64,000 nucleotides of DNA. It comes from Croceicoccus sp. Ery15 (GTDB lineage: Bacteria; Pseudomonadota; Alphaproteobacteria; Sphingomonadales; Sphingomonadaceae). Shown piece after piece: positions 1-64,000 of the stretch. Every line of letters begins with the position of its first letter. The first letter of the stretch is position 1. The position numbers were made by a program, and so were the translations under genes. The notes under the pieces are model-generated. The model saw only the letters and a program-made list of their open reading frames with translations, was not told where the DNA came from and searched no databases. The stretch lies in assembly GCF_020985305.1 (NCBI RefSeq), contig NZ_CP087588.1:3223501-3287500 (forward strand), read 5' to 3'.

Positions 1-176
1 ATCAGCAGGCGATACCCGTCCAGCATGCGCTTTGACACATGGGCGAACGCTTCGAACGGCGGAGTGCCGCCATCGCCTTGCGGATCGGGAAGGAAAGGCA
101 GAGCGGGGGTGCCGTCTTCGTCGTCCAAATTCCATCCTTCCTGCATCAGACCCGCTTTCAAATTGTGATCGAACAT
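1..176 (-). CDS. Partial hypothetical protein (5' end only)
   Basis: A minus-strand open frame begins at an ATG at 176 and runs off the window edge, giving 58 residues that start MFDHNLKAGLMQEGWNLDDE and contain the acidic/proline stretch LPFLPDPQGDGGTPPFEAF. An AGAGG-like ribosome site lies about ten bases upstream of the ATG. Base composition looks coding. I do not recognise the family. It is divergent from the flippase gene across about 470 bases and sits at the edge of the surface-polysaccharide cluster, so a role in exopolysaccharide production or export is possible but only from context. Confidence 0.5.
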   Translation of the reverse strand, partial: MFDHNLKAGLMQEGWNLDDEDGTPALPFLPDPQGDGGTPPFEAFAHVSKRMLDGYRLL

Positions 177-649
177 ATGCCGTCGCCTCTTGTGGCCGTG
201 ATTGGAAATGTTCCGCGATGACACATCCTGCGCCAATCTAGCCGATGCAATTGACATGAAAAGTATCCCTATCCGTGCGCGCACCCTATGACTCGAAATC
301 GATGGCCGAAGTCCGAAAGGCTAGAGAAACACCGCATTCCTGCCCTTCCCGTTGGACAGGAGGCAATTTCCCGACAGGATTATCAGGGTTTGTCAGAAAC
401 ATGCGGGTCGGTCGCAAAACGGTGCAACGATCGCGGCAGGTGCTAAATCGGGGTATGCCGCGAATAGATTATGGCCGAACCTGCCCCCTTGGCGCATGGT
501 CGCGGCGGATTTCCCGGCATTCTGGCGCTGCGCGCTTTTTCACTGCGCATTAGATGTGCCAATTTGAAATCAAACCGGCAAAGCCGTTTCATGGCTGTAA
601 TCTATGTTATTGAATTCGGAACAATACCGATGAGAGTCGCTCTACACTA
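177..649. other. Intergenic region between divergent genes
   Basis: About 470 bases separate the partial minus-strand gene from the flippase. Short open frames here have no ribosome sites and no recognisable product. A TTGACA at 251-256 could be a -35 box, but no good -10 box follows at 16-18 bases. The region is more AT-rich near 545-650, just before the flippase gene, which suits a promoter and leader. No convincing RNA gene or repeat was seen. Confidence 0.4.
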
Positions 650-2140
650 ATGCTAGCCCGCAAAGTCTTCGCATCCTCGGCATTTCTGACCGGCAGCCGG
701 TTTCTGGGTCGTGGCCTGGATATTCTGGCTGCGCTGGTCATGGCGCGTTTCCTGTCGCCCGCCGATTTCGGTGTGGTGACAATCGGCCTTGCCGCGCTGA
801 TGGTGCTTGAATCCTTTACCGAATTGCCGGTTGAGGATGCGCTGCTGCGGGAAAAGCAGCTGCTGCGCGAGGATGTCGACACGGCCTTCACCCTGTCGGC
901 GCTGCGCGGACTGGGCGTGGGCGCCCTGTTGTGCGCGGCGGCAGTGCCGCTGGCGATGATCTATGACGATAACCGGCTGGTGCTTCTGATCGCCCTTTTG
1001 GGCATCGCGCCGGTCGCGCGCGGCTTGCGAAGCCCGATGATGGTCGCCTTTGCGCGGGAGGTGAATTACAAGCCCGCAGCGACGATCGACGCGATTTGTC
1101 GCATCACCTCGTTTGTATTGGCGGTCGCGTGTGCCTGGTATACGCAATCCTATCTTTCGCTGGTGCTGCTGTCGGTCACGCCGCAAATTATCGAGATGAT
1201 CGCCACCCATGTGCTGGCGCCCTATCGCCCGCATTTCACATTGCGCAAGATGCGTTTCATCCTGTCATTCGCGGGACAGGTCACGATCTCTCGCGTTATG
1301 GCGACCATCTCGACAGAGGGCGACCGGTTTATCGTGGGTGGCTTTGTCGGCAAGGCTGCGCTGGGCTTCTTTTCGATGGGTCGCAGTGTTGCGACGACGG
1401 CAAGCTGGTCGATGGCCATGCCCCTGCTGGCGGTGATGTATCCCGGCCTGGCGCAGATCAGGGAAGAACCTGCGCGCTTCCGGCGCAGCTATCTGCGCGG
1501 GCAGGCGATGGTTGTGTTCGCGATCCTGCCGCTGTCGCTGGCGCTGGCCGTATTGGCCGAACCGCTGGTGCGGCTGGGGCTGGGCGAGGAATGGCTGCCG
1601 GTCGTGCCTGTGATGCAGGCAATTTCAATATTGAACGCGGCGGCGACCTTTTCGATGCCGGCCCATTCGCTGGCCATGGCGACCGGCGAGATACGGCAAA
1701 TGATCTGGCGCGAGTTCGCGACCCTGATTGTTTCGATACCGGCCGTGACGTTCGGCGCGATCCATTACGGATTGATTGGCGCGGTGATGGGGCGCGTGCT
1801 GGCAGGGCTGGTACATACTGCGATGAGCCTGCAGATGGTGTCGCGTCTTGCCGATGTCAGTATTGGCACGCAACTCGCGAACCCGTGGCGATCGGTATTG
1901 TCGAGCGCGGTATTCGCCGCCACGCTCTATATCGTTTCGAACGGAATGCCCGGCGACAGCTGGATCGAACTGGTCGTGCAACTGGGCGTGGCGGGCATTG
2001 CTGCAGGGCTGGCCTATGTGGCGGTGCATTTGGCACTGTGGAAGTTGTCGGGCCTGCCCGGCGATAGCCCCGAACATTTCCTGATCGATCTGATGCATTC
2101 AGGCTTGCGCCGTTTCGGCTCTGCACAAGCCCAGTCCTGA
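650..2140 (+). CDS. Oligosaccharide flippase family protein (Wzx-like)
   Basis: The 496-residue polytopic membrane protein has the size and layout of the polysaccharide transport/MATE-related flippases that move undecaprenyl-linked repeat units across the inner membrane. The N-terminal segment (residues about 10-60) has the family-typical LGRGLDILAALVMARFLSPADFGVV pattern, seen as RGLDILAAL and RFLSPADFG. Many hydrophobic segments follow through residue 470. The start ATG at 650 is preceded by GAGAG. It converges with the EEP-family gene, with only five bases between stops. Glycosyltransferase, C-methyltransferase and epimerase genes next door support a capsule, exopolysaccharide or O-antigen pathway. 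The exact substrate cannot be read from the sequence. Confidence 0.85.
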   Translation: MLARKVFASSAFLTGSRFLGRGLDILAALVMARFLSPADFGVVTIGLAALMVLESFTELPVEDALLREKQLLREDVDTAFTLSALRGLGVGALLCAAAVPLAMIYDDNRLVLLIALLGIAPVARGLRSPMMVAFAREVNYKPAATIDAICRITSFVLAVACAWYTQSYLSLVLLSVTPQIIEMIATHVLAPYRPHFTLRKMRFILSFAGQVTISRVMATISTEGDRFIVGGFVGKAALGFFSMGRSVATTASWSMAMPLLAVMYPGLAQIREEPARFRRSYLRGQAMVVFAILPLSLALAVLAEPLVRLGLGEEWLPVVPVMQAISILNAAATFSMPAHSLAMATGEIRQMIWREFATLIVSIPAVTFGAIHYGLIGAVMGRVLAGLVHTAMSLQMVSRLADVSIGTQLANPWRSVLSSAVFAATLYIVSNGMPGDSWIELVVQLGVAGIAAGLAYVAVHLALWKLSGLPGDSPEHFLIDLMHSGLRRFGSAQAQS

Positions 2141-2145
2141 TTGGC

Positions 2146-3177
2146 CTAGGCGCCATCCCCGCTGCCGCCGGGGATCTCCAGCGTGATCATCAACGGCAAA
2201 TGGTCCGATCCGCGTTTGGGGCCAGTGCGGACATCGACGGCGCGTACCCTGCCGCGCAGATACAGCTGGTCCAGCGGCAGTCGCAACATTGCCGAATTGC
2301 GTGCAGGCCAGCTGGTTGCAAAGCCGGTGGCAAGGCGGAAATTACCGCTATCGCCAATGCTGCGGACAGCATGCGTCCATGGTGCCGAATTGAAATCGCC
2401 GGTCATGACCGACGGTCCGTTCACTCCTGCCGCAGCCTTGCGCATGGGGACGACCCAATCTTTCTGTTCGCCCATCGGCCAAGGCCGGTCGAGATGCGCG
2501 GCAAGGACGGTAAATGCCCTGCCATTAACATCCAGCGTCGCGGTCAGCGCCGACAGTGCCTTGCGGTTGTCCGCATCGCCATCGCCCGCAAGCGATTGCG
2601 AAGCCAGCAGCGGATAGCGTGAGAATAACACGGTCGAACATGGATAATGCACCGAACAGGACACCATCGTGGGATATTTGTCCTGCAACGCCTTGCCCCA
2701 ATGCTTTTGCATTCGGCTAGCTTCCAGCAGAACAAGTATATCTGCATCCTGCGCCGCCAGCCATTCGGCATCGCGCGCGGATTGCGGATTGGACTTCAGC
2801 ATATTGAATTCGATGATGCGGATCGTTTGGGTGCGGTGCTCCATGGGTGGGGCGCTTTTCAGCAGCGGACGAAATATCAGCAGTCCGGTAGCCAGCGCGG
2901 CCAGCATTACCGCGATACCCACTCCCAGCGCTCGCAGATCGCGCAGGAACCAGCAGGCAGCAGCAGTGCCGATCACCAGCAGTGGCCACCAGATGGCGGC
3001 GCCGATATTGATGTTGTCGGCCAGCGGCAGAAATACGCCCGACCATGAAACCGCCATCGTCAATGCTGCCAGCACCAGTATCGCCACCGCAGCCTTGCGC
3101 CGCAACCGATGCCGACGATGCCTGTCCGTCAAAGCGAAAGCAGGGTGTTGATCAGGTTCCGCGCAGCGCGGTCCCAT
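2146..3177 (-). CDS. Endonuclease/exonuclease/phosphatase family protein, membrane anchored
   Basis: The protein has three hydrophobic segments (residues about 28-50, 58-78 and 82-103) followed by an EEP-fold domain from about residue 118. Fold residues visible in order are FNMLKSN, LLEAS, AAHLDRPW, TGDFNSAPW, DQLYLRG and SDHLPL, matching the metal-dependent phosphodiesterase/nuclease scaffold. Membrane-tethered EEP proteins are common near polysaccharide genes, but their substrates are mostly unknown. The ATG start at 3177 overlaps the upstream glycosyltransferase by 49 bases. A TTG at 3132, overlapping that gene's stop as TTGA, is an alternative start that would remove 15 residues without touching the membrane segments. 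Neither start has a clear ribosome site. Confidence 0.8.
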   Translation of the reverse strand: MGPRCAEPDQHPAFALTDRHRRHRLRRKAAVAILVLAALTMAVSWSGVFLPLADNINIGAAIWWPLLVIGTAAACWFLRDLRALGVGIAVMLAALATGLLIFRPLLKSAPPMEHRTQTIRIIEFNMLKSNPQSARDAEWLAAQDADILVLLEASRMQKHWGKALQDKYPTMVSCSVHYPCSTVLFSRYPLLASQSLAGDGDADNRKALSALTATLDVNGRAFTVLAAHLDRPWPMGEQKDWVVPMRKAAAGVNGPSVMTGDFNSAPWTHAVRSIGDSGNFRLATGFATSWPARNSAMLRLPLDQLYLRGRVRAVDVRTGPKRGSDHLPLMITLEIPGGSGDGA

Positions 3178-4328
3178 GTCAGCTGATCGGCGCGGTCGAG
3201 GGCCCGGGCGGACAGATCGCTGCGATCCCGCGATCCGTCATAGACAGCCGCGATCGCAGCGGCCCACGCCGCAGGGTCGTCCTGCGCGACATATAACGCA
3301 CCATCGCCGCAGGCTTCGGGCAGGGCGCCGCAAGGCGCGACGATGGCCGGTGTGCCTAGCCGCATGGCCTCCAGCGGGGGCAGCCCGAAACCTTCGGTCG
3401 TGGATGGAAAAGCGAAAACCGCGGCACTTTCGTACAAAGCGCGCAATTCGCCATCGCTGACCCGGCCGGTGAAAAGGACATTCGATGGAACGTCATAGCC
3501 TGCCGACACGAATTTCTCGCGGCTGGTCGAACCGAACAGCACCAAAGTGCGATCCTGCAACTCGGGACGAGCAAAGGCGCGCAACAGTACCGCGATATTC
3601 TTGTGCGCCTGAAGGCTGGAGAGAGCCAGCGTATAGCTGCCCTTTGCCAGATTCAGCCGTTTCAGCACAGCATCGTCTGCATTGTCGGCCAGCACATGGT
3701 CACATCCGTTATGGATAACGGTGATCTTTTCGGCGGGGGCGACCTTTGCGCTGATGATCTGGTCACGCGAATATTCCGATACCGTCAGTATGCGCCGGTG
3801 TCTTTTGCCCGCCATCGGCTGTTGCAAACGATACCAGCGGCGAAAACTGGACGAATAGCTTGCGGGCGATAGCAGAACCTGCACATCATGCATCATCGTC
3901 ACCGCATTGCGGCGCAGCACGGGCCCCACGTTGCACAGGCTGACCACAGTTGCGCGACCTGCGCGCAGTGGCAACGTCAATTGTTCCCATGCGTTACCGT
4001 TCAGCGGGCCCACCACCCGATAGGGCAGGCCCAGCACTTTCGCGCGGCTTTGTGCGTCGGACGGTATCCATAATTCCAGCGATATGCGGCGGGCAAGCGA
4101 CAGATCACTGGCGATCAACGCATGGGCATGACGGACCAGTTCCGTCGCAACCCGGTGCACGCCGACCGGCTCGGTAGCCAGAAACCGGCCATTCACGATG
4201 AAACGCCGTGCCGCCCTGCCGGCGCCGCTGGAATCGGACGGCAAAACGCAATCCAGCACAGGGGTGTGCGAAACCGGCGCGGCCTCGGCAGCGGGATGGC
4301 GGGCTCCGTTGTCGAGCAGGTCGTGCAT
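3129..4328 (-). CDS. Glycosyltransferase family 4 (GT-B fold)
   Basis: The 399-residue protein has the GT-B architecture of family 4 transferases. The C-terminal nucleotide-sugar half carries ALSSLQAHKN, the VLFTGRVSDGELRALYESAAVFAFPSTTEGFGLPPLEAM pattern (seen as FTGRVSDGELRALY and TEGFGLPPLEAM, the E-x7-E region) and a terminal helix. The N-terminal half has FIVNGRFLATEPVGVHRVA, which resembles acceptor-side motifs of sphingomonad exopolysaccharide mannosyl/rhamnosyl transferases. I chose ATG 4328 because GGGGG lies six bases upstream; the frame stays open upstream to 4526, but that would overlap the methyltransferase gene and its extra residues look non-coding. It probably adds one sugar to a lipid-linked repeat unit at the cytoplasmic membrane. 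Confidence 0.85.
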   Translation of the reverse strand: MHDLLDNGARHPAAEAAPVSHTPVLDCVLPSDSSGAGRAARRFIVNGRFLATEPVGVHRVATELVRHAHALIASDLSLARRISLELWIPSDAQSRAKVLGLPYRVVGPLNGNAWEQLTLPLRAGRATVVSLCNVGPVLRRNAVTMMHDVQVLLSPASYSSSFRRWYRLQQPMAGKRHRRILTVSEYSRDQIISAKVAPAEKITVIHNGCDHVLADNADDAVLKRLNLAKGSYTLALSSLQAHKNIAVLLRAFARPELQDRTLVLFGSTSREKFVSAGYDVPSNVLFTGRVSDGELRALYESAAVFAFPSTTEGFGLPPLEAMRLGTPAIVAPCGALPEACGDGALYVAQDDPAAWAAAIAAVYDGSRDRSDLSARALDRADQLTWDRAARNLINTLLSL

Positions 4329-4437
4329 AATACCCCCAAGCTGCAGCCTTGGCTTGTGAAGAACAAGCGCGCAAACGGATGATCGGCCGATCTTACGGGC
4401 ATCCGGCGGCAGCACCAAGTGCAAGAATGATGTCGAC

Positions 4438-5715
4438 TTAAACGATGCGCGGCTGCGGAAGCGGCACAATGAATTTGCCGCCTGCCTCGCGATAGGCGCC
4501 TTGCTGGGCAAGAATCTCATCGGCAAAATTCCATGCCAGCAGCAAGGTATATTCGGGCCGTTCCTCGAACAGAGCCTCTGGCGGGCGGATCGGAATATGG
4601 ACGCCGGGCATCAGCAGGCCCTGCTTGTGCGTCGATATATCGGCGACGAAATTGATATGGTGCCGTCCCAGACCGCAGGCATTCAGCAATGCCGCTCCTT
4701 TCGCCGCCGCGCCATAGGCTGCAACGGAATGACCCCTGGATCGCAAATCCTCGATCATGGCGACAAGGCTGTCGCGCAGCACGGCCGCGTCATCCGCCAG
4801 ATCATCGAAAAACGCGCGCGATGCGATGCCGATGGCGCGCTCTTCGGCTAGCAGATCCAGCACGCTGGCGTCGCGATCCTCGACCTTCTCGGCAAAAACA
4901 CGCAGCGAACCGCCGTGGATCGACACGCGTTCGACCCGGTTGATGAACAATCCGTGGGCGCCCAGCAGATTATCCAGCGCGGTCAGCGAGAAATAGCACA
5001 TGTGCTGATGGTGGATCGTATCGAACTGCACGCTTTCGACCAGATCGCGCAGATAGGGCACCTCGATCACGGCCGTACCATCGGGCTTTAACAAAGTGGC
5101 GATGCCGGTGACGAAACCGCGCAGATCGTCGGCATGGGTCAGCACATTATTGGCATGGACGATATCGGCGGGTCCGCGCCTTTGCCGCACATCATGGGCA
5201 AGGTTGGATGTGAAGAATTCGGGCATGGTATCGACCCGCCCTGCCCGCGCCGCCTTGGCCGGACCTTCCGCCGGATCGATGCCCAGCACGGTCACGCCCG
5301 CCGCGACGTAATTCTTCAGCAGATAGCCGTCATTGCTCCCGATCTCGACCACAAGGCTCGATCGGTCGAGCCGCCGCTCTGCCAGTCGCGCGTCGACATT
5401 GGCCTTCGCATGGTCGATCACGGTGCGCGAGACTGAAGAGTAATAAGGGTAATCGTCGGCGAACAGCACTTCGGGCCGCACGGTTTCGGTCAACTGCACC
5501 AAGGCGCATTCATGGCACAGGGCGACCACCAGATCGAAACGCGGTTCAGCGCGGCAATCCCATTCCGACGTCAGCAACCGGTCGGCCAGCGGCACTTCGC
5601 CCAGATCGAGAAATCGGTGCAGCCGGTCCGATCCGCAGGCGCGGCAGCGATCTTCGGTATGCGAGAGCGGCCGGTTGTCGAACACGGGGTTCAAAAGGCG
5701 ACCGTCTACAGGCAT
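4438..5715 (-). CDS. SAM-dependent sugar C-methyltransferase
   Basis: The 425-residue protein has the three-part layout of TylC3/NovU/TcaB9-type C-methyltransferases: an N-terminal zinc-binding domain with CRAC near residues 23-26 and CHEC near 67-70, a Rossmann SAM domain with VVEIGSNDGYLLKNY, and a C-terminal domain with GHSVAAYGAAAKGAALLN and the HHQHMCYFSL catalytic region between them. Known members methylate 4-keto-6-deoxy nucleotide sugars. Its ATG overlaps the stop of the upstream epimerase gene by one base (TGATG), so the two are probably translationally coupled. Together they suggest a branched or C-methylated sugar in the surface polysaccharide. Confidence 0.88.
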   Translation of the reverse strand: MPVDGRLLNPVFDNRPLSHTEDRCRACGSDRLHRFLDLGEVPLADRLLTSEWDCRAEPRFDLVVALCHECALVQLTETVRPEVLFADDYPYYSSVSRTVIDHAKANVDARLAERRLDRSSLVVEIGSNDGYLLKNYVAAGVTVLGIDPAEGPAKAARAGRVDTMPEFFTSNLAHDVRQRRGPADIVHANNVLTHADDLRGFVTGIATLLKPDGTAVIEVPYLRDLVESVQFDTIHHQHMCYFSLTALDNLLGAHGLFINRVERVSIHGGSLRVFAEKVEDRDASVLDLLAEERAIGIASRAFFDDLADDAAVLRDSLVAMIEDLRSRGHSVAAYGAAAKGAALLNACGLGRHHINFVADISTHKQGLLMPGVHIPIRPPEALFEERPEYTLLLAWNFADEILAQQGAYREAGGKFIVPLPQPRIV

Positions 5716-6770
5716 CAGGCAGCGAGTTTCCGTTCCAGCGGAAAGAAATCGCGGGTTGCGCTGCCCTCGGCCACGCGCTGCCGCAAATGGGCGATGCGGT
5801 CGAAACCGGGCCCTTCGAACGCGGTGCCCGACAGACCCTGCGCTTCATAGGCTGCCAGCAATTGCGCGATCCCGTCGCGGCAATTCCAGCGCGGCTGCCA
5901 GTCGGGCAGGGCATCGGCGATATGGTCTGCGCTGACGCGATAGCTGCGCGGATCGCGCGCGGCATCGGCGGCATGGGCGATCAGCGCGCCGGGCACCATA
6001 TCGCGCACCATGCGGGCAAGATCGCGCACGCGGAAATTTTCGGCCGAACGCGCCACGTTGAATATGCCGCGATGCACCTTGTCGCGCGGAGCCTCTGCCG
6101 CAGTGGCGAAAGCGTGGGCCAGATCCTCCACATGGATCAGCGGACGCCACGCGCTCCCTTCGCTTTTCAGGCGGACGGTGCGTCGGGTAAAGGCCCATGC
6201 GACCAGATTATTGACCACCAGATCGAAACGAAGCCTCGGCGACACGCCATAGGCCGTAGCCCCGCGCAGCGACACGGGGCTGAACCCGCTGTCGGCCAGC
6301 GGCATGATGGCGCGCTCTACCTCAACCTTGGATGTGGCATAGGCGCTGACCGGGCGCGGCGCGGCGCTTTCGCCTGCCATACGTCCGCGGCTGTCGCCAT
6401 AGGCCGCGCAACTCGATGCAAAAATAAAGCGTGAAACGCCCGCAAGCTTGGCCATGCGGGCCAGCACGATCGAGGCAGTGCAATTGATGTCGTCGGTGAG
6501 GTCGGGGCGGTATGCGCCCAGTGCATCGTTCGACAATCCGGCCAGATGGATTACCGCGTCGAAACCCGACAGGCGTTCGACCACATCGGGCGCTGCGATG
6601 AAATCGCGGATATCCTGACCGATCTGCGGAATCTGTACCGGCGGCGCGCCGAAATCACAGCCGCCGAACAAGTCCGAATCCAGCCCCGCCAGATCGTGCC
6701 CGCGATCCAGCAAGACCGGCACCAGAACCGAGCCGATATAGCCCATATGTCCCGTGACCAGGATTTTCAT
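5715..6770 (-). CDS. NAD-dependent epimerase/dehydratase (extended SDR)
   Basis: The 351-residue protein begins MKILVTGHMGYIGSVL, the GxxGxxG dinucleotide site of extended short-chain dehydrogenases. A serine in FASSCAAYGDS and the YxxxK pair in SAYATSKVEVE form the active site. It belongs to the UDP-glucose 4-epimerase/dTDP-glucose dehydratase superfamily. The partner methyltransferase downstream (one-base overlap) suggests it acts on a nucleotide sugar for the polysaccharide. The residues that set sugar specificity cannot be judged here, so the exact reaction is left open. It is the first gene of the minus-strand run ending with the EEP protein; about 180 non-coding bases separate it from the tRNA. 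Confidence 0.87.
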   Translation of the reverse strand: MKILVTGHMGYIGSVLVPVLLDRGHDLAGLDSDLFGGCDFGAPPVQIPQIGQDIRDFIAAPDVVERLSGFDAVIHLAGLSNDALGAYRPDLTDDINCTASIVLARMAKLAGVSRFIFASSCAAYGDSRGRMAGESAAPRPVSAYATSKVEVERAIMPLADSGFSPVSLRGATAYGVSPRLRFDLVVNNLVAWAFTRRTVRLKSEGSAWRPLIHVEDLAHAFATAAEAPRDKVHRGIFNVARSAENFRVRDLARMVRDMVPGALIAHAADAARDPRSYRVSADHIADALPDWQPRWNCRDGIAQLLAAYEAQGLSGTAFEGPGFDRIAHLRQRVAEGSATRDFFPLERKLAA

Positions 6771-6882
6771 TGCCCCAACCCCTTATTCGACGCGGAGTTC
6801 TTTCCGAAAATAGAATCCGACCGAGCCGAGACTAGGGAGCATGACTTAACGATTCGATGCAACTGCGCATAGAGCCATTGCC

Positions 6883-6925
6883 ATGCCCGAAAGGGGCATA
6901 AAGCTGTGGGCACCCCGAAAAGGGG
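6883..6925 (-). terminator. Two short tandem hairpins downstream of tRNA-Leu
   Basis: ATGCCC-GAAAG-GGGCAT at 6883-6899 and CCCC-GAAAA-GGGG at 6913-6925 form two small GC hairpins with purine loops, 28-70 bases past the tRNA 3' end. Neither has a clear U-run, so a role in ending tRNA transcription is only plausible. Confidence 0.3.
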
Positions 6926-6952
6926 GCGATTTATCAGAATGTCAGCTTGATC

Positions 6953-7039
6953 TGGTGCGGTCGAGAAGACTCGAACTTCCACGGGCTTTCGCCCACAACG
7001 ACCTCAACGTTGCGCGTCTACCAATTCCGCCACGACCGC
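6953..7039 (-). tRNA. tRNA-Leu (anticodon GAG)
   Basis: Read on the minus strand, the acceptor arm GCGGTCG (7039-7033) pairs with CGACCGC (6963-6957), followed by A and an encoded CCA (6955-6953). The D-arm segment GGCGGAATTGGTAGACGC is typical of leucine tRNAs. The anticodon stem CAACG/CGTTG holds loop TTGAGGT with anticodon GAG at 7005-7003. A long variable arm (GGGCGAAAGCCC) and a T-arm with GTTCGAGTC complete a class II tRNA of 87 bases. No integrase or attachment-site duplication is seen nearby. Confidence 0.96.
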
Positions 7040-7194
7040 ATCCAAAGGGGAGAGGCAGGCCCGTTCGCAAATGGGCTGCCCCGTGGTAGGCGCGTGCCAT
7101 TAGCAACGTCGTTGCGCCTGCGCAACCGGCAAATGCAATTGGCTGAAATGCCCGTGCGCGATGCGGTTTTATCGGCCCGCTATGCGCAATGGCG

Positions 7195-8133
7195 TCAGCT
7201 GGGTTTCCAGCCGATGTCCATGATTTCCGCCGATCGCGGCACATCGGTCACCATCTGGCTGACCTTGACGCTTTCGCCGGGGCCAAGCTCGCTGCGGCTG
7301 GCTTCCATTTCCCAGCTATAGACGATCCGCTTTTGCGAATCGCGCAGCACCACCAGCACCGGCGGCACGTGTTCGCTGCGACTGCCGGTATTGGTGATGG
7401 TGCCATTGGCCGCGAACAGCAGGCGGCCATTGGGCAATTCGCGGCGGTCCTGATCGTCGAGCGGGAAGTCCAGCACCAGGTTTTCCGATGCAGGTGCAAA
7501 TGCCGTTTGGCCAAAGGGCAGCCAAGCGGGCGCCCCGAAATAGCGCGCCGCGCCATAAACCACCGCAGCCGCGACCACGAGCAGGACCGCGCAGATCAGC
7601 AGCAGGCGTTTCCACCGGCTTTCGCCCTGATCGAGATCTTCGTATTCGGCATCGACCGGCTCTGCATCCACCTCGGCAAAGGCGGGGGCAGCGGCGGCGG
7701 GCTCTTCCTCGACCACCGGGTCGGGTTCGACGTCGATCTCGACCTCGTCGACGATGGTGGCGGTTTCGGTGAATTCATCGATGTCCGCGTCTGCTTCGGC
7801 GACTTCGGCAACGGGTTCGGCGGTCGCGGTTGCGCCCACATCGGCCCAGCCGCGCGGCGCGGGCGGCGCATCGCTCCACGCGGTTTCGCTGGCGAAAGGC
7901 TCTGGCGCAGGCTCGGCAGGCGCAGGCTCGGCAGGGGGAGGCGCGGGTTCGGCAGCGGGCGCGGGTTGCGGTTCGGTGCTTGCGGCAGGAATTTCTTCCG
8001 CCGCCGCGCTCTCGAAACCGTCCTGATGCCAGCTGTGCCGGCATTTGGCGCAGCGAACGATGCGTCCTTGCGCGCCGATGGCGTTGTCGGGCACCGTATA
8101 GCGCGTGTGACAGGCGGGACATGCGATCTGCAT
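7195..8133 (-). CDS. MJ0042-type zinc-ribbon membrane protein with DUF3426-like tail
   Basis: The 312-residue protein opens with a zinc ribbon (Cys5, Cys8, Cys28, Cys31: CPACHTRYTVP and RCAKCRHSW). Residues about 41-172 form a low-complexity Pro/Ala/Glu-rich acidic linker. A single transmembrane helix lies at about 176-197. The C-terminal domain, with NTGS, ELGPGESVKVSQMV and GWKPS, resembles DUF3426. Proteins of this layout are often found beside ftsEX in alphaproteobacteria, as here, where the gene is divergent from ftsE. The ribbon would face the cytoplasm and the C-terminal domain the periplasm. Function is unknown; a link to cell division is inferred from position only. Confidence 0.85.
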   Translation of the reverse strand: MQIACPACHTRYTVPDNAIGAQGRIVRCAKCRHSWHQDGFESAAAEEIPAASTEPQPAPAAEPAPPPAEPAPAEPAPEPFASETAWSDAPPAPRGWADVGATATAEPVAEVAEADADIDEFTETATIVDEVEIDVEPDPVVEEEPAAAAPAFAEVDAEPVDAEYEDLDQGESRWKRLLLICAVLLVVAAAVVYGAARYFGAPAWLPFGQTAFAPASENLVLDFPLDDQDRRELPNGRLLFAANGTITNTGSRSEHVPPVLVVLRDSQKRIVYSWEMEASRSELGPGESVKVSQMVTDVPRSAEIMDIGWKPS

Positions 8134-8204
8134 AAGAAGAATCTAAGCCCGAGACGCGAATCAGGGCAAGTGTTGCGCAGCGAAGGGTTAACGATAGCGC
8201 AGTG

Positions 8205-8213
8205 TTATCCACA
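8205..8213 (+). promoter_or_regulatory. Perfect DnaA-box match between zinc-ribbon gene and ftsE
   Basis: TTATCCACA matches the DnaA-box consensus exactly. It lies in the 179-base divergent region, 72 bases upstream of the zinc-ribbon start and about 100 bases upstream of ftsE. A TTAACGAT (8188-8195), one base from the CtrA half-site TTAACCAT, is close by. A single nine-base match can occur by chance. Confidence 0.35.
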
Positions 8214-8312
8214 TCAACGGTCCGCCAAGGGCTCGATTGCGCGCGCCAGATGCTATTGAAGCCATGGTGAAGGGGCGTCCGGGCCCCGCTTAACCCGCTG
8301 ACGAGAAGAAAG

Positions 8313-9149
8313 ATGCAGGCCACAGGCAGCGGATCGTCCCGTCCAGACCTTGTGAACGATGCCGCATTCGGCAGCGGCGGCCCGCAGGGGCCGGTCGCGC
8401 CCGGCGCGCAGCGTTCGCGCGAACCCATTGTGCGGTTCGAAAATGTCGGCCTGCGTTACGGGACCGAGCGCGAGATCCTGTCCGATATCTCGTTCCAGCT
8501 GCATCGCGGACGGTTCTATTTCCTGACCGGCCCGTCGGGCGCGGGCAAAACATCGATTTTGAAGCTGCTCTATCTGGCACAAAGCCCGTCGCGCGGGGAA
8601 ATCGCGCTGTTCGGCGAAGATGCTGTGCATCTGGAACGCGCGGCCCGCCCCGCGTTGCGCCGCCGGATCGGTGTGGTTTTTCAGGATTTCCGCCTGGTCC
8701 CCCATCTGACGGTTTACGACAATATCGCCCTGCCGCTGCGGCTGGCGGGGGTGAGCGAGGAAGAAATGCACGGTCCCGTCGACGATATGATCGACTGGGT
8801 GGGGCTGGGCGCCAGCCGGCATGCGCGTCCCGAAACCTTGTCGGGCGGGGAACAGCAGCGTGTGGCCATTGCCCGTGCCGTCATCACGCGGCCCGACCTG
8901 CTGGTCGCGGACGAGCCGACGGGCAATGTCGATCCCGATATGGCGGTGCGGCTGTTGCGGCTGTTCGGCGCGATGAACCGGCTGGGCACGACCGTTGTGC
9001 TGGCAACGCATGACATGACGCTGATGGGGCGGATGAAGGATGCCTCGGTCATGCGGCTGGAGCGCGGGCGGCTGACCGATCCGACCGGCGCACTGCGCAA
9101 CCCGCCGCACAGCTGGCAACCCGCCGAACGGAATGGCGATCCATGGTAG
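8313..9149 (+). CDS. ftsE: Cell division ATP-binding protein FtsE
   Basis: This ABC ATPase partners FtsX at the division septum and helps activate peptidoglycan hydrolysis. Walker A is GPSGAGKTS (residues about 73-81), the signature is LSGGEQQRVAIARA and Walker B is LLVADEPTGNVD; the GVVFQDFRLVPHLTVYDNI Q-loop region is also visible as FQDFRLVPHLTV. The protein has an unusual 40-residue Gly/Pro/Ala-rich N-terminal extension before VRFENVGLRYG. ATG 8313 has a good GAGAAGAAAG ribosome site; a GTG at 8430 would give the usual compact length. It overlaps ftsX by seven bases. Confidence 0.93.
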   Translation: MQATGSGSSRPDLVNDAAFGSGGPQGPVAPGAQRSREPIVRFENVGLRYGTEREILSDISFQLHRGRFYFLTGPSGAGKTSILKLLYLAQSPSRGEIALFGEDAVHLERAARPALRRRIGVVFQDFRLVPHLTVYDNIALPLRLAGVSEEEMHGPVDDMIDWVGLGASRHARPETLSGGEQQRVAIARAVITRPDLLVADEPTGNVDPDMAVRLLRLFGAMNRLGTTVVLATHDMTLMGRMKDASVMRLERGRLTDPTGALRNPPHSWQPAERNGDPW

Positions 9150-10135
9150 GGGGCGTGTTTTCCCCCGGCAGGCACGATCTGCGCATCCGGCTGTCGGCGC
9201 TGCGGGTCAATCCCGCGCGCTGGACGTTGAAGGCGGGGTCAGATCCCATCATCAAGCAGCGGGCCATCGTGGGGCCGGTGCCATGGGTGATCGCCATCAT
9301 GACCGCGCTGACCGTGATCGCGGCGGCTGGCGGGCTGGCGCTGGGTTCGATCGCATCGACAGCGAGGGACGAACTGGCGGGCGGGGTGACGATCCAGATC
9401 GCCGGTCCGCCCGAGGCAGAGGCCGCGCGGCAGGCCGAAGCGGTCGTGGCGATCCTGTCCGAAGGCGATGGCGTGCAATCTTTGCGCCGCATGGATGAAG
9501 ACGAACGCGCCGCCCTGATCGAGCCGTGGCTGGGTGATCTGGGGGCGGACGATTCGGGACAGGAAGCGGGTGAGGCCGATGACAGTCTGCTGGTCCTGCC
9601 GGAACTGATCGAAGTGCAACTGGCGGGCGAGGCGGACGGGGCAGCGCTGGCCGGATTGCGCGCGCGTATCGTAAAAGCCGCGCCCGACGCGCTGGTCAAT
9701 GCCGATACCGGCTGGCTGGAACCCGTGGGTCAGGCGATCGAAGCGATGCAATGGCTGGCGTTGGCGCTGGTGGGCGTGCTGGCGCTGGCGACGCTGGCGG
9801 CGGTGCTGCTGGCCAGCCGCAGCGCGTTGGCCGCCAATCGCGAGATTATCGAACTAATGCATCTGCTGGGCGCAGCGGACCGGCAAGTGGCGCAATTGTT
9901 CCAGCGCGCGGCGGCCGTTGGCGCAGGCATCGGCGGTGCGGCGGGCTTTGCCGTCGCGGTGGCGGTGGTGATCGTTCTGGGCGGACGGTTCGCGGCGCTG
10001 GGGCCGGGCGAGGCTGCGCGCGGTTTAAGCGTCTGGCACTGGATATTGCTGGCATTGATCCCTGTGATGGCGACCGTTCTGGCGGCGATCACGGCACGTC
10101 TGACGGTGCTGGCGACGCTGCGGCGCATGGTGTGA
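9143..10135 (+). CDS. ftsX: Cell division protein FtsX
   Basis: The 330-residue inner-membrane partner of FtsE has an N-terminal membrane segment (WVIAIMTALTVIAAAGGLAL), a large periplasmic domain (about residues 70-200) and three C-terminal transmembrane helices, the FtsX layout. The conserved EIIELMHLLGAADRQVAQLF stretch (seen as IIELMHLLGA) is the cytoplasmic coupling loop. It starts inside the end of ftsE (ATG 9143, ftsE stop 9147-9149), which supports coupled translation. The periplasmic loop probably contacts a hydrolase activator, but no such gene is in the window. Confidence 0.9.
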   Translation: MVGGVFSPGRHDLRIRLSALRVNPARWTLKAGSDPIIKQRAIVGPVPWVIAIMTALTVIAAAGGLALGSIASTARDELAGGVTIQIAGPPEAEAARQAEAVVAILSEGDGVQSLRRMDEDERAALIEPWLGDLGADDSGQEAGEADDSLLVLPELIEVQLAGEADGAALAGLRARIVKAAPDALVNADTGWLEPVGQAIEAMQWLALALVGVLALATLAAVLLASRSALAANREIIELMHLLGAADRQVAQLFQRAAAVGAGIGGAAGFAVAVAVVIVLGGRFAALGPGEAARGLSVWHWILLALIPVMATVLAAITARLTVLATLRRMV

Positions 10136-10220
10136 CGGCGCATCACGCTGTGCATCGAAATACGACATTTGCAGCCGGGCGATTGCCCCGCCGCGAAGTG
10201 CGGCTTAAAGCCCGTTTGTC

Positions 10221-10751
10221 ATGATCCGCCGCATCCTGTCCTTTCTGTTGCTTGTCTGGGCGATCGGCTTCATCTGGTTCGCCGCCGTTCCTCCGCAACC
10301 TGCGGGAGAGGACAAGACCGATGGCATCGTCGTGCTGACGGGCGGCGCGGGCCGTATCGAGCGCGGGGTAGAGGCTTTGCGCGAAGGATGGAGCGGGGCC
10401 ATGCTGGTATCGGGCGTGGGCCGCGAAGTGAAAGAGGCCGAACTCGCCGCGCAATTCGCCATTCCCTCCAGCCTGATGAACTGCTGCATTACGCTGGGCT
10501 ATGACGCGGTCGACACGCGCACCAATGCCGAGGAAACGGCGGCATGGATCGCGGCCAACGATGTCGCCAGCATCCGTCTGGTCACGGCCGATTACCATAT
10601 GCGCCGCGCGGCATCGGACCTGCGTCGCCAGATCGGTCCCGACGTGACGATCCTGCGCGATGCGGTGCACACCGAACCATCGCTCGCCATGCTGTTCCTT
10701 GAATATCACAAGCTGCTGATCGGCTGGGTCGCGGCGCTGTTCGACCTGTAG
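10221..10751 (+). CDS. YdcF/ElyC/SanA family protein (DUF218)
   Basis: The 176-residue protein has one N-terminal membrane anchor (ILSFLLLVWAIGFIWF) followed by a DUF218 domain: DGIVVLTGGAGRIERGVEAL, then RTNAEETAAWI and LVTADYHMRRA, which are the usual conserved blocks. Family members such as SanA and ElyC act in envelope maintenance, but their biochemistry is not settled. Its stop overlaps the GTG start of the acyltransferase gene by one base, and it follows ftsX by 85 bases, so a ftsE-ftsX-ydcF-plsC operon is likely. Confidence 0.85.
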   Translation: MIRRILSFLLLVWAIGFIWFAAVPPQPAGEDKTDGIVVLTGGAGRIERGVEALREGWSGAMLVSGVGREVKEAELAAQFAIPSSLMNCCITLGYDAVDTRTNAEETAAWIAANDVASIRLVTADYHMRRAASDLRRQIGPDVTILRDAVHTEPSLAMLFLEYHKLLIGWVAALFDL

Positions 10752-11458
10752 TGCAGCGGATGATGGCGTGGGCTCGCACGATCCTGTTCGCGGTGATCTT
10801 CTACACCGGATCGCTGTTCTATGTGCTGGGGGCGACATTGATGCGAGTCCTCTCGCAGCCTGCCTTGATGCGCGTGGCCGAAGGGTGGTCCCATTTCCAC
10901 CGCTGGTGCGTGCGCCATATTCTGGGCATCGACATCCGGATAGAGGGCGCGCGGCCCGCGATTCAGGCCTTTTATGTGCTGCGCCACGAAAGCTTTTTCG
11001 AGGCGATCGATCTGCCGACCTTCTTGCCGGGCCATCCGGTGCCCTTTGCCAAGATCGAATTGATCCGCATCCCGCTATGGGGCGCGCTGGCCACCCGCTA
11101 TGGCGTGGTCGGCGTGGACCGCGAACGCGGCGCGGCGGCGCTGCGCGACATGAAGCGCAAGGCCGACGCGATCAAACCCACCGGACGCGATTTCGCCCTG
11201 TTCCCCGAAGGCACGCGGGTAGAGGTCGGCGCGTCGCCCAAAATGCAATCGGGCCTTTATGGCATTTACCGCCTGCTGGGCCTGCCGATGGTGCCGGTCG
11301 CGGTGAACAGCGGGCATTTGTATCACCACATGCCCAAGCGGCGCGGCACCATCATATATCGCATCGGAGAGGTGATCCCCGCCGGTCTTGAACGCGCCGA
11401 AGTGGAACGCCGCGTGCGCGAGGCGCTGAATGCGCTGAATCCCGAATTTCAGGCCTGA
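10751..11458 (+). CDS. Lysophospholipid acyltransferase (PlsC family)
   Basis: The protein of about 235 residues has the acyltransferase motifs HESFFEAID (block I) and FPEGTR (block III), plus VPVAVNSG near the end, as in 1-acyl-glycerol-3-phosphate acyltransferases that make phosphatidic acid at the inner membrane. Block I is HX4E rather than the textbook HX4D, a variant I recall in other proteobacterial PlsC-like proteins. A hydrophobic N-terminal helix (ILFAVIFYTGSLFYVLGATL, interrupted) anchors it. The GTG at 10751 overlaps the previous stop (TAGTG); ATG 10760 is an alternative. It converges with the tyrA-like gene with five bases between. Confidence 0.87.
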   Translation: MQRMMAWARTILFAVIFYTGSLFYVLGATLMRVLSQPALMRVAEGWSHFHRWCVRHILGIDIRIEGARPAIQAFYVLRHESFFEAIDLPTFLPGHPVPFAKIELIRIPLWGALATRYGVVGVDRERGAAALRDMKRKADAIKPTGRDFALFPEGTRVEVGASPKMQSGLYGIYRLLGLPMVPVAVNSGHLYHHMPKRRGTIIYRIGEVIPAGLERAEVERRVREALNALNPEFQA

Positions 11459-11463
11459 CCCGA

Positions 11464-12396
11464 CTATTTGCCCTGCGTTCCGCCGTGGTCGCGGCGGCCG
11501 AAGTCGGGGCGGGCATCGTCCTGCCCTTCCTCGATGATAGAGCGGCGCACGGCGCGGGTCTGGGTGAAATGGTCGAATAGCGCATCCCCGTCGCCCCAGC
11601 GGATAGCGCGTTGCAGCGCCGACAGATCCTCGCTGAACCGCTGCAGCACTTCCAGCACGGCCTCTTTGTTCGACAGGAAAACGTCGCGCCACATGGTCGG
11701 GTCGGATGCGGCAATGCGGGTGAAATCGCGAAATCCGCCTGCCGAATATTTGATGACTTCGCTGCGGGTCACGTCCTCAAGATCGGATGCGGTGCCGACG
11801 ATGGTATAGGCGATCAGATGCGGCACATGGCTGGTAATCGCCAGCACCAGATCGTGATGGCGCGCGTCCATCATCTCTACCTTGGCGCCAAGCGCCGTCC
11901 AGAATGCGGCGGTGCGATCCGCATCGTCCGGCGCCGCGCCATCGGCAGGCGTCAGAATGCACCAGCGATTGCGGAACAGGCTGGCAAAGCCCGCGTCCGG
12001 ACCCGAATGTTCGGTGCCCGCGACGGGATGGGCGGGCACGATCGGCTGGCCGGGCAGGGCGGCGGCGATCGCTTCGGCGACCGACTGCTTGCACGATCCC
12101 ACGTCGCTGATGATCGCATCGGGTTTCAGCGCGCCCTGCAATGTGGCGGCGGCAGCGCCCATCGCATTCACCGGCACGCACAGCACGACCAGATCGGCAC
12201 CGGCGACGGCGGCCTTGGGGTCGTCGAACACCTCGTGCGCCAGTCCCCGATCGAGCGCGCGGATGCGCACGGCTTCGTCCGCGTCAAATGCGGTAACGCG
12301 CGTGTCGGGCAGGGCCTCTTGCGTGGCAAGGCCGATCGACCCGCCGATCAGGCCAAGGCCGATGATGGCGATCTGCCGGAACGGGGTATCGGTCAC
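11464..12396 (-). CDS. tyrC: Prephenate/arogenate (cyclohexadienyl) dehydrogenase
   Basis: The 310-residue enzyme oxidises and decarboxylates prephenate or arogenate in tyrosine synthesis. The NAD site is [16 protein letters not shown] at the N-terminus. DVGSCKQSV and [16 protein letters not shown] carry the conserved active-site region, and SHVPHLIAY and [19 protein letters not shown] (seen as GFRDFTRIA) mark the helical C-terminal dimerisation domain. No chorismate mutase or ACT domain is attached. Its ATG overlaps the hisC stop by four bases (ATGA), so it is co-translated with HisC, which can also act as an aromatic aminotransferase. The symbol follows the monofunctional alphaproteobacterial type; tyrA would also be acceptable. 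Confidence 0.9.
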
Positions 12397-13529
12397 GACG
12401 CGGCCTTTGCGGCGGTGCGGATGGCGGCGGTGATGTCGTCCATCTGCGCATCCGAACCGATGGTGATGCGCAAGGCATGGGGCAGGCCTTGCCCCGGCAA
12501 ATGCCGCACCGCATAGCCTGCCGCCGCAATGGCATCCTGCGCCGCCTCTGCCGTCAGCGCGCCCTGAAACAGCACCAGCACGAAATTCGCTTCGCTGGGA
12601 ACGGCGGACAGGCCGTGATTGCCCAATGCCTCGATCGCCGAAACGAAACGCGCGCGGCTGGCGGCATTGGCGTTGCGCGAACGGGTGACGAAATCCTGAT
12701 CCTCCAGCGCGGCCAGCGCGGCGGCCTGACCCGACAGGGTCACGTTGAACGGTCCGCGAATGCGGTTCAGCGCGTCGGCGATGGCAGGCGCGCCAAAGCC
12801 CCAGCCGATCCGTTCGCCCGCAAGGCCATAGATCTTGGAAAAGGTGCGCGTGACCAGCACATTGTCATGCGCCTTGGCCAATGCGATGCCGCCGTCGTCC
12901 TCACCCTCGGCCAGATATTCGCCATAGGCCTGATCGACCACCAGCAGCACATCGTTCGGAAGGCCCGCATGCAGCCGCGCCAGCTCTTCCGCGCCGATAT
13001 AGCGGCCCGTGGGATTGTTCGGGTTGGCAAGAAACACCACGCGCGTCTGCGCGGTCACGCAGGCCAGCAATGCATCGACATCGGTGCCGTAATCGCGGTC
13101 GGGTGCGACGACGGGCGTTGCGCCGCAGCGGCGCGTGGCGATGTCGTAAACCGCAAAGCCATAGCGGACATAGACAATCTCGTCCCCCGGCCCTGCATAG
13201 GCCTGCGCCGCGATATGCAGGATTTCGTCACTGCCGGTGCCGCACACGATCTGCGCAGGGTTCAGGCCGTAAATTTCGCCGATCTTGGCGCGCAGGGCTT
13301 TGGAATCGGGATCGGGATAAATCGCGGGCCCCGCCACCGCCGCCCGCGCGGCCAGCGCCAGCTCGCTGGTGCCCAGTGGGTTTTCGTTGGCCGACAGCTT
13401 GATCAACGGCTTGCCGTCCGCGCCCGCCGACTTGCCGGGCACATAGGCATGGATCGCCTCGATCCACGGCTTCATGCGGGGGCCGCCCTTGGCTTCGGGC
13501 GCGGTATCGGGGCTGATCTGGCTGTTCAT
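12393..13529 (-). CDS. hisC: Histidinol-phosphate aminotransferase
   Basis: This PLP-dependent fold-type I aminotransferase converts imidazole acetol phosphate and glutamate to histidinol phosphate. Visible blocks are [12 protein letters not shown] near the N-terminus, [15 protein letters not shown], the DQAYGEY aspartate that contacts PLP nitrogen, the [17 protein letters not shown] lysine that binds PLP (seen as [13 protein letters not shown]), and the C-terminal RITIGSD arginine. I chose ATG 13529; an ATG at 13538 and a TTG-side extension to 13574 are also open, and none has a strong ribosome site. It is paired with the tyrA-like gene and divergent from metX across 116 bases. Confidence 0.93.
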
Positions 13530-13645
13530 GGGGCTGCGCATTAGCCGCCTGCACCGCATTCGCCAATCGTGCAATTCGCGAAATCACGCCCGCGCGCGCA
13601 TTGCTATCGTTGACAGAAGGGGCAAGTCGATCCAAGCGCGCCCGA

Positions 13646-14770
13646 ATGGCAGACGCTGGCACGATCCATACCGAAGCCCATGTGCTGAAACTTTCCCGGC
13701 CGCTGCTGCTCGACAGCGGACGCAGCCTTGCGCCGGTCGAGGTCGCCTATCAGACATACGGGCGGCTGAATGCGGCCAAGGATAATGCGATCCTTGTCTG
13801 CCATGCGCTGACGGGCGACCAGCACCTTGCCAGCCCGCACCCCAAGACGGGCAAGCCCGGCTGGTGGCAGCGCGTGGTGGGGCCGGGCTTGCCGATCGAC
13901 ACCGACCGGTTCTTCGTCATCTGTTCGAACGTGATCGGCAGCTGCATGGGATCGTCCGGTCCGTCCAGCGCGGCAGAGGATGGCGCGCCTTTTGCGATGC
14001 GCTTTCCCGTCATCACCATCCGCGACATGGTCCGCGCGCAGGTCGCGCTGGTCGATCAACTGGGTATCGACCGGCTGCATGCGCTGGTCGGCGGGTCGAT
14101 GGGCGGGATGCAGGTGCTCAGCTGGGCGGCGAACTGGCCCGACCGTTTCGGCGCGGCGCTGGTGCTGGCATCGGCGGCGCGGCACTCCGCGCAGAATATC
14201 GCGTTCCACGAAGTCGGGCGGCAGGCGATCATGGCCGATCCCGAATGGAAGGGCGGCGATTATTATGCGGAAAATGTCGACGATCCGCGGAAAGTCGGCC
14301 CCGAAAGCGGGCTCGCCGTGGCGCGCATGGCGGCGCATATCACCTATCTGTCGGAACAGGGCCTGACCGAGAAATTCGGACGGAACCTGCAGGACCGCGA
14401 AGCCAAGACATTCGGCTTTGACGCCGATTTCCAGGTCGAAAGCTATCTGCGTTATCAGGGTTTGGCCTTTACCGACCGGTTCGATGCGAACAGCTATCTC
14501 TATATCACCCGCGCCATGGATTATTTCGATCTGGCCGAGGAACATGGAGGCCGTCTGGCCGAGGCGTTCGCGGGGCTGAAAGCGCGCATGTGCCTCGTCA
14601 GCTTCGATACCGACTGGCTTTATCCCACCAGCGAATCGCGGCGGATTGCCCATGCGGTGAATGCGGCGGGCGCGCCGGTCAGCTTCGTCGAATTGTCGGC
14701 GCCGTTCGGGCATGACAGCTTTCTGCTGGATGTGCCCGCGCTCGACCGCGTGATCGAGGGTTTCCTGTGA
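13646..14770 (+). CDS. metX: Homoserine O-acetyltransferase
   Basis: The alpha/beta-hydrolase acylates homoserine in methionine synthesis. The N-terminal blocks [22 protein letters not shown] (seen as [10 protein letters not shown]) and [12 protein letters not shown] are typical of the family. The nucleophile serine is in VGGSMGGMQ, the acid is the aspartate in FDTDWLYP, and the histidine is in [11 protein letters not shown] 13646 gives a normal length of 374 residues; no strong ribosome site is seen. Substrate choice between acetyl- and succinyl-CoA is not settled by family name alone, as some MetX proteins use succinyl-CoA. It overlaps metW by one base (TGATG), the conserved metXW arrangement. 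Confidence 0.92.
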
Positions 14771-15369
14771 TGGTAGCGCCCCAATCCGGCCTGCGGCCCG
14801 ATCTTGCCGTGATCGCGCAACATGTCGTGCCTGACAGCCGCGTGCTCGACGTGGGGTGCGGCGATGGCGCGTTGATGGCGGCGCTGGTGGCGGGCGGCTG
14901 CGACGCGCGCGGGCTGGAGATCGAGCCTGCCAATGTGGCCACCTGCGTATCGCGCGGGCTGTCGGTGCTGCAGGGCGATGCCGACAGCGATCTGGCGTTC
15001 TATCCCGACAACAGCGTCGATGTCGCGATCCTGTCGCAAACCTTGCAGACCACGCGCCGTCCCGATCTGGTGATCGAACAATTGCTGCGCATCGCGCCGC
15101 GCGGTTTCGTGTCGTTTCCCAATTTCGCCCATTGGCGGGTGCGCGCCAGCCTGATGTTCGGTGGCCATATGCCGGTCACCCGGCTGCTGCCCGAAACATG
15201 GTACGACACGCCCAATATCCACCATGTGACGATCGACGATTTCCGCGCTCTGGTGAACCGTCTGGGCCTTTCGGTCGAACGCAGCTGGTTTCTGAAAGGC
15301 GGGCGCGTCACCGCGTCGGCGGCGGCGAATTTGCGCGCCGAACATGCGGTGTTCCAGCTCGCCCGTTGA
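14770..15369 (+). CDS. metW: Methionine biosynthesis protein MetW
   Basis: The 199-residue protein has a class I SAM-methyltransferase fold with VLDVGCGDGALMAALV, then SQTLQTTRRPDLVIEQLLRI and SFPNFAHWRVRASL, blocks specific to MetW. In proteobacteria MetW works with MetX in homoserine acylation, and it is required for full MetX activity in some species. A GTG directly precedes the ATG (14767), but ATG 14770 overlaps the metX stop in the usual coupled way. The C-terminus WFLKGGRVTASAAANLRAEHAVF is near full length. Confidence 0.92.
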   Translation: MVAPQSGLRPDLAVIAQHVVPDSRVLDVGCGDGALMAALVAGGCDARGLEIEPANVATCVSRGLSVLQGDADSDLAFYPDNSVDVAILSQTLQTTRRPDLVIEQLLRIAPRGFVSFPNFAHWRVRASLMFGGHMPVTRLLPETWYDTPNIHHVTIDDFRALVNRLGLSVERSWFLKGGRVTASAAANLRAEHAVFQLAR

Positions 15370-15487
15370 CGGTCGCGAGCTAAAATCCGCGCTTCACAAG
15401 ACGTTCCACGATTCCCCACAGGGGGTGGATAAATCCTGCCCTTAATCCGCTTGATGCTTGCCGGTGTGATAGGCATTACCCTGCTCT

Positions 15488-17011
15488 ATGAATCAGTACG
15501 ACCCTGTCCCCCTTCATGCCGTTTCCCCTGCCGATCAGGATGCACCCGCGCGCGTGCTGCCCTCTAACGTAGAGGCGGAGGCCGCCTTTCTGGGCGCGGT
15601 GCTGATTGACAATCGCGTTCTGGAAGAATTGCCGGTCAATCTGAACGCGGACCATTTCTTCGAACCGCTGCATTCGCGCATTTTCGAACGCATCATGGTG
15701 CTGATCGACCGCAAGGCGGTGGTCACGCCGGTCACGCTGAAACCGTATTTCGAGGATGACGAGGCGCTGAAGGAGCTGGGCGGGATTTCCTATCTCGCCC
15801 GGCTGACCGCCGATCCGCACGCACTGCTCGCGCCCAAGGAACTGGCGCAGCAAGTGTTCGATCTGGCGCTGCTGCGCGAACTGGTATCGGTGGGCCGCCA
15901 GCTGGTGACCGATGCGATGGACACGTCCGAAACGGTCGAGCCGATGCAACAGATCGAGCGGGCCGAAAGCTCTCTGTTCAAAGTGGCCGAGGGCGCATCG
16001 ACCGGCAGCGAAACGCAGAGCTTTGCTGATGCGACGCGGACGTCGATCAAAATGATCGAACAGGCGCTGAATTCCGGCGGCCATGTTTCGGGCACCACGA
16101 CCGGCTTCAACTCGATCAACGAGAAGACCGGCGGGCTGCACGATTCCGACCTTATCATCCTTGCCGGTCGGCCCGGCATGGGCAAATCCTCGCTCGCCAC
16201 CAATATCGCGTTCAACACGGCGAACCGGCTACGCCGCGATCTGGCGGACGGGATCAGTGAAGAGGAATCGGTGGGCGCGGCGGTGGCGCTGTTCTCACTG
16301 GAAATGAGCGCGGACCAGCTGGCCACGCGTATCCTTGCCGAGAATTCGGGCATCAGCTCGCACAACCTCCGCATGGGCAAGATCAGCCGCGAGGATTTTC
16401 AGGCGCTGTCGCGCGCGTCGCAGGAGCTTAACGAGCTTCCGCTGTTTATCGACGATTCGCCGGGCCTGTCGATCGCGGCGCTGCGTGCGCGTGCGCGGCG
16501 GTTGAAGCGGCGGCATAATATCGGGCTGGTCGTGGTCGATTATCTGCAATTGCTGCAGGGTTCGGGCCGCGCAAACGACAACCGCGTGAACGAGATTTCG
16601 GAAATTTCACGCGGCCTGAAAACGCTGGCCAAGGAAATCCAGGTCCCCGTGATCGCGCTGTCACAGCTGTCGCGTGCGGTGGAACAGCGCGACGACAAGC
16701 GCCCGATGCTGTCCGACCTGCGCGAATCCGGCTCGATCGAGCAGGACGCCGATATGGTCTGGTTCATTTATCGTGAAGATTACTATGTCGCCTCGCGCGA
16801 GCCGAAACGCCCGCTGGAAACCGACGAGGCCAAGGTGCACGAGGCGCATGCCGCATGGGCCGCCGAAATGGAACGCGTGTTCGGTCTGGCCGAGCTGATT
16901 GTCGCCAAGCAGCGCCACGGCTCCACCGGCAAGGTCCGGCTGCGCTTTGAACCGCGTATCACCCGGTTCAGCGATCTGGCCGAGGACGATTATTCCAGCG
17001 ATTACGATTAA
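15488..17011 (+). CDS. dnaB: Replicative DNA helicase DnaB
   Basis: The 507-residue hexameric helicase unwinds DNA at the replication fork. The N-terminal domain (about residues 20-125) has LPSNVEAEAAFLGAVLIDN. The RecA-like domain has the TTGFNSINEKTGGLHDSDLIILAGRPGMGKSS region (Walker A seen as GRPGMGKS), LFSLEMSADQL, VVVDYLQLL (Walker B), PVIALSQLSRAVEQRDDKRP and SDLRESGSIEQDADMV (seen as LRESGSIEQDAD). No intein is present. The 118-base upstream gap holds GTGGATAAA near 15427-15435, one mismatch from a reverse DnaA box. It converges with the PAP2 gene. Confidence 0.96.
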   Translation: MNQYDPVPLHAVSPADQDAPARVLPSNVEAEAAFLGAVLIDNRVLEELPVNLNADHFFEPLHSRIFERIMVLIDRKAVVTPVTLKPYFEDDEALKELGGISYLARLTADPHALLAPKELAQQVFDLALLRELVSVGRQLVTDAMDTSETVEPMQQIERAESSLFKVAEGASTGSETQSFADATRTSIKMIEQALNSGGHVSGTTTGFNSINEKTGGLHDSDLIILAGRPGMGKSSLATNIAFNTANRLRRDLADGISEEESVGAAVALFSLEMSADQLATRILAENSGISSHNLRMGKISREDFQALSRASQELNELPLFIDDSPGLSIAALRARARRLKRRHNIGLVVVDYLQLLQGSGRANDNRVNEISEISRGLKTLAKEIQVPVIALSQLSRAVEQRDDKRPMLSDLRESGSIEQDADMVWFIYREDYYVASREPKRPLETDEAKVHEAHAAWAAEMERVFGLAELIVAKQRHGSTGKVRLRFEPRITRFSDLAEDDYSSDYD

Positions 17012-17044
17012 GAGGCGGCAGACCTAGTCAGCGCGCATCTGTGC

Positions 17045-17836
17045 CTATTCAGCCAGTTCCTTCTTTGCCAGTTCGGCCTGCGCCCTGAATACCGGATCGG
17101 CCTGAAGTCGGGCGAAGGTGGCCGATGCGATGTTCCGGCCCGATACGGTGTCGCTATACCAATGGACGCGGCAGACGACGCGGCTTTGGCCAAAATCATA
17201 GCCGCGTTTCAGTATCTCGTTCTCTTTCGCGGGGACCAGTTCGGTCAGCACCAGCGCCAGCATCCAGCCGATGGCGGTGTGGCCTGACGGGTAAGATCCG
17301 TCGGTCCGCAGCACCTCTTCCTCGTCGGGCGTGCAGCTTCCCGCCTCGTTCTCGACAAAGGGGCGAACGCGCTGGTAATGGTTCTTGGCGCGATAGGTGG
17401 ACAGGCCCGCATCGGTCATCGCGCGGCGCAGCAGCATTTCGGTATGGGGTTTCGACCCGTCGGACAGCGACATGCCGACGATGGGTTCGAACGACGATAC
17501 CACATGCGGCCAGTTCAGATCGGCGTCCGACGCAGCCAGGGCCTGTCGTTCGGGCGGGGCGGAAATCGCATCGACATAGGCTTGCTGGTCGGCGGCCTTG
17601 GCAGCGGTTCCTGCGGCAGGTGGGGGTGGCAGCAAGGCCAGGCTATCGGGCGCATCGGCAGGGGCTAAATAACCTTTGGGCAGCGGGTAATTCTCGCTGA
17701 TCACACCGACTTCCTCGATCGAGGTGGGAGGGGTGTTGGCGGTCGTATCGACCGGCGCGAGGGCTGTTGTGGCGCAAGCGGCGGGCAGCCACGCGGCCCC
17801 CGCGATCAGCAGCAGTGTCCATGATTTCGCCATCAT
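17045..17836 (-). CDS. PAP2-type class A nonspecific acid phosphatase (PhoN-like)
   Basis: The 263-residue exported protein carries the full three-part PAP2 phosphatase signature: KNHYQRVRP (KX6RP), YPSGHTAIGW (PSGH) and SRVVCRVHWYSD (SRX5HX3D). TDGSYPSGHT is the class A acid phosphatase form. A hydrophobic signal sequence (LLLIAGAAWLPAACATT) leads it. The cysteine could be a lipidation site, though the -3 proline is a poor lipobox, so periplasmic release is equally possible. It would cleave phosphomonoesters such as nucleotides or sugar phosphates in the periplasm. It is the last gene of the minus-strand run. Confidence 0.9.
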   Translation of the reverse strand: MMAKSWTLLLIAGAAWLPAACATTALAPVDTTANTPPTSIEEVGVISENYPLPKGYLAPADAPDSLALLPPPPAAGTAAKAADQQAYVDAISAPPERQALAASDADLNWPHVVSSFEPIVGMSLSDGSKPHTEMLLRRAMTDAGLSTYRAKNHYQRVRPFVENEAGSCTPDEEEVLRTDGSYPSGHTAIGWMLALVLTELVPAKENEILKRGYDFGQSRVVCRVHWYSDTVSGRNIASATFARLQADPVFRAQAELAKKELAE

Positions 17837-17918
17837 ACAGTCCCCCGGTTATGGATCGTCGGGACCGGTGCTATCGGTAGAACGGAGCGGGGAATATCGG
17901 TATTTCCCCCGAAAGCAA

Positions 17919-18182
17919 TCAGTCGGCGGTGGTCGGAATGGTCGTGGTGTCCCGTTTCTCGCGCTCCATCCTGACGCAATCGAGGATTTTCGCGCCCGCC
18001 AGAAAGACTGAGCCGGTGCAAGCCAGAAACAGCAAATATCCGCCGTATCCGGGATATTGGTCGAGGTAATGCGTACCGCGCTCCGCCGCGCCAAGCCCCA
18101 ATGCATAGATGACCAGATAGGCCTCTATCCGCGTCTTGATGACGAACAGCCGACCCAGCTTTTTGAGTTTGGCGGCGAACAA
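17919..18182 (-). CDS. Small conserved-looking membrane protein (87 aa)
   Basis: The frame begins MFAAKLKKLGRLFVIKTRIEAY, a basic amphipathic start, followed by one helix around LVIYALGLGAAERG and a second hydrophobic segment GYGGYLLFLACTGSVFLAGAKIL, ending in a charged tail. Codon usage and the dense, ordered layout suggest a real gene; I recall similar short proteins in sphingomonads but cannot name a family. The ATG at 18182 has TTAA-N7-GTAA 42-56 bases upstream, which resembles a CtrA-type site with one mismatch. It follows astB by 83 bases. Confidence 0.65.
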   Translation of the reverse strand: MFAAKLKKLGRLFVIKTRIEAYLVIYALGLGAAERGTHYLDQYPGYGGYLLFLACTGSVFLAGAKILDCVRMEREKRDTTTIPTTAD

Positions 18183-18265
18183 GGCTTGGTCAACTCCTCA
18201 ACAGTTGCGGGCGAATCCTCTTGTTAAGAACTTGGTAACCTTTCTGACGGTTCCCGACAAAGTTG

Positions 18266-19519
18266 TTAACCATAATCCTTGAGCCCAACGGCCTCGCACA
18301 GGTGCCCGTGCGCGTTGCGGATATGGTCGGCGAGGGCTTCGTTGCCGATTTCGGCAGAGGATATCCGCTCGGGCCAATGGCGCGCGATCACCCCTTCCAG
18401 AAGGTCGGCCTTGGCGTCGTCCAGCATAAAGCGCGGGTCCACCGTTGCAGGGTCAGCCACCACGCGAAGCCGCAGACATGCTGGCCCTCCGCCATTGGCC
18501 ATGGATTGCCGCACGTCGACGGGCAGCACCTTGCGAATGGGTCCGTTGCCTGCGACCATCGCATCCAGAAAGGCGCGCACGGGCGCATTGTCCCACGCTT
18601 CGGTCGGCACGATCAGCGCCTGCACCCCTTCGGGCAAAGTCACCAGCTGCGCGTTGAAGAGGTAACTCGAAATGGCATCGGCAAGGCTGACGGCACTGGC
18701 CGGAACCTCGACGATTTTGGCCGTGGGCAGCTTTTCGCGGATCGCGGCATAGAGCGCGTCTTTATCGGCGAAGGCCTGGTCGTGGCAGAATAGCACATCC
18801 TCGTTCGCGACGGCCACCACGTCATTGTGGAACGCCCCTGCGGCAATCGCCTCGGGCGCCTGTTCGGCAAAGATGCAGCGTCCCGGGTTCAGGCCGTGGC
18901 GGCGCGCGATGGCGCGGAACGCCTGCTCGTGCTGGCGGGCGGGAAATTTCCCGCCGGGGCGGCCATAGATGAAAATTTCGACCCCTGCCTCGGCATGCGA
19001 AGCGCCCATGCGCATATGGTTTGCCGCGCCTTCGTCACCGAAAGTGGGCGGCACGGGGCCGTGGACGGCAAAATGCGTCTGGTCTGCAAAGGCGATGCGC
19101 AATTGCCGCAGAGTGTCGGGCCATTCGATCGACCGGTGCGGCATGGTCACCAGATTGGCGACCGTCAGATGGCAACGCCCGTCCGCCGTATCGGGCGCGG
19201 GGGAAACGGTGGCGGCATTGGCGGTCCACATCGAACTGGCCGACCATGCCATGGCCGTCAGTGCCGGATCGAACTCTTCATTGGCGCACATGTCGTGCAG
19301 AAAAGCGCGGTTCGGGCGCGGCAGCGGCAGGAAAAAGCCCTGTCCCAGCCCCAGCCGCAAATTATGGCGCATCTTGGCAATGCCCTGCAGCGCCGCCTCT
19401 CGCGGAAAGGCCGTATCGCCCGCGTGGCGCGTAGCGGCCAGATTGCCAAGGCTGAGTCCCGCGTAATTATGCGAAGGGCCGACGATCCCGTCGAAATTGA
19501 TCTCGCGCAGCATGGGCAT
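18266..19519 (-). CDS. astB: N-succinylarginine dihydrolase
   Basis: The 417-residue amidinotransferase-fold hydrolase converts N2-succinylarginine to succinylornithine, ammonia and CO2, the second step of the AST arginine-degradation pathway. It starts with REINFDGIVGPSHNYAGLSLGN, matching the family start. The catalytic cysteine lies in NGGGPACLRLRV and the histidine in GAFHNDVVAVAN. The ATG at 19519 is used here, but ATG 19513 has better spacing from AAAGGA. It follows astA by six bases. No AstC, AstD or AstE gene is in the window. Confidence 0.94.
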   Translation of the reverse strand: MPMLREINFDGIVGPSHNYAGLSLGNLAATRHAGDTAFPREAALQGIAKMRHNLRLGLGQGFFLPLPRPNRAFLHDMCANEEFDPALTAMAWSASSMWTANAATVSPAPDTADGRCHLTVANLVTMPHRSIEWPDTLRQLRIAFADQTHFAVHGPVPPTFGDEGAANHMRMGASHAEAGVEIFIYGRPGGKFPARQHEQAFRAIARRHGLNPGRCIFAEQAPEAIAAGAFHNDVVAVANEDVLFCHDQAFADKDALYAAIREKLPTAKIVEVPASAVSLADAISSYLFNAQLVTLPEGVQALIVPTEAWDNAPVRAFLDAMVAGNGPIRKVLPVDVRQSMANGGGPACLRLRVVADPATVDPRFMLDDAKADLLEGVIARHWPERISSAEIGNEALADHIRNAHGHLCEAVGLKDYG

Positions 19520-19525
19520 GGTCCT

Positions 19526-20545
19526 TTATCGCGGCGCCCAGAACAGCGCATCGCCGGGGCGCAGTTGCAGCGCGGCGGCAGCCTCTGCCTCCACCGCCAG
19601 CGATCCGTCGTCGCGCGGCTCTACCCGTGCCATGGCGCAGCGGAAATCCTGTAACGCCCCCGCCGCGACCAGCGCGCGCTGGCAGTTCGCCGGTTCGCCC
19701 GTCGCCATGGAGGCACCGCGCGTGGCGGCAATCGTCTTCACCTGATCGGTGCGTGCGATCATCGTCGGGCCGGCATCGAAAATATCGACATAGTTTTCAA
19801 AGCGGAAACCCTCTGCCTCCAGCATGCGGCGGGCGGGGCGGCCGCTTTCGTGGGTCACGGCGATGGCATCGCGCGCTTCCTCGCTGATCATATTCACATA
19901 GATCGGGTTCTTGGGCATCAGATCGGCAATGAACTGGTTGCCGTGCAATGCGTTGAATTCGTCGGCATCGCGAAAGCTCATGCCGAAAAACCGGCCCGCG
20001 ACACCGTCCCAGAACGGCGCGTTGCCCTGTGCGTCGACCACGCCGCGCAATTCGGCCAGCAACCGGTCGCCGAAACGCGCGCGATGCATGGCGATGAACA
20101 GATAACGGCTGCGCGCCAGCAACATGCCTAGCCCGCCCGCACGCGCATTGGGGTGAAGGAACAGCCCGCCGACCTCGCTCGACCCTTCCAGATCGGTGAC
20201 GAGGTTCAGCATCTGGTTGCGGAATGTGCGGTCAAGCTCGCGGCTGTGGGTCGTCAGCGTGGCGATGCGATAGGAATAGAACGGCAGATCGCCGCCGATC
20301 CGGCTGAAGATCTGGCATGTGCCCAATATCCGGCCGCTGGCTGCATCCTCCAGCATCAGCACGAACAGATCATTGCCGATTTCGGAGTCGGCCGGTCGGG
20401 AGAAAGCGCGCGCGCTGGCGTTCAGCTTGGCGGTCAACGCGGGCCGGTCGGGCGGAAGGTTGGTAAAGCCGCCGCCGGTCAGCTTCGCCATTTCATACAA
20501 GGCTTCCAGATCGTCGGGACGCGAAGGGCGGATGATATGGGTCAT
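19526..20545 (-). CDS. astA: Arginine N-succinyltransferase
   Basis: The 339-residue GNAT-related enzyme transfers succinyl from succinyl-CoA to the alpha-amino group of arginine, the first AST step. The N-terminus (IIRPSRPDDLEALYEMAKLTGGGFTNLP, seen as LYEMAKLTGGGFTNLP) and the blocks RTFRNQMLNLVTDLEGSSEV (seen as LVTDLEGSSEV), LLARSRYLFIA and GRFFGMSF are family-typical. Only the single alpha-type subunit is present, as in most species. Its ATG overlaps the upstream M20 hydrolase stop by four bases (ATGA) and astB follows six bases later, so the three form one operon. Confidence 0.94.
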   Translation of the reverse strand: MTHIIRPSRPDDLEALYEMAKLTGGGFTNLPPDRPALTAKLNASARAFSRPADSEIGNDLFVLMLEDAASGRILGTCQIFSRIGGDLPFYSYRIATLTTHSRELDRTFRNQMLNLVTDLEGSSEVGGLFLHPNARAGGLGMLLARSRYLFIAMHRARFGDRLLAELRGVVDAQGNAPFWDGVAGRFFGMSFRDADEFNALHGNQFIADLMPKNPIYVNMISEEARDAIAVTHESGRPARRMLEAEGFRFENYVDIFDAGPTMIARTDQVKTIAATRGASMATGEPANCQRALVAAGALQDFRCAMARVEPRDDGSLAVEAEAAAALQLRPGDALFWAPR

Positions 20546-21795
20546 GCATTCTCCGAAAGGTCGGGCGCGCCGTCGCCAAGACCATGCTGCGCAAGGCGGC
20601 GCAAAACCAGCGCCGACAATTGTGCGCGTTCGGCCAGCGATTCGACGATCAGATATTCGTCCGGAGAGTGGATCGCCCCGCCGCGCACGCCCATCGTATC
20701 GACCACGGGCACGCCGCAGGCCGCGATATTATTGCCGTCGCACACTCCGCCCGTATCGCGCCGCGCTGCGATCAGGCCCAATGCGCGCGCGCTATCGTCG
20801 ACCAGAGCGAACAGGCGCGCGGCTTGCGGATCGACGGGTTTGGGCGGGCGCGATATGCCGCCGTGCAGATGCACCTCCACCTCGTGCTGCGCAGCAATCG
20901 CGTTGAGCAGGCCGGGCAGGCTGCCCTCGAACGCCTCCGCGACCTTGCGGCTTTTGGGGCGGATGTTGAAACGCAGCACCGCATGGTCGGGCACGACATT
21001 ATTGGCGCTGCCGCCGTCGATCTTCGCCGGATTGATCGGCAGATCGGTGGTTTGCATTGCCTTCAGCCGCAGGACCAGATCGCTGGCAGCGACCAGCGCG
21101 TTGCGCCCGTCCTGCGGATTGCGTCCCGCATGCGCCGAACGGCCCGTGAAAATTACCGAGTAATTGCCCGAACCGCCCCGCGCGCCCGCCATCGTGCCAT
21201 CGGGCATGGTCGCGGGTTCATAGGTCAGCGCCGCCAGCTTGTCCGCCGCCAGTCGCGCGATCAGCGGGGCAGAGGACTGGCTGCCCACTTCCTCGTCCGA
21301 ATTGATCATCACATCATAGCCCAGCGTGGATGCCAGCGGGCTGCGCTCGAACGCCAGTAATGCCTCTGCCATGACCGCGATGCCGCCCTTCATGTCGGCA
21401 AGGCCGGGTCCGTTCAGCACGCCCCGTTCCAGTTCGCGGATCGTCTGGAACGGGTGGTCGGCGGGAAAAACCGTGTCCATATGCCCCGTCAGCAACACCC
21501 GCCGTGCCGCGTCGGGACGGACCGAAAGGACGAGATGCTGCCCACGCTGCAAGGCGATTTCGCGGCCCGCCGCATCGATGGCGCTGACGGGGGCGGGGTC
21601 TTCCATCCGCACCTCGCCCGGTAATTCGCCAAAGCAGGCCGCCAGCAATTCTGCCTGATGCGCCAGCCCGTCCAGATTGCCCGTCCCGCTGTTGATCGCG
21701 CTCCACGCCAGCGTGCGGTCCAACATGCGGGCGGGCTCGATGGCGGCCAGCATGGCGGCCTGTGCGGCGGTAATGGCGGGATCCTCTGGTTTCAT
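20542..21795 (-). CDS. M20 family metallohydrolase in the ast operon
   Basis: The 417-residue zinc hydrolase has the M20/CPG2 layout: TGHMDTVF (first zinc histidine and bridging region), GPGLADMKGG (bridging aspartate), NSDEEVGS (catalytic and zinc glutamates), a dimerisation lid with GRSAHAGRNPQDGRNAL and GGSANNVVPDHAVLRF, and a late AIHSPDEYL histidine. I chose ATG 21795; the frame is open upstream to 21948, but that part overlaps rsmA and looks non-coding. Its coupling to astA (ATGA) suggests an acyl-amino-acid substrate, possibly N-succinylglutamate or N-succinylornithine. That role is inference; family members include carboxypeptidases and deacylases. Confidence 0.85.
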   Translation of the reverse strand: MKPEDPAITAAQAAMLAAIEPARMLDRTLAWSAINSGTGNLDGLAHQAELLAACFGELPGEVRMEDPAPVSAIDAAGREIALQRGQHLVLSVRPDAARRVLLTGHMDTVFPADHPFQTIRELERGVLNGPGLADMKGGIAVMAEALLAFERSPLASTLGYDVMINSDEEVGSQSSAPLIARLAADKLAALTYEPATMPDGTMAGARGGSGNYSVIFTGRSAHAGRNPQDGRNALVAASDLVLRLKAMQTTDLPINPAKIDGGSANNVVPDHAVLRFNIRPKSRKVAEAFEGSLPGLLNAIAAQHEVEVHLHGGISRPPKPVDPQAARLFALVDDSARALGLIAARRDTGGVCDGNNIAACGVPVVDTMGVRGGAIHSPDEYLIVESLAERAQLSALVLRRLAQHGLGDGAPDLSENA

Positions 21796-21838
21796 ATGCA
21801 ACAAGAGGTAGTGCAGTCGGGGTCGTAATGAAACCCGC

Positions 21839-22663
21839 TCAGGTAAGTTCGCGCGCGATGGCGCAGAATTCCGCGATCGACAAAGTCTCTGCGCGGCGAG
21901 CGGGATCGATATCCAGCGTGGCCAGCGCGTCCAGCGCGCCCGCCACATTTTTCAGCGACTGGCGCAGCATTTTGCGCCGCTGGCCGAACGCCGCCTCTGT
22001 CACGCGGGCCAGCACGCGCATCGACACGCCCCGCGGCGCGGCGGCGGGGACGGCGTGGACGATGGCGCTCATCACCTTGGGCGGCGGGGTAAAGGCGCTG
22101 CGATGCACTTTCATCGCGATCCGCGCTTCGGCCCGCCACTGACCCAACACGGCCAGACGGCCATAGGCGCTGCTATTGGGACTTGCGACGATGCGCTGCG
22201 CGACTTCCTGCTGGAACATCAGCGTCAGCGACGTCCATCGCGGCGGCCATTCTTCCTGTCCCATCCAGCGGGTGAACAGCGCCGTGCCGACATTATAGGG
22301 CAGGTTGGCCACAACGGCATAAGGCCCGTCGAACAGGCTGTCGTGATCGATGGCCATGGCATCGCCCTCGATCACCGTAAGCCGGTCGGGAAAGGTCTCT
22401 CCCAGTTCGGCCAGAGCGGGCAGGCAGCGGCGGTCCATCTCAATCGCGGTGACCTTTGCCCCTGCGCGCAGCAGGGCGCGGGTCAGCCCGCCGGGGCCAG
22501 GGCCGATTTCCAGCACATCCCGGTCCTTCAACGAGCCGGGTATTGCGGCGATGCGGTCAAGCAATTGTTCGTCGAACAGGAAATTCTGGCCCAGTGCCTT
22601 TGACGCGGACAGCCCGTGTTTCGCGATGACTTCGCGCAAGGGGGGCAGTTGGGGCGCGTTCAT
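21839..22663 (-). CDS. rsmA: 16S rRNA (A1518/A1519-N6)-dimethyltransferase RsmA/KsgA
   Basis: The 274-residue SAM enzyme dimethylates two adjacent adenines in the 3'-terminal hairpin of 16S rRNA. Visible blocks are KALGQNFLFDEQLLDRI, VLEIGPGPGGLTRALL (motif I), VVANLPYNVGTALFTRW (motif IV NLPY), MFQQEVAQRI and AFTPPPKVMSAIV. ATG 22663 overlaps the pdxA stop by four bases (ATGA), so pdxA and rsmA are coupled, as in the widespread lptD-surA-pdxA-rsmA cluster. A long open extension upstream lies inside pdxA and is not coding. Confidence 0.96.
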   Translation of the reverse strand: MNAPQLPPLREVIAKHGLSASKALGQNFLFDEQLLDRIAAIPGSLKDRDVLEIGPGPGGLTRALLRAGAKVTAIEMDRRCLPALAELGETFPDRLTVIEGDAMAIDHDSLFDGPYAVVANLPYNVGTALFTRWMGQEEWPPRWTSLTLMFQQEVAQRIVASPNSSAYGRLAVLGQWRAEARIAMKVHRSAFTPPPKVMSAIVHAVPAAAPRGVSMRVLARVTEAAFGQRRKMLRQSLKNVAGALDALATLDIDPARRAETLSIAEFCAIARELT

Positions 22664-23679
22664 GCCGCGATCCTGTGTCGCCGCGCGGCGCATTCGCCTG
22701 CCATGCGCAGCGCCGCCAGCATCGGCCCCGCATGCGCACGGCCCGTGCCCGCGATGTCGAACGCGGTGCCATGATCGGGCGAGGTGCGGATCACCGGCAG
22801 GCCCAGCGTGACATTGACGCCTTTGTCGAAATCCAGCGCCTTCAGCGGGATCAGTGCCTGATCGTGATACATGCACACTGCAAAATCATAGGTTTCGCGC
22901 GCGGCGGCGTGGAACATGGTGTCGGCAGGCAGCGGCCCGCGCACGTCGAACCCGTCCGCGCGCAATTGTTCGACGGCAGGCGCGATAATCGCCGCATCCT
23001 CGCTGCCCATGCGTCCGTTCTCTCCGGCATGGGGGTTCAGCCCCGCGACGGCAATGCGCGGTGCGGCAATGCCGAAATCGCGCTGCAGGGCGCGGGCGGC
23101 GATGGCGGTGCGGCGATGGATCAGCCGGGCGGACAGCAATGCGGGCACGCGCGACAGGGCGACATGGACCGTAATGGGCACGACGCGCAGCGACGGTCCG
23201 GCCAGCATCATCACCGCGTCGTCGGCGGGCGCGCCGCAGGCTTCGGCCACGAATTCGGTCTGGCCCGGATGGGTAAAACCGACCTTCGCCAGTTCGGCCT
23301 TGGCGATCGGGGCAGTCAATATGCCGCCAGCCTCACCCGATACGGCCATGGCGCTGGCACGGGTCAGGCTGTCCAGCGCCAGCCGCGCCCCCTGCGCATC
23401 GGGCTGGCCGGGGCGGTACGGGACATCGCCCAGATCGATCACCGGCAGCGCATCGGCAAACATATCGCCCGCCTGTGCCATGGTTTCGATGCGCGCGACC
23501 GGCAGATCGATGCCCACGCTGGCAGCGGCGGCCTGCAACAGGGTGGCGCTGCCGACGCAGGCGAAGGGAGGCAAAGCCTCTGCCCCGCGCATTTCCCACA
23601 GCCGCGCGATCAGTTCCGGACCGATTCCGGCCGGATCGCCTGTCGATACGACAAGCCCCGAAGGCGCCTGATGGAGCAT
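22660..23679 (-). CDS. pdxA: 4-hydroxythreonine-4-phosphate dehydrogenase
   Basis: The 339-residue metal-dependent enzyme oxidises 4-phosphohydroxy-threonine in the DXP-dependent pathway to pyridoxal phosphate. VVSTGDPAGIGPEL begins the protein, ALNPHAGE-like AGLNPHAGENGRMGSED (seen as LNPHAGENGRMG) and CMYHDQALIPLK give the metal-binding histidines, and LGLPVIRTSPDHGTAFDIAGTG (seen as RTSPDHGTAFDIAG) is the conserved C-terminal block. It lies 17 bases after surA and overlaps rsmA by four bases. Confidence 0.95.
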   Translation of the reverse strand: MLHQAPSGLVVSTGDPAGIGPELIARLWEMRGAEALPPFACVGSATLLQAAAASVGIDLPVARIETMAQAGDMFADALPVIDLGDVPYRPGQPDAQGARLALDSLTRASAMAVSGEAGGILTAPIAKAELAKVGFTHPGQTEFVAEACGAPADDAVMMLAGPSLRVVPITVHVALSRVPALLSARLIHRRTAIAARALQRDFGIAAPRIAVAGLNPHAGENGRMGSEDAAIIAPAVEQLRADGFDVRGPLPADTMFHAAARETYDFAVCMYHDQALIPLKALDFDKGVNVTLGLPVIRTSPDHGTAFDIAGTGRAHAGPMLAALRMAGECAARRHRIAA

Positions 23680-23696
23680 CGGGGCCGCCGCTTCGA

Positions 23697-25076
23697 TCAG
23701 TTATACTCGACGATGGCGTCGCGGCGCAGGTCGCGCATATAGTTCTGGGCGCGGCGTTCGATGCGCTCGTCCTCGATCTGGTTCATCACCTGATCGAAAG
23801 TCGGGCCGTTCAGCATCGGCGGGTCGGACCGGCTGCACACCATCATCGCGCGCAGCGGCTGGCTCGCGTCGCTGGCGGCCACGCCATAGGGGCGGGTCAC
23901 GCCGCCGTCGGGCGTGCTCATCACCATTTCCTGCAGCTGGTTGGGCAGCTGGCGGATCGCGATCTGGTTCACCAGCACCGCTTCGGCACCGATCTTCTTC
24001 GCATCGGCCTCGACCGTGGAGCAACCGCCGGTGAACCCCTGCGTCTTGGTGCCGAAATCGGCGGCAAAACGGTTCATCTCGTTCATCGACAGGCCTGCGG
24101 GCATGTTGATCGTGATCTGGGCAAGGCTGACCTGACCGTCGCGCGGATCGGCCACCATCACCTGCCGCTTGTCGCGCATATACAGGATGGAATAGCCGCC
24201 GCAGCACGGGATCGGACCTTGCAACTGGCCGGTTTCCATCTGCGGCACGATCGCGGCCAGTTCGGGCGGCAGGCGATCCAGCCGCACGAAGCCCAGATCG
24301 CCGCCGCGCGCCGCGGTCGAGGCCTGCGAATATTGCGCCGCGACCGCCGCGAAATCGCCGGTTTCCTGCAATTGCGTCATGATCGCCTGCATGCGCTGTT
24401 CAACCTGTGCGTCGGCGCCTGCGGGGGCGGCCACGTAAATCTCGCCCAGCCGGTATTCGGCAGTGCCCTGATCGGCCTTCATCCGCTCGATCTGTTCGTT
24501 CACCTCGCGTGCGGAGACATTGACCAGCGGCGCGACATTACGGCGCAGCAATTGCTGCCACGCAGTCTGGGCCAGCAACATGCGTTGGATCGACGCGGGC
24601 GAGGAGCCGACCGACCTGGTCAGCTCGTCCAGCTCGGCCGAGGTGACGCCCAGTTCGCGCTGGGCATAGCGGTCGTACATCTGCAACACCTCTTCCGAGG
24701 TGATGGTGATCTCTGCCTCGCGCGCGTTCTGGATCTGGATCAGCTCGTCCACCAGCTGCTGGACCACCTGTTCGCGTTCCTGCGGGGTCAGGCGGCGCTG
24801 GTTCGTCGCTTCCAGCCATGCGACGCGCTGGTCGATATCGGTCTGGGTGATGATCTCGCCATTGACCTTGGCGCTGGCGGTGCGGACGCCGGAAGTACCG
24901 TTTGCCGCAGGGGTGCTTTCCATTCCGACCGACGGGCCGATCGAGGGTTGCGCGCTTTGCCCCTGCGCCGCTGCCGGAAGCACGGCGATCAGCGCCGCGG
25001 CACAAATTCCCGCCGCACCGCGCTGCAATCTGGCAATCGTCACATCTGTCGTCATCATCAGCATCCCTTGCCGCAT
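23697..25076 (-). CDS. surA: Periplasmic chaperone/peptidyl-prolyl isomerase SurA
   Basis: The 459-residue exported protein has a signal sequence ending near AALIAVLPAAAQGQ. A SurA-type N-terminal chaperone domain follows, with VNGEIITQTDIDQRVAWL (seen as NGEIITQTDIDQR), LTPQEREQVVQQLVDELIQIQNA (seen as VQQLVDELIQIQNA) and a helical region to about 185. A parvulin-like domain follows around 190-300 (EYRLGEIYVAAP, ARGGDLGFVRLDRLPPE), then a C-terminal helix. SurA guides outer-membrane proteins to the BAM complex, and LptD, encoded immediately upstream, is a classic client. ATG 25058 is an alternative start with better ribosome-site spacing. Confidence 0.92.
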   Translation of the reverse strand: MRQGMLMMTTDVTIARLQRGAAGICAAALIAVLPAAAQGQSAQPSIGPSVGMESTPAANGTSGVRTASAKVNGEIITQTDIDQRVAWLEATNQRRLTPQEREQVVQQLVDELIQIQNAREAEITITSEEVLQMYDRYAQRELGVTSAELDELTRSVGSSPASIQRMLLAQTAWQQLLRRNVAPLVNVSAREVNEQIERMKADQGTAEYRLGEIYVAAPAGADAQVEQRMQAIMTQLQETGDFAAVAAQYSQASTAARGGDLGFVRLDRLPPELAAIVPQMETGQLQGPIPCCGGYSILYMRDKRQVMVADPRDGQVSLAQITINMPAGLSMNEMNRFAADFGTKTQGFTGGCSTVEADAKKIGAEAVLVNQIAIRQLPNQLQEMVMSTPDGGVTRPYGVAASDASQPLRAMMVCSRSDPPMLNGPTFDQVMNQIEDERIERRAQNYMRDLRRDAIVEYN

Positions 25077-25325
25077 CTGCCCCTTACGCCGGACAGGCGC
25101 GGTAAAATCCTTGTGTCACGGTCCGTTACCGGAGCGCCGCTTGCCGGAAAGGCAGCACGGCCGGTCCTGCCCGCAGCGTCCCCTGTGCCGTGATCCGGCT
25201 TAACCGTGGCTGAGCCGGTTCACCATGAAGCAGCCCGCCATGTGCATCCCGGGGGAAAGGCCGTGTAGGGCGGCAGCGCCCTTTCGGCAATGGCCCTATG
25301 GGCGTGCATGCACCGGCCGGACCTA

Positions 25326-27734
25326 TCAGAACCCGATGCCTTTCAGCCGGAAACGCAGCAGAAACGTATCGCCCGCCTGCGCATCGCCGGTGCTGCGTGT
25401 GTCGCGCCGCCATGTCAGGCCCAGTTCGATGCACTCATCCTCATACGCAACGCCCAGCCGCGTGCGCAGCGGATCGAAACCGTCCGACGTATTGCCGGGG
25501 TCCTCGGCCGCGTCGGTCAGGTTGATCACGGTCGATCCGAAAACCGACATGTGGTCCATGAACGCGACCCGGCCCGCAAGGCGGATTTCCTCGCGGTCGC
25601 GCAAATCTTCCAGCGTGTCGGGAATGTCGCGGTTCAAGCGCAGATAGCCCGCTTCCAGATAGGTGTCGCGCGTACCCACCGCGACGTCCCATTCGTTGCG
25701 GCGCACGGCCAGCGTATCCTTGTCCACGCGGAAGCGATGCGCGAATTTCACCCATTCGCGCCAGCGCACATCGACCCGCCCGACGATATCCGACGTATCG
25801 CCGGTAAGGCCGGTGCCGTCGGGATAGAGGTCTGAATTGCCCGACATGCGATAGCTTTGCCCAAGGCTGGCATCGATCCGCCAGCCCGGCGCGGTCCAGC
25901 GCCAGTCGAATCCGTATGTCAGCCGCACCCCGTCTTCCACGCGGTCGTAACCGGGAAAGCGGTTGAGCGAGAAGAGATTGGTATCCTCAAGGTCGAAGGC
26001 GCGCGAATCCTCGTTCGGGATGTCGAGATTCTTGATGTCGGGCGTCGCGACCAGCTGGATGTGCGGGGTCAGAACCTGTGTCCCGCCCAGAAAGGCGCCC
26101 GTCAGCGGATAGGTCACATCGATCGCGCCCAGCGCCACCCCGCGACCCTGCCAGCCCGACCGGCCCCGATACAGATCGACGCTGGTCAGCGCGTTGTCGG
26201 TGGAGTGATAGGCATCGCCGCGGGCCAGCGCGGTCAGTTCCACCACCTGTCCCCACGGGGTTAGTTCCCGCAGGTTCCATTCCGCACTGGCAAAGGCACG
26301 CTGCGTATCCTGTCCGTCAGCGCGGAACAGGGCCATCGAATTGGCCTGCAGCATGATTTGCCCGCCCAGCAGCGGATCGGCGATGCGGCGGCGGTAATCG
26401 ATCGCGGGCAACGCCATCGGCACCAGCCCCTGTTCCTCGTCCACGCGCAGGGTCTGCGTCGCCCAGCCGGCAAAGGATAAATAGGAATCCTCGTCGATCC
26501 GCTCGACATTCACCATCGAACGCAGGCGGTCGTCGCGGCTGATGTCGTAACGGCGCAGGAAAGTGCGGTCGCTGGCGACGCGGATCGATCCGGTAACGCT
26601 CCAGTTCTCGTCCAGCTGGAACCGGCCGTTCGCATCGAAATAGCCGCGCAGGTCCTTTTCCTCTTGCGGCGTGATCTCGGTCGCATCGCCGATGGGCACG
26701 CGCGAGGACGAGGTGATGTACCCCGTCAGCTGATAGGCTCCGTCCTCGGTCAGCGCGGCATAGCGCGCCTGCGCCATGGGCAGCACTTCGGTATAGGCGG
26801 TGCCCTTCAGCGTCAGCTCGCGATTGGCGGCGATGCGCCAGTAATAGCCCGCCTCGACTTCCATCCCGTTCGATGCGGAAAAGCGCAGGTCGGGCGTGAC
26901 AAGGCCCGATACCGGCTGGCCGTCGGCGCGGATTTCCATCCACGGCAAAGGCACCAGCGACAGGCCGAACAGTTCCAGCTTTGCCCCGCGGAACCGGATC
27001 ATCTGCGTGGCGGGGTCATAGGCGACATTATCCGCCGTAATGCGCCAGCTCGGGTCCTGTCCGCAGCCGTCGGCATCCTCGACCGGGCAGGGGCTATAGG
27101 CCGCGTCGGTCAGCGTGACACGCTCGTCGTCCAGCCGCTCGCCCCGACGTGCGGCCATGCGCCCGCCCTGTGCCAGCACCAGCAGCATGTTCTGCATCGC
27201 GCCCGCGCGCAATTCGTCGGTCAGTTCCAGCCGGTCGGTGAACAGCACATTGCCGCTCTGGTCCACCAGCCGGATATCGCCGGTCGCCACGATCTGTCCG
27301 GTGGAGCGGTTCCAGCGCACTTCATCGGCCTGCAACTGCTGGTCCTGCCGGCGCAGCAGAACGCGGCCCGACGCGACGATGATTTCGTCGCCGCTTTCAT
27401 ACCCCAGTTCGTCCGCTTCGAATGCGATCTGGTTCTCGTCCTCGGGCGCCTCGATCCCGAATGGCGATTCCGGCGTGCCTGCGGGGGGAGGGGGCGCATC
27501 CTCGACACTGTCGGGATAAAGCGCGTGATCTATTTCGTCCCAAAAGCCCGGTTCGTCGATAGTGACGGGCGGCATGTCTGCGGGCGTCTGTTCCAGCAGA
27601 TCCGCTCCGCTTTGCGGTTGGGCATTGGCATTCTGACCGTTGCTATCCTGCGCCATGGCAGGCAGCGCTGCGACCAGCGCTGCGCCCGCCAGCAGGCGCG
27701 CGGAAAAGCCCGCGATCACGCGGTTGGCAGCCAT
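25326..27734 (-). CDS. lptD: LPS-assembly protein LptD
   Basis: The outer-membrane beta-barrel of 802 residues inserts lipopolysaccharide into the outer leaflet. A signal sequence (LLAGAALVAALPAMAQ) precedes an N-terminal OstA/LptA-like beta-jellyroll (FEADELGYESGDEIIVASGRVLLRR, seen as VASGRVLLRRQDQQLQADEV). The C-terminal barrel carries many alternating strands and ends in a KGIGF tail. Cysteines sit in CPVEDADGC and DECIELGLTW; the disulphide pattern differs from E. coli. ATG 27734 starts a normal signal peptide; the open frame upstream to 27851 is not needed. It leads the surA-pdxA-rsmA cluster, with a 249-base gap before surA that shows nothing recognisable. Confidence 0.93.
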   Translation of the reverse strand: MAANRVIAGFSARLLAGAALVAALPAMAQDSNGQNANAQPQSGADLLEQTPADMPPVTIDEPGFWDEIDHALYPDSVEDAPPPPAGTPESPFGIEAPEDENQIAFEADELGYESGDEIIVASGRVLLRRQDQQLQADEVRWNRSTGQIVATGDIRLVDQSGNVLFTDRLELTDELRAGAMQNMLLVLAQGGRMAARRGERLDDERVTLTDAAYSPCPVEDADGCGQDPSWRITADNVAYDPATQMIRFRGAKLELFGLSLVPLPWMEIRADGQPVSGLVTPDLRFSASNGMEVEAGYYWRIAANRELTLKGTAYTEVLPMAQARYAALTEDGAYQLTGYITSSSRVPIGDATEITPQEEKDLRGYFDANGRFQLDENWSVTGSIRVASDRTFLRRYDISRDDRLRSMVNVERIDEDSYLSFAGWATQTLRVDEEQGLVPMALPAIDYRRRIADPLLGGQIMLQANSMALFRADGQDTQRAFASAEWNLRELTPWGQVVELTALARGDAYHSTDNALTSVDLYRGRSGWQGRGVALGAIDVTYPLTGAFLGGTQVLTPHIQLVATPDIKNLDIPNEDSRAFDLEDTNLFSLNRFPGYDRVEDGVRLTYGFDWRWTAPGWRIDASLGQSYRMSGNSDLYPDGTGLTGDTSDIVGRVDVRWREWVKFAHRFRVDKDTLAVRRNEWDVAVGTRDTYLEAGYLRLNRDIPDTLEDLRDREEIRLAGRVAFMDHMSVFGSTVINLTDAAEDPGNTSDGFDPLRTRLGVAYEDECIELGLTWRRDTRSTGDAQAGDTFLLRFRLKGIGF

Positions 27735-28024
27735 AACTCGATGAGCCGGCGGCAGAATTGGGGCCTGACCGTTCGCGGGAATTCGCATGTGACGCTGATG
27801 CTCGATCTCGAAAGGCTCTGATACGCGCGGGCGATGCGCCGGGGGTTGCAAACTATGGCCCGACGGGTCGCATCGGGCGGGACGGCTTGCCTATCGCACC
27901 GCCGCTCCCTAACTGCAATCGCGTAAAACCAGTGCTTGCCGGACACCGAAACCGGTTTGCCGTGCCGCCAACCCCTTCCGGCGGTGCATGAAAGCAGAAT
28001 GACAGCAGGATAAAGGTCACTCCC
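27735..28024. other. Divergent intergenic region lptD/pepA
   Basis: These 290 bases separate lptD and pepA and must hold both promoters. The pepA-proximal part has a short AT-rich tract near 27995-28020. No clear -35/-10 pair, RNA gene or repeat was seen. Confidence 0.4.
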
Positions 28025-29473
28025 ATGAAGATTACTTTCGCCGAATCGCTTCCCGCCGATCTGCGCGTCACCGTCCTGCCGGTGGGCGAGGGGGCGCTGC
28101 CCGAAACCCTGCCCGCCACGGTGCGCGACGGGGCCAAGGCCAGCCGCTTTGCGGGCAAGGCGGGCCAGCTGTTCGACGGCTTCGCCGAAGTGGACGGAAC
28201 AGTGCAGCAGATCGTTCTGCTGGGAACGGGCAAGGGCGATGCATCTTCGCTGGAACGCGCGGGCGCGGTGCTGTCGGCGAAATATCTCACATCGGGCAAA
28301 AAGGCGCTGGGCATGGATCTGTCCGCGACCGGCATCGACGCATCGGGCGCGGCGGCGCTGCTGCTGGGTGCGCGGCTGCGGGCGTGGCGGATCGACACCT
28401 ATCGCACCACGCTGAAGGACGAGCAGAAGCCTTCGCTGACAGAAATCGTCGTGACCGGCGCGCCCGCGGGCAGCGAAGCGGCATGGGATGACGCCGCCGC
28501 GGTCGCAACCGGCGTCGAATTCACGCGCGAACTGGTCAGCGAACCGGCCAATACGATCTATCCCGAAACCTTCGTCGAACGGTGCAAGGCGCGTCTGGAA
28601 GGCAGCGGCGTGGAAATCACCGTGCTGACCGTCGACGATATGGCGCGGCTGGGCATGGGCGCGCTGCTGGGCGTGGGGCAGGGGTCGATCGACCGGCCTG
28701 CGCGCATCATCGCCATGCACTGGAAGGGCGGCGGCGACGAAGCGCCGGTCGCTTTCGTGGGCAAGGGCGTGACCTTCGATTCGGGCGGCATTTCGATCAA
28801 ACCTGCTGCCGGCATGGAAGAAATGAAGTGGGACATGGGCGGCGCGGGCGCGGTCGCAGGCACGATGCTGGCGCTGGCAAAGCGCAAGGCCAAGGCCAAT
28901 GTCGTGGGCATCTGCGGCCTGACCGAGAATATGCCCGATGGCAATGCGCAGCGCCCGGGAGACATCGTGAAATCGATGTCGGGCCAGACGATCGAAGTGA
29001 TCAACACCGATGCCGAAGGACGCCTTGTGCTGTGCGATGCGCTGACCTGGGTGCAGCAGACATTCAAACCCGCCAAGATCGTCGATCTGGCCACTTTGAC
29101 CGGCGCCATCCTGATCTCGCTGGGCAAGGAACACGCGGGCCTGTTCTCGAACAATGACGAGCTTTCCGAGGCGCTGACTGCCGCGGGCAAGAGCGTGGGC
29201 GAGAAATTGTGGCGTTTTCCGCTGGCCCCCGAATACGACAAGCTGCTCGATTCGCAGATTGCGGACATGAAGAACGTGGGTCCGCGTTTCGGCGGCTCTA
29301 TCACGGCTGCCCAGTTCCTGCAGCGTTTCATCCAGAACGATACGCCTTGGGCACATCTGGACGTGGCAGGCATGGTCTGGGCCGACAAGCCGGGCGCGAC
29401 CTGGGACAAGGGGGCGACCGGCTATGGCGTGCGGCTTCTCGACCGGTTCGTGCGCGACACGCTGAAGGGCTGA
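28025..29473 (+). CDS. pepA: Leucyl aminopeptidase (M17, PepA)
   Basis: The 482-residue two-metal aminopeptidase has the M17 signature VINTDAEGRLVLCDAL. Other blocks are FVGKGVTFDSGGISIKPAAGMEEMKWDMGGAG (seen as KGVTFDSGGISIKP and MKWDMGGAG), which supply the metal-ligand lysine and aspartates, TLTGAILISLG and GGSITAAQFLQRF. The N-terminal regulatory domain (about residues 1-165) is present. It trims N-terminal residues from peptides in the cytoplasm. holC follows 10 bases later, the same pepA-holC order found in many proteobacteria. Confidence 0.95.
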   Translation: MKITFAESLPADLRVTVLPVGEGALPETLPATVRDGAKASRFAGKAGQLFDGFAEVDGTVQQIVLLGTGKGDASSLERAGAVLSAKYLTSGKKALGMDLSATGIDASGAAALLLGARLRAWRIDTYRTTLKDEQKPSLTEIVVTGAPAGSEAAWDDAAAVATGVEFTRELVSEPANTIYPETFVERCKARLEGSGVEITVLTVDDMARLGMGALLGVGQGSIDRPARIIAMHWKGGGDEAPVAFVGKGVTFDSGGISIKPAAGMEEMKWDMGGAGAVAGTMLALAKRKAKANVVGICGLTENMPDGNAQRPGDIVKSMSGQTIEVINTDAEGRLVLCDALTWVQQTFKPAKIVDLATLTGAILISLGKEHAGLFSNNDELSEALTAAGKSVGEKLWRFPLAPEYDKLLDSQIADMKNVGPRFGGSITAAQFLQRFIQNDTPWAHLDVAGMVWADKPGATWDKGATGYGVRLLDRFVRDTLKG

Positions 29474-29483
29474 TGCAACAGCC

Positions 29484-29921
29484 GTGGCGCGGGTCGATTT
29501 CTATCATCTGACGCGCGACAGCGCGGAATCGGCCCTTGCCATGCTGGCGGGCAAGGTGCTGGGCGCGGGGCAGCGCATGATGGTCGTCAGCGCCGACCCC
29601 GCCCAGCGCAGCGCGATTTCGCGGCAATTATGGGAAGCGCCCGGTTTCCTCGCCAATGGTGAGGCGGGCGGTGAAAACGATGCGCGCCAGCCGGTGCTGA
29701 TCGGCGAAAGCCCCGCTGCGGCCAATGATGCGGGCATCGTCGCGTTGGCCGATGGCCGCTGGCGCGAAGAGGCGCTGGGATTCGACCGTGCGCTTCTGCT
29801 ATTCTCCGAATCGACGATCGCAGATGCGCGTGTATGCTGGCGCGCATTGGGCCAGCAGGCCGGTATCGAACGTCATTACTGGAGCCAGGATGCGTCGGGA
29901 CGCTGGCGCGAGGGGCCCTGA
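29484..29921 (+). CDS. holC: DNA polymerase III subunit chi
   Basis: The 145-residue protein starts at GTG with VDFYHLTRDSAESALAMLAGKVLGAG, the DNA polymerase III chi N-terminus. Later blocks are MMVVSADPAQRSAISRQLW and a GRWREEALGFDRALLLFSE core, which match the family fold. Chi links the clamp loader to single-strand binding protein. Position immediately after pepA supports the call. Confidence 0.9.
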   Translation: MARVDFYHLTRDSAESALAMLAGKVLGAGQRMMVVSADPAQRSAISRQLWEAPGFLANGEAGGENDARQPVLIGESPAAANDAGIVALADGRWREEALGFDRALLLFSESTIADARVCWRALGQQAGIERHYWSQDASGRWREGP

Positions 29922-29954
29922 TTTAGAACGCTAACGTCCGGGGGGAACGAAAGC

Positions 29955-30464
29955 ATGAAGACAGATCGCATGACCGCCATGGCCGCACTGGCCCTTTCCG
30001 CCTTGACCCTTGCCGCGTGCGGCGGCGGGGGGGATGCCGATGACGGCGGCACCACCATCACCACGCCCGACGGCAGCGTCACGGTTGGCGATGACGACGA
30101 TGGTACCATGACCTTGCGTGCCGACGGGGCCGAGGCCGTGGTGAAAACCGGAACCGGCAGTGCGGAAAATCTGCCCAAGGGCTTTACCGCATATCCCGGC
30201 GCGAAAATCACCATGAGCGTCGAGGGCAATCAGGGCGGCAAAAGCGGCGGCATGATCGCCATGGAAACCTCTGCCCCGCCCGAAAAAGTGATCGCCTTCT
30301 ATAGGAAACAGGCTGAAAACGCGGGGCTGGAGATCGAGAGCGAGGGCCAGTTTTCGGGCAGCCAGGTACTGGGCGCCCGCAGCGACGCTTTGGGCGTGAA
30401 CGTGGTCGCCAATGGCGGCGATGGCAAGACACAGGTGCAAATTGCCTATGGGACCGAGGGATAG
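29955..30464 (+). CDS. Putative lipoprotein of unknown function
   Basis: The 169-residue protein has a lipobox-type signal sequence (ALALSALTLAACGGGG), with the cysteine as likely lipidation site. A Gly/Asp-rich linker follows, then a globular domain with LPKGFTAYPGAKI, SAPPEKVIAFYRKQAENAGLEIE (seen as PEKVIAFYRKQAE) and NVVANGGDGKTQVQIAYG. The YPGA...VIAFYRKQ pattern is shared with other small proteobacterial envelope proteins, but I cannot name its function. It is downstream of holC by 33 bases and 17 bases before a small membrane-protein gene. Confidence 0.75.
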   Translation: MKTDRMTAMAALALSALTLAACGGGGDADDGGTTITTPDGSVTVGDDDDGTMTLRADGAEAVVKTGTGSAENLPKGFTAYPGAKITMSVEGNQGGKSGGMIAMETSAPPEKVIAFYRKQAENAGLEIESEGQFSGSQVLGARSDALGVNVVANGGDGKTQVQIAYGTEG

Positions 30465-30481
30465 GGATCAGGGCGCGCGCC

Positions 30482-30709
30482 GTGGCGAGAGGCAATCTTA
30501 AAGGGCCACTCGGCCCCGTCATGCTGGCGCTATTGATCGGAGTGGCGCTGTTCATGGTCGTGGCAGTCAATACACCCGATCAGGCGGCGCAATTTTCCCG
30601 TCCTGACGGATTTTACGACAATATGTTCGGCAAGATCGGCACTGCGCTGCTCTTTGCGGCGGGTGTTTCGATCGTCGTGTTCATCGTGCGAAAGCTGTTC
30701 GGCAAATGA
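30482..30709 (+). CDS. Small two-helix membrane protein (75 aa)
   Basis: A GTG-started frame encodes a basic N-terminus, a helix VMLALLIGVALFMVVAVN, a loop SRPDGFYDNMFGKIG and a second helix TALLFAAGVSIVVFIVRKLFGK (seen as LLFAAGVSIVVFIV) with a basic end. The layout suggests a real inner-membrane protein with both ends in the cytoplasm. No family is recognised. It follows the lipoprotein gene by 17 bases and precedes the 170-base leader of ndk. Confidence 0.55.
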   Translation: MARGNLKGPLGPVMLALLIGVALFMVVAVNTPDQAAQFSRPDGFYDNMFGKIGTALLFAAGVSIVVFIVRKLFGK

Positions 30710-30879
30710 CCGACGCGTGTAATTCCTTTCGCAAGTTCGGTCGCTCCGCATAACCGGCCCCACAACAGGCCAACCACAACAGGGTTGTGCCCGTCCGTCC
30801 GCGCGGCTAGGGGCGCGGGCATCGCGCGGCTGCCGATTTTCACCCGCGCGCACCCGATTTCACGCAGAGGAATAATACC

Positions 30880-31302
30880 ATGGCGGTTACCCGCACCTTT
30901 TCGATCATCAAGCCCGATGCCACCCGCCGCAACCTGACCGGCGGCGTCACCAAGATGCTGGAAGAAGCCGGCCTGCGCGTCGTCGCTTCCAAGCGCATCC
31001 AGATGAGCCGCGAACAGGCCGAAGGCTTTTACGCCGTTCACAAGGAACGCCCCTTCTTTGGCGAGCTGGTCGAATTCATGATCAGCGGCCCCGTGGTCGT
31101 GCAGGTGCTGGAAGGCGAAGACGCCGTAAAGCGTAACCGCGACGTGATGGGCGCGACCAATCCCGCCGATGCAGCCGAAGGCACCATTCGCAAAACCTAT
31201 GCCGAATCGATCGAAGCCAATTCGGTCCACGGTTCGGACAGCGACGAAAACGCGAAGATCGAGATCGACTTCTTCTTCAAGCCCGAAGAAATCGTCGGCT
31301 GA
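30880..31302 (+). CDS. ndk: Nucleoside diphosphate kinase
   Basis: The 140-residue enzyme transfers the gamma-phosphate between nucleoside di- and triphosphates. The start is [19 protein letters not shown], and the block [19 protein letters not shown] is conserved. The active-site histidine is in [17 protein letters not shown] (NSVHGSDS). AGAGGAA precedes the ATG. A 170-base upstream region contains a small hairpin (CACAAC-AGG-GTTGTG) of unclear role. Confidence 0.97.
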
Positions 31303-31371
31303 TCATCCCGTTTCGGGACATTACAGCCCCGCAAGGACCATTAGGTTTCTGAACGGGCTTTGTAATATATT

Positions 31372-31430
31372 AGGCCCCCTCGATTTGCTATCCTGCCCCG
31401 ATAAAGGGCATGAAGGGATCGAGGGGGCCT
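31372..31430 (+). promoter_or_regulatory. Perfect 13-bp inverted repeat that overlaps a ribosome site
   Basis: AGGCCCCCTCGAT (31372-31384) is the exact reverse complement of ATCGAGGGGGCCT (31418-31430). The 33-base loop holds a smaller GCCC-N7-GGGC stem. The 3' arm includes GAGGGGG, eight bases before the ATG at 31436, so the RNA stem would hide the ribosome site of the next gene. The arm is followed by TTTGTC, so a terminator role for ndk is also possible. Confidence 0.6.
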
Positions 31431-31435
31431 TTGTC

Positions 31436-31693
31436 ATGTTGCGGGTATTTGCGCTGATCTATCTGTTGGTGGGCATTGCCCTGTCCGCGTGGATCGGCCT
31501 GTATCTGATGGCCGTCGTAGCACAGCCCGACCCGCTGGCACCCACCGTGCTGAACGCCATGTCGGTGCCGGGATCGTTCCTGACCCGCTTTACCGGACCC
31601 GATCAGCCATGGATGGACCTCTTGGTCTGGGCCGGATCGGTGCTGGTAAATTTCGGCTTGCTCAGCTGGCTGGCCGATAATCTGGGCGAATAG
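31436..31693 (+). CDS. Small membrane protein (85 aa) behind a structured leader
   Basis: The protein MLRVFALIYLLVGIALSAWI has a hydrophobic N-terminal helix, a middle loop with VPGSFLTRFTGPDQPW, and a second helix (LLVWAGSVLVNFGLLSWLAD). Length and layout fit a real inner-membrane protein. I recognise no family. The ATG at 31436 follows GAGGGGG, which lies inside a perfect inverted repeat. It converges with purN, with five bases between the stops (AGGGGCCCT palindrome there). Confidence 0.6.
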   Translation: MLRVFALIYLLVGIALSAWIGLYLMAVVAQPDPLAPTVLNAMSVPGSFLTRFTGPDQPWMDLLVWAGSVLVNFGLLSWLADNLGE

Positions 31694-31698
31694 GGGCC

Positions 31699-32685
31699 CT
31701 AGAACTCATCAGCCGCGGCGCGCAGGCCCGCCAGCCGTTTGGGCGCGACCGCGCGCCAGCTGCGTTCGACCCATTCACCCACATGGTCCCAATCGACGCC
31801 GGGGCGGTTGAGGATCAGGCCGGCCCAGCCGCTGGCCCCGTAATAGGCGGGGCGGAACCAGATTTCGGGATCGCGGGCGGCCATTTCCTCCACCTCGTCC
31901 ACGCCGGAGGTTTTGACCAGCACGGCAATATGCGCCTCGCCATGGTGGCGGTCGGCAAAATGAGCAAAGAACTTCCCGCTCTTCCCGCCGGTGTGCCACG
32001 CGGGACTGCCATGCGAATCGCGAACCTCTGCCTCGGGCAGGGCCAGCGCGATGCGGCCGACCCGTTCGAACAGCCAGTCGGCGCGAAACGGGCGGCTGAC
32101 CAGATCTTCCAGACAGCGCGAATAAAGCTGGTGTTCGGCAAACAACACGCGCGCGGCCAGCGTTTCGCCGGTGTCGTCGGGCAGGATCGCCACCGGCGTC
32201 TGGCCCAGCACCGGCCCGTCGTCCAGCTCCGCCGTGACCAGATGGACCGAACATCCGCCATGGCTGTCACCGGCTGCAATCGCGCGGCCATGCGTGTCCA
32301 GCCCCTTGTATTTCGGCAGCAGCGAAGGATGGATATTGACCATGCGACCTTCCCACCGGCCCACGAATGCGGGGGTCAGGATGCGCATATATCCGGCCAG
32401 TGCGACATATTCCGCCCCCGCATCGCGGATCGCGGCATCCATCGCATCGTCATGCTCGGGCCGCTTCATCCCTTTGTGCGGCAGGGCAAAGGTCGCCACA
32501 CCTTCGGCCCTGGCCAGCGCCAGCCCCTTAGCATCAGGATTGTTCGATGCGACCAGCACGATCTCATACGGACAGTTTTCGCGGCGGCTGGCGTAAAGCA
32601 GCGCGGCCATATTGCTGCCCGTGCCGCTGATCAGCACGGCGACGCGGGCCTTGGCGGCAATGGACGTCGATGACGGCGCGATCAT
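31699..32685 (-). CDS. purN: PurN formyltransferase fused to a MmcQ/YjbR-like domain
   Basis: Residues about 10-200 are phosphoribosylglycinamide formyltransferase: VAVLISGTGSNMAALL, YMRILTPAFVGRWEGRMVNIHPSLLPKYKGLDTHGRA (seen as NIHPSLLPKYKGLDTHGRA), and GGCSVHLVTAELDDGPVLGQ (seen as CSVHLVTAELDDGP) give the catalytic Asn-His-Asp set. It uses 10-formyltetrahydrofolate in the third step of purine synthesis. Residues about 205-328 are an extra domain with LALPEAEVRDSHGSPAW, WFRPAYYGASGWAGLILN and WDHVGEWVERSWRAVAPKRL, resembling MmcQ/YjbR proteins. Typical PurN is about 200 residues. The role of the extra domain is unknown. Confidence 0.9.
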   Translation of the reverse strand: MIAPSSTSIAAKARVAVLISGTGSNMAALLYASRRENCPYEIVLVASNNPDAKGLALARAEGVATFALPHKGMKRPEHDDAMDAAIRDAGAEYVALAGYMRILTPAFVGRWEGRMVNIHPSLLPKYKGLDTHGRAIAAGDSHGGCSVHLVTAELDDGPVLGQTPVAILPDDTGETLAARVLFAEHQLYSRCLEDLVSRPFRADWLFERVGRIALALPEAEVRDSHGSPAWHTGGKSGKFFAHFADRHHGEAHIAVLVKTSGVDEVEEMAARDPEIWFRPAYYGASGWAGLILNRPGVDWDHVGEWVERSWRAVAPKRLAGLRAAADEF

Positions 32686-32903
32686 GCCCGATCCGCCATT
32701 TGCGGAACCGGCCCGCCTGTCCGTTGCTGTCCGTGAAGCAATGTCATTTCCATACCCGATAGCGCACCAGTTAGCGCGGTCTCTCCCTATTGGCTTGGCA
32801 GGGCGGCGGCAAGACGGACAGGCGGGATAATGGCGGTTTCACTGTTGCCGCAACTGATGCGCGCGGCTAGCTAGAGCCCGACGGGCGCTCGCAAAAGGAA
32901 GTT

Positions 32904-33389
32904 GTGATGCGCGGCCTATGGCTTGGAATTATTGCATTAACATTCGGGACCGGTTCTGCCGCCCATGCACAGGAAAGCGCCGGGGAAGGCATAGTCGAAG
33001 AAGCGGAAGGGCCGCATCATCTGTCCCTTGTCATCGGCGGAACCCATGTGGACCAGGCGGATGAAACCGCGTTCACTCTGGGTGTCGACTATGAATACCG
33101 GATCAGCGAATTGCTGGGTGTCGGCTTTGTCGCTGAACACGCCTTTGGAGAGCTGGATTCGACCACGCTGATCGCGGCGGCCGACATCCATCTGTTCGAG
33201 GGGCTGGCCGTGCAGGTCGGACCCGGCGTGGAGTTTGCCGAGGGCGAGGAATTCCTGATGGGCCGACTGGGGGCGGTCTATGAATTCGAACTGGGTAACG
33301 GCATGACGCTGTCACCCCAGCTACACTATGATTTTTCCGAAGGGGAAGATGCGGTGGTGTTCGGCGCAGCCATCGGCCGCGCCTTTTAA
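32904..33389 (+). CDS. Small outer-membrane beta-barrel protein
   Basis: The 161-residue protein has a clear signal sequence (WLGIIALTFGTGSAAHAQ). The mature part has alternating hydrophobic strands (LSLVIGGTHV, FTLGVDYEYRIS, GVGFVAEHAF, LAVQVGPGVEF, MGRLGAVYEFELG, LSPQLHYDF, VVFGAAIGRAF) ending in phenylalanine, the typical outer-membrane beta-signal. It resembles eight-strand OmpW/OmpX-like barrels but has no recognised motif. It lies opposite to, and between, purN and purM. Confidence 0.8.
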   Translation: MMRGLWLGIIALTFGTGSAAHAQESAGEGIVEEAEGPHHLSLVIGGTHVDQADETAFTLGVDYEYRISELLGVGFVAEHAFGELDSTTLIAAADIHLFEGLAVQVGPGVEFAEGEEFLMGRLGAVYEFELGNGMTLSPQLHYDFSEGEDAVVFGAAIGRAF

Positions 33390-33417
33390 ACACTTGGCGA
33401 ACCGCGGCGCACGCGTC

Positions 33418-34524
33418 CTATTGCGCGTGCGTTGCGGTCCAGTCGGCGCGGGCGGACCAATCGCCAGCCTTGCCCGAAACGGTGCAGCCGCGTGCGCCGG
33501 TGCGGATTTCGCCGATGCGGAACACGGTTTCGCCCGCGGCTTCCAGATCGGCGGTCAGCGAAGCGGCTTCATCAGGCGCAACCGCCAGCACCATGCCGAT
33601 GCCGCAATTGAAGGTGCGCGCCATTTCCTCCGGCTCGATATTGCCCTGCGCCTGCAGGAACGCCATCAACCGCGGCTGGTCCCAGCTGCCCGCGCCGATA
33701 TGGGCATGCAGATGATCGGGCAGCACGCGCGGCACGTTTTCCAAAAGGCCGCCGCCGGTGATATGGGCCAGCGCATGGATGCGGCCCGCCCGGATCGGGC
33801 CAAGCAGCGTCTTCACATAAATCTTCGTCGGCGCGATCAGCGCGTCGATCAACAGGGTTTCGTGATCGAACAGGGCGGGGTGGTCCAGCTTCCATTCCTT
33901 GTCCGCCGCCAGACGGCGCACCAGCGAATAGCCGTTGGAATGCACCCCCGAACTGGCAAGGCCCAGCAGCACGTCTCCGTCAGCGACCTTGTCGCCCGTC
34001 AATTGCTCGCCGCGTTCGACCGCGCCCACGCAGAAACCGGCCAGGTCGTAATCGCCCGCCGCATACATGCCGGGCATTTCCGCCGTCTCGCCCCCGATCA
34101 GCGCGCAGCCGGCCATCTTGCACCCTTCGGCAATGCCCGCGACGACACGTTCCGCCACGCCGTTTTCCAGCTTGCCGGTCGCGAAATAGTCGAGGAAGAA
34201 GAGCGGTTCGGCCCCCTGCACGATCAGATCGTTGACGCACATGGCGACCAGATCGATGCCGATATGGTCGTGCCGGTCGGCATCTATGGCCAGCTTTACC
34301 TTGGTCCCCACGCCGTCATTGGCGGCAACCAGCAGCGGATCGGTATAGCCTGCCGCCTTGGGATCGAAGAACCCGCCGAAACCGCCCAGCTCGCTGGTGG
34401 CGCCGGGGCGGGCGGTGGATTTCGCCAGCGGGGCGATCGCCTTTACCAGCGCATTGCCCGCGGCGATCGACACGCCGGCCTGTTCGTAACTATAGCTTTT
34501 CGGGCTGTCGCTCTTGTCGTTCAT
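33418..34524 (-). CDS. purM: Phosphoribosylformylglycinamidine cyclo-ligase
   Basis: The 368-residue ATP-dependent enzyme closes the imidazole ring to form AIR in purine synthesis. Conserved blocks are [58 protein letters not shown] (seen as [18 protein letters not shown]), [29 protein letters not shown] and [20 protein letters not shown] synthase length is usual. It converges with the outer-membrane protein gene and is divergent from the DUF2066 gene. Confidence 0.96.
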
Positions 34525-34718
34525 CGCATTTCCCGGCTGGGCACACAGGCCCCGATCAAGTCTGCGGTGCGCGGCAATATGCGCGACGCACCGGTGAAGG
34601 GGCAGCGCCTATCGCTTTCCGGCTTGGATTTCCACGGCCATTTGGGCAAAGAAGCGGGCATGAACGCCATTATGCTTCTTGTGCGTGGCCGCTAGGCCGC
34701 CCTAAGCCTTTTTCCGAT

Positions 34719-35999
34719 ATGTCGATTTCGCTTTCGAATCCTGTTCGCGACACGCTGCCTTACCGCGCGATTTTCGTCGTATTCGTGCTGACGGCGCTGG
34801 CTTTGGCGGGCTGGCGCGTCGCCGCGCAGGTCGAAGGGGATCGCGGCATCGCCCCCATCGCCAGCAGCGGCGATTTCGAAGTGGACGGCATTTCGGTGAA
34901 CGCCACCGGCAAAACGGCCGAGGAAGCGCGCACCAATGGCTGGCTTCAGGCGCAGCGCAAGGCGTGGGACGTGCTCTATGCCCGCACCCATGCCGGTGCC
35001 AAGGCACCGCAAGTGCCCGATTCGCGTCTGGCTCAGATGGTATCCGCCGTGGTGGTAGAGCGCGAGGAGATCGGCCCGCGCCGCTATGTCGCAAAGCTGG
35101 GCGTGATTTTCGACCGCGCGCGCGCAGGGGAATTGTTCGGCCAGACCGATGCGATGGTGCGGTCCGCGCCGATGCTGGTGCTGCCGGTGACCTATTCGGG
35201 CGGAGTCGCGCAGCTTTATGAACATCGCACGCCGTGGCAGCGCGCATGGGCACAGTTCCGCACGGGTTCCAGCCCGATCGATTACGTGCGCCCGTTCGGC
35301 GCGGGCGGCGAATCGCTGCTTTTGACCGCGGGACAGGCTAGCCGCCGCAGCCGTAGCTGGTGGCGCAACATCCTTGACGAATTCGGCGCGGCGGACGTGC
35401 TGGTGCCGGTGGCGCGGCTGGAACGCCAATGGCCGGGCGGTCCGGTGGTGGGAACATTCACCGCGCGCCACGGGCCCGACAATGCTTATCTGGGCAGCTT
35501 TACCATGACGGCGGCGGACGATGCCGAATTGCCCGCCATGCTGGAACGCGCGGTCGAGCGCATGGATGCGGTCTATGCGCGCGCCATGGCCGATGGTCGC
35601 CTGCGGGTCGACAATACGCTGAACGTGGAAGAGGCGACCATCGACCCCGCCCTGATCGAGGCGCTGACACGCGAAGCCGCACCTGCTGCTCCGGCCAACG
35701 CGCCGCAGCCGGGCACTGCCGCACCGGTGCCGCAGCCGGTAACCGCGCAGCCCGCCGCTCCGCTCAGCCGGTTCGCGGTGCAGGTGGCCACGCCCGACCC
35801 CGCATCGCTGGATGCCGCGCTGACGGGCATCAACGGTACGCCGGGCGTTGCGAATACCACGGTCGGCAGCCTTGCCATCGGCGGCACTTCGGTGCTGCAG
35901 GTGGGCTATGCCGGCAATCTCGACGGTCTTGCCGAAGCCCTGCGCGCCCGCGGCTGGCAGGTGACGCAAGGGGCCGATGCGCTGCGCATTTCGCGTTAG
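34719..35999 (+). CDS. DUF2066 domain-containing protein
   Basis: The 426-residue protein has an N-terminal membrane segment (FVVFVLTALALAGWRVAA), then a DUF2066-type domain starting with FEVDGISVNATGKTAEEARTNGWLQAQRKAW (seen as GKTAEEARTNGW) and YVAKLGVIFDRARAGELF. A Pro/Ala-rich linker at about 325-350 leads to a C-terminal domain with SRFAVQVATPDPASLDAALTGI (seen as VATPDPASLDAAL) and GTSVLQVGYAGNLDGLAEAL. The biochemical role is unknown. hdaA begins three bases after its stop, a pair common in sphingomonads, so co-expression with replication control is likely. Confidence 0.82.
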   Translation: MSISLSNPVRDTLPYRAIFVVFVLTALALAGWRVAAQVEGDRGIAPIASSGDFEVDGISVNATGKTAEEARTNGWLQAQRKAWDVLYARTHAGAKAPQVPDSRLAQMVSAVVVEREEIGPRRYVAKLGVIFDRARAGELFGQTDAMVRSAPMLVLPVTYSGGVAQLYEHRTPWQRAWAQFRTGSSPIDYVRPFGAGGESLLLTAGQASRRSRSWWRNILDEFGAADVLVPVARLERQWPGGPVVGTFTARHGPDNAYLGSFTMTAADDAELPAMLERAVERMDAVYARAMADGRLRVDNTLNVEEATIDPALIEALTREAAPAAPANAPQPGTAAPVPQPVTAQPAAPLSRFAVQVATPDPASLDAALTGINGTPGVANTTVGSLAIGGTSVLQVGYAGNLDGLAEALRARGWQVTQGADALRISR

Positions 36000-36002
36000 G
36001 CC

Positions 36003-36644
36003 ATGGCCGCGCCGCCCAAACCCTTTGCCGGACAGATCCCGCTGCCCCTAATGCGGCACGGCGGTTCGACCCGCATCGTGATCGGCCCCGCGAACGAGGA
36101 CGTGCTGGAGGCCTGTCGCCTTGCCGATAGCTGGCCGTTTCGCACCGCGCTTTTGTGGGGAGAGCCGCGATCGGGCAAATCGCTGATCGCGCGCTGGTTT
36201 GCTGAAAGCGGTCTGGGCGACGCCATCGATGATGCGCAAGCGCTGGACGAGGACGCGATCTTCCACCGCTGGAACCGCGCGCAGGAAGCGCGCCGCCCGC
36301 TGCTGATCGTCGGGCCGCCGGTGCCGGACAGCTGGCAAGTCACCCTTCCCGATCTCGGCTCGCGGTTGGGCGCGGCGCTGAATCTGCGGATCGAAACGCC
36401 CGATGACACGATGATCGAGGGGTTGATCGAGGCGCATGCCGAAGCGCGCGGGCTTGCATTGGCGGACGGGGCCACCACTTACCTCGTGCCGCGCGCGCCG
36501 CGCAGCTTTGCGGGGGTAGAGGCTCTGGTCGCGGAAATCGACCGCATCAGCCTTGAACGCAAGATCCCCGCGACGCTGGCGGTCTGGCGCGAGGCGCTGG
36601 ACATTCTGGGCGGCGGCACGGGCGAGCAGGGCGATCTCCTTTAA
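36003..36644 (+). CDS. hdaA: DnaA-inactivating AAA protein HdaA (Hda homologue)
   Basis: The 213-residue DnaA-related protein begins with a beta-clamp-binding peptide, GQIPLPLM, as expected for Hda/HdaA, which tether to the clamp and stimulate DnaA-ATP hydrolysis. Walker A is GEPRSGKS; the IDDAQALDED block corresponds to Walker B; LGSRLGAALNLRIETPDD (seen as LGSRLGAALNLRIE) is the box VII/arginine region and FAGVEALVAEIDRISLERK the lid. There is no DNA-binding domain IV, which separates it from DnaA. It is translated directly behind DUF2066. Confidence 0.85.
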   Translation: MAAPPKPFAGQIPLPLMRHGGSTRIVIGPANEDVLEACRLADSWPFRTALLWGEPRSGKSLIARWFAESGLGDAIDDAQALDEDAIFHRWNRAQEARRPLLIVGPPVPDSWQVTLPDLGSRLGAALNLRIETPDDTMIEGLIEAHAEARGLALADGATTYLVPRAPRSFAGVEALVAEIDRISLERKIPATLAVWREALDILGGGTGEQGDLL

Positions 36645-36739
36645 CAGGCGGCCTGCTTTAAGTTGCGGTGATCGCCCAACCGATTGAGCTAAAACGCGCA
36701 CGGCTTGCCCCGCGGCGCTGCAAATGCGAGTATAGAGCC

Positions 36740-37483
36740 ATGTTTGACCGGCTGATCGCCTATCTCGACTCCGTGGCGGAACGCGATCCCTCGCCCCGAT
36801 CGCGCTGGGAAGTGTTGCTGTATCCGGGCGTTCTGGCGCTGGGCATGCACCGGATCGCGCACTGGTTCTATGGCGGCGGGCTGTTCTTTCTGGCGCGCTT
36901 TGTGAACCATACCGCGCGTTTTCTGACCGCGATCGACATTCATCCGGGTGCGAAAATCGGCCGGAATTTCTTTATCGACCACGGGTTCAGCGTGATCGGC
37001 GAAACCGCCGAAATCGGCGATAATGTCACGATCTATCAATGCGTGACCCTGGGCGGCACCAACCCCACAAACGGCATTCCGGGCAAGCGGCATCCGACCC
37101 TGCTCGACGGGGTGATCGTGGGGTCGGGCGCGCAGATCATCGGCCCCGTCACCATCGGCGAGCGCGCACGCATCGGCGCCGCTGCCGTGGTGATCGAGGA
37201 TGTGCCCGAAGGCGCGACCATGATCGGGCAAAAGGCGCGTTCGACGCTGGTGGCGGCGGAAACCTATCAAAAGCGGTTCATGCCCTATGGCACGCCCTGC
37301 AAGGACCCGTGCGAACCGGCGATGCCCCGCATGGACGAACTGGAAGAGCAGATCGCCACGCTGAAGGCCGAGATCGACCGGCTGCGCGCTGCCAAGGGAC
37401 AGGGGCCGCTGCCAATGCCCGAGCGCAAGGTAGAGCCCGCGCCTGCCGGTGAAGAGATCATCGACGAGGTGGGCAACGGATGA
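36740..37483 (+). CDS. cysE: Serine O-acetyltransferase (EpsC/CysE type)
   Basis: The 247-residue hexapeptide-repeat enzyme makes O-acetylserine for cysteine synthesis. An N-terminal helical domain (FDRLIAYLDSVAERDPSPRS, seen as LDSVAERDPSPRS) and HRIAHWFY precede the left-handed beta-helix with IDIHPGAKIGRNFFIDHG (active-site histidines), TIYQCVTLGGTNP and GKRHPTLLDGVIVGSGAQI (seen as KRHPTLLDGVIVGSGA). The C-terminal 40 residues form a charged coiled coil and tail not usually present. ATG 36740 is the best start; the open frame reaches back to 36668. Confidence 0.9.
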   Translation: MFDRLIAYLDSVAERDPSPRSRWEVLLYPGVLALGMHRIAHWFYGGGLFFLARFVNHTARFLTAIDIHPGAKIGRNFFIDHGFSVIGETAEIGDNVTIYQCVTLGGTNPTNGIPGKRHPTLLDGVIVGSGAQIIGPVTIGERARIGAAAVVIEDVPEGATMIGQKARSTLVAAETYQKRFMPYGTPCKDPCEPAMPRMDELEEQIATLKAEIDRLRAAKGQGPLPMPERKVEPAPAGEEIIDEVGNG

Positions 37484-37520
37484 TCGTCGCCCGTCCGCGC
37501 TTTCGTAACGGGGGCGCTGC

Positions 37521-37874
37521 GTGAATAATGTCGTTCCGATCCATGGCGGATCGCCGCCGCGCGGCGGGGTGCAGCAGATCGGTTTCGACCGGCTCGAACT
37601 CAACCGCATCCTCGACCTTTACGGCCGCATGGTCGCCGCCGGACAATGGCGCGACTATGCGATAGATTTCGGCAAGGACGCGGCCAGCTTTTCCGCGTTC
37701 CGCCGCGCCGCCGAACGCCCGCAGGTCCGGATCGAGAAATGCCCCGCACTGCGCAGCCGCCAGGGCATGTGGACCCTGTTCGGCGAAGCGGGCCAGGTGC
37801 TAAAACGCGGGCACGAGCTGGCTGGCGTGCTGTCGCTGATCGAACGACGCTTGCTGAAGGTCGTGGACGACTAG
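37521..37874 (+). CDS. DUF2794 domain-containing protein
   Basis: The 117-residue protein starts at GTG. The conserved block FDRLELNRILDLYGRMVAAGQWRDYAIDF (seen as RMVAAGQWRDYAIDFG), then AERPQVRIEKCPALRSRQGMWTLF (seen as RIEKCPALRSRQGMW) and GQVLKRGHELAGVLS match DUF2794, an alphaproteobacterial family of unknown function. The gene lies 37 bases after cysE on the same strand. Confidence 0.85.
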   Translation: MNNVVPIHGGSPPRGGVQQIGFDRLELNRILDLYGRMVAAGQWRDYAIDFGKDAASFSAFRRAAERPQVRIEKCPALRSRQGMWTLFGEAGQVLKRGHELAGVLSLIERRLLKVVDD

Positions 37875-37936
37875 GCGGGGGTCCTGCTGGCAGTTCTGTC
37901 AGCAATCGTATAGGCTGTTAGCCTGACAGGGCGGGG

Positions 37937-38998
37937 GTGCCAGTGTATAGCGAAGACGATCTGAATTCCGCGATCGCGGCGGGCGCGATCAGCAGGCAAT
38001 CGGCACAGGCGCTACGCGATCACGTGGCCCATCTCCGCGGAATGCCTCGCGGGAGTGAGGAGAATTTCCGCCTGCTCAACAGCTTCAACGATATATTCGT
38101 GACTATTGCCGCGGTGCTGCTGATGGTTGCGGTGGGCAGTATCGGTGCGCTGGTCTATGCGCCGCTGGGCGCGCTGGCCGTGGCGGCTCTGGCATGGGCG
38201 TTGTCGGAATATTTTGCGCTGAAACGTCGCATGGCTCTGCCATCAATCGTGCTGGCGCTGGCATTTATCGGCGGCTGTGCCCTATTTCCCATATTGCTGG
38301 GATCGGCTTTGCAAATGGAGGAAGGCTGGTTCGCCATTCCCGCCGGACCGCTTGCAGCCATCGCGGCATTTGCCCACTGGCGGCGGTTTCGCGTGCCGAT
38401 AACCATTGCTGCGGGGGCGGCGGCGCTGATCGTTATGGCGATCGTCGGCCTGCTGGCCATTGTCGAACAATTCGCGGGCGTACTGGCCCAAACGATGACC
38501 ACGCCTCTGGTGTTTATCGGCGGGCTGATCACATTCGGATTTGCGATGGCGTGGGACACGCAGGATCCACAACGGCTCACGCGGCGCAGCGATGTCGCGT
38601 TCTGGTTACACCTTCTGGCCGCCCCGCTGATTATCCACCCGCTGTTTTCATTCTATGGCGTGTTTTCAGGCGTGGGCACCAATATGTGGGGCGCGGTGGC
38701 GATCCTTGCCACCTATGTCGTGCTGGGGCTGGTTGCGCTGGCCATCGACCGGCGCGCGCTGCTGGTATCGGCACTGGCCTATGTGCTTTATGCTTTGGGC
38801 GAAGTGGTGCAGGCCTTTGGCGCGATTGAGGCGAGTGTGTCGATCACCACCTTGGTCATTGGATCGGCGTTGCTCATGCTTTCGACTTTCTGGACGAAAT
38901 TGCGCATGCGGGTGGTGCCGCTGGTCCCCGCCGAGTTGCGGGCCAAGCTGCCCCCGCTGTCACCGGATATGGACAATGCGCAAGTCGCAGCGGGATAG
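37937..38998 (+). CDS. Polytopic membrane protein (DUF2157-like)
   Basis: The 353-residue protein has a soluble N-terminal segment (about 1-50; SEDDLNSAIAAGAISRQSAQALRDH) that resembles the head of DUF2157 proteins, followed by about ten hydrophobic helices to residue 320 and a short charged tail. GTG 37937 is used; GTG 37943 is also possible. I recognise no enzyme motif. It is separated from DUF2794 by 62 bases and converges with gph. Confidence 0.72.
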   Translation: MPVYSEDDLNSAIAAGAISRQSAQALRDHVAHLRGMPRGSEENFRLLNSFNDIFVTIAAVLLMVAVGSIGALVYAPLGALAVAALAWALSEYFALKRRMALPSIVLALAFIGGCALFPILLGSALQMEEGWFAIPAGPLAAIAAFAHWRRFRVPITIAAGAAALIVMAIVGLLAIVEQFAGVLAQTMTTPLVFIGGLITFGFAMAWDTQDPQRLTRRSDVAFWLHLLAAPLIIHPLFSFYGVFSGVGTNMWGAVAILATYVVLGLVALAIDRRALLVSALAYVLYALGEVVQAFGAIEASVSITTLVIGSALLMLSTFWTKLRMRVVPLVPAELRAKLPPLSPDMDNAQVAAG

Positions 38999-39071
38999 TT
39001 AGGTTCCCGCAACCCAACTTTGGGGAAGGGGGCATGCGGCGCCCCGCTCGGTCAATCGGCCCCTCTGCCTG

Positions 39072-39755
39072 TTAAAGCGCCGCAAGCGCGGGCACCAGCT
39101 CGTCATAATGGTCGATGATCCGGTCGGCCCCCAGCGCATCCACTGGCATGCCGGGATAGCCGAAGCTGACCGCGATGGCGGGCATGCCTGCCGCTTGCGC
39201 CGCTTTGACGTCGAACGCGGAATCGCCGACGAAGGCCATGGATTTGCCGCCGCACAGGTGGGCCAGATGATTCAGCATGTCGGGCAAAGGCTTGGCCCGG
39301 TCGGTTCCCAGCGTATCGCCGCCGACAATGGCGGAAAAGCGGTTCTTCAGCCCGATCTGATCCAGAAGATCCACGGCAAGCGCTTCGAGCTTGTTAGTCG
39401 CAACGCCCAACTTGATCCCGCGGGCCGCCAAAGCGTCCAATGCGCGCTCCATCCCGTCAAAGGCGCGCGTTTCCACCGCGATATTCGCGCGATAATGCGT
39501 CAGCAACCGTTCATATAGCGGTTCCAGCTCTCTGGCGGGCACGCGCTTTCCATCGCCCAATGCTTTCGCCAGCAGCTTTTTGGCACCGCCGCCGATCATA
39601 GGGCGTATCTCTTCCAGCGGAAGTGCGGGTCGCCCCGCCAGCATCAAGGCGTGGTTCAGGGCATGTGCGATATCGGGAGCGGTATCGAGCAAGGTGCCAT
39701 CGAGATCGAAACCGATGACGTCGAAGCGGATCGGGGAATGGTCGGGTTCGGACAT
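39072..39755 (-). CDS. gph: Phosphoglycolate phosphatase (HAD family)
   Basis: The 227-residue HAD hydrolase has FDLDGTLLDTAPDI (motif I nucleophile), a helical cap (about 20-90), GVATNKLEALAV (motif II region), the lysine in DRAKPLPD (motif III) and AFVGDSAFDVKAAQAAG (motif IV). The pattern matches Gph, which removes phosphoglycolate arising from DNA repair or photorespiration. ATG 39755 is chosen; ATG 39770 is a five-residue alternative. It is divergent from glmU. Confidence 0.87.
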   Translation of the reverse strand: MSEPDHSPIRFDVIGFDLDGTLLDTAPDIAHALNHALMLAGRPALPLEEIRPMIGGGAKKLLAKALGDGKRVPARELEPLYERLLTHYRANIAVETRAFDGMERALDALAARGIKLGVATNKLEALAVDLLDQIGLKNRFSAIVGGDTLGTDRAKPLPDMLNHLAHLCGGKSMAFVGDSAFDVKAAQAAGMPAIAVSFGYPGMPVDALGADRIIDHYDELVPALAAL

Positions 39756-39869
39756 TGCCTGTGCGCGCATGCCCTGTCCCTATGGAAACCGCAACAAATT
39801 GCTGGCAAGTCAGCCCCACACGAATTCATCAAGCCCGAAACCACTACCCCTTATCCGACCGGAATTGCC

Positions 39870-41228
39870 GTGACCGAACCAAGAGAGCTTGCCGTCATTA
39901 TCCTCGCCGCGGGCAAGGGCACGCGCATGAAAAGCGCGCTGCACAAGGTGCTGCACCCTATCGCCGGCAGGCCGATGATCGACCATCTGCTGGCCAGTGC
40001 CGCCGCGCTGAACCCCGCGCGTACCATCGTCGTCACTGGCGATCTGCGCGAACAGGTGGAGCGCGCGCTGGCAGGCAAGGCCGATTTCGCGGTGCAGGAC
40101 CGGCAATTGGGAACCGGCCACGCGGTGCTGCAAGCGCGCGAGAAGCTGAACGGTTTTACCGGCGATGTGTTGATCCTGTATGGCGATGTGCCCTTTTTGC
40201 GCAGCACGACCATGGCTGAAATGCAGCAGAGGTTGCACGCCGGCGATGCGCCGCCCGCCGTGGTGCTGGGCTTCCGCCCCGACGATGCACGCAGCTATGG
40301 CCGGATCATTGCCGACGATAACGGCCGGATCGTGAAAATGGTCGAGCATAAGGATGCTACCGATCAGGAGCGCGCCTGCAACCTGTGCAATTCGGGCGTG
40401 ATGGCCGTGCGGGGCGAGGCGTTGTTCGCCCTGCTGGACCGTGTGGGCAACGATAATGCGCAGGGCGAATATTACCTGCCCGATATCGTGAACCTCTCCA
40501 CTGCCGACGGGCAGGCCTGTGCCGTGGTCGAAACCGCCGATCCGTCCGAAGTGGCCGGTATTAACAGCCGCATCGAACTGGCCGACGCGGAAAGCCAGTG
40601 GCAGCAATTCCGCCGTGCCGAAGCCATGGCCGCGGGCGTCACGCTGCGCGCACCCGAAACCGTGTTCTTCAGCTGGGATACGGCGCTGGGCGTGGATGTG
40701 GTGGTCGAACCGAACGTGGTTTTCGGCCCGGGCGTGACAGTCGCCGCCAATGCCACGATCCGCGCGTTCAGCCATCTGGAAGGGGCCCAGGTGGGCGAGG
40801 GGTGCGAAGTCGGCCCCTATGCCCGACTGCGCCCTGGCGCAGTGATGGAACCGGCGGCGAAGATCGGCAATTTCGTCGAGGTGAAGAACAGTACCATCGG
40901 CGAAGGGGCGAAAGCCAATCACCTTACCTATCTGGGCGATGCCACGGTGGGTGCAGGCGCAAATATCGGGGCGGGCACGATTACCTGCAATTACGACGGC
41001 TATTTCAAACACCGCACGGTCATTGGCGACCGGGCGTTTATCGGATCGAATTCGGCCCTGATCGCGCCGTTGAAGATCGGGGCCGATGCCATCGTCGCGG
41101 CGGGCAGCGCGGTGACCCGCGACGTGGGCGACGGCGAATTGCGGCTGGTGCGCGGCGAGCAACTGGTCAAGCCAGGCTGGGCGGACCGGTTTCACGACGC
41201 GATGAAAAAGAAGAAGGAAACGAAATGA
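39870..41228 (+). CDS. glmU: Bifunctional UDP-GlcNAc pyrophosphorylase / GlcN-1-P acetyltransferase
   Basis: The 452-residue enzyme makes UDP-N-acetylglucosamine. GTG 39870 starts TEPRELAVIILAAGKGTRMKS, the uridyltransferase P-loop. DRQLGTGHAVL, LYGDVPFL and NLCNSGVMAV complete the N-terminal half. The C-terminal left-handed beta-helix has SHLEGAQVGEGCEVGPYARLRPG (seen as GCEVGPYARLRPG), GNFVEVKNSTIGEGAKANHLTYLGDA (seen as FVEVKNSTIGEGAKANHL) and ITCNYDGYFKHRT. Typical length supports this start; the frame is open further upstream but overlaps gph. A four-base overlap (ATGA) joins it to the 108-residue gene. Confidence 0.96.
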   Translation: MTEPRELAVIILAAGKGTRMKSALHKVLHPIAGRPMIDHLLASAAALNPARTIVVTGDLREQVERALAGKADFAVQDRQLGTGHAVLQAREKLNGFTGDVLILYGDVPFLRSTTMAEMQQRLHAGDAPPAVVLGFRPDDARSYGRIIADDNGRIVKMVEHKDATDQERACNLCNSGVMAVRGEALFALLDRVGNDNAQGEYYLPDIVNLSTADGQACAVVETADPSEVAGINSRIELADAESQWQQFRRAEAMAAGVTLRAPETVFFSWDTALGVDVVVEPNVVFGPGVTVAANATIRAFSHLEGAQVGEGCEVGPYARLRPGAVMEPAAKIGNFVEVKNSTIGEGAKANHLTYLGDATVGAGANIGAGTITCNYDGYFKHRTVIGDRAFIGSNSALIAPLKIGADAIVAAGSAVTRDVGDGELRLVRGEQLVKPGWADRFHDAMKKKKETK

Positions 41229-41551
41229 GCGGGCTGGCGATAGAAGGGCGTTACAACGGCAAGCCGTTCCTGCGCTTGCTCGACAGCTATGTGCTGGCGG
41301 CGACCGGCTATCTGGACCCGATTGCCGACCGGTCGCTCACCGCGATGGAGCCGCAGTTTCACAAGGCATTCGGCCAGACCGGCAGCTGGCGGTCCATCGT
41401 GGAGCAGCGGATGAAATTCCGCCCCGGAATGCCCGGCGCCATCCGCGAGGTGTGGGACAAGGGGCGGCTGAAGTTCCTGCAGGCCAATGGCAAGGAACCC
41501 GATCCGCGCGAATTCACGCGCCATTTCGTCGACACCAATTTCCCGCACTGA
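41225..41551 (+). CDS. Small hypothetical protein between glmU and glmS
   Basis: The 108-residue protein begins MSGLAIEGRYNGKPFLRLLD. It contains YLDPIADRSL, FHKAFGQTGSWRSIVEQRMKFRPGMP (seen as SWRSIVEQRMKFRPG) and a C-terminal REFTRHFVDTNFPH. It has no signal or membrane helix. The ATGA overlap with glmU and the 23-base gap to glmS make it part of the amino-sugar operon. I do not recognise the family; position suggests a link to UDP-GlcNAc supply, which is inference. Confidence 0.8.
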   Translation: MSGLAIEGRYNGKPFLRLLDSYVLAATGYLDPIADRSLTAMEPQFHKAFGQTGSWRSIVEQRMKFRPGMPGAIREVWDKGRLKFLQANGKEPDPREFTRHFVDTNFPH

Positions 41552-41574
41552 CGGGGCAAAAGGAAACCTATTAA

Positions 41575-43398
41575 ATGTGCGGGATTATCGGGATCGTCGG
41601 TGCAGAGCCTGTCGCGGACCGGCTGGTCGACGGGCTGAAACGGATGGAATATCGCGGTTATGACAGTGCGGGCATCTGCACCATACATGACGGCGCGCTG
41701 ATCCGCCGCCGGGCAGAGGGCAAGCTGGCCAATCTGGCCCGCGAAGTGGCCGCACGCCCTGCCGCAGGCGATGTCGGCATCGCCCATACGCGCTGGGCCA
41801 CCCATGGCGCTCCGACCGAGGCGAATGCCCATCCGCATGCCACCCACGAAGTAGCCCTGGTCCACAATGGCATCATCGAAAACTTCAAGCCGCTGCGCGA
41901 CGAGCTGCTGGCGCAGGGGCGCAAGTTCGAAAGCGAAACCGACAGCGAGGTCGTGGTCCATCTGCTGTCGAGCCGGATCGAGCAGGGCATGTCGCCGCAG
42001 GACGCCGTGCGCGAAGTGCTGCCCATGCTGCGCGGTGCATTCGCGCTGGCCATCGCATTCCGTTCCGCGCCCGACATGCTGATCGGCGCGCGTCTGGGAT
42101 CGCCGCTGGTGGTGGGGTACGGAAAGGGCGAGACCTATCTGGGCAGCGATGCGCTGGCTCTGGCTCCGTTGACGCAGGACATCACCTATCTGGAAGAGGG
42201 CGACTGGGTCGTCATCACGCGGCAGGGCGCGCAGATTTTCGATGCGGATGGCCAGCCGGTCGAGCGGCCGGTCACCAAATCGGGCGCCAGCGCCGTTGCG
42301 ATCGAGAAGGGCAATTACCGCCACTTCATGCAGAAGGAAATCTTTGAGCAGCCGACCGTGGTGGCGCAAACGCTGCGCAGCTATATCCGGCAGCTGGAAC
42401 GCACCGTCGCCCTGCCGCAGATCGATTTCGATATCACCAGCATCAAGCGTGTAACCATCGTTGCCTGCGGTACCAGTTACTATGCGGGGATGGTCGCGAA
42501 ATACTGGTTCGAAACTTTCGCCCGCGTGCCCGTCGATATCGATGTGGCTTCCGAATTCCGTTACCGCGATCCAGTGCTGGAGGATGGCGGGCTGTCGCTG
42601 TTCATCTCGCAAAGCGGTGAGACAGCGGACACGCTGGCCGCGCTGCGCCATTGCAAGCAGGCGGGGCAGACCATCGCGGTCGTCGTCAACGTGCCGACCA
42701 GTTCCATGGCGCGCGAGGCGGATTTGCTGCTGCCCACCCATGCGGGGCCGGAAATCGGTGTGGCATCGACCAAGGCCTTCACTTGCCAGCTTGCCGTGCT
42801 GGCGGCGCTGGCGGCGCATTTCGCGGTCAAGAAGGGCCGACTGAGCGCGGCGGAAGAGCGCGAGATCGTCGACCATCTGTTGGAGGCGCCCGCCAGCCTG
42901 AACGATGCGCTGGCCCATGACGACGATATTGCCGCCATGGCGCATCTGATCGCGCCTGCGCGGGATGTGCTTTATCTGGGTCGCGGTCCGGATTTTCCGC
43001 TGGCGATGGAAGGCGCGCTGAAGCTGAAGGAAATCAGCTATATCCACGCCGAAGGCTATGCCAGCGGCGAGATGAAGCACGGGCCGATCGCGCTGATCGA
43101 CGATCTGGTGCCGGTGGTGGTGCTGGCACCGTCGGGCCCGCTGTTCGAAAAAACCGTCTCCAACATGCAGGAAGTGCGCGCACGCGGCGGCAGGATCGTG
43201 CTGATCAGCGATGCGGAGGGGATCGCAGAGGCCGGTGAAGGCTGCCTTGCCACCATCGAAATGCCGCGGGTCCACCCGCTGATCGCGCCGCTGGTCTATG
43301 CCGTTCCGGTGCAATTGCTGGCCTATCACGTTGCCGTGGCCAAGGGGACCGACGTGGATCAACCGCGGAATCTGGCCAAATCGGTAACGGTCGAGTGA
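41575..43398 (+). CDS. glmS: Glutamine-fructose-6-phosphate aminotransferase
   Basis: The 607-residue enzyme makes glucosamine 6-phosphate. Cys2 in MCGIIGIVG is the glutaminase nucleophile; RWATHGAPTEANAHPH and VVHNGIIENF-like LVHNGIIENFKPLRDEL (seen as VHNGIIENF) follow. Two SIS isomerase domains lie after about residue 280, with CGTSYYAG, SQSGETADTLAAL and the C-terminal AKGTDVDQPRNLAKSVTVE (seen as DVDQPRNLAKSVTVE). No glmS ribozyme is expected or seen. The first alginate-locus operator begins three bases after its stop. Confidence 0.97.
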   Translation: MCGIIGIVGAEPVADRLVDGLKRMEYRGYDSAGICTIHDGALIRRRAEGKLANLAREVAARPAAGDVGIAHTRWATHGAPTEANAHPHATHEVALVHNGIIENFKPLRDELLAQGRKFESETDSEVVVHLLSSRIEQGMSPQDAVREVLPMLRGAFALAIAFRSAPDMLIGARLGSPLVVGYGKGETYLGSDALALAPLTQDITYLEEGDWVVITRQGAQIFDADGQPVERPVTKSGASAVAIEKGNYRHFMQKEIFEQPTVVAQTLRSYIRQLERTVALPQIDFDITSIKRVTIVACGTSYYAGMVAKYWFETFARVPVDIDVASEFRYRDPVLEDGGLSLFISQSGETADTLAALRHCKQAGQTIAVVVNVPTSSMAREADLLLPTHAGPEIGVASTKAFTCQLAVLAALAAHFAVKKGRLSAAEEREIVDHLLEAPASLNDALAHDDDIAAMAHLIAPARDVLYLGRGPDFPLAMEGALKLKEISYIHAEGYASGEMKHGPIALIDDLVPVVVLAPSGPLFEKTVSNMQEVRARGGRIVLISDAEGIAEAGEGCLATIEMPRVHPLIAPLVYAVPVQLLAYHVAVAKGTDVDQPRNLAKSVTVE

Positions 43399-43400
43399 AT

Positions 43401-43410
43401 TGGCATGACA
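43401..43410 (+). promoter_or_regulatory. Candidate GntR operator, copy 1 (TonB receptor 1)
   Basis: TGGCATGACA, 87-96 bases upstream of the first receptor. It is one base from the perfect palindrome TGGCATGCCA. With its flank (TGGCATGACAGAATGG) it matches copy 5 (TGGTATGACAGTTTGG) at 13 of 16 positions. Confidence 0.5.
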
Positions 43411-43415
43411 GAATG

Positions 43416-43434
43416 GATTGATAATTTATCGATC
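43416..43434. promoter_or_regulatory. AT-rich 19-bp palindrome upstream of TonB receptor 1
   Basis: GATTGATAATTTATCGATC has nine-base arms (GATTGATAA/TTATCGATC) with one mismatch around a central T at 43425. It lies between operator copy 1 and a TTGACA at 43440-43445 and could be a second regulator site or the promoter core. Confidence 0.4.
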
Positions 43435-43439
43435 TAGGG

Positions 43440-43467
43440 TTGACAGAGATATAAGTCCGGTTATTCC
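43440..43467 (+). promoter_or_regulatory. Possible promoter of TonB receptor 1
   Basis: TTGACA (43440-43445) matches a sigma-70 -35 box exactly. The best partner at 16 bases is TATTCC (43462-43467), a weak -10 box. The receptor ATG lies 30 bases downstream, after GGAGGGAG. Confidence 0.3.
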
Positions 43468-43496
43468 TTCCGCAAATAAAGTTGTGGGAGGGAGTT

Positions 43497-46400
43497 ATGG
43501 ACATGCGTCGCCATTTCGCGCGTGCCGGAAAATCATCAGTTCAGTCGGTCCTGCTGGCCGGAACCGCTCTGGCGCTGGTTGCAGCGCCCGAGGCGCAGGC
43601 GCAGGACGCGGAAGAACCGCAGACCGATGACGAGGTTATCGTCGTTTCGGGCATCCGCGCGACCATTCAGGGCTCGATTGCGGAAAAGCGCGATAATGAT
43701 CTGATCTTCGACGCGCTGGCAGCCGATGAAATCGGTGATCTGCCTGCCCTTTCCATCGCAGAGGCGCTGGAAACGCTGACGGGTGCCAGCTCGCACCGCG
43801 AAAACGGCGGCGCGACCGAAATCTCGATCCGCGGGCTTGGGCCGTTCCTCAGCTCGACCACCATCAACGGGCGCGCGGCCACCAATGGCAGCGGCGACCG
43901 ATCGGTCAATTTCAGCCAGTTCCCTTCGGAGCTGTTCAACAAGGTCGGCATCTACAAGACCCAGTCGGCCAGCCTGATCGAGGGCGGCGTGGCGGGCCAG
44001 ATCACTCTGGAGACGGTCAAGCCGATCGATTACGGCAAGACCCGCGTGCAGGGCGAATTCAAGCTGAACGTCAATCCCGACAACCTCGACATCGAAGAGG
44101 ATCAGCGGTTTCAGGACCTCGGCTATCGCGCCACGCTGAGCTATATCGACCAGTTCCAGCTTGGCGATGGCGAACTGGGCATTTCGCTCGGCTATTCGCG
44201 CAACAGCTCGACCAATCCCGAACAGGAAGCTGCGATCAGCAATACGCTGAACTATTGCTCTAACGTGCCCGGTTCGGGCACCGGCGTGTTCGGGTCGGGC
44301 AATTGCAACACCGACCGTCCCGACACGGCCGGTACCGAAGATTACGTGATCGCGCAGAACGGCTATTCCTATCGCCAGAACATCACCGAGGATGAACGCG
44401 ATTCGTTTTTCGCGGCCCTGCAGATGCAGCCGGGGCCGGGCGTCGACATCAATCTCGACTTCCAATATTCGAAGCGGGATTTCCGTGAAAAGCGCCACGA
44501 CCTCAACTTTTCCGAGGGACGCCGTATTGACGGCGTGGGGGATGCATTCGGCCTCGATTACGATCTGATCACTGGTCCCTATGGCGAACTGTACCAGTTC
44601 ACCGGCGAGACCAGCATCGAATCGAACAGTGAATATTTCGAACGTCGCGAGGATTACTACGGCGGCGGCCTGAACTTCGAGGTAGAGGCGACCGACCGGC
44701 TGACCTTCTCGGGCGATGTTTCCTATTCGGAAACGAAGCGTATCGAAGAGGCGACGCAGGTGCGCATGCGTATCCGCGACGGCGAGGATATCTTCGGCAA
44801 TGAAGACCAATACCCGCTGGCCTATCAAAGCAATGGCAGCAGCACCGACGACCGTGTGGAAACTGCCTATCTGATCGCGCAGAACGGATCGCAGATCCCC
44901 AATTTCGTGGTGCTGGGTTTCGACCCCGACAATTACGATCTGTACCGCGACAATGCGCGCGTTCGCTACGATCTGGAATCCGACCGTTTCAACTCGATAT
45001 TCTCATGGCGGGGCGATCTGAATTACGAATTCGACGGCTTCCTGAAATCGGTTCAGGGCGGCGTGCGTTTTCAGGAACTGAAATACAGCGACGTTCCCGG
45101 TGCTTCGACCGGCACCAGCCGGATCGAGAACGTGTATAGCAACGAGGCGCTGGCAATCGCCAATCAGGCATGCCGCACCGCCTTTCCCGAAAGCGGTTTC
45201 CTGAGCTCTGTCTCGGGCGGCAATCCGCTGGTCACGATCGTCGACGAGAACGGCAATGTAACCGGCAGCACCAATACGTTCGCGACATGGGATGCATTGT
45301 GCCTTGCCCAGACGCTGGAGGCGAACGACCCCAGCGGTCTGATCGAGTTCGACGAGAATGCCGTGCCGATCTATCCCGACGGATCGTTCGATTCCATCCA
45401 GAACAGCGATGTCCGCGAAAAGACCAAGGCCGTCTATCTGCAGGCCAATTTCGACGGTGATCTGGGCGGTTTGCCCGTCTTGGGCAATTTCGGCGTTCGC
45501 GTGGTCGAAACTACGGTCAGCTCCAAGGGTTTCCGCGGCGCACTGACCGCCGAATTCGACGATGTGACCGGCGAATTGCTGTCGATCAGTGAAGACCAAA
45601 GCACTCTGAGCGAGGTAAAGGCCAGCAACAGCTATACCGAATTCCTGCCCAGCTTTAACCTGACGGCCGAATTCCAGCCCGACCTGCTGGGCCGTTTCGC
45701 GGTCTATCGCGCGATGTCGCGCCCCGATCCGTCGTCCATGTCCTATGGCCGCACGTTCAACGCGCTGGCCGAAGGCGATACGCCGATCTATTCGATCGAG
45801 GATGCGATCGGCACGGCCAATGCCACCGGCAATCCGTTCAGCGATCCGCTGATGTCATGGAACGCCGATGTCGCGGTGGAATGGTATCCGGATGCGGATT
45901 CGATCCTGGCCGTGGGCGCCTATTACAAGAGCTTCAACGGCGGGTTTGAAACCGTTGGCCGGTACGAAACCTTCACCGTCGACGGGCAGGATCTGCAAAC
46001 GCTGGTCACCACGACCAACACCACCGACGATACCAGCACGATCTGGGGTTTCGAAGTGACGGCGGCCCACCGTCTGGCCTGGCTGCCGCAGCCGCTCGAC
46101 GGGCTTGGCTTCAAACTCAGCTATAACTTCGCGGATTCGAATTTCGAATTCGAGGACGATACGCTGGGCGCGATTACGACGGTCAATCCCGATGGCACGA
46201 CTACGGTTAGCGAGGGGCTGATCCCGCCTGCCAATATCTTCGGCCTGTCCAAGCACGTATTGTCGGCACAGGCGTTCTATGAAATCGGCAATCTGGAGCT
46301 GCAGGGCGTGTACAAGTATCGCAGCAGCTATTTTCAGCAGTTCGTCTCTACCCCCGGGCGCGTCCGCTATGTCGATGACACCGGCGTGTTCGAGGCGCGA

Positions 46401-46556
46401 ATTTCATACAAGCTGACCGACAATATCAGGTTGAGCGCGGAAGGGCTAAACCTCTTCAACGAACCGCGAACCGATTATCGCGGCACGACAAACAATATTA
46501 GTCAGGTCCTTTCCTATGGCCCCCGCTATTACTTCGGGGTCCGGGCAAGGTTCTGA
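43497..46556 (+). CDS. TonB-dependent receptor 1 of the alginate locus
   Basis: The protein of about 1019 residues has a long signal sequence (QSVLLAGTALALVAAPEAQAQ), a TonB-box-like DDEVIVVSGIRATIQGSI, a plug domain (LPALSIAEALETLTGASSH, then EISIRGLGPFLSSTTINGR) and a large beta-barrel that ends in phenylalanine (YYFGVRARF). This is the Caulobacter/sphingomonad TBDR-Cau type. ATG 43497 has GGAGGGAG just upstream; a GTG at 43482 is open too. Neighbouring lyases indicate alginate or its oligomers as the ligand. No SusD-like partner exists, as expected outside Bacteroidetes. A strong terminator follows the stop. Confidence 0.92.
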   Translation: MDMRRHFARAGKSSVQSVLLAGTALALVAAPEAQAQDAEEPQTDDEVIVVSGIRATIQGSIAEKRDNDLIFDALAADEIGDLPALSIAEALETLTGASSHRENGGATEISIRGLGPFLSSTTINGRAATNGSGDRSVNFSQFPSELFNKVGIYKTQSASLIEGGVAGQITLETVKPIDYGKTRVQGEFKLNVNPDNLDIEEDQRFQDLGYRATLSYIDQFQLGDGELGISLGYSRNSSTNPEQEAAISNTLNYCSNVPGSGTGVFGSGNCNTDRPDTAGTEDYVIAQNGYSYRQNITEDERDSFFAALQMQPGPGVDINLDFQYSKRDFREKRHDLNFSEGRRIDGVGDAFGLDYDLITGPYGELYQFTGETSIESNSEYFERREDYYGGGLNFEVEATDRLTFSGDVSYSETKRIEEATQVRMRIRDGEDIFGNEDQYPLAYQSNGSSTDDRVETAYLIAQNGSQIPNFVVLGFDPDNYDLYRDNARVRYDLESDRFNSIFSWRGDLNYEFDGFLKSVQGGVRFQELKYSDVPGASTGTSRIENVYSNEALAIANQACRTAFPESGFLSSVSGGNPLVTIVDENGNVTGSTNTFATWDALCLAQTLEANDPSGLIEFDENAVPIYPDGSFDSIQNSDVREKTKAVYLQANFDGDLGGLPVLGNFGVRVVETTVSSKGFRGALTAEFDDVTGELLSISEDQSTLSEVKASNSYTEFLPSFNLTAEFQPDLLGRFAVYRAMSRPDPSSMSYGRTFNALAEGDTPIYSIEDAIGTANATGNPFSDPLMSWNADVAVEWYPDADSILAVGAYYKSFNGGFETVGRYETFTVDGQDLQTLVTTTNTTDDTSTIWGFEVTAAHRLAWLPQPLDGLGFKLSYNFADSNFEFEDDTLGAITTVNPDGTTTVSEGLIPPANIFGLSKHVLSAQAFYEIGNLELQGVYKYRSSYFQQFVSTPGRVRYVDDTGVFEARISYKLTDNIRLSAEGLNLFNEPRTDYRGTTNNISQVLSYGPRYYFGVRARF

Positions 46557-46561
46557 TCGTG

Positions 46562-46603
46562 GTGCCCGGTGCAAACCTCTCCAGTGCACCGGGCACTCTT
46601 TTT
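46562..46603 (+). terminator. Rho-independent terminator of TonB receptor 1
   Basis: GTGCCCGGTGCA (46562-46573) pairs perfectly with TGCACCGGGCAC (46585-46596) across an 11-base loop, followed by TCTTTTT (46597-46603). This is a textbook terminator five bases after the receptor stop, and it makes the regulator a separate transcription unit. Confidence 0.9.
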
Positions 46604-46612
46604 GTCCTACCA
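46603..46612 (-). promoter_or_regulatory. Candidate GntR operator, copy 2 (regulator gene)
   Basis: Read on the minus strand, TGGTAGGACA, 66-75 bases upstream of the regulator ATG and abutting the terminator U-run. It fits TGGYNNGMCA and suggests autoregulation. Confidence 0.45.
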
Positions 46613-46677
46613 AAACATGCGCTATCCTTGCTAACGGCCCTTTACAAAATCGGGGCAATCTCGGACGACGGTGCGCT

Positions 46678-47418
46678 ATGACTGGAACAAGACTATACCA
46701 ATCGATCGCCGAGCAGATCGCTCAGCTGATCGACGACGGCGCCTTCCCGCCCGGCACCCGCTTGCCGGGAGAGCGCGAAATGGCCGAACGGCTGGGCGTC
46801 AGCCGCGTCACCATCCGCGAGGCAGAGATTGCGCTTCAGGCCGTGGGCAGGCTTGAGATCAAGACCGGATCGGGCGTGTATGTCAGCGAGCGTCAGCCAG
46901 AGCTGATGGGGGCACTGCCCGGCGCGTCGGCATTCGAAGTGACCGAGGCCCGCCTGCTGATCGAATCCGAAGCGGCGGCGCTGGCGGCGCATAACATCAC
47001 CGAAGAAGGCATCGAAACGCTTGAAAAGCTTGTCGAAGACATGCGGTCGAGCGACGAGAAGATTTCGAACGAGGCGGACGAGAAATTCCACCTGACCATC
47101 GCCAAGGCATCGAATAATGCGGCGATCCTTCACACGATCCAGACCTTGTGGCGCATGCGCGAGGATATTCCGGACGTGAAGGCCACCTATGAATCGGTGT
47201 GCGTCCACGATGCCGACACCCGCACAGAGGAACACCGCGCCGTGTTCGACGCGTTGAAGAACCGCGATGCGGTCGCCGCGCGGGCAGCGATGCGCGAACA
47301 TTTCCACCGGCTGTTGCAGGCCATGCTCGACGCGACCGAGCAGCAGGCTTTGGAGGAATTGCGCAAGCGTGCATCGGAAAGCCGCGAACGCTTTACCACC
47401 GCGCAAAAAATTGGTTAG
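46678..47418 (+). CDS. FadR-subfamily GntR transcriptional regulator
   Basis: The 246-residue protein has an N-terminal winged helix-turn-helix (IAEQIAQLIDDGAFPPGTRLPGEREMAERLGVSRVTIREAEIAL, seen as RLPGEREMAERLGVSRVTIR) of the GntR family. The C-terminal all-helical FCD domain (about residues 95-230) carries metal-ligand candidates in DEKFHLTIAKASNN, EEHRAVFDALKNRD and REHFHRLLQ. Such regulators bind sugar acids or other organic acids; DEH or KDG is a likely inducer here, by inference from context. ATG 46678 is chosen because upstream codons lie in the receptor terminator. It precedes the PL6 operon, with two candidate operators after or across its stop. Confidence 0.9.
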   Translation: MTGTRLYQSIAEQIAQLIDDGAFPPGTRLPGEREMAERLGVSRVTIREAEIALQAVGRLEIKTGSGVYVSERQPELMGALPGASAFEVTEARLLIESEAAALAAHNITEEGIETLEKLVEDMRSSDEKISNEADEKFHLTIAKASNNAAILHTIQTLWRMREDIPDVKATYESVCVHDADTRTEEHRAVFDALKNRDAVAARAAMREHFHRLLQAMLDATEQQALEELRKRASESRERFTTAQKIG

Positions 47419-47421
47419 CCA
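47412..47421 (+). promoter_or_regulatory. Candidate GntR operator, copy 3 (PL6 operon, distal)
   Basis: TGGTTAGCCA overlaps the regulator's stop codon (TAG 47416-47418). Extended as TTGGTTAGCCAA it is a near-perfect palindrome. It lies 36 bases upstream of copy 4. Confidence 0.4.
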
Positions 47422-47447
47422 AATTGGATTTATAGAAAATCCTGCAC

Positions 47448-47457
47448 TGGTCTGCCA
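47448..47457 (+). promoter_or_regulatory. Candidate GntR operator, copy 4 (PL6 operon, proximal)
   Basis: TGGTCTGCCA, 65-74 bases upstream of the PL6 ATG. The left side, ACTGGTCTG, matches the E. coli FadR half-site AACTGGTCNG closely. A TTGACA (47465-47470) lies seven bases downstream as a possible -35 box, so a bound repressor would occlude the promoter. Confidence 0.45.
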
Positions 47458-47521
47458 AACTGCCTTGACATAACTGGCTCATCGTTTCAGTCTCTTTCCA
47501 TAATAGGAAAGGGATTTGAGG

Positions 47522-49774
47522 ATGCTTGCCCGATACGGCATTGGCGTCGCATTGACGCTGGCGATTGCTGCTCCGCTGCATGCGGAGGAATTTTTCGTTC
47601 GCAACCAGAACGAATATGCCCATGCGCTCAAGGGCGTCGAGGCTGGCGACATCATCATCCTCGCCAATGGCGAATGGAAGGATTTCGACCTTGTCATCAC
47701 TGGCAAGGGCACGGCGAAAAAGCCCATCACGGTGATTTCGGAAGAGGCGGGCAAGGTCTTTTTGACCGGCCAGTCCAGCCTGCGCATCGGCGGCGAGCAT
47801 ATCCTTGTGACCGGTCTGGTCTTCAAAGATGGCTACAGCCCGCGCGGCGAAGTCATCTCGTTCCGCCGCAGCAAGGACGATCAGGCGCGCAACAGCCGCG
47901 TGACCGAAGTGGTCATCGACCATTTCAGCAAGCCTGACCGCACCGACGACGATTACTGGGTCGGCATTTACGGAAAGAACAACCGGTTCGATCACAACAG
48001 CCTTGTCGGCAAGACCAACAAGGGCGTGACCCTTGCCGTCCGGCTCGACAGCGCGGAAAGCCGCGATAACGGACACCGGATCGACCATAACTATTTTGGC
48101 CCGCGCCCTGTCCTGGGATCGAATGGCGGAGAGACGATCCGCATCGGTACCAGCCAGTATTCAATGTATAATTCGGGCACGATCGTCGAAAACAACATCT
48201 TCGACCGCTGTGACGGCGAGGTCGAGATCGTCTCGAACAAGTCGGGCGGCAATATCTATCGCGGCAATCTTTTCCTGCGTTCGCGCGGGACGCTGACCTT
48301 GCGTCATGGCGACGGCAATCTGGTCGAAAGCAATGTCTTTCTGGGCCACAGCAAGGACTACACCGGCGGCATTCGCGTCATCAATCGTGACCAGATCGTG
48401 CGCGGCAATTACATGGAAGGGCTGCGCGGCACCGGCTTTTCCAGCGCGCTGACCGTGATGAACGGCGTGCCCAATTCGCCGGTGAACCGCTATGTTCAGG
48501 TCGAAAATGCACAGATCGAACGCAATACGGTTATCGACAGCGCACGGGTGACGCTGGGTGCCGGCGCCGATGACGAGCGATCGGCACCGCCCGTCAAAAG
48601 CGTGATGCGTGCGAACCTGCTGGGCGGGCTCGACTCCGGCACATTTGTCGAAGTGGATGCGGATATCTCGGGCATTCAATTCGCGGACAATGCCGTCATC
48701 AAAGGCGATGTGCACAGCGATGCCGCTGCCCTGCGCCGCGTCGATACCGAAATGGCGCGCGCGGGCAACGGGCTGCTTTATCCCGCCGATCCTGCATTGG
48801 CGGAAATCGGCGCGCCCCGCGACCTGAAGGTGATGCCGCTTGCCGAAGTCGGCCCAGACTGGTGGCCGAAGCCTGAGGCCGAGGCGGAATTTGCCAGCGG
48901 GACTACCACCATGGTGCCGGCGGGGGAAGGCACGCTGGCGGACGCTGCGGCATCAGCCGCGACCGGCGATGTGCTGCAACTGGCAGCGGGCGAATATGGT
49001 GTCGATCAGGCCATCGCCGTGACCAAGGTGCTGACGATCAAGGGGGCGGGCGCCGACACGGTGATCCGCTTTACCCGCCCGTCGCTGTTCGATCTGCAAC
49101 AGGGGGGCAATCTGCAACTGCAGAACCTGTCCATCGACGGATCGATGGCGCCCGATTCGGTTGGAAATTCGGTCATCCGCACCGGCAGCTTTCCGATCCA
49201 GTCGAACCTGATCGTAGAGATGGACGGCGTCAGCGTATCGGGTCTGACCGTCAATAAATCATTCAATGTGCTGACCATCGGGAAATCGGTGTTGGCCGAC
49301 CGTATCGCGATCCGCGGCAGCAGCTTTGCGGACATCACCGGCACCATCGTTTCCGCTTCGGCGGAAACGGACGATTACGGCCTCTATAATGTCGAATATC
49401 TCGACATCGTGGACAGCCGCTTCGCCAATGTCGGAGAGGCGGTGGCGAATGTCTATCGCGGCGGCACCGATGAAAGCACGTTCGGCCCGTCCGTGACTTT
49501 TACCGGCAATACGCTGGCCAACATCGGCAAGGCTGCCACCAATGCCGAGGGCGCCTCGCTCTATCTGCATGGCGTGCAAACCGCCGATGTCGCACGCAAC
49601 ACGGTTACCGGTTCCGCACCGTTCAAAGTCGTCCACACCGTCGGCACGCCCGTCACCCGCATTCGTGACAACAGCTTTGCGAAAACACCCGCGCCGGTAG
49701 TGACGGAGTTGAATTACGAAGGACTTCCGCGCGCCGCGATGCAGGGCAATTCGGTCGACGGAAAGGCCCTGTGA
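47522..49774 (+). CDS. PL6 family alginate lyase (chondroitinase-B-like fold)
   Basis: The 750-residue exported lyase has a signal sequence (GVALTLAIAAPLHA) and two parallel beta-helix regions. The catalytic N-terminal domain (about 22-430) carries NKSGGN and LRHGDGN, placing Lys240 and Arg261 21 residues apart, the same spacing as the catalytic Lys220/Arg241 of AlyGC. The C-terminal helix domain (about 440-750) lacks them, as in two-domain PL6 enzymes. It cleaves alginate by beta-elimination, likely at the outer membrane or in the periplasm. ATG 47522 follows GGAAAGGG; a TTG at 47516 is less likely. Its stop overlaps the PL17 ATG (TGATG). Confidence 0.93.
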   Translation: MLARYGIGVALTLAIAAPLHAEEFFVRNQNEYAHALKGVEAGDIIILANGEWKDFDLVITGKGTAKKPITVISEEAGKVFLTGQSSLRIGGEHILVTGLVFKDGYSPRGEVISFRRSKDDQARNSRVTEVVIDHFSKPDRTDDDYWVGIYGKNNRFDHNSLVGKTNKGVTLAVRLDSAESRDNGHRIDHNYFGPRPVLGSNGGETIRIGTSQYSMYNSGTIVENNIFDRCDGEVEIVSNKSGGNIYRGNLFLRSRGTLTLRHGDGNLVESNVFLGHSKDYTGGIRVINRDQIVRGNYMEGLRGTGFSSALTVMNGVPNSPVNRYVQVENAQIERNTVIDSARVTLGAGADDERSAPPVKSVMRANLLGGLDSGTFVEVDADISGIQFADNAVIKGDVHSDAAALRRVDTEMARAGNGLLYPADPALAEIGAPRDLKVMPLAEVGPDWWPKPEAEAEFASGTTTMVPAGEGTLADAAASAATGDVLQLAAGEYGVDQAIAVTKVLTIKGAGADTVIRFTRPSLFDLQQGGNLQLQNLSIDGSMAPDSVGNSVIRTGSFPIQSNLIVEMDGVSVSGLTVNKSFNVLTIGKSVLADRIAIRGSSFADITGTIVSASAETDDYGLYNVEYLDIVDSRFANVGEAVANVYRGGTDESTFGPSVTFTGNTLANIGKAATNAEGASLYLHGVQTADVARNTVTGSAPFKVVHTVGTPVTRIRDNSFAKTPAPVVTELNYEGLPRAAMQGNSVDGKAL

Positions 49775-51966
49775 TGCGGACTGCGATGCATCGGGCGTTC
49801 GCCTCCCTGCTTGCCGCTACCGCGCTGACCTGCGTTGCGCCTGTGCCTGCGCTGGCCTCTGCCGCGACGGCGCAGCAAACGGCCGAGGGGCTGCCCCCGC
49901 TTTATGCCGAAGAGCTTGAGCGGGCGAAAAACTTCGTCGACACCATGATCGAGGCAGGTATCAATGTGCCCGTGCCCAGGGATCCGGGCGGCGGTTATAC
50001 CCATGAACAGCACAAGCGGAATTTTCAGGCGATCCATCTGGGCGGCGATCTTTATCGCATCACCAAAGACCCGCGCTACGCCGCTTTCGTGCGCGACATG
50101 CTGCTGGAATATGCCGAACTTTACCCGACGCTAAAGGGCGATCATCCGGCTGCCAGCAACCAGTATAGCGGCCGCCTGTTCTGGCAGGTGCTGAACGATG
50201 CGATGTGGCTGGTCCATGCGGTTCAGGGCTATGCCGAAATCCGCGATACGCTGTCCGATGCCGACCGCGAACGCATCGACAATGACGTCTTCCGCCGCGC
50301 TTCGGACTTTCTTTCGAAGGATCAGGTCAGGACGTTCGACCGCATTCACAACCACGCCACCTGGGCGACCGCAGGCGTGGGGATGACCGGCTATCTGCTG
50401 GGCGACCGCGACATGGTGGACCGCGCCCTGCTGGGTTCGGACAAATCGGGCAAGGCGGGCTTTCTACGGCAGATGGACCTGCTGTTCTCCCCCGACGGCT
50501 ATTACACCGAGGGACCCTATTACCAGCGGTTTGCCCTGCTGCCGTTCATGGTGTTCGGTCAGGCAATTGCCGACAACGATCCCGCGCAGCAGATTTTCGA
50601 GCGTCGCGACGGCATTCTGCTCAAGGCGCTGCGCGCGACGATCCAGTTGACCTATGCGGGCTATTTCTTCCCCTTCAACGATGCGATGAAGGACAAGAGC
50701 CTTCGCACCGCCGAACTCTATGACGGTGTCGCCATCGCCTATGGCCAGACGCGCGACCCCGCGCTTTTGTCCATCGCGCAGTGGCAGGGGCGCACCGTGC
50801 TGGGCGAAGACGGCTTGATGCTCGCCCGCGATCTGGAGGCGGGCAAGGCGCAGCCCTTTCCGTTCCGCTCCATGCTGTTCAGCGACGGTCCCGACGGCGA
50901 TCTGGGCGCGGTCGCGGTTCTACGCGCGGGTGAGGGGGCGAAGCAGACCGCTCTCGTCGCCAAAAACAGTTCGCAAGGCATGGGACACGGCCATTTCGAC
51001 AAGCTGAGCTGGCAGTTTTACGACAACGGGAACGAGATCGTGCGCGATTACGGCGCGGCCCGCTTCCTGAATATCGAGGCGAAGCAGGGCGGGCGCTATC
51101 TTCCCGAAAACGAAAGCTGGGCCAAGCAAACCATCGCGCATAATACGCTGGTGGTGGACGAGGTCAGCCATTTCGGCGGCGATGCCAGGCTGGCCGACAC
51201 CATTGCTCCGAAACAGCTCTATTTCTCCGACGCGGACGGCCTTCAGGTTTCCAGCGCGGAAGTGACGGGCGCCTATCCCGATGTTGCGTTTAATCGCACC
51301 TTGGTGCTGACCGGCATGCCCGGCGGTGGCGGCAGGCTGGTGATCGATCTGCTGCGCGCCGATGCGCAGGGCACGCATGTCTATGATTTGCCGCTTCACT
51401 ATAACGGCCACATCATGGAGGCCGACTTCGCGATCGAGCGGAATCTGGCGACCCGCCCGGTGCTGGGCGGCGACCATGGCTATCAGCATCTCTGGGTCGA
51501 CGGCACGGCGACGCCCGATGCTGGCGATGCAGCGCTGACATGGCTGATCGACGGACGGTTCTATAGCTATCGTTTCGTCACCGACGGCACGACGCAGGTC
51601 GTGCTAGGCGAAAGCGGGGCGAACGATCCCGAATTCAATCTGCGCCGCGAACCGATGGTGATGCTGCGCGCACGGGCCGATGGCGGGCGCAGCTTTCTGT
51701 CGGTGCTGGAAAGTCACGGCCAATATGATGGCGCAGCCGAACGCACCGTCGCCAGCCGCAGCCAGATCGCATCGCTGCGCCATGTCGTGGCGGACGGCAA
51801 TGACATCGCGGTGATCACGCCCGTCGGCGGCGCGCCGTTCGCCATCGCTATTTCGCACAATCCCGATCCGGCCCGGCGCCACCAGGCGAAGCTGGACGGC
51901 CAGACGATCCGCTGGACCGGCTTTGCCGCGCGCATTGCCCTTACCCCCAAGGAACAACGCAAATGA
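49774..51966 (+). CDS. PL17 family oligoalginate lyase
   Basis: The 730-residue exported lyase has an N-terminal signal sequence (SLLAATALTCVAPVPALA), an alpha/alpha-toroid domain (about 50-380) and a C-terminal beta-sheet domain. Residues known from Alg17C are seen: Asn-His in RIHNHATWATAG, the catalytic tyrosine in TEGPYYQRFALLP, zinc-site histidine in GMGHGHFDKLSWQF, aspartate in VRDYGAARF and histidine in KQTIAHNTLVVD. It releases unsaturated monouronate, which becomes DEH, from oligomers made by PL6. It is coupled to PL6 upstream (TGATG) and to the transporter downstream (ATGA). Confidence 0.94.
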   Translation: MRTAMHRAFASLLAATALTCVAPVPALASAATAQQTAEGLPPLYAEELERAKNFVDTMIEAGINVPVPRDPGGGYTHEQHKRNFQAIHLGGDLYRITKDPRYAAFVRDMLLEYAELYPTLKGDHPAASNQYSGRLFWQVLNDAMWLVHAVQGYAEIRDTLSDADRERIDNDVFRRASDFLSKDQVRTFDRIHNHATWATAGVGMTGYLLGDRDMVDRALLGSDKSGKAGFLRQMDLLFSPDGYYTEGPYYQRFALLPFMVFGQAIADNDPAQQIFERRDGILLKALRATIQLTYAGYFFPFNDAMKDKSLRTAELYDGVAIAYGQTRDPALLSIAQWQGRTVLGEDGLMLARDLEAGKAQPFPFRSMLFSDGPDGDLGAVAVLRAGEGAKQTALVAKNSSQGMGHGHFDKLSWQFYDNGNEIVRDYGAARFLNIEAKQGGRYLPENESWAKQTIAHNTLVVDEVSHFGGDARLADTIAPKQLYFSDADGLQVSSAEVTGAYPDVAFNRTLVLTGMPGGGGRLVIDLLRADAQGTHVYDLPLHYNGHIMEADFAIERNLATRPVLGGDHGYQHLWVDGTATPDAGDAALTWLIDGRFYSYRFVTDGTTQVVLGESGANDPEFNLRREPMVMLRARADGGRSFLSVLESHGQYDGAAERTVASRSQIASLRHVVADGNDIAVITPVGGAPFAIAISHNPDPARRHQAKLDGQTIRWTGFAARIALTPKEQRK

Positions 51967-53240
51967 CGAAGAACCGCCTCCGCTGGCTGGTCGTCGGACT
52001 GGTCGCCCTTGCGGGCATCATCAACTATATCGATCGCGGTGCGCTCAGCATTCTCTGGCCCGAAATTTCGGAAGAGCTGGGGATGACGAAGCTCGACTAT
52101 GCGATCATCCTCAATGTCTTCACCTTCGCCTATGCATTCGGGCAGACCCTGTTCGGCAAGATTTTCGACTGGATCGGCACGCGCCTCGGCTTCGTGCTGT
52201 CGATCGCGGTGTGGTCGCTGGCGACGATCCTGCATGCCTTTGCGCGCGGATTGTTCAGCTTTGCGCTGTTTCGCGGGCTTTTGGGCGTGGCAGAGGCAGG
52301 CAACTGGCCCGGCGCGACCAAGGCCAATGCCGAATGGTTTCCGATCCGCGAGCGCGCATTGGCGCAAGGCATCTTCAATTCGGGCACGGCCATCGGCGGC
52401 ATCATTTCTGCACCCGTCGTCGCCTATCTGTTCGTGTTTCTGGGGTCGTGGCACGCGACATTCATCACCATCGGCGTGCTCGGTTTCCTGTGGCTGGTGC
52501 CGTGGCTGATCGTTTATAAAAGCGGCCCCGATGCCCATCCGTGGATCGGCGCGGAAGAGCGGGACTATATCCTGACCGGGCAGCGCAATGCTGCATCGAA
52601 CGATACCGCCGACTACGCCCCCGGATCGGGCGAGATCCTGTCGCACAAGGAAAGCTGGGGCGTCATTGCCGCATCCTTCTTCATCGATCCGATCTGGTGG
52701 CTGTTTGTCGGCTGGTTGCCGCTGTATCTGGCCGAAACCTATGGCTTTGGCGTGACCGATATCGGGCTTTACGCATGGGTCCCCTATGTCGGCGGTATGT
52801 TCGGCGCATGGTTCGGCGGGCTGATGGCGCAGAACCGGATCAAGGCCGGCTGGACCGTCAACAAGACGCGCAAGGCGACGATCGCACTGGGCGGGTTGAT
52901 CATGCTGGTATCGCTGCTGTTGACGATGAAGGCGGCTACCCCCTTGATGGCCGTGCTGCTGATGGCCGCGATCCTGTTCGGGTTCCAGACCGCCATCGGC
53001 AATATCCAGACGCTGCCCAGCGATTTCCTCAGCGGAAGGTCGGTCGGCACGCTGGCGGGCTACGCCGGTACGGCGGCCAAGCTGGCGGTCGTCGGCCTCA
53101 ACTTCCTCATCCCGATCATCACGATTGACAGTTACACGCCCGCCTTTGCGGTGGGTGCGGCGCTGGCGATCATGACGGTGCTGTCGGTGCTGGTGCTGTG
53201 TCCGGAAATCCGGCCGCTCAAGCCCAGGGCCGCTCGTTAA
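51963..53240 (+). CDS. MFS transporter, hexuronate/DEH uptake candidate
   Basis: The 425-residue protein has 12 hydrophobic segments in two groups of six with a central cytoplasmic loop (about 195-230). NYIDRGALSILWPEI after helix 1 and GKIFDWIGTRLGF (loop 2-3 signature, DRxG-like) place it in the anion:cation symporter group that includes ExuT-type hexuronate permeases. AEAGNWPGATKANAEWFP is the typical loop 4-5 block of that group. Its ATG overlaps the PL17 stop (ATGA). By context it carries DEH or small unsaturated uronates from periplasm to cytoplasm. Confidence 0.9.
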   Translation: MTKNRLRWLVVGLVALAGIINYIDRGALSILWPEISEELGMTKLDYAIILNVFTFAYAFGQTLFGKIFDWIGTRLGFVLSIAVWSLATILHAFARGLFSFALFRGLLGVAEAGNWPGATKANAEWFPIRERALAQGIFNSGTAIGGIISAPVVAYLFVFLGSWHATFITIGVLGFLWLVPWLIVYKSGPDAHPWIGAEERDYILTGQRNAASNDTADYAPGSGEILSHKESWGVIAASFFIDPIWWLFVGWLPLYLAETYGFGVTDIGLYAWVPYVGGMFGAWFGGLMAQNRIKAGWTVNKTRKATIALGGLIMLVSLLLTMKAATPLMAVLLMAAILFGFQTAIGNIQTLPSDFLSGRSVGTLAGYAGTAAKLAVVGLNFLIPIITIDSYTPAFAVGAALAIMTVLSVLVLCPEIRPLKPRAAR

Positions 53241-53275
53241 TTCCTCTCCTACCCTCTCCAGATCAAAGGTTTGAC

Positions 53276-54031
53276 ATGAGCAAATTTACCAACAAGACCG
53301 CAATCGTAACCGGCGGGAGCCGCGATATCGGGCGCGCCGTTTCGATCGACCTTGCGAAGAACGGGGCGAATGTCGTCGTGAATTATCGCGGTGACGAGGC
53401 TGCCGCCGATGCCACCTTGGCCGAGATCGAGAAGTTCGGCGGCAAAGCCATCAAGGTTAAGGCCGACGTGACCAAAGCGGCCGAGGTCGATGCGCTGGTT
53501 GCGGCCGCGCGCGAGGCATTCGGCGATGCGATCCATATTCTGGTCAACGTGGCAGGCGGCATGGTCGAACGGCGTCCCCTGGCCGACATGGACGAAGAAT
53601 TCTTCAACTATGTGATGCAGCTGAATGTCACCTCGACCTTCCTGACGACCAAGGCGGTCGCACCCTTCATGCCTGAAGGTTCGGCGATCGTGAACTATGC
53701 CTCGCAAGCAGGGCGCGATGGCGGCGGTCCGGGCGCCAGCGCATATGGTACGTCGAAGGGCGCAGTGATGACCTTTACCCGCGCCATGGCGAAAGAGCTT
53801 GGCCCCAAGGGCATTCGCGTCAATTCGCTCTGCCCCGGCATGATCGCCACGCTGTTCCACGACACGTTCACCAAGGATGAAGTGCGCGCCAATGTGGCCG
53901 CCGCTACGCCGCTGCGCCGTCAGGGCAATGTGGAAGAAGTCGCGCAGACGACGTCCTGGCTGGCGAGCGACGAAGCGGCCTTTGTCACCGGCGCGAACAT
54001 CGACATCAATGGCGGCATGTTCTTCTCCTGA
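53276..54031 (+). CDS. SDR-family reductase, probable DEH reductase
   Basis: The 251-residue classical SDR starts KTAIVTGGSRDIGRAVSIDL. ADVT and NVAGG (in place of the usual NNAG) follow; the catalytic serine is in NYASQAG and the pair in SAYGTSKGAV. C-terminal GANIDINGGMFF is family-typical. Similar SDR enzymes in alginate degraders (A1-R of Sphingomonas A1, for example) reduce DEH to 2-keto-3-deoxygluconate with NAD(P)H. That specific reaction is inferred from locus and overall resemblance. ATG 53276 has AAAGG nine bases upstream; the frame is open further upstream, overlapping the transporter. A terminator follows. Confidence 0.88.
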   Translation: MSKFTNKTAIVTGGSRDIGRAVSIDLAKNGANVVVNYRGDEAAADATLAEIEKFGGKAIKVKADVTKAAEVDALVAAAREAFGDAIHILVNVAGGMVERRPLADMDEEFFNYVMQLNVTSTFLTTKAVAPFMPEGSAIVNYASQAGRDGGGPGASAYGTSKGAVMTFTRAMAKELGPKGIRVNSLCPGMIATLFHDTFTKDEVRANVAAATPLRRQGNVEEVAQTTSWLASDEAAFVTGANIDINGGMFFS

Positions 54032-54046
54032 TGGCTGCCACGAAAG

Positions 54047-54093
54047 GCCCGGCGGTCCCCCTCCCTGCCCGTCAGGGAGCGCCGGGCGTTTCT
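54047..54093 (+). terminator. Terminator after the PL6-PL17-MFS-SDR operon
   Basis: A nested stem: GCCCGGCG (54047-54054) pairs with CGCCGGGC (54080-54087), and inner CTCCCTG (54061-54067) with CAGGGAG (54073-54079), followed by GTTTCT. It ends the lyase operon and separates it from the second receptor. Confidence 0.75.
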
Positions 54094-54113
54094 ATGTTTA
54101 GGAGAGTGTAAAC

Positions 54114-54123
54114 TGGTATGACA
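54114..54123 (+). promoter_or_regulatory. Candidate GntR operator, copy 5 (TonB receptor 2)
   Basis: TGGTATGACA sits inside AAACTG-N6-CAGTTT (54110-54127), a perfect six-base dyad. It fits TGGYNNGMCA and shares a 16-base context with copy 1. It is about 285 bases upstream of the receptor ATG. Confidence 0.5.
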
Positions 54124-54151
54124 GTTTGGCATTATATAAAATATCAAACTG
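54122..54151. repeat. CAGTTTG/CAAACTG inverted repeat flanking an AT-rich core
   Basis: CAGTTTG (54122-54128) and CAAACTG (54145-54151) are exact reverse complements around a 16-base AT-rich core that contains TATAAA (54135-54140), a good -10 candidate. The left arm is shared with the AAACTG/CAGTTT dyad of operator copy 5. Confidence 0.5.
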
Positions 54152-54165
54152 CACTAGAATAAATA

Positions 54166-54194
54166 TTGACCAGATTGGCCGAATCCCGTAATTT
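54166..54194 (+). promoter_or_regulatory. Possible alternative promoter of TonB receptor 2
   Basis: TTGACC (54166-54171) and TAATTT (54189-54194) are 17 bases apart. The -10 box is weak. An upstream TATAAA at 54135-54140, inside the inverted repeat, is a competing choice. Either gives a leader of more than 200 bases before the ATG at 54408, in which I see no known RNA element. Confidence 0.3.
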
Positions 54195-54407
54195 CGGCTT
54201 CAAGAATAAAGCAAGGGGAGTCGGCGCGTTTCGGGCACGCCAGTGACGGTGCGAAGGGCGCGCCGATGGCGCAGGTCCGGCCTGCAATCTACGGTTAACA
54301 GCAATATTTGCGGTCCTGGTCAGGGCCGGTTTTCACGGTCCCGTCCGCGCGGCGGGGCGCGGGTTCTTACGCCCGAAAAGAACAGAACGATTTTGGGAGA
54401 AAATGGC

Positions 54408-57400
54408 ATGGCTTTCGATACACGCTCGCAATCCGTCCTGAGGAAGCTGCCCGCCAGCGCGGCGCTGCTGGCCAGCACGGCATTGTTCGCAACCCCCGTT
54501 TTCGCACAGGATGCAGACCCGCAGCCCGCGCCTTCCGCAGCGCAATCGGCCCCTGCCGAAAGCGAGGCGATCGTCGTCACCGGCATCCGCAGCTCGCTGC
54601 AAAGCGCGCTGAACCAGAAGCGCAGCGCCGACAGCCTGATCGAGGTGATCGAGGCCGAAGACATCGGCAAGCTGCCCGACCAGAATCTGGCCGAAGTGCT
54701 TGAAAACATTCCCGGCATCCAGATCACGCGAGAGGCCGGCGTCGGCACCGGCGTGCAGATCCGCGGCACCAATGACAACCGGACCGAAATCAACGGCGTG
54801 TCCACTGTCGGTTCGGGCTCGGGCCGCGGCGGGATCAGTTTCGAAGACGTCAGCGCCAGCATCATCTCGTCGGTAGAGGTGATCAAGGCGCCCGAGGCGA
54901 AGACCATCGAAGGTTCGGTCGGCGGCACGATCAACCTGCGCACGATCCGCCCGCTCGACCTGAACGAACCGCTGATCGCGGCGCGCGTGCAGGGCGAATA
55001 TAGCGAGCTGTCCGACAGCACCAAACCGCGCCTGTCGGGGACTCTCGGCAATCGCTGGGATACGGGCGTTGGTGAAATCGGCATCGTGCTCAGCGGCAGC
55101 TATGCCGAGCAGGAGGCCACATCGTTCCGCCCGCGCGTCGACCGCGATGGCGGTCTGGTGGAAAATGTGAATGCCAATGTCGTGCGCAATGGCACCGCGC
55201 AAAACCCTGCGGCCCGTCCTGCCGCGCAGGATTTCGACTTCGTCGGTATTCAGTTCCTGAATCAGGAGCTGGAGAATTTCGAATATGAAACGGTGAATTT
55301 CGCCGGCACGCTGGAATGGGCGCCGTCGGACAAGCTCAAATTCTATTTCGATACCGTCTATAACGATCAGGAACGCCGTCAGGACAGCTCGCGCGTGCAG
55401 GCTTCGGGCGTCAGCGCTCTGGTCGATCACATGGTGCCCGACACGTTCGAAACGGTCGATTTCGGATCGCTCGACGGAGTTGATCTGGGCAGCATCCAGG
55501 TGGCGGAAACCGGCGTGATCGAACCGATCCTCTCGGTCGATGGCGACGATCCCAACCTGCGTTTTTCCAGCGACGTGGGCGCGCGCCTGACCACCAGCGA
55601 AATCTATCGCCTGGGCACCGAGTTCGAGGCAGGCCGCTTCTCCGCCCGTGTAGAGGCATCGCGCTCGCTGGCCAATACGACCAGCCCCGACCTCAGCACC
55701 ACGATCAATTTCATCAACCCGCATACGCCAACCGGCAATGGCAACGACAATGCCGTGCCGTTTGCCTATGATCTGTCGGGCAATTCGCTGACCTTCGGGA
55801 TCAACCAGAATTCGCAATATGCGCCGACAACGGCCGAATTGCTCGACCCCGCAAATGTGGTGCTCCAGCAGATCGTGATCGGCAACGACAGCCAGCGGAA
55901 CAAGGAAGATGCATTCCGCATCGACGCATCGGTCGATGTTTATGGCACCAATCCGTTCTTCACCTCGTTCGACTGGGGCTATCGCTACAGCAAGACGACC
56001 AGCACCTATAACGATGTCGGTTCGACGCTGACCCTCAGCCAGATGAACGATAGCCCGCGCGGCACCGCCTTTGCCGAGCTGCTGGTCCCCGGACCTGACA
56101 ATTTCGGCGATGCCGACGGGCGAGAGCTGTATTTCGGCGACTTCCTGCTGATCGATCCCGACCGCGCCTTCAGCGACCGCGAAGGCACGCTGGCGATCCT
56201 GCAGGACGCGCTGAATTCGGTTCCCGGCATGCGCCAGATCGGCGAGGCTTCGGAGAATTCGGCCGGCTATTTCTCGATCGATGAAACGACCCATGCGGTC
56301 TATGGTCAGGCGAATTTCGAATATGGCCCGATCCGCGGCAATATCGGCCTGCGCTGGATCGACACCAGCCTCGATTCCACGGGTAATTCGGTGACCGGAT
56401 CCGACGTTACGCAAGTCGTGACCAAGGGCGGCTATGCCAAGCTGCTGCCGCGCATCAACCTTGCCGCAGAGGTGACCGACGACGTCATGGTCCGCGCCAG
56501 TTGGGGCAAGGATATCAACCGTCCCGACTATGACCTGCTGTCGACATCGGTGTCCTTTGTCACCAGCGAGAATGCGGCGGTCCAGATCGGCAATGCAAAT
56601 CTGAAGCCGGAAACGGTGACGTCCTATGATTTGTCCGCAGACTGGTATTTCGCCCCGTCTTCGGTGCTGAGCGTCGCGTTCTTCCACAAGAACCGCAAGG
56701 ATCTGTTCGTAACGCAGCTGGAAGATGCGCCGCTGGACGCCAACGGTTTCCGCGACATCACCGCGCCATGCGAAGGGGGCGGCATTTACAACCCCATCGC
56801 GTTCCGCAACCAGCTGTCGCCCATCGGCGGTTCGGGCATGTGCGTGCCCATCCTGACCACGATCAACGATACGGGCAGCACGACGCAGACCGGCGTGGAA
56901 GTCACCTTCCAGTACGATCTGTCGCAGTTTGAAGACACGCTGGGCTTTGCGTCTGGCTTTGGCCTGCTCGCCAATTATACCTATCAGGAATATGGCGGGG
57001 GCGAGGCGTTCAATACGTCGGCGACGCGCGGTACCGATATCTTCAACGCGATCAACGGCATTTATGACGATGCGGACTTCGTGACCTATACCGCCAAACA
57101 GGGCCTGCTCGATTTCTCGAAACATGCCTATAACGTGACCGTCTATTACGAGAAATACGGCCTTTCGGCGCGTGCGCGCTACACATGGCGTGACTCTTTC
57201 CGCACGCTCGATACGGTCGGTGGTGCGACACTCAGCAGTACATTGGGCTTTCCGGTCGTCACCGCCGCGCGCGGCCAGCTGAACGGCAGCATCAATTACG
57301 ACATCACCGAATGGCTGGCGGTCGGGGTAGAGGGCGTGAACCTCACCAAATCGACCATCAAGCAATATTGCGTGAACGACGGCGCACTGCTGTGCGGCGA

Positions 57401-57449
57401 GGGGCTTCCCGACCGCCGCCTGATCGCGGGCTTCTCGGTCAAGTTCTAA
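54408..57449 (+). CDS. TonB-dependent receptor 2 of the alginate locus
   Basis: The 1013-residue receptor has a signal sequence (AALLASTALFATPVFAQ), the TonB-box region EAIVVTGIRSSLQSALNQK, a plug domain with DIGKLPDQNLAEVLENIPGI and VQIRGTNDNRTEINGV, the SVGGTINLRTIRPLD boundary and a large barrel that ends in phenylalanine (IAGFSVKF). The VTGIRSSLQSALNQKR start is the classic TBDR-Cau signature. The sequence is clearly diverged from receptor 1, so they may take different oligomer sizes. ATG 54408 is preceded by GGGAG; the frame is open to 54243 but those residues look non-coding. Its promoter shares the operator motif with the locus. Confidence 0.92.
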   Translation: MAFDTRSQSVLRKLPASAALLASTALFATPVFAQDADPQPAPSAAQSAPAESEAIVVTGIRSSLQSALNQKRSADSLIEVIEAEDIGKLPDQNLAEVLENIPGIQITREAGVGTGVQIRGTNDNRTEINGVSTVGSGSGRGGISFEDVSASIISSVEVIKAPEAKTIEGSVGGTINLRTIRPLDLNEPLIAARVQGEYSELSDSTKPRLSGTLGNRWDTGVGEIGIVLSGSYAEQEATSFRPRVDRDGGLVENVNANVVRNGTAQNPAARPAAQDFDFVGIQFLNQELENFEYETVNFAGTLEWAPSDKLKFYFDTVYNDQERRQDSSRVQASGVSALVDHMVPDTFETVDFGSLDGVDLGSIQVAETGVIEPILSVDGDDPNLRFSSDVGARLTTSEIYRLGTEFEAGRFSARVEASRSLANTTSPDLSTTINFINPHTPTGNGNDNAVPFAYDLSGNSLTFGINQNSQYAPTTAELLDPANVVLQQIVIGNDSQRNKEDAFRIDASVDVYGTNPFFTSFDWGYRYSKTTSTYNDVGSTLTLSQMNDSPRGTAFAELLVPGPDNFGDADGRELYFGDFLLIDPDRAFSDREGTLAILQDALNSVPGMRQIGEASENSAGYFSIDETTHAVYGQANFEYGPIRGNIGLRWIDTSLDSTGNSVTGSDVTQVVTKGGYAKLLPRINLAAEVTDDVMVRASWGKDINRPDYDLLSTSVSFVTSENAAVQIGNANLKPETVTSYDLSADWYFAPSSVLSVAFFHKNRKDLFVTQLEDAPLDANGFRDITAPCEGGGIYNPIAFRNQLSPIGGSGMCVPILTTINDTGSTTQTGVEVTFQYDLSQFEDTLGFASGFGLLANYTYQEYGGGEAFNTSATRGTDIFNAINGIYDDADFVTYTAKQGLLDFSKHAYNVTVYYEKYGLSARARYTWRDSFRTLDTVGGATLSSTLGFPVVTAARGQLNGSINYDITEWLAVGVEGVNLTKSTIKQYCVNDGALLCGEGLPDRRLIAGFSVKF

Positions 57450-57465
57450 AAGCGGCCGGACGGGA

Positions 57466-57504
57466 CCGGCTGGCGCAGGAATATCCCTGATCCGCGCCAG
57501 CCGG
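57466..57504 (+). terminator. Hairpin after TonB receptor 2
   Basis: CCGGCTGGCGC (57466-57476) pairs perfectly with GCGCCAGCCGG (57494-57504) across a 17-base loop, 17 bases after the receptor stop. There is no U-run, so it may act as a factor-dependent terminator or mRNA end. Confidence 0.55.
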
Positions 57505-57807
57505 AAACCGGCCTGTCCATCCGGCAGCGCGGCTCTGCGTCCAATGCGGCCGAACAATGCGTGAAGGGACGCAAAAGGCCCACACCAGATTTTACTGCAT
57601 CATGCGGGTCTTTGCGCGGCGATTGCCCCGATGCAAAGATTTTTGCAGCCAAAACGCGCCAAACCATGTATGCGGCGCGCCAACAGCCGTGTGATCGGCT
57701 GCGCGATTGCGGTTTCCAGCGATCCGGCCACAGGCCGAACGCCAGCGCAATTCCCCCGTTTATACCGCCCGCCGCCCCAGCGTCCGGCCCGCATTGTTCA
57801 GAGCACT
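57505..57807. other. Intergenic region before the DEAD-box helicase
   Basis: About 300 bases with no coherent gene. The helicase frame is open through part of it (from 57631), but the codons look non-coding and no ribosome site is present before 57808. A long leader would suit a cold-inducible helicase mRNA, but no cold-shock element can be identified. Confidence 0.4.
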
Positions 57808-59694
57808 ATGACCTTTACGAATCTTCCGCCCCTTCTTGGCGACGCATTGGCCGATCGCGGCTATGAAGCCCCCACATCGGTACAGGCCGCCGTGCTGGCG
57901 GACGAGGCGCAGGGCCGCGACCTGATCGTCTCGGCCCAGACCGGATCGGGCAAGACCGTGGCGTTTGGCCTGTCGCTGGCCGGCGAATTGCTGGACAGCT
58001 TTGGCGAACTGGCCGGTGCGCCGCTGGCACTGGTGATTGCGCCCACGCGCGAACTGGCGCTGCAGGTGGGGCGCGAACTGGGCTGGCTTTATGCCAAGGC
58101 CGGCGCGCGCATCGCGACCTGCGTGGGCGGGATGGACCCTTCCAAGGAACGCCGCAACCTGCAGCGCGGCGCGCATGTCGTGGTGGGCACGCCGGGCCGG
58201 CTTCGCGACCATCTTGAGCGCGGCGCGCTCGACCTGTCGCGCCTGTCCGCTGTCGTGCTGGACGAGGCGGACGAGATGCTGGACATGGGCTTTCGCGAAG
58301 ATCTGGAAGAAATCCTCGACGCGACGCCTGCCAGCCGCCGCACCCTGCTGTTTTCGGCGACCATGCCTGCCCCCATCGTGGCGCTGGCCAAGCGTTACCA
58401 GCGCGATGCGCTGCGCATTTCGACCGCAGGCAATTCGCGCGGCCATGGCGATATCGCGTTTCAGGCCGTCACCGTCGCTCCGGCAGAGATCGAGGCGGCA
58501 GTCGTCAACCTGCTGCGCTTGCACGAGGCGGAGACCGCGATCCTGTTTTGCGCCACGCGCGATAATGTGCGCCGCCTGCACGCCACCTTGCAGGAACGCG
58601 GCTTTGCCGTTGTCGCATTGTCGGGCGAACATTCGCAAAGCGAGCGCAACCATGCGCTGCAGGCGCTGCGCGACCGGCGTGCGCGGGTTTGCGTGGCGAC
58701 CGATGTGGCGGCGCGCGGGATCGATCTGCCCAGCCTGTCTCTTGTCATCCATGTCGAAATTCCGCGCGATGCCGAAACGTTGCAGCACCGTTCGGGCCGC
58801 ACGGGCCGCGCGGGCAAGAAGGGCACTGCCGTCATCATCGTTCCCTATCCGCGCCGTCGCCGCGTCGAATCCATGCTGCGCGGCGCCAAGATCGAGGCGG
58901 AATGGATGGGCGCGCCGACACCCGACCAGATCCGCGCGAACGATCGCGACCGCCTGCTGGCGGCACTGTTGCAGTCGCAGGAATTCGACGAGGAAGACCG
59001 CGCGCTGGCACAAAAGCTGATGGCAGAGCGTTCGGCCAAAGACATTGCTGCCGCGCTGGTGCGCGCGCATCGCGCATCGATGCCGCAGCCCGAGGATATT
59101 ACCGAGGACACGCCCGAAGCCCGCCGCGCCGCGCAAAAGGAACGCCATCGCCCCGGTTTCGAGGATGTGGTGTGGTTCCGCATGGATATCGGCCGCAGGC
59201 AAAATGCCGATGCGCGCTGGATCCTGCCGCTGTTGTGCCGTCGCGGCCATATCACCCGGAACGAGGTCGGCGCGATCCGCATCGGCGGGCACGAGACTTT
59301 TTTCCAGGTGCCCCGCGCGATTGCCGACCGCTTTGCCCAGTCGGTCCAGCGCACCGCGCAGGACGAAAGCGGCGAGGAAAGCGTGCATATCGAGATGTCG
59401 GGACCGCCGCGCGAACAGGCCCGCGAAAATCTGCGCGACAATGCGCGGGGCAGGCCGCGCCCGCGCCCCCGCGCCAACCGCGCCGAGCGGCACGATGGCC
59501 CGCCGCGCGGAAAGCCGCGAGCAGACGGGCCGCGTTCGGACCAACCACGCGCTGACAGGCCCCGCTCTGACAAACCCCGCGCCGCCAAGCCGTTTGCCGG
59601 AAAGCCGAACGGGGGAAAACCGCATGGTGGCAAGCCGCATGGCGGCAAGCCGCACGCGCGCAAGCCCAAGCGACCCTCTGGCCCCCGCCATTGA
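57808..59694 (+). CDS. DEAD-box RNA helicase with DbpA-type RNA-binding domain
   Basis: The 628-residue helicase has a Q motif region (FTNLPPLLGDALADRGYEAPTSVQ, seen as DRGYEAPTSVQ), AQTGSGKT (motif I), PTRELALQ (Ia), TPGRLRDHL, DEADEMLDMGF (II), SATMPAP (III), ATDVAARGIDLP (V) and HRSGRTGRAGKKG (VI). After about residue 450 a DbpA/CsdA-type RNA-binding domain follows (VVWFRMDIGRRQNADARWILPLL, seen as RMDIGRRQNADARW), then an Arg/Pro/Lys-rich disordered tail with GGKPH repeats. This fits the DeaD/CsdA group that works in ribosome assembly and mRNA decay. The start ATG 57808 gives the normal N-terminus. Confidence 0.93.
   Translation: MTFTNLPPLLGDALADRGYEAPTSVQAAVLADEAQGRDLIVSAQTGSGKTVAFGLSLAGELLDSFGELAGAPLALVIAPTRELALQVGRELGWLYAKAGARIATCVGGMDPSKERRNLQRGAHVVVGTPGRLRDHLERGALDLSRLSAVVLDEADEMLDMGFREDLEEILDATPASRRTLLFSATMPAPIVALAKRYQRDALRISTAGNSRGHGDIAFQAVTVAPAEIEAAVVNLLRLHEAETAILFCATRDNVRRLHATLQERGFAVVALSGEHSQSERNHALQALRDRRARVCVATDVAARGIDLPSLSLVIHVEIPRDAETLQHRSGRTGRAGKKGTAVIIVPYPRRRRVESMLRGAKIEAEWMGAPTPDQIRANDRDRLLAALLQSQEFDEEDRALAQKLMAERSAKDIAAALVRAHRASMPQPEDITEDTPEARRAAQKERHRPGFEDVVWFRMDIGRRQNADARWILPLLCRRGHITRNEVGAIRIGGHETFFQVPRAIADRFAQSVQRTAQDESGEESVHIEMSGPPREQARENLRDNARGRPRPRPRANRAERHDGPPRGKPRADGPRSDQPRADRPRSDKPRAAKPFAGKPNGGKPHGGKPHGGKPHARKPKRPSGPRH
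59611..59657 (+). repeat. In-frame GGKPx repeats at the helicase C-terminus
   Basis: Three to four tandem copies of a 15-base unit encode GGKPN/GGKPH/GGKPH/GGKPH. They extend the basic tail and may vary in copy number between strains. Confidence 0.7.
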
Positions 59695-59748
59695 TCGGCC
59701 CAACTGATCGCCCCAACTGATCGCGCCGTTGATCGCCCAAACTGATCG
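59691..59748 (+). repeat. Imperfect 13-bp tandem repeat after the helicase
   Basis: TGATCG occurs at 59692, 59705, 59718, 59730 and 59743, spaced 13, 13, 12 and 13 bases, within units close to CCCAACTGATCG. The first copy contains the helicase stop codon. No function is evident; it is probably a slippage-derived array. Confidence 0.65.
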
Positions 59749-59837
59749 CATGGCCGTTTAATTGCGCCCTGCGGTCCCCATCTGCCGTCAGGCGCGTTAG
59801 GGACGCATAGGGCGCAAGCAAGCGGAGGTATCGGACA

Positions 59838-60500
59838 ATGGGCAAGCGGATCGTGGTCACCGGCGCTGCGGGTGCGTTGGGCAAGGCAGTGATCGCTGCG
59901 CTGACATCGCAGGGCCATGACATTGTCGGTATCGACATTGGCGACGCACCCGAAGGGGCGGGCGCTTTCGTCGGCGGCGTGGACCTGACCGACGAGGCAT
60001 CGACCCGCTCCGCGTTCGAGCGGATTGCCAAGGACGGGCCGATCCACGGCCTTGCCAATATTGCGGGCGGTTTCGTCTGGGAAACCGTGGCGGACGGCGA
60101 TCTGGCCAGCTGGCAGCGCATGTTTGCGATGAATGTGGTCACCGCTCTCAATGCCAGCCGTGCCGCCCTGCCCTTTCTGGGATCGGGCGCGTCGATCGTG
60201 AATATCGGCGCTGCCGCCACGGCAAGGGCCGGAACGGGCATGGGCGCCTATACCGCCAGCAAGTCCGGTGTCGCCCGCCTGACCGAGGCTTTGGCCGAAG
60301 AGGTCAAGGACAGGACCATTCGCGTCAATGCGGTGCTGCCCTCGATCCTCGACACGCCTGCGAACCGCGCCGACATGGGCGAGGCGGATGCAGACAAGTG
60401 GGTGAAGGGAGAGGAGCTCTCTGCCGTGATCGCCTTTTTGCTGTCCGATGCCGCCAGCGCGGTGACGGGGGCCAGCATTCCGGTTACGGGCCGCGTCTGA
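59838..60500 (+). CDS. SDR family NAD(P)-dependent oxidoreductase
   Basis: The 220-residue short-chain dehydrogenase starts KRIVVTGAAGALGKAVI with the glycine-rich cofactor site. NIAGGF takes the NNAG position, IVNIGAAATA precedes the tyrosine-lysine pair in GAYTASKSGV, and RVNAVLPSILDTPANRADM follows the active site. The compact size and absence of an NNAG asparagine resemble dihydropteridine-reductase-like or small quinone-type SDRs. Substrate unknown. An AGCGGAGG ribosome site lies before ATG 59838. It converges with the fnr-type gene across a nested hairpin. Confidence 0.85.
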   Translation: MGKRIVVTGAAGALGKAVIAALTSQGHDIVGIDIGDAPEGAGAFVGGVDLTDEASTRSAFERIAKDGPIHGLANIAGGFVWETVADGDLASWQRMFAMNVVTALNASRAALPFLGSGASIVNIGAAATARAGTGMGAYTASKSGVARLTEALAEEVKDRTIRVNAVLPSILDTPANRADMGEADADKWVKGEELSAVIAFLLSDAASAVTGASIPVTGRV

Positions 60501-60540
60501 CGCGGCCGATCGACCGGCGATACGGACCGGTCAGGCCGCG
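60501..60540. terminator. Nested hairpin between convergent SDR and fnr-type genes
   Basis: CGCGGCC (60501-60507) pairs with GGCCGCG (60534-60540), and GACCGG (60512-60517) with CCGGTC (60527-60532). It spans the minus-strand stop codon at 60531-60533 and could end both transcripts. No U-run is present on either side. Confidence 0.45.
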
Positions 60541-61250
60541 CGCTCTTCCAGGCCGGCGCGGTCGACGATCACCACTTCGCGGCGCGAGGGCAAGTCGATC
60601 AGCCCGTCGGCTTTCATGCGGGTAAACTGGCGGCTGACGGTTTCGATGGTCAATCCCAGCACATCGGCGATCTGCTGACGCGACAGCGGCAGGACCAGCA
60701 ATTGCGCATGGTCAAGCTGCGCAGGGACCGCGTCGGCCAGCCGGTCGGTCATTTCGAGCAGAAAGCTCGCCAGCTTTTGCTCCGCGCTCATCCGGCCCAG
60801 CAACAGCATCCAGCGGCGGGTCCGGTCAAGCTCTGCCAGCGTGCGTTCCAGCAGGCGGTGTTCCAGCCGCGGATGTTCGCGGGCAAAGCGGTCGAAATCC
60901 TTGCGTTCGAACACGCAGACATGCGCATCGGTCAGCGCCTCGACCCCATAGGGTGTCGTCTCGCCAAAGGGGCGGCCAAGAAAGTCGGACGGATAGACAA
61001 GCCCAAGGATCTGCGCGCGTCCATCGGCGGTCTGCGTCGACAGTTTCAGCACGCCTTCGATCACATTGGCGACCAGAACGGCTTCCTCCCCCTCCCACAG
61101 TAATTGCTCGCCCGCTTTCAACGCGCGGCGGCGGCCAATGCCGTTCAGCAGGTCGATCTCTCCATTATCGAGATCGGCACAGATCGCGCGATTGCGGATC
61201 GAGCATGCCTCGCAGAAATGGCGCGCGCGTTGCTGAATAGTGGCCGACAT
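60531..61250 (-). CDS. fnrL: Crp/Fnr regulator of the Fe-S (FnrN/FnrL) type
   Basis: The 239-residue regulator has N-terminal Cys13, Cys16 and Cys24 (C-X2-C-X7-C in FCEACSIRNRAIC) plus Cys112, the ligand set for an oxygen-labile 4Fe-4S cluster in the alphaproteobacterial FnrN group. A cyclic-nucleotide-type beta-roll (about 30-120), a dimer helix and an HTH follow, with LSRQQIADVLGLTIETVSRQF; the E-x2-SR recognition set fits TTGAT-N4-ATCAA sites. ATG 61250 is used; ATG 61262 is an alternative. It would switch genes for low-oxygen respiration. I see no FNR box in its own upstream region. Confidence 0.9.
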   Translation of the reverse strand: MSATIQQRARHFCEACSIRNRAICADLDNGEIDLLNGIGRRRALKAGEQLLWEGEEAVLVANVIEGVLKLSTQTADGRAQILGLVYPSDFLGRPFGETTPYGVEALTDAHVCVFERKDFDRFAREHPRLEHRLLERTLAELDRTRRWMLLLGRMSAEQKLASFLLEMTDRLADAVPAQLDHAQLLVLPLSRQQIADVLGLTIETVSRQFTRMKADGLIDLPSRREVVIVDRAGLEERAA

Positions 61251-61309
61251 CGCGCAGCCCATAACCGTTGAAACCGGTTTGGGCCAGTAAAACTGGCCAA
61301 TGCGGGTTG

Positions 61310-61834
61310 TTAGACTTTGGTCTGGTCCAGATCGTCGAACCGGCCGTAACCGCCGCGGAAGAACAGTAGCGGGCCGACATCGCGCTCGGTCGTCAGGCTG
61401 ACGACGCGGCCCAGCACGATCAGATGATCGCCCGCATCCATCTCGCTTTCGATGGTGCATTCGATGGTGGCGACGACATCGTCGAGCACGGGCATGCCGT
61501 GGTCGGACAGGCGATGCGCGATATCGTGGAACTTGTCTTCCTTGCGACTGGCGATCTGCTTGCACAGCTCCAGCTGATCCTCGCCCAGAACGTTCACGCA
61601 GAAATGCCCGCAATCGCGCACCTGCGGCCAGCTGCTGGACCCCTTGCCGACATAGAACGCCACCAGCGGCGGATCGAGCGAGACCGAACCGAAGCTGCCG
61701 ACGACCAGCCCGACCGATCCGGCCTGTTCATGGGTGGCGGTGATCACGCATACGCCGGTGGGGTAATGGCCCAGCACGGTCCGGAAATGGGCCGGATCGA
61801 TCTCTACGTCGATATGGGGCGTGTCTTGCGTCAT
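61310..61834 (-). CDS. Flavin reductase family protein
   Basis: The 174-residue FMN-binding split-barrel protein has HFRTVLGHYPTGVCVITATHE at the start, GLVVGSFGSVSLDPPLVAFYVGKGSSSW (seen as SVSLDPPLVAFYVGKGSSSW), FCVNVLGEDQLELC and DHLIVLGRVVSL. This is the layout of reductase components that supply reduced flavin to partner monooxygenases. No monooxygenase is adjacent, so its partner is unknown. ATG 61834 follows GGAG; upstream in-frame codons reach into the divergent modA region and are not needed. It is 84 bases from modA and 59 bases before the fnr-type gene. Confidence 0.9.
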   Translation of the reverse strand: MTQDTPHIDVEIDPAHFRTVLGHYPTGVCVITATHEQAGSVGLVVGSFGSVSLDPPLVAFYVGKGSSSWPQVRDCGHFCVNVLGEDQLELCKQIASRKEDKFHDIAHRLSDHGMPVLDDVVATIECTIESEMDAGDHLIVLGRVVSLTTERDVGPLLFFRGGYGRFDDLDQTKV

Positions 61835-61917
61835 CCCTGCTCCTTTGCCGTGCGCATGGTACCATTCATGTTCCAAGGCGCTTCCCTTGGCGCGCGCCGC
61901 GCGATAGGTCGCGGGCC

Positions 61918-62733
61918 ATGTCGCATAAGTTCCGCCCCCAGACAATCGTGCTTTCCCTTGTGGCGGGAGCGTTGATCGCGGCCCTGATCGCTTGGCGGTC
62001 AGTGTCTTTCGGCACATCGTCCGGGGATGAAACGGGGTCCGGCCCCGTCGTGCTGGCTGCGGCAAGCATGCATGACGCGCTGGAAGATGCCGCCGATGCA
62101 TGGGCGGCGCGCGGCCATGCGCGGCCTGTGCTGTCCTTTGCCGCCAGCTCTGCCATGGCCCGCCAGATTCAGGCGGGGGCGCCAGCCGATCTGTTCGTTT
62201 CGGCGGACGAGGAATGGATGGACGTGCTGGAGGAGAACGGCCTGCTGGTCGCCGGATCGCGGGGGGTGATGGCCAGCAACAGCCTTGTGCTGATTGCGCC
62301 CGCCGCGTCCGATGTCACGCTGGAGCCCGCCGCCGGCTTTCCGCTGGCCCGTGTGCTCCATGGCGGGCGGCTGGCCGTGGCGGAAACGCAAAGCGTGCCC
62401 GCGGGCCGCTATGCCAAAGCGGCGCTGGTTTATCTGGGCGTGTGGGACAGCGTGGCCGATCGGCTGGCCCCTGCCGAAAACGTTCGCGCGGCCTTGCAAC
62501 TGGTGGCGCGCGGTGCGGCGCCTTTGGGCATTACCTATGCCACCGATGCCATGTCCGAACCTGCCGTGCGGATCGCAGGCACATTTCCCGCGTCGAGCCA
62601 TCCGCCGATCCTCTATCCCGTGGCGCGGGTGATGGCGGGCGAGCACCCCGATGCCGAGGCGTTTCGCCGGTTCCTGCTGTCGGACGAAGGCGCGGCGATC
62701 CTTGCCCGCCATGGTTTTGGACCTGCCGCATAA
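61918..62733 (+). CDS. modA: Molybdate ABC transporter substrate-binding protein
   Basis: The 271-residue periplasmic protein has an N-terminal membrane/signal segment (IVLSLVAGALIAALIAW). The mature part has VVLAAASMHDALEDAADAW, SFAASSAMARQIQAGAPADLFVSADEEWMD (seen as FAASSAMARQIQAGAPADLF), with serines that bind the oxyanion, and VARGAAPLGITYATDA. This is ModA-type. It delivers molybdate (or tungstate) to ModB. modB starts 25 bases later. No molybdenum-cofactor riboswitch was recognised in the 83-base upstream gap. Confidence 0.92.
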   Translation: MSHKFRPQTIVLSLVAGALIAALIAWRSVSFGTSSGDETGSGPVVLAAASMHDALEDAADAWAARGHARPVLSFAASSAMARQIQAGAPADLFVSADEEWMDVLEENGLLVAGSRGVMASNSLVLIAPAASDVTLEPAAGFPLARVLHGGRLAVAETQSVPAGRYAKAALVYLGVWDSVADRLAPAENVRAALQLVARGAAPLGITYATDAMSEPAVRIAGTFPASSHPPILYPVARVMAGEHPDAEAFRRFLLSDEGAAILARHGFGPAA

Positions 62734-62758
62734 TGGGCGGGCGGTATAGGGTGCGCGC

Positions 62759-63454
62759 ATGCTGACGCCCGCCGAATGGCAGATCGTGGCGCTTTCGCTG
62801 CGCGTCAGTCTTGTGGCGATTGCCGCCGTGCTGCCGCTGGCCTTCGCGCTGGCCTGGCTGCTGGCGCGGCGGCGGTTTCCGGGCATGGTGCTGATCGACG
62901 CGCTGGTGCATCTGCCGCTGGTGCTGCCGCCGGTGGTAACAGGCTATTTGCTGCTGCTGGCGTTCGGGCCGCAGGGTCCAGCGGGCAGGCTGGCGAAAAG
63001 CCTGCTGGGCATCACATTCTCGTTTCACTGGACGGGCGCGGCGCTGGCGGCGGCGGTGATGGCCCTGCCGCTGATGGTGCGGGCGATCCGATTGTCGATC
63101 GACGCAGTCGATACGCGGCTGGAAAGCGCGGCACGCACTTTGGGTGCGGGCCGGTGGGACGTGTTCCGGCGGGTGACCCTTCCGCTGGCGGCGCCGGGCG
63201 TGCTGGCGGCGCTGGTGCTGGGCTTCGCGCGCTCTATCGGCGAGTTCGGGGCGACGATCACCTTTGCCTCGAACATTCCGGGTGAAACCCGCACCTTGCC
63301 GTTGGGCATCTATACCGCCTTGCAGGTTCCGGGCGCAGAGGGAGAGGTGACGCGGCTTGCCATGATCTCCATCGCTTTGTCGCTGGCGGCGCTGGTCGCG
63401 TCCGAATGGCTGGTGCGGCGGGGCACAAACGGCAAGGGGCGGCCCGTATTATGA
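62759..63454 (+). CDS. modB: Molybdate ABC transporter permease
   Basis: The 231-residue inner-membrane permease has five to six helices. HLPLVLPPVVTGYLLLLAFG is the ModB block, and ESAARTLGAGRWDVFRRVTLPLAAPGVLAALVLGFARSIGEFG (seen as TLGAGRWDVFRRVTLPLAAP) is the EAA loop that contacts the ATPase. ATG 62759 follows modA by 25 bases, and its stop overlaps modC (ATGA). Confidence 0.94.
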   Translation: MLTPAEWQIVALSLRVSLVAIAAVLPLAFALAWLLARRRFPGMVLIDALVHLPLVLPPVVTGYLLLLAFGPQGPAGRLAKSLLGITFSFHWTGAALAAAVMALPLMVRAIRLSIDAVDTRLESAARTLGAGRWDVFRRVTLPLAAPGVLAALVLGFARSIGEFGATITFASNIPGETRTLPLGIYTALQVPGAEGEVTRLAMISIALSLAALVASEWLVRRGTNGKGRPVL

Positions 63455-64000
63455 GCGGTCCGGCATTCGACATCGATATCGCGCTCGACCGGCCCGATCG
63501 CCGGATCGCGGTGCGCATTGCCGCGAGCAATAATCTGGTCGCACTGGTCGGCCCGTCGGGCATGGGGAAGACCAGCGTGCTGGACGCCATCGCAGGGTTG
63601 CTGCGGCCCGCGCGCGGCCATATCGCGGTGGGCGGCACCACATTGTTCGATGCGGCAGCGCGGATCGACCTGCCGCCCGAACGGCGCGGCGCAGGCTATG
63701 TGTTTCAGGACAGCCGCCTGTTTCCGCATCTGACCGTCGAACAGAACATTCGCTTTGGAATGCGCTATGCGGCGGGGCAGGCGCCTTTTGCCACGGCAGA
63801 GGAATGCGCCGATCTGCTGGGTATCGCCCATTTGCTGCATCGCCGCCCGCGCGCATTGTCGGGCGGGGAAATCCGCCGCGCCGCCATTGCCCGCGCCCTG
63901 CTGCGCGCACCGCGGTTTTTGTTGTTAGACGAACCGACGGCCTCTCTCGACGATGCGCGGCGGCAGGATATCTTGCACATTGTCGAGGAAATCCGCGACC
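63451..64000 (+). CDS. modC: Molybdate ABC transporter ATPase, 3' end cut by window
   Basis: The frame starts at ATG 63451, overlapping the modB stop, and runs off the window with 183 residues visible. Walker A is GPSGMGKTS, YVFQDSRLFPHLTVEQNI is the Q-loop region, the signature is LSGGEIRRAAIARA (LSGGE in place of LSGGQ) and Walker B is LLLDEPTASLD. The C-terminal molybdate-binding regulatory domain would lie beyond the edge. It powers molybdate uptake through ModB. Confidence 0.95.
   Translation, partial: MSGPAFDIDIALDRPDRRIAVRIAASNNLVALVGPSGMGKTSVLDAIAGLLRPARGHIAVGGTTLFDAAARIDLPPERRGAGYVFQDSRLFPHLTVEQNIRFGMRYAAGQAPFATAEECADLLGIAHLLHRRPRALSGGEIRRAAIARALLRAPRFLLLDEPTASLDDARRQDILHIVEEIRD

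Follow-up and report, generated by a model that had tools for sequence, protein, structure and literature searches.

Conserved candidate operators at promoters of an alginate use locus in Croceicoccus sp. Ery15 and their probable GntR regulator

The gene cluster in the window (the whole 64,000-nucleotide stretch of Croceicoccus sp. Ery15 DNA that was analysed) is a locus for use of the seaweed sugar alginate, and its short conserved sites are probably bound by the GntR regulator encoded within it. We consider it fairly probable that the sites are operators of this FCD-type GntR, which would repress without alginate and be released by an alginate-derived effector; an alginate-inducible repressor is the most likely role of the protein. 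The motif, its conservation, its placement and its co-occurrence with the regulator are computed results; binding, a dimer, repression and an effector are inferred.

The features are collected in Table 1. The sequence-only reading had placed a FadR-type regulator among the sites, and the gntR product does have the N-terminal winged helix-turn-helix and C-terminal FCD domain of the FadR (FCD) subfamily of the GntR superfamily, both domains scoring above cut-off. Its best NCBIfam matches are ExuR, LldR and UxuR (122.8, 110.5 and 107.1 bits), far below the equivalog cut-offs of 396, 311 and 442 bits. The two TonB-dependent receptor genes (TBDR1 and TBDR2) are paralogous; the start of TBDR2 at 54408 was picked by a signal-peptide-like N terminus. 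The PL6, PL17, MFS and SDR genes overlap and look like one operon, the first of them encoding a Chondroitinas_B family lyase which, from family knowledge, we take to be PL6.

Table 1. Genes, candidate operators and putative -35 elements of the alginate locus (positions within the window)
Feature	Position	Strand	Evidence
TBDR1 op1 (copy 1), predicted operator	43396..43415	+	21.8 bits, rank 2; best own-genome model match, E 0.028
TBDR1 -35 TTGACA, putative	43440..43445	+	op1 TTGG 40 bp before
TBDR1, TonB-dependent receptor	43497..46556	+	TIGR01782 486 bits (cut-off 310)
Copy 2, possible operator before gntR, weakly supported	46598..46617	-	14.3 bits
gntR, GntR/FCD (FadR-subfamily) regulator	46681..47418	+	GntR PF00392 66.2 bits (cut-off 27); FCD PF07729 89.2 bits (cut-off 24.3)
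Copy 3, extra candidate site upstream of PL6, across gntR stop codon	47407..47426	+	18.1 bits
PL6 op1, predicted, degenerate, at orthologue-conserved position	47420..47439	+	16.6 bits; TTGG 41 bp before TTGACA
Copy 4, second candidate operator position of PL6	47448..47457	.	by-eye alignment with orthologues' TTGGCATGCCAA / ATGCCAGATTGATTGACA; 9.7 bits only
PL6 -35 TTGACA, putative	47465..47470	+	
PL6-type lyase (Chondroitinas_B family), first gene of operon	47522..49774	+	PF14592 350.9 bits
Oligoalginate lyase (PL17 type)	49771..51966	+	NF042990 962 bits (cut-off 1400, not reached); Alg17C_C and Alginate_lyase domains
MFS transporter	51963..53240	+	PF07690
SDR oxidoreductase, presumably DEH reductase	53198..54031	+	PF13561
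Copy 5, strongest candidate site, 13 bp upstream of TBDR2 op1	54109..54128	+	25.3 bits, window best; own-genome model match, E 0.51
TBDR2 op1, predicted	54122..54141	+	17.5 bits; TTGG 40 bp before TTGACC
TBDR2 -35 TTGACC, putative	54166..54171	+	
TBDR2, TonB-dependent receptor	54408..57449	+	TIGR01782 514 bits for longer ORF from 54243

The decamer TGGYNNGMCA, proposed earlier as a five-copy operator, is present at 43401, 46603 (minus strand), 47412, 47448 and 54114, and copies 1 and 5 do share the flanks AATTGGCATGACAGAATGG and AACTGGTATGACAGTTTGG. Each copy falls within, or borders on, one of the four gaps before TBDR1, gntR, PL6 and TBDR2, as had been claimed, with one correction: copy 3, at 47412-47421, runs across the gntR stop codon at 47416-47418. 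The decamer, whose clustering had been put forward as the evidence, is uninformative alone and not rare: the window has 17 matches against 10.5 expected, and 17 was reached by 5 of 100 shuffles. Over the genome, 753 matches were counted versus 736 for the reversed control. In held-out orthologous loci the decamer stood upstream of 8/12 TBDR2 genes, but only of 3/25 TBDR1, 4/20 PL6 and 0/31 gntR genes. Its use as a genome-wide probe is ruled out by the lack of excess over the reversed control and the poor recall at the latter three targets.

When 23 orthologous alginate loci, the window not among them, were searched de novo for motifs, cAAATTGGTATgAcAaaaa emerged. The five copies, earlier treated as equals, are graded by the window-free matrix when scanned over the 64 kb: copy 5 ranks first (25.3 bits), copy 1 second (21.8), copy 3 third (18.1) and copy 2 eighth (14.3), with copy 4 at 9.7 bits. 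Thirty resampled windows gave maxima from 9.3 to 19.3 bits, all of which only copies 5 and 1 surpass individually; the resampled sequences for this matrix scan and for the held-out loci were first-order Markov resamplings. The matrix also found sites missing from the earlier reading, at 54122 (17.5 bits) and 47420 (16.6 bits).

Among 75 distinct sites, picked with the site matrix and hence biased in their arm frequencies (PL17 left out), the TGGT arm is strong, and the right arm has A at 0.89 and C at 0.68. The motif resembles the FadR-class operator; exact TNGTNNNACNA occurs in only 17/75 sites, TNGTNNNAC in 40/75. The consensus as written is not supported by these sites, with position 7 split between G (0.51) and T (0.32) and position 8 mostly A (0.89). 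An even-spaced, UxuR-type reading of op1 was rejected: in a set including PL17 strings, the two innermost right-arm positions favour a 3-base spacer (0.88 and 0.68 vs 0.17 and 0.03), although the dyads of copies 3 and 4 are evenly spaced.

Conservation was assessed in 31 held-out loci forming 14 clusters, one Sphingomonas cluster supplying 10 of the 31. The named loci span Pontixanthobacter, Pelagerythrobacter, Erythrobacter, Qipengyuania, Sphingomonas and relatives. Duplicates of training loci (L114, L115, L116, L119) and non-orthologues (L140-L144) were left out; upstream strings shorter than 60 bases and gene matches below 36% identity were excluded. The motif was found upstream of TBDR2 in 12/12, TBDR1 in 22/25 and PL6 in 17/20 cases, resampled sequence being positive in 0.4-1.2% for these three targets. 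It was found in none of the 18 held-out gaps before the intra-operon MFS gene and neither of the two before SDR. Weighted by cluster, the positives were 8.0/8 for TBDR2, 7.0/10 for TBDR1, 9.0/12 for PL6, 4.0/14 for gntR, 0/12 for MFS and 0/2 for SDR; for PL17, L132 was positive among three usable held-out strings. Copy 2 is not supported as a conserved autoregulatory site, since just 5/31 held-out gntR upstreams reach at least 16 bits, and its placement is absent from the listed orthologues. The bare half-site is enriched in held-out gntR upstreams (17/31 vs 7.7% of resampled sequence). Autoregulation through 46603 is possible, if weakly supported.

Across genomes, presence of the motif goes with that of the gene for the FCD-type GntR. 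It occurs in exact form in 12/22 regulator-bearing genomes vs 6/177 others, and the exact matches face an alginate-type TBDR or PL6 gene in 14/15 cases in the former and 0/6 in the latter. The promoter model R1 was matchless in 2/21 regulator genomes and matched in 2/20 others, a partly circular comparison because training and held-out loci together had gone into R1. The own-genome search is free of this circularity: over 3.63 Mb, the window-free promoter model had two matches at E≤10, the TBDR1 and TBDR2 promoters, and no additional regulon members at that threshold (150 of 161 first-look candidates were scored). Allowing at most one mismatch, the motif pattern had five matches in this genome, two of them the receptor promoters (control, one); the other three (L080-L082) were rejected as regulon members, lying inside open frames of 886, 166 and 1004 aa. 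Exact AATTGGTATKACA is absent from this genome. The pattern ATTGGYNTN{31,33}GTTGAC matched 63/199 genomes, mostly in coding- or chance-looking places, and was unused for counts. The earlier regulon idea is retained for a motif conserved at TBDR1, TBDR2 and PL6 promoters, co-occurring with the regulator and rare elsewhere in the genome; the consensus as written, the equal rank of the five copies and copy 2 as a conserved autoregulatory site are not supported.

The strong half-site often lies 39-41 bp upstream of TTGAC in Erythrobacter-type loci. Among held-out promoters with a plus-strand site, this TTGG-to-TTGAC spacing was seen in 11/12 for TBDR2, 13/17 for PL6 and 6/19 for TBDR1, with little else conserved between the site and the -35. 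Sphingomonas-type promoters (n=21) have half-sites at -17 in 17 and at +31 in 10, so that operator position differs between the two types, which is a new detail. A -10 box within one mismatch of TATAAT was found in 0/46 Erythrobacter-type receptor promoters vs 3/16 for PL6. In the comparison of PL6 promoters, 16 distinct ones could be anchored out of 41 examined.

In the proposed mechanism, GntR, presumably as a dimer, would bind sites of the type ATTGGT-N3-AC(A) in front of TBDR1, TBDR2 and the PL6 operon, at their promoters. With alginate absent it would occupy DNA beside the -35 element and keep these promoters low; in Sphingomonas-type loci it may also occupy the surroundings of the presumed start site. 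The FCD domain would bind an intermediate derived from alginate, be it an unsaturated oligomer, DEH or KDG; GntR would then be released, and receptors, lyases, transporter and reductase would be switched on together. The repressor mode is suggested by the half-sites at -17 (17/21) and +31 (10/21) in Sphingomonas-type promoters and by analogy to AusR and to UxuR, ExuR and DgoR. AusR of Zobellia galactanivorans (Dudek et al. 2020) is described as a GntR-family alginate-locus repressor with single, double or triple operator copies, freed by alginate degradation products (PMC8286568, PMC7874173). The present locus likewise has a GntR gene within it and repeated predicted operators at its promoters, a likeness by description; the AusR host is a Flavobacterium. 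UxuR, ExuR and DgoR of E. coli are FCD-type as well and are described as GntR/FadR sugar-acid repressors (PMC12288454), though their targets are hexuronate or galactonate genes. Counted against the preferred reading were the 17/75 exact TNGTNNNACNA, the own genome lacking exact AATTGGTATKACA, the R1 exceptions (2/21 and 2/20) and related sites in paralogue loci.

With operators and regulator unchanged, GntR might instead activate or act dually, with dimers that sit, counted from the -35, at -40 and -17 and help RNA polymerase at receptor promoters. We regard this as a possibility of minor weight, and the odds of repressor versus activator were shared out between it and the preferred reading. 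The 39-41 bp spacing and the poor -10 boxes of receptor promoters favour it, although the spacing is seen in 6/19 TBDR1 promoters only; upstream placement and such boxes are compatible with activation as well. Position-dependent repression or activation is reported for GntR1/GntR2 of Corynebacterium glutamicum, where ptsG is activated from a site centred at -60 (PMC2230225). They resemble the present system in their FadR-subfamily operator, but their host is Gram-positive and their targets are genes for uptake of gluconate and glucose. The Sphingomonas-type site near the presumed start (+31 in 10/21) and the description of known sugar-acid relatives as repressors (PMC12288454) speak against activation.

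It is improbable that the sites answer to a different regulator, such as a GntR paralogue of hexuronate type encoded elsewhere in the genome. Of 17 loci whose paralogues are 40-45% identical, 11 do hold a match of at least 18 bits, several of them next to genes for ManD or galactonate-type transporters. However, matches of at least 22 bits are found in 26/31 held-out alginate loci vs 2/17 paralogue loci, the exact motif follows the alginate-linked regulator, and at E≤1e-20 gntR itself was the only match in its own genome. Chance, or shared promoter descent without operator function, is very improbable: TGGYNNGMCA shows no genome-wide excess and TBDR1 and TBDR2 are paralogous, but 14 held-out clusters keep the motif at genes unrelated to each other (TBDR, PL6), little else being shared from the site to the -35, and the MFS gaps have none (0/18).

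GntR genes in alginate clusters of Proteobacteria are already in print (PMC7874173), and gntR deletions are named for Vibrio sp. C42 (PMC13390454). Among the open-access matches listed, there was no described GntR-alginate operator for sphingomonads. For alginate use in this group, the present sites supply a concrete set of predicted operators and targets that can be tested, and the clade shift of operator position lends itself to testing how a single regulator alters its mode of action.

The ManD-linked paralogues of the same bacterial family (L062-L078) are at most 45% identical to gntR and some have related ATTGGT...CAAT sites; they differ in loci without PL6 or PL17 match and in fixed residues. 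A doubtful idea is that the regulator shares ancestry with these hexuronate regulators, whose operators would be of higher symmetry. The alginate branch would then have seen one half-site erode and two sites settle into phase with the -35, at 40 and 17 bp upstream of it and 23 bp from each other, with upstream, possibly activating, action in Erythrobacter-type and start-site repression in Sphingomonas-type loci. C at the dyad position was found in 12/25 paralogue-locus vs 6/75 alginate sites, and 5-6 of 6 right-arm matches in 7/25 vs 5/75; the erosion idea is weakened because just 7/25 paralogue-locus sites are near-symmetric.

The window carries an alginate-use locus in a host genome of 3.63 Mb on one contig (table below). 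The reading frames from PL6 through SDR overlap, and PL6-PL17-MFS-SDR looks like one predicted operon. Judged from sequence, the locus-specific GntR regulator with its conserved predicted operators is substantially real, and of an ordinary kind. Searches of an open-access library listed no description of such operator sequence detail for this bacterial group.

Genes of the alginate locus (TBDR, TonB-dependent receptor; PL6 and PL17, lyases) and matrix matches in the window
Feature	Position	Strand	Score (bits)	Remark
TBDR1	43497-46556			
GntR/FCD regulator	46681-47418			
PL6	47522-49774			
PL17	49771-51966			
MFS	51963-53240			
SDR	53198-54031			
TBDR2	about 54408-57449			
Matrix rank 1	54109		25.3	
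Matrix rank 2	43396		21.8	
Matrix rank 3	47407		18.1	
Matrix rank 4	54122		17.5	
Matrix rank 5	5146		17.3	outside regulatory gaps
Matrix rank 6	47420		16.6	
Matrix rank 7	55162		15.1	within TBDR2, outside regulatory gaps
Matrix rank 8	46598	minus	14.3	

The regulator was searched in 199 genomes of the family. Matches at E<=1e-20 were found in 54, and in 22 of these, the own genome included, identity was at least 47%. The 23 loci fetched with such regulators (L039-L061) all have at least one further locus gene adjoining the regulator (TBDR1 only in L055), and none of the 17 paralogue loci (L062-L078, at most 45% identity) has a PL6 or PL17 match. The locus looks patchily distributed in the genus, since no alginate regulator above 43% identity was present at E<=1e-20 in the three other sampled congeneric genomes (G036, G119, G178). 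Orthologous loci often separate PL17 and MFS by some 385 bp; this gap is absent from the window (51960-51970). In one such gap (L105:15274-15624) lies a small cupin-like reading frame, which we take to be KdgF-like; it had no NCBIfam match, and a search of the own genome, run without a positive control, found no relative at E<=0.001.

Motif finding by expectation-maximisation, run on 69 upstream regions taken from the 23 loci and with the window left out, converged on cAAATTGGTATgAcAaaaa from several of 40 seeds. Matrix maxima in 30 resampled windows ranged from 9.3 to 19.3 bits, so the top two window matches are notable singly and the remainder through their placement. The sequence-only reading had proposed five TGGYNNGMCA decamers (43401, 46603 minus, 47412, 47448, 54114) as operators. 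All are present, and conservation in orthologous loci is borne out by recurrence of the independent motif at held-out TBDR2, TBDR1 and PL6 promoters. The copies at 54114 and 43401 take the top two matrix ranks; those at 47412 and 46603 fall singly within the range of resampled maxima. The pattern fails as a genome-wide signal, being about as common (753 matches) as its reversed control (736).

The held-out set came from a named-genome scan with the regulator, which gave 40 loci, 5 of them not orthologous. The 35 orthologues (at least 46% identity) have other alginate-locus genes nearby and, minus 4 duplicates, form 31 loci in 14 clusters. A best score of at least 16 bits was found upstream of TBDR2 in 12/12 (resampled 1.2%), TBDR1 in 22/25 (0.4%) and PL6 in 17/20 (0.5%), and in none of 18 MFS gaps, the intra-operon negative control, or 2 SDR gaps. 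The full site was uncommon upstream of gntR (5/31); a bare half-site occurred there in 17/31 against 7.7% in resampled sequence, so gntR may also control its own expression.

In held-out promoters with a plus-strand site of at least 16 bits, the distance from TTGG to the first TTGAC downstream of it was 39-41 bp in 11/12 TBDR2, 13/17 PL6 and 6/19 TBDR1 cases. The window sites of TBDR1 and TBDR2 (54126) lie 40 bp, and the degenerate PL6 site (47424) 41 bp, upstream of the putative -35 TTGAC. The decamers at 47412 and 54114 are extra sites 13 bp farther upstream, and that at 47448 occupies the second-operator position of PL6. Promoters were also grouped by clade (our own grouping), anchored on TTGAC, and scored for strict half-sites; counts are for positions with at least 3 promoters. 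The 62 Erythrobacter-type promoters had them at -41 (3), -40 (31), -39 (8) and -17 (6), and the 21 Sphingomonas/Caulobacter/Niveispirillum-type promoters at -17 (17), +18 (3) and +31 (10). This shift between clades is the most interesting residue. The TBDR2 leader (54171-54408) is unusually long: its likely ATG, at 54408, comes 242 bp after the putative -35, whereas orthologues have roughly 60-110 bp there. An in-frame GTG lies ahead at 54243.

The regulator would most likely be a repressor, holding the locus promoters low until an alginate-derived intermediate, suggested as effector by pathway position, frees the DNA. This reading rests on the site adjoining the -35, on the +31 position of Sphingomonas-type loci, and on analogy to AusR, described as the Zobellia galactanivorans alginate-locus repressor, and to the E. 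coli sugar-acid regulators UxuR, ExuR and DgoR, likewise described as repressors. The regulator may alternatively activate from upstream sites, with which the upstream phasing to the -35, the poor -10 boxes of the receptor promoters and the reported precedent of an activator at -60 (PMC2230225) are consistent.

Of 103 promoters, 91 had a site, which gave 75 distinct sites with an almost invariant left half ATTGGT. The right half, after a 3-base spacer, has A at 0.89 and C at 0.68; the next position is A at 0.84, although a dyad calls for C (0.08). The FadR-subfamily consensus TNGTNNNACNA (PMC2230225) is matched exactly in 17/75 and TNGTNNNAC in 40/75. In paralogue loci the same matrix gave 25 sites of at least 16 bits. 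Right-arm matches of 5-6 of 6 occur in 7/25 of these, against 5/75 alginate-locus sites, and the dyad C in 12/25 against 6/75. Adjoining genes include ManD (L062, L063, L073) and galactonate-type transporters (L067, L068, L073); 2 of 10 neighbouring proteins checked had no match. Fixed differences from the paralogues include V43 for P, K61 for R and C174 for R, the positions presumably falling, by comparison with FadR, in the recognition helix, the wing and the FCD domain.

Allowing at most one mismatch, AATTGGYATKACA occurs 5 times in the own genome (control 1), and two of these places are the promoters of TBDR1 and TBDR2. A promoter model of 50 positions, built from 44 sequences with none from the window, reported only these two promoters there at E<=10 (0.028 and 0.51), and not that of PL6. 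At E<=1 the model matched 19/21 regulator genomes and 2/20 others, a partly circular comparison; in G021, one of those two, the site lies upstream of a ManD gene. Exact AATTGGTATKACA, absent from the own genome, occurs 21 times in 18 of the 199 genomes (control 3), in 12/22 with the regulator and 6/177 others. It faces an alginate-type TBDR or PL6 gene in 14/15 matches in the former and 0/6 in the latter. Two of the 14 lie away from the main locus before TBDR1- or TBDR2-like genes: L097 (also L205; G160:C3:176068) and L085 (G023:C2:163174), the latter some 500 bp from its gene. The same holds for L190 (G004:C12:39938); all three are candidate markers of distant regulon members. At L044:1921-2875, ATTGGTATGACA immediately precedes a reading frame for mannonate dehydratase (uxuA) in which about the first 84 positions of the profile are missing; the site would link the predicted alginate operator to a hexuronate gene.
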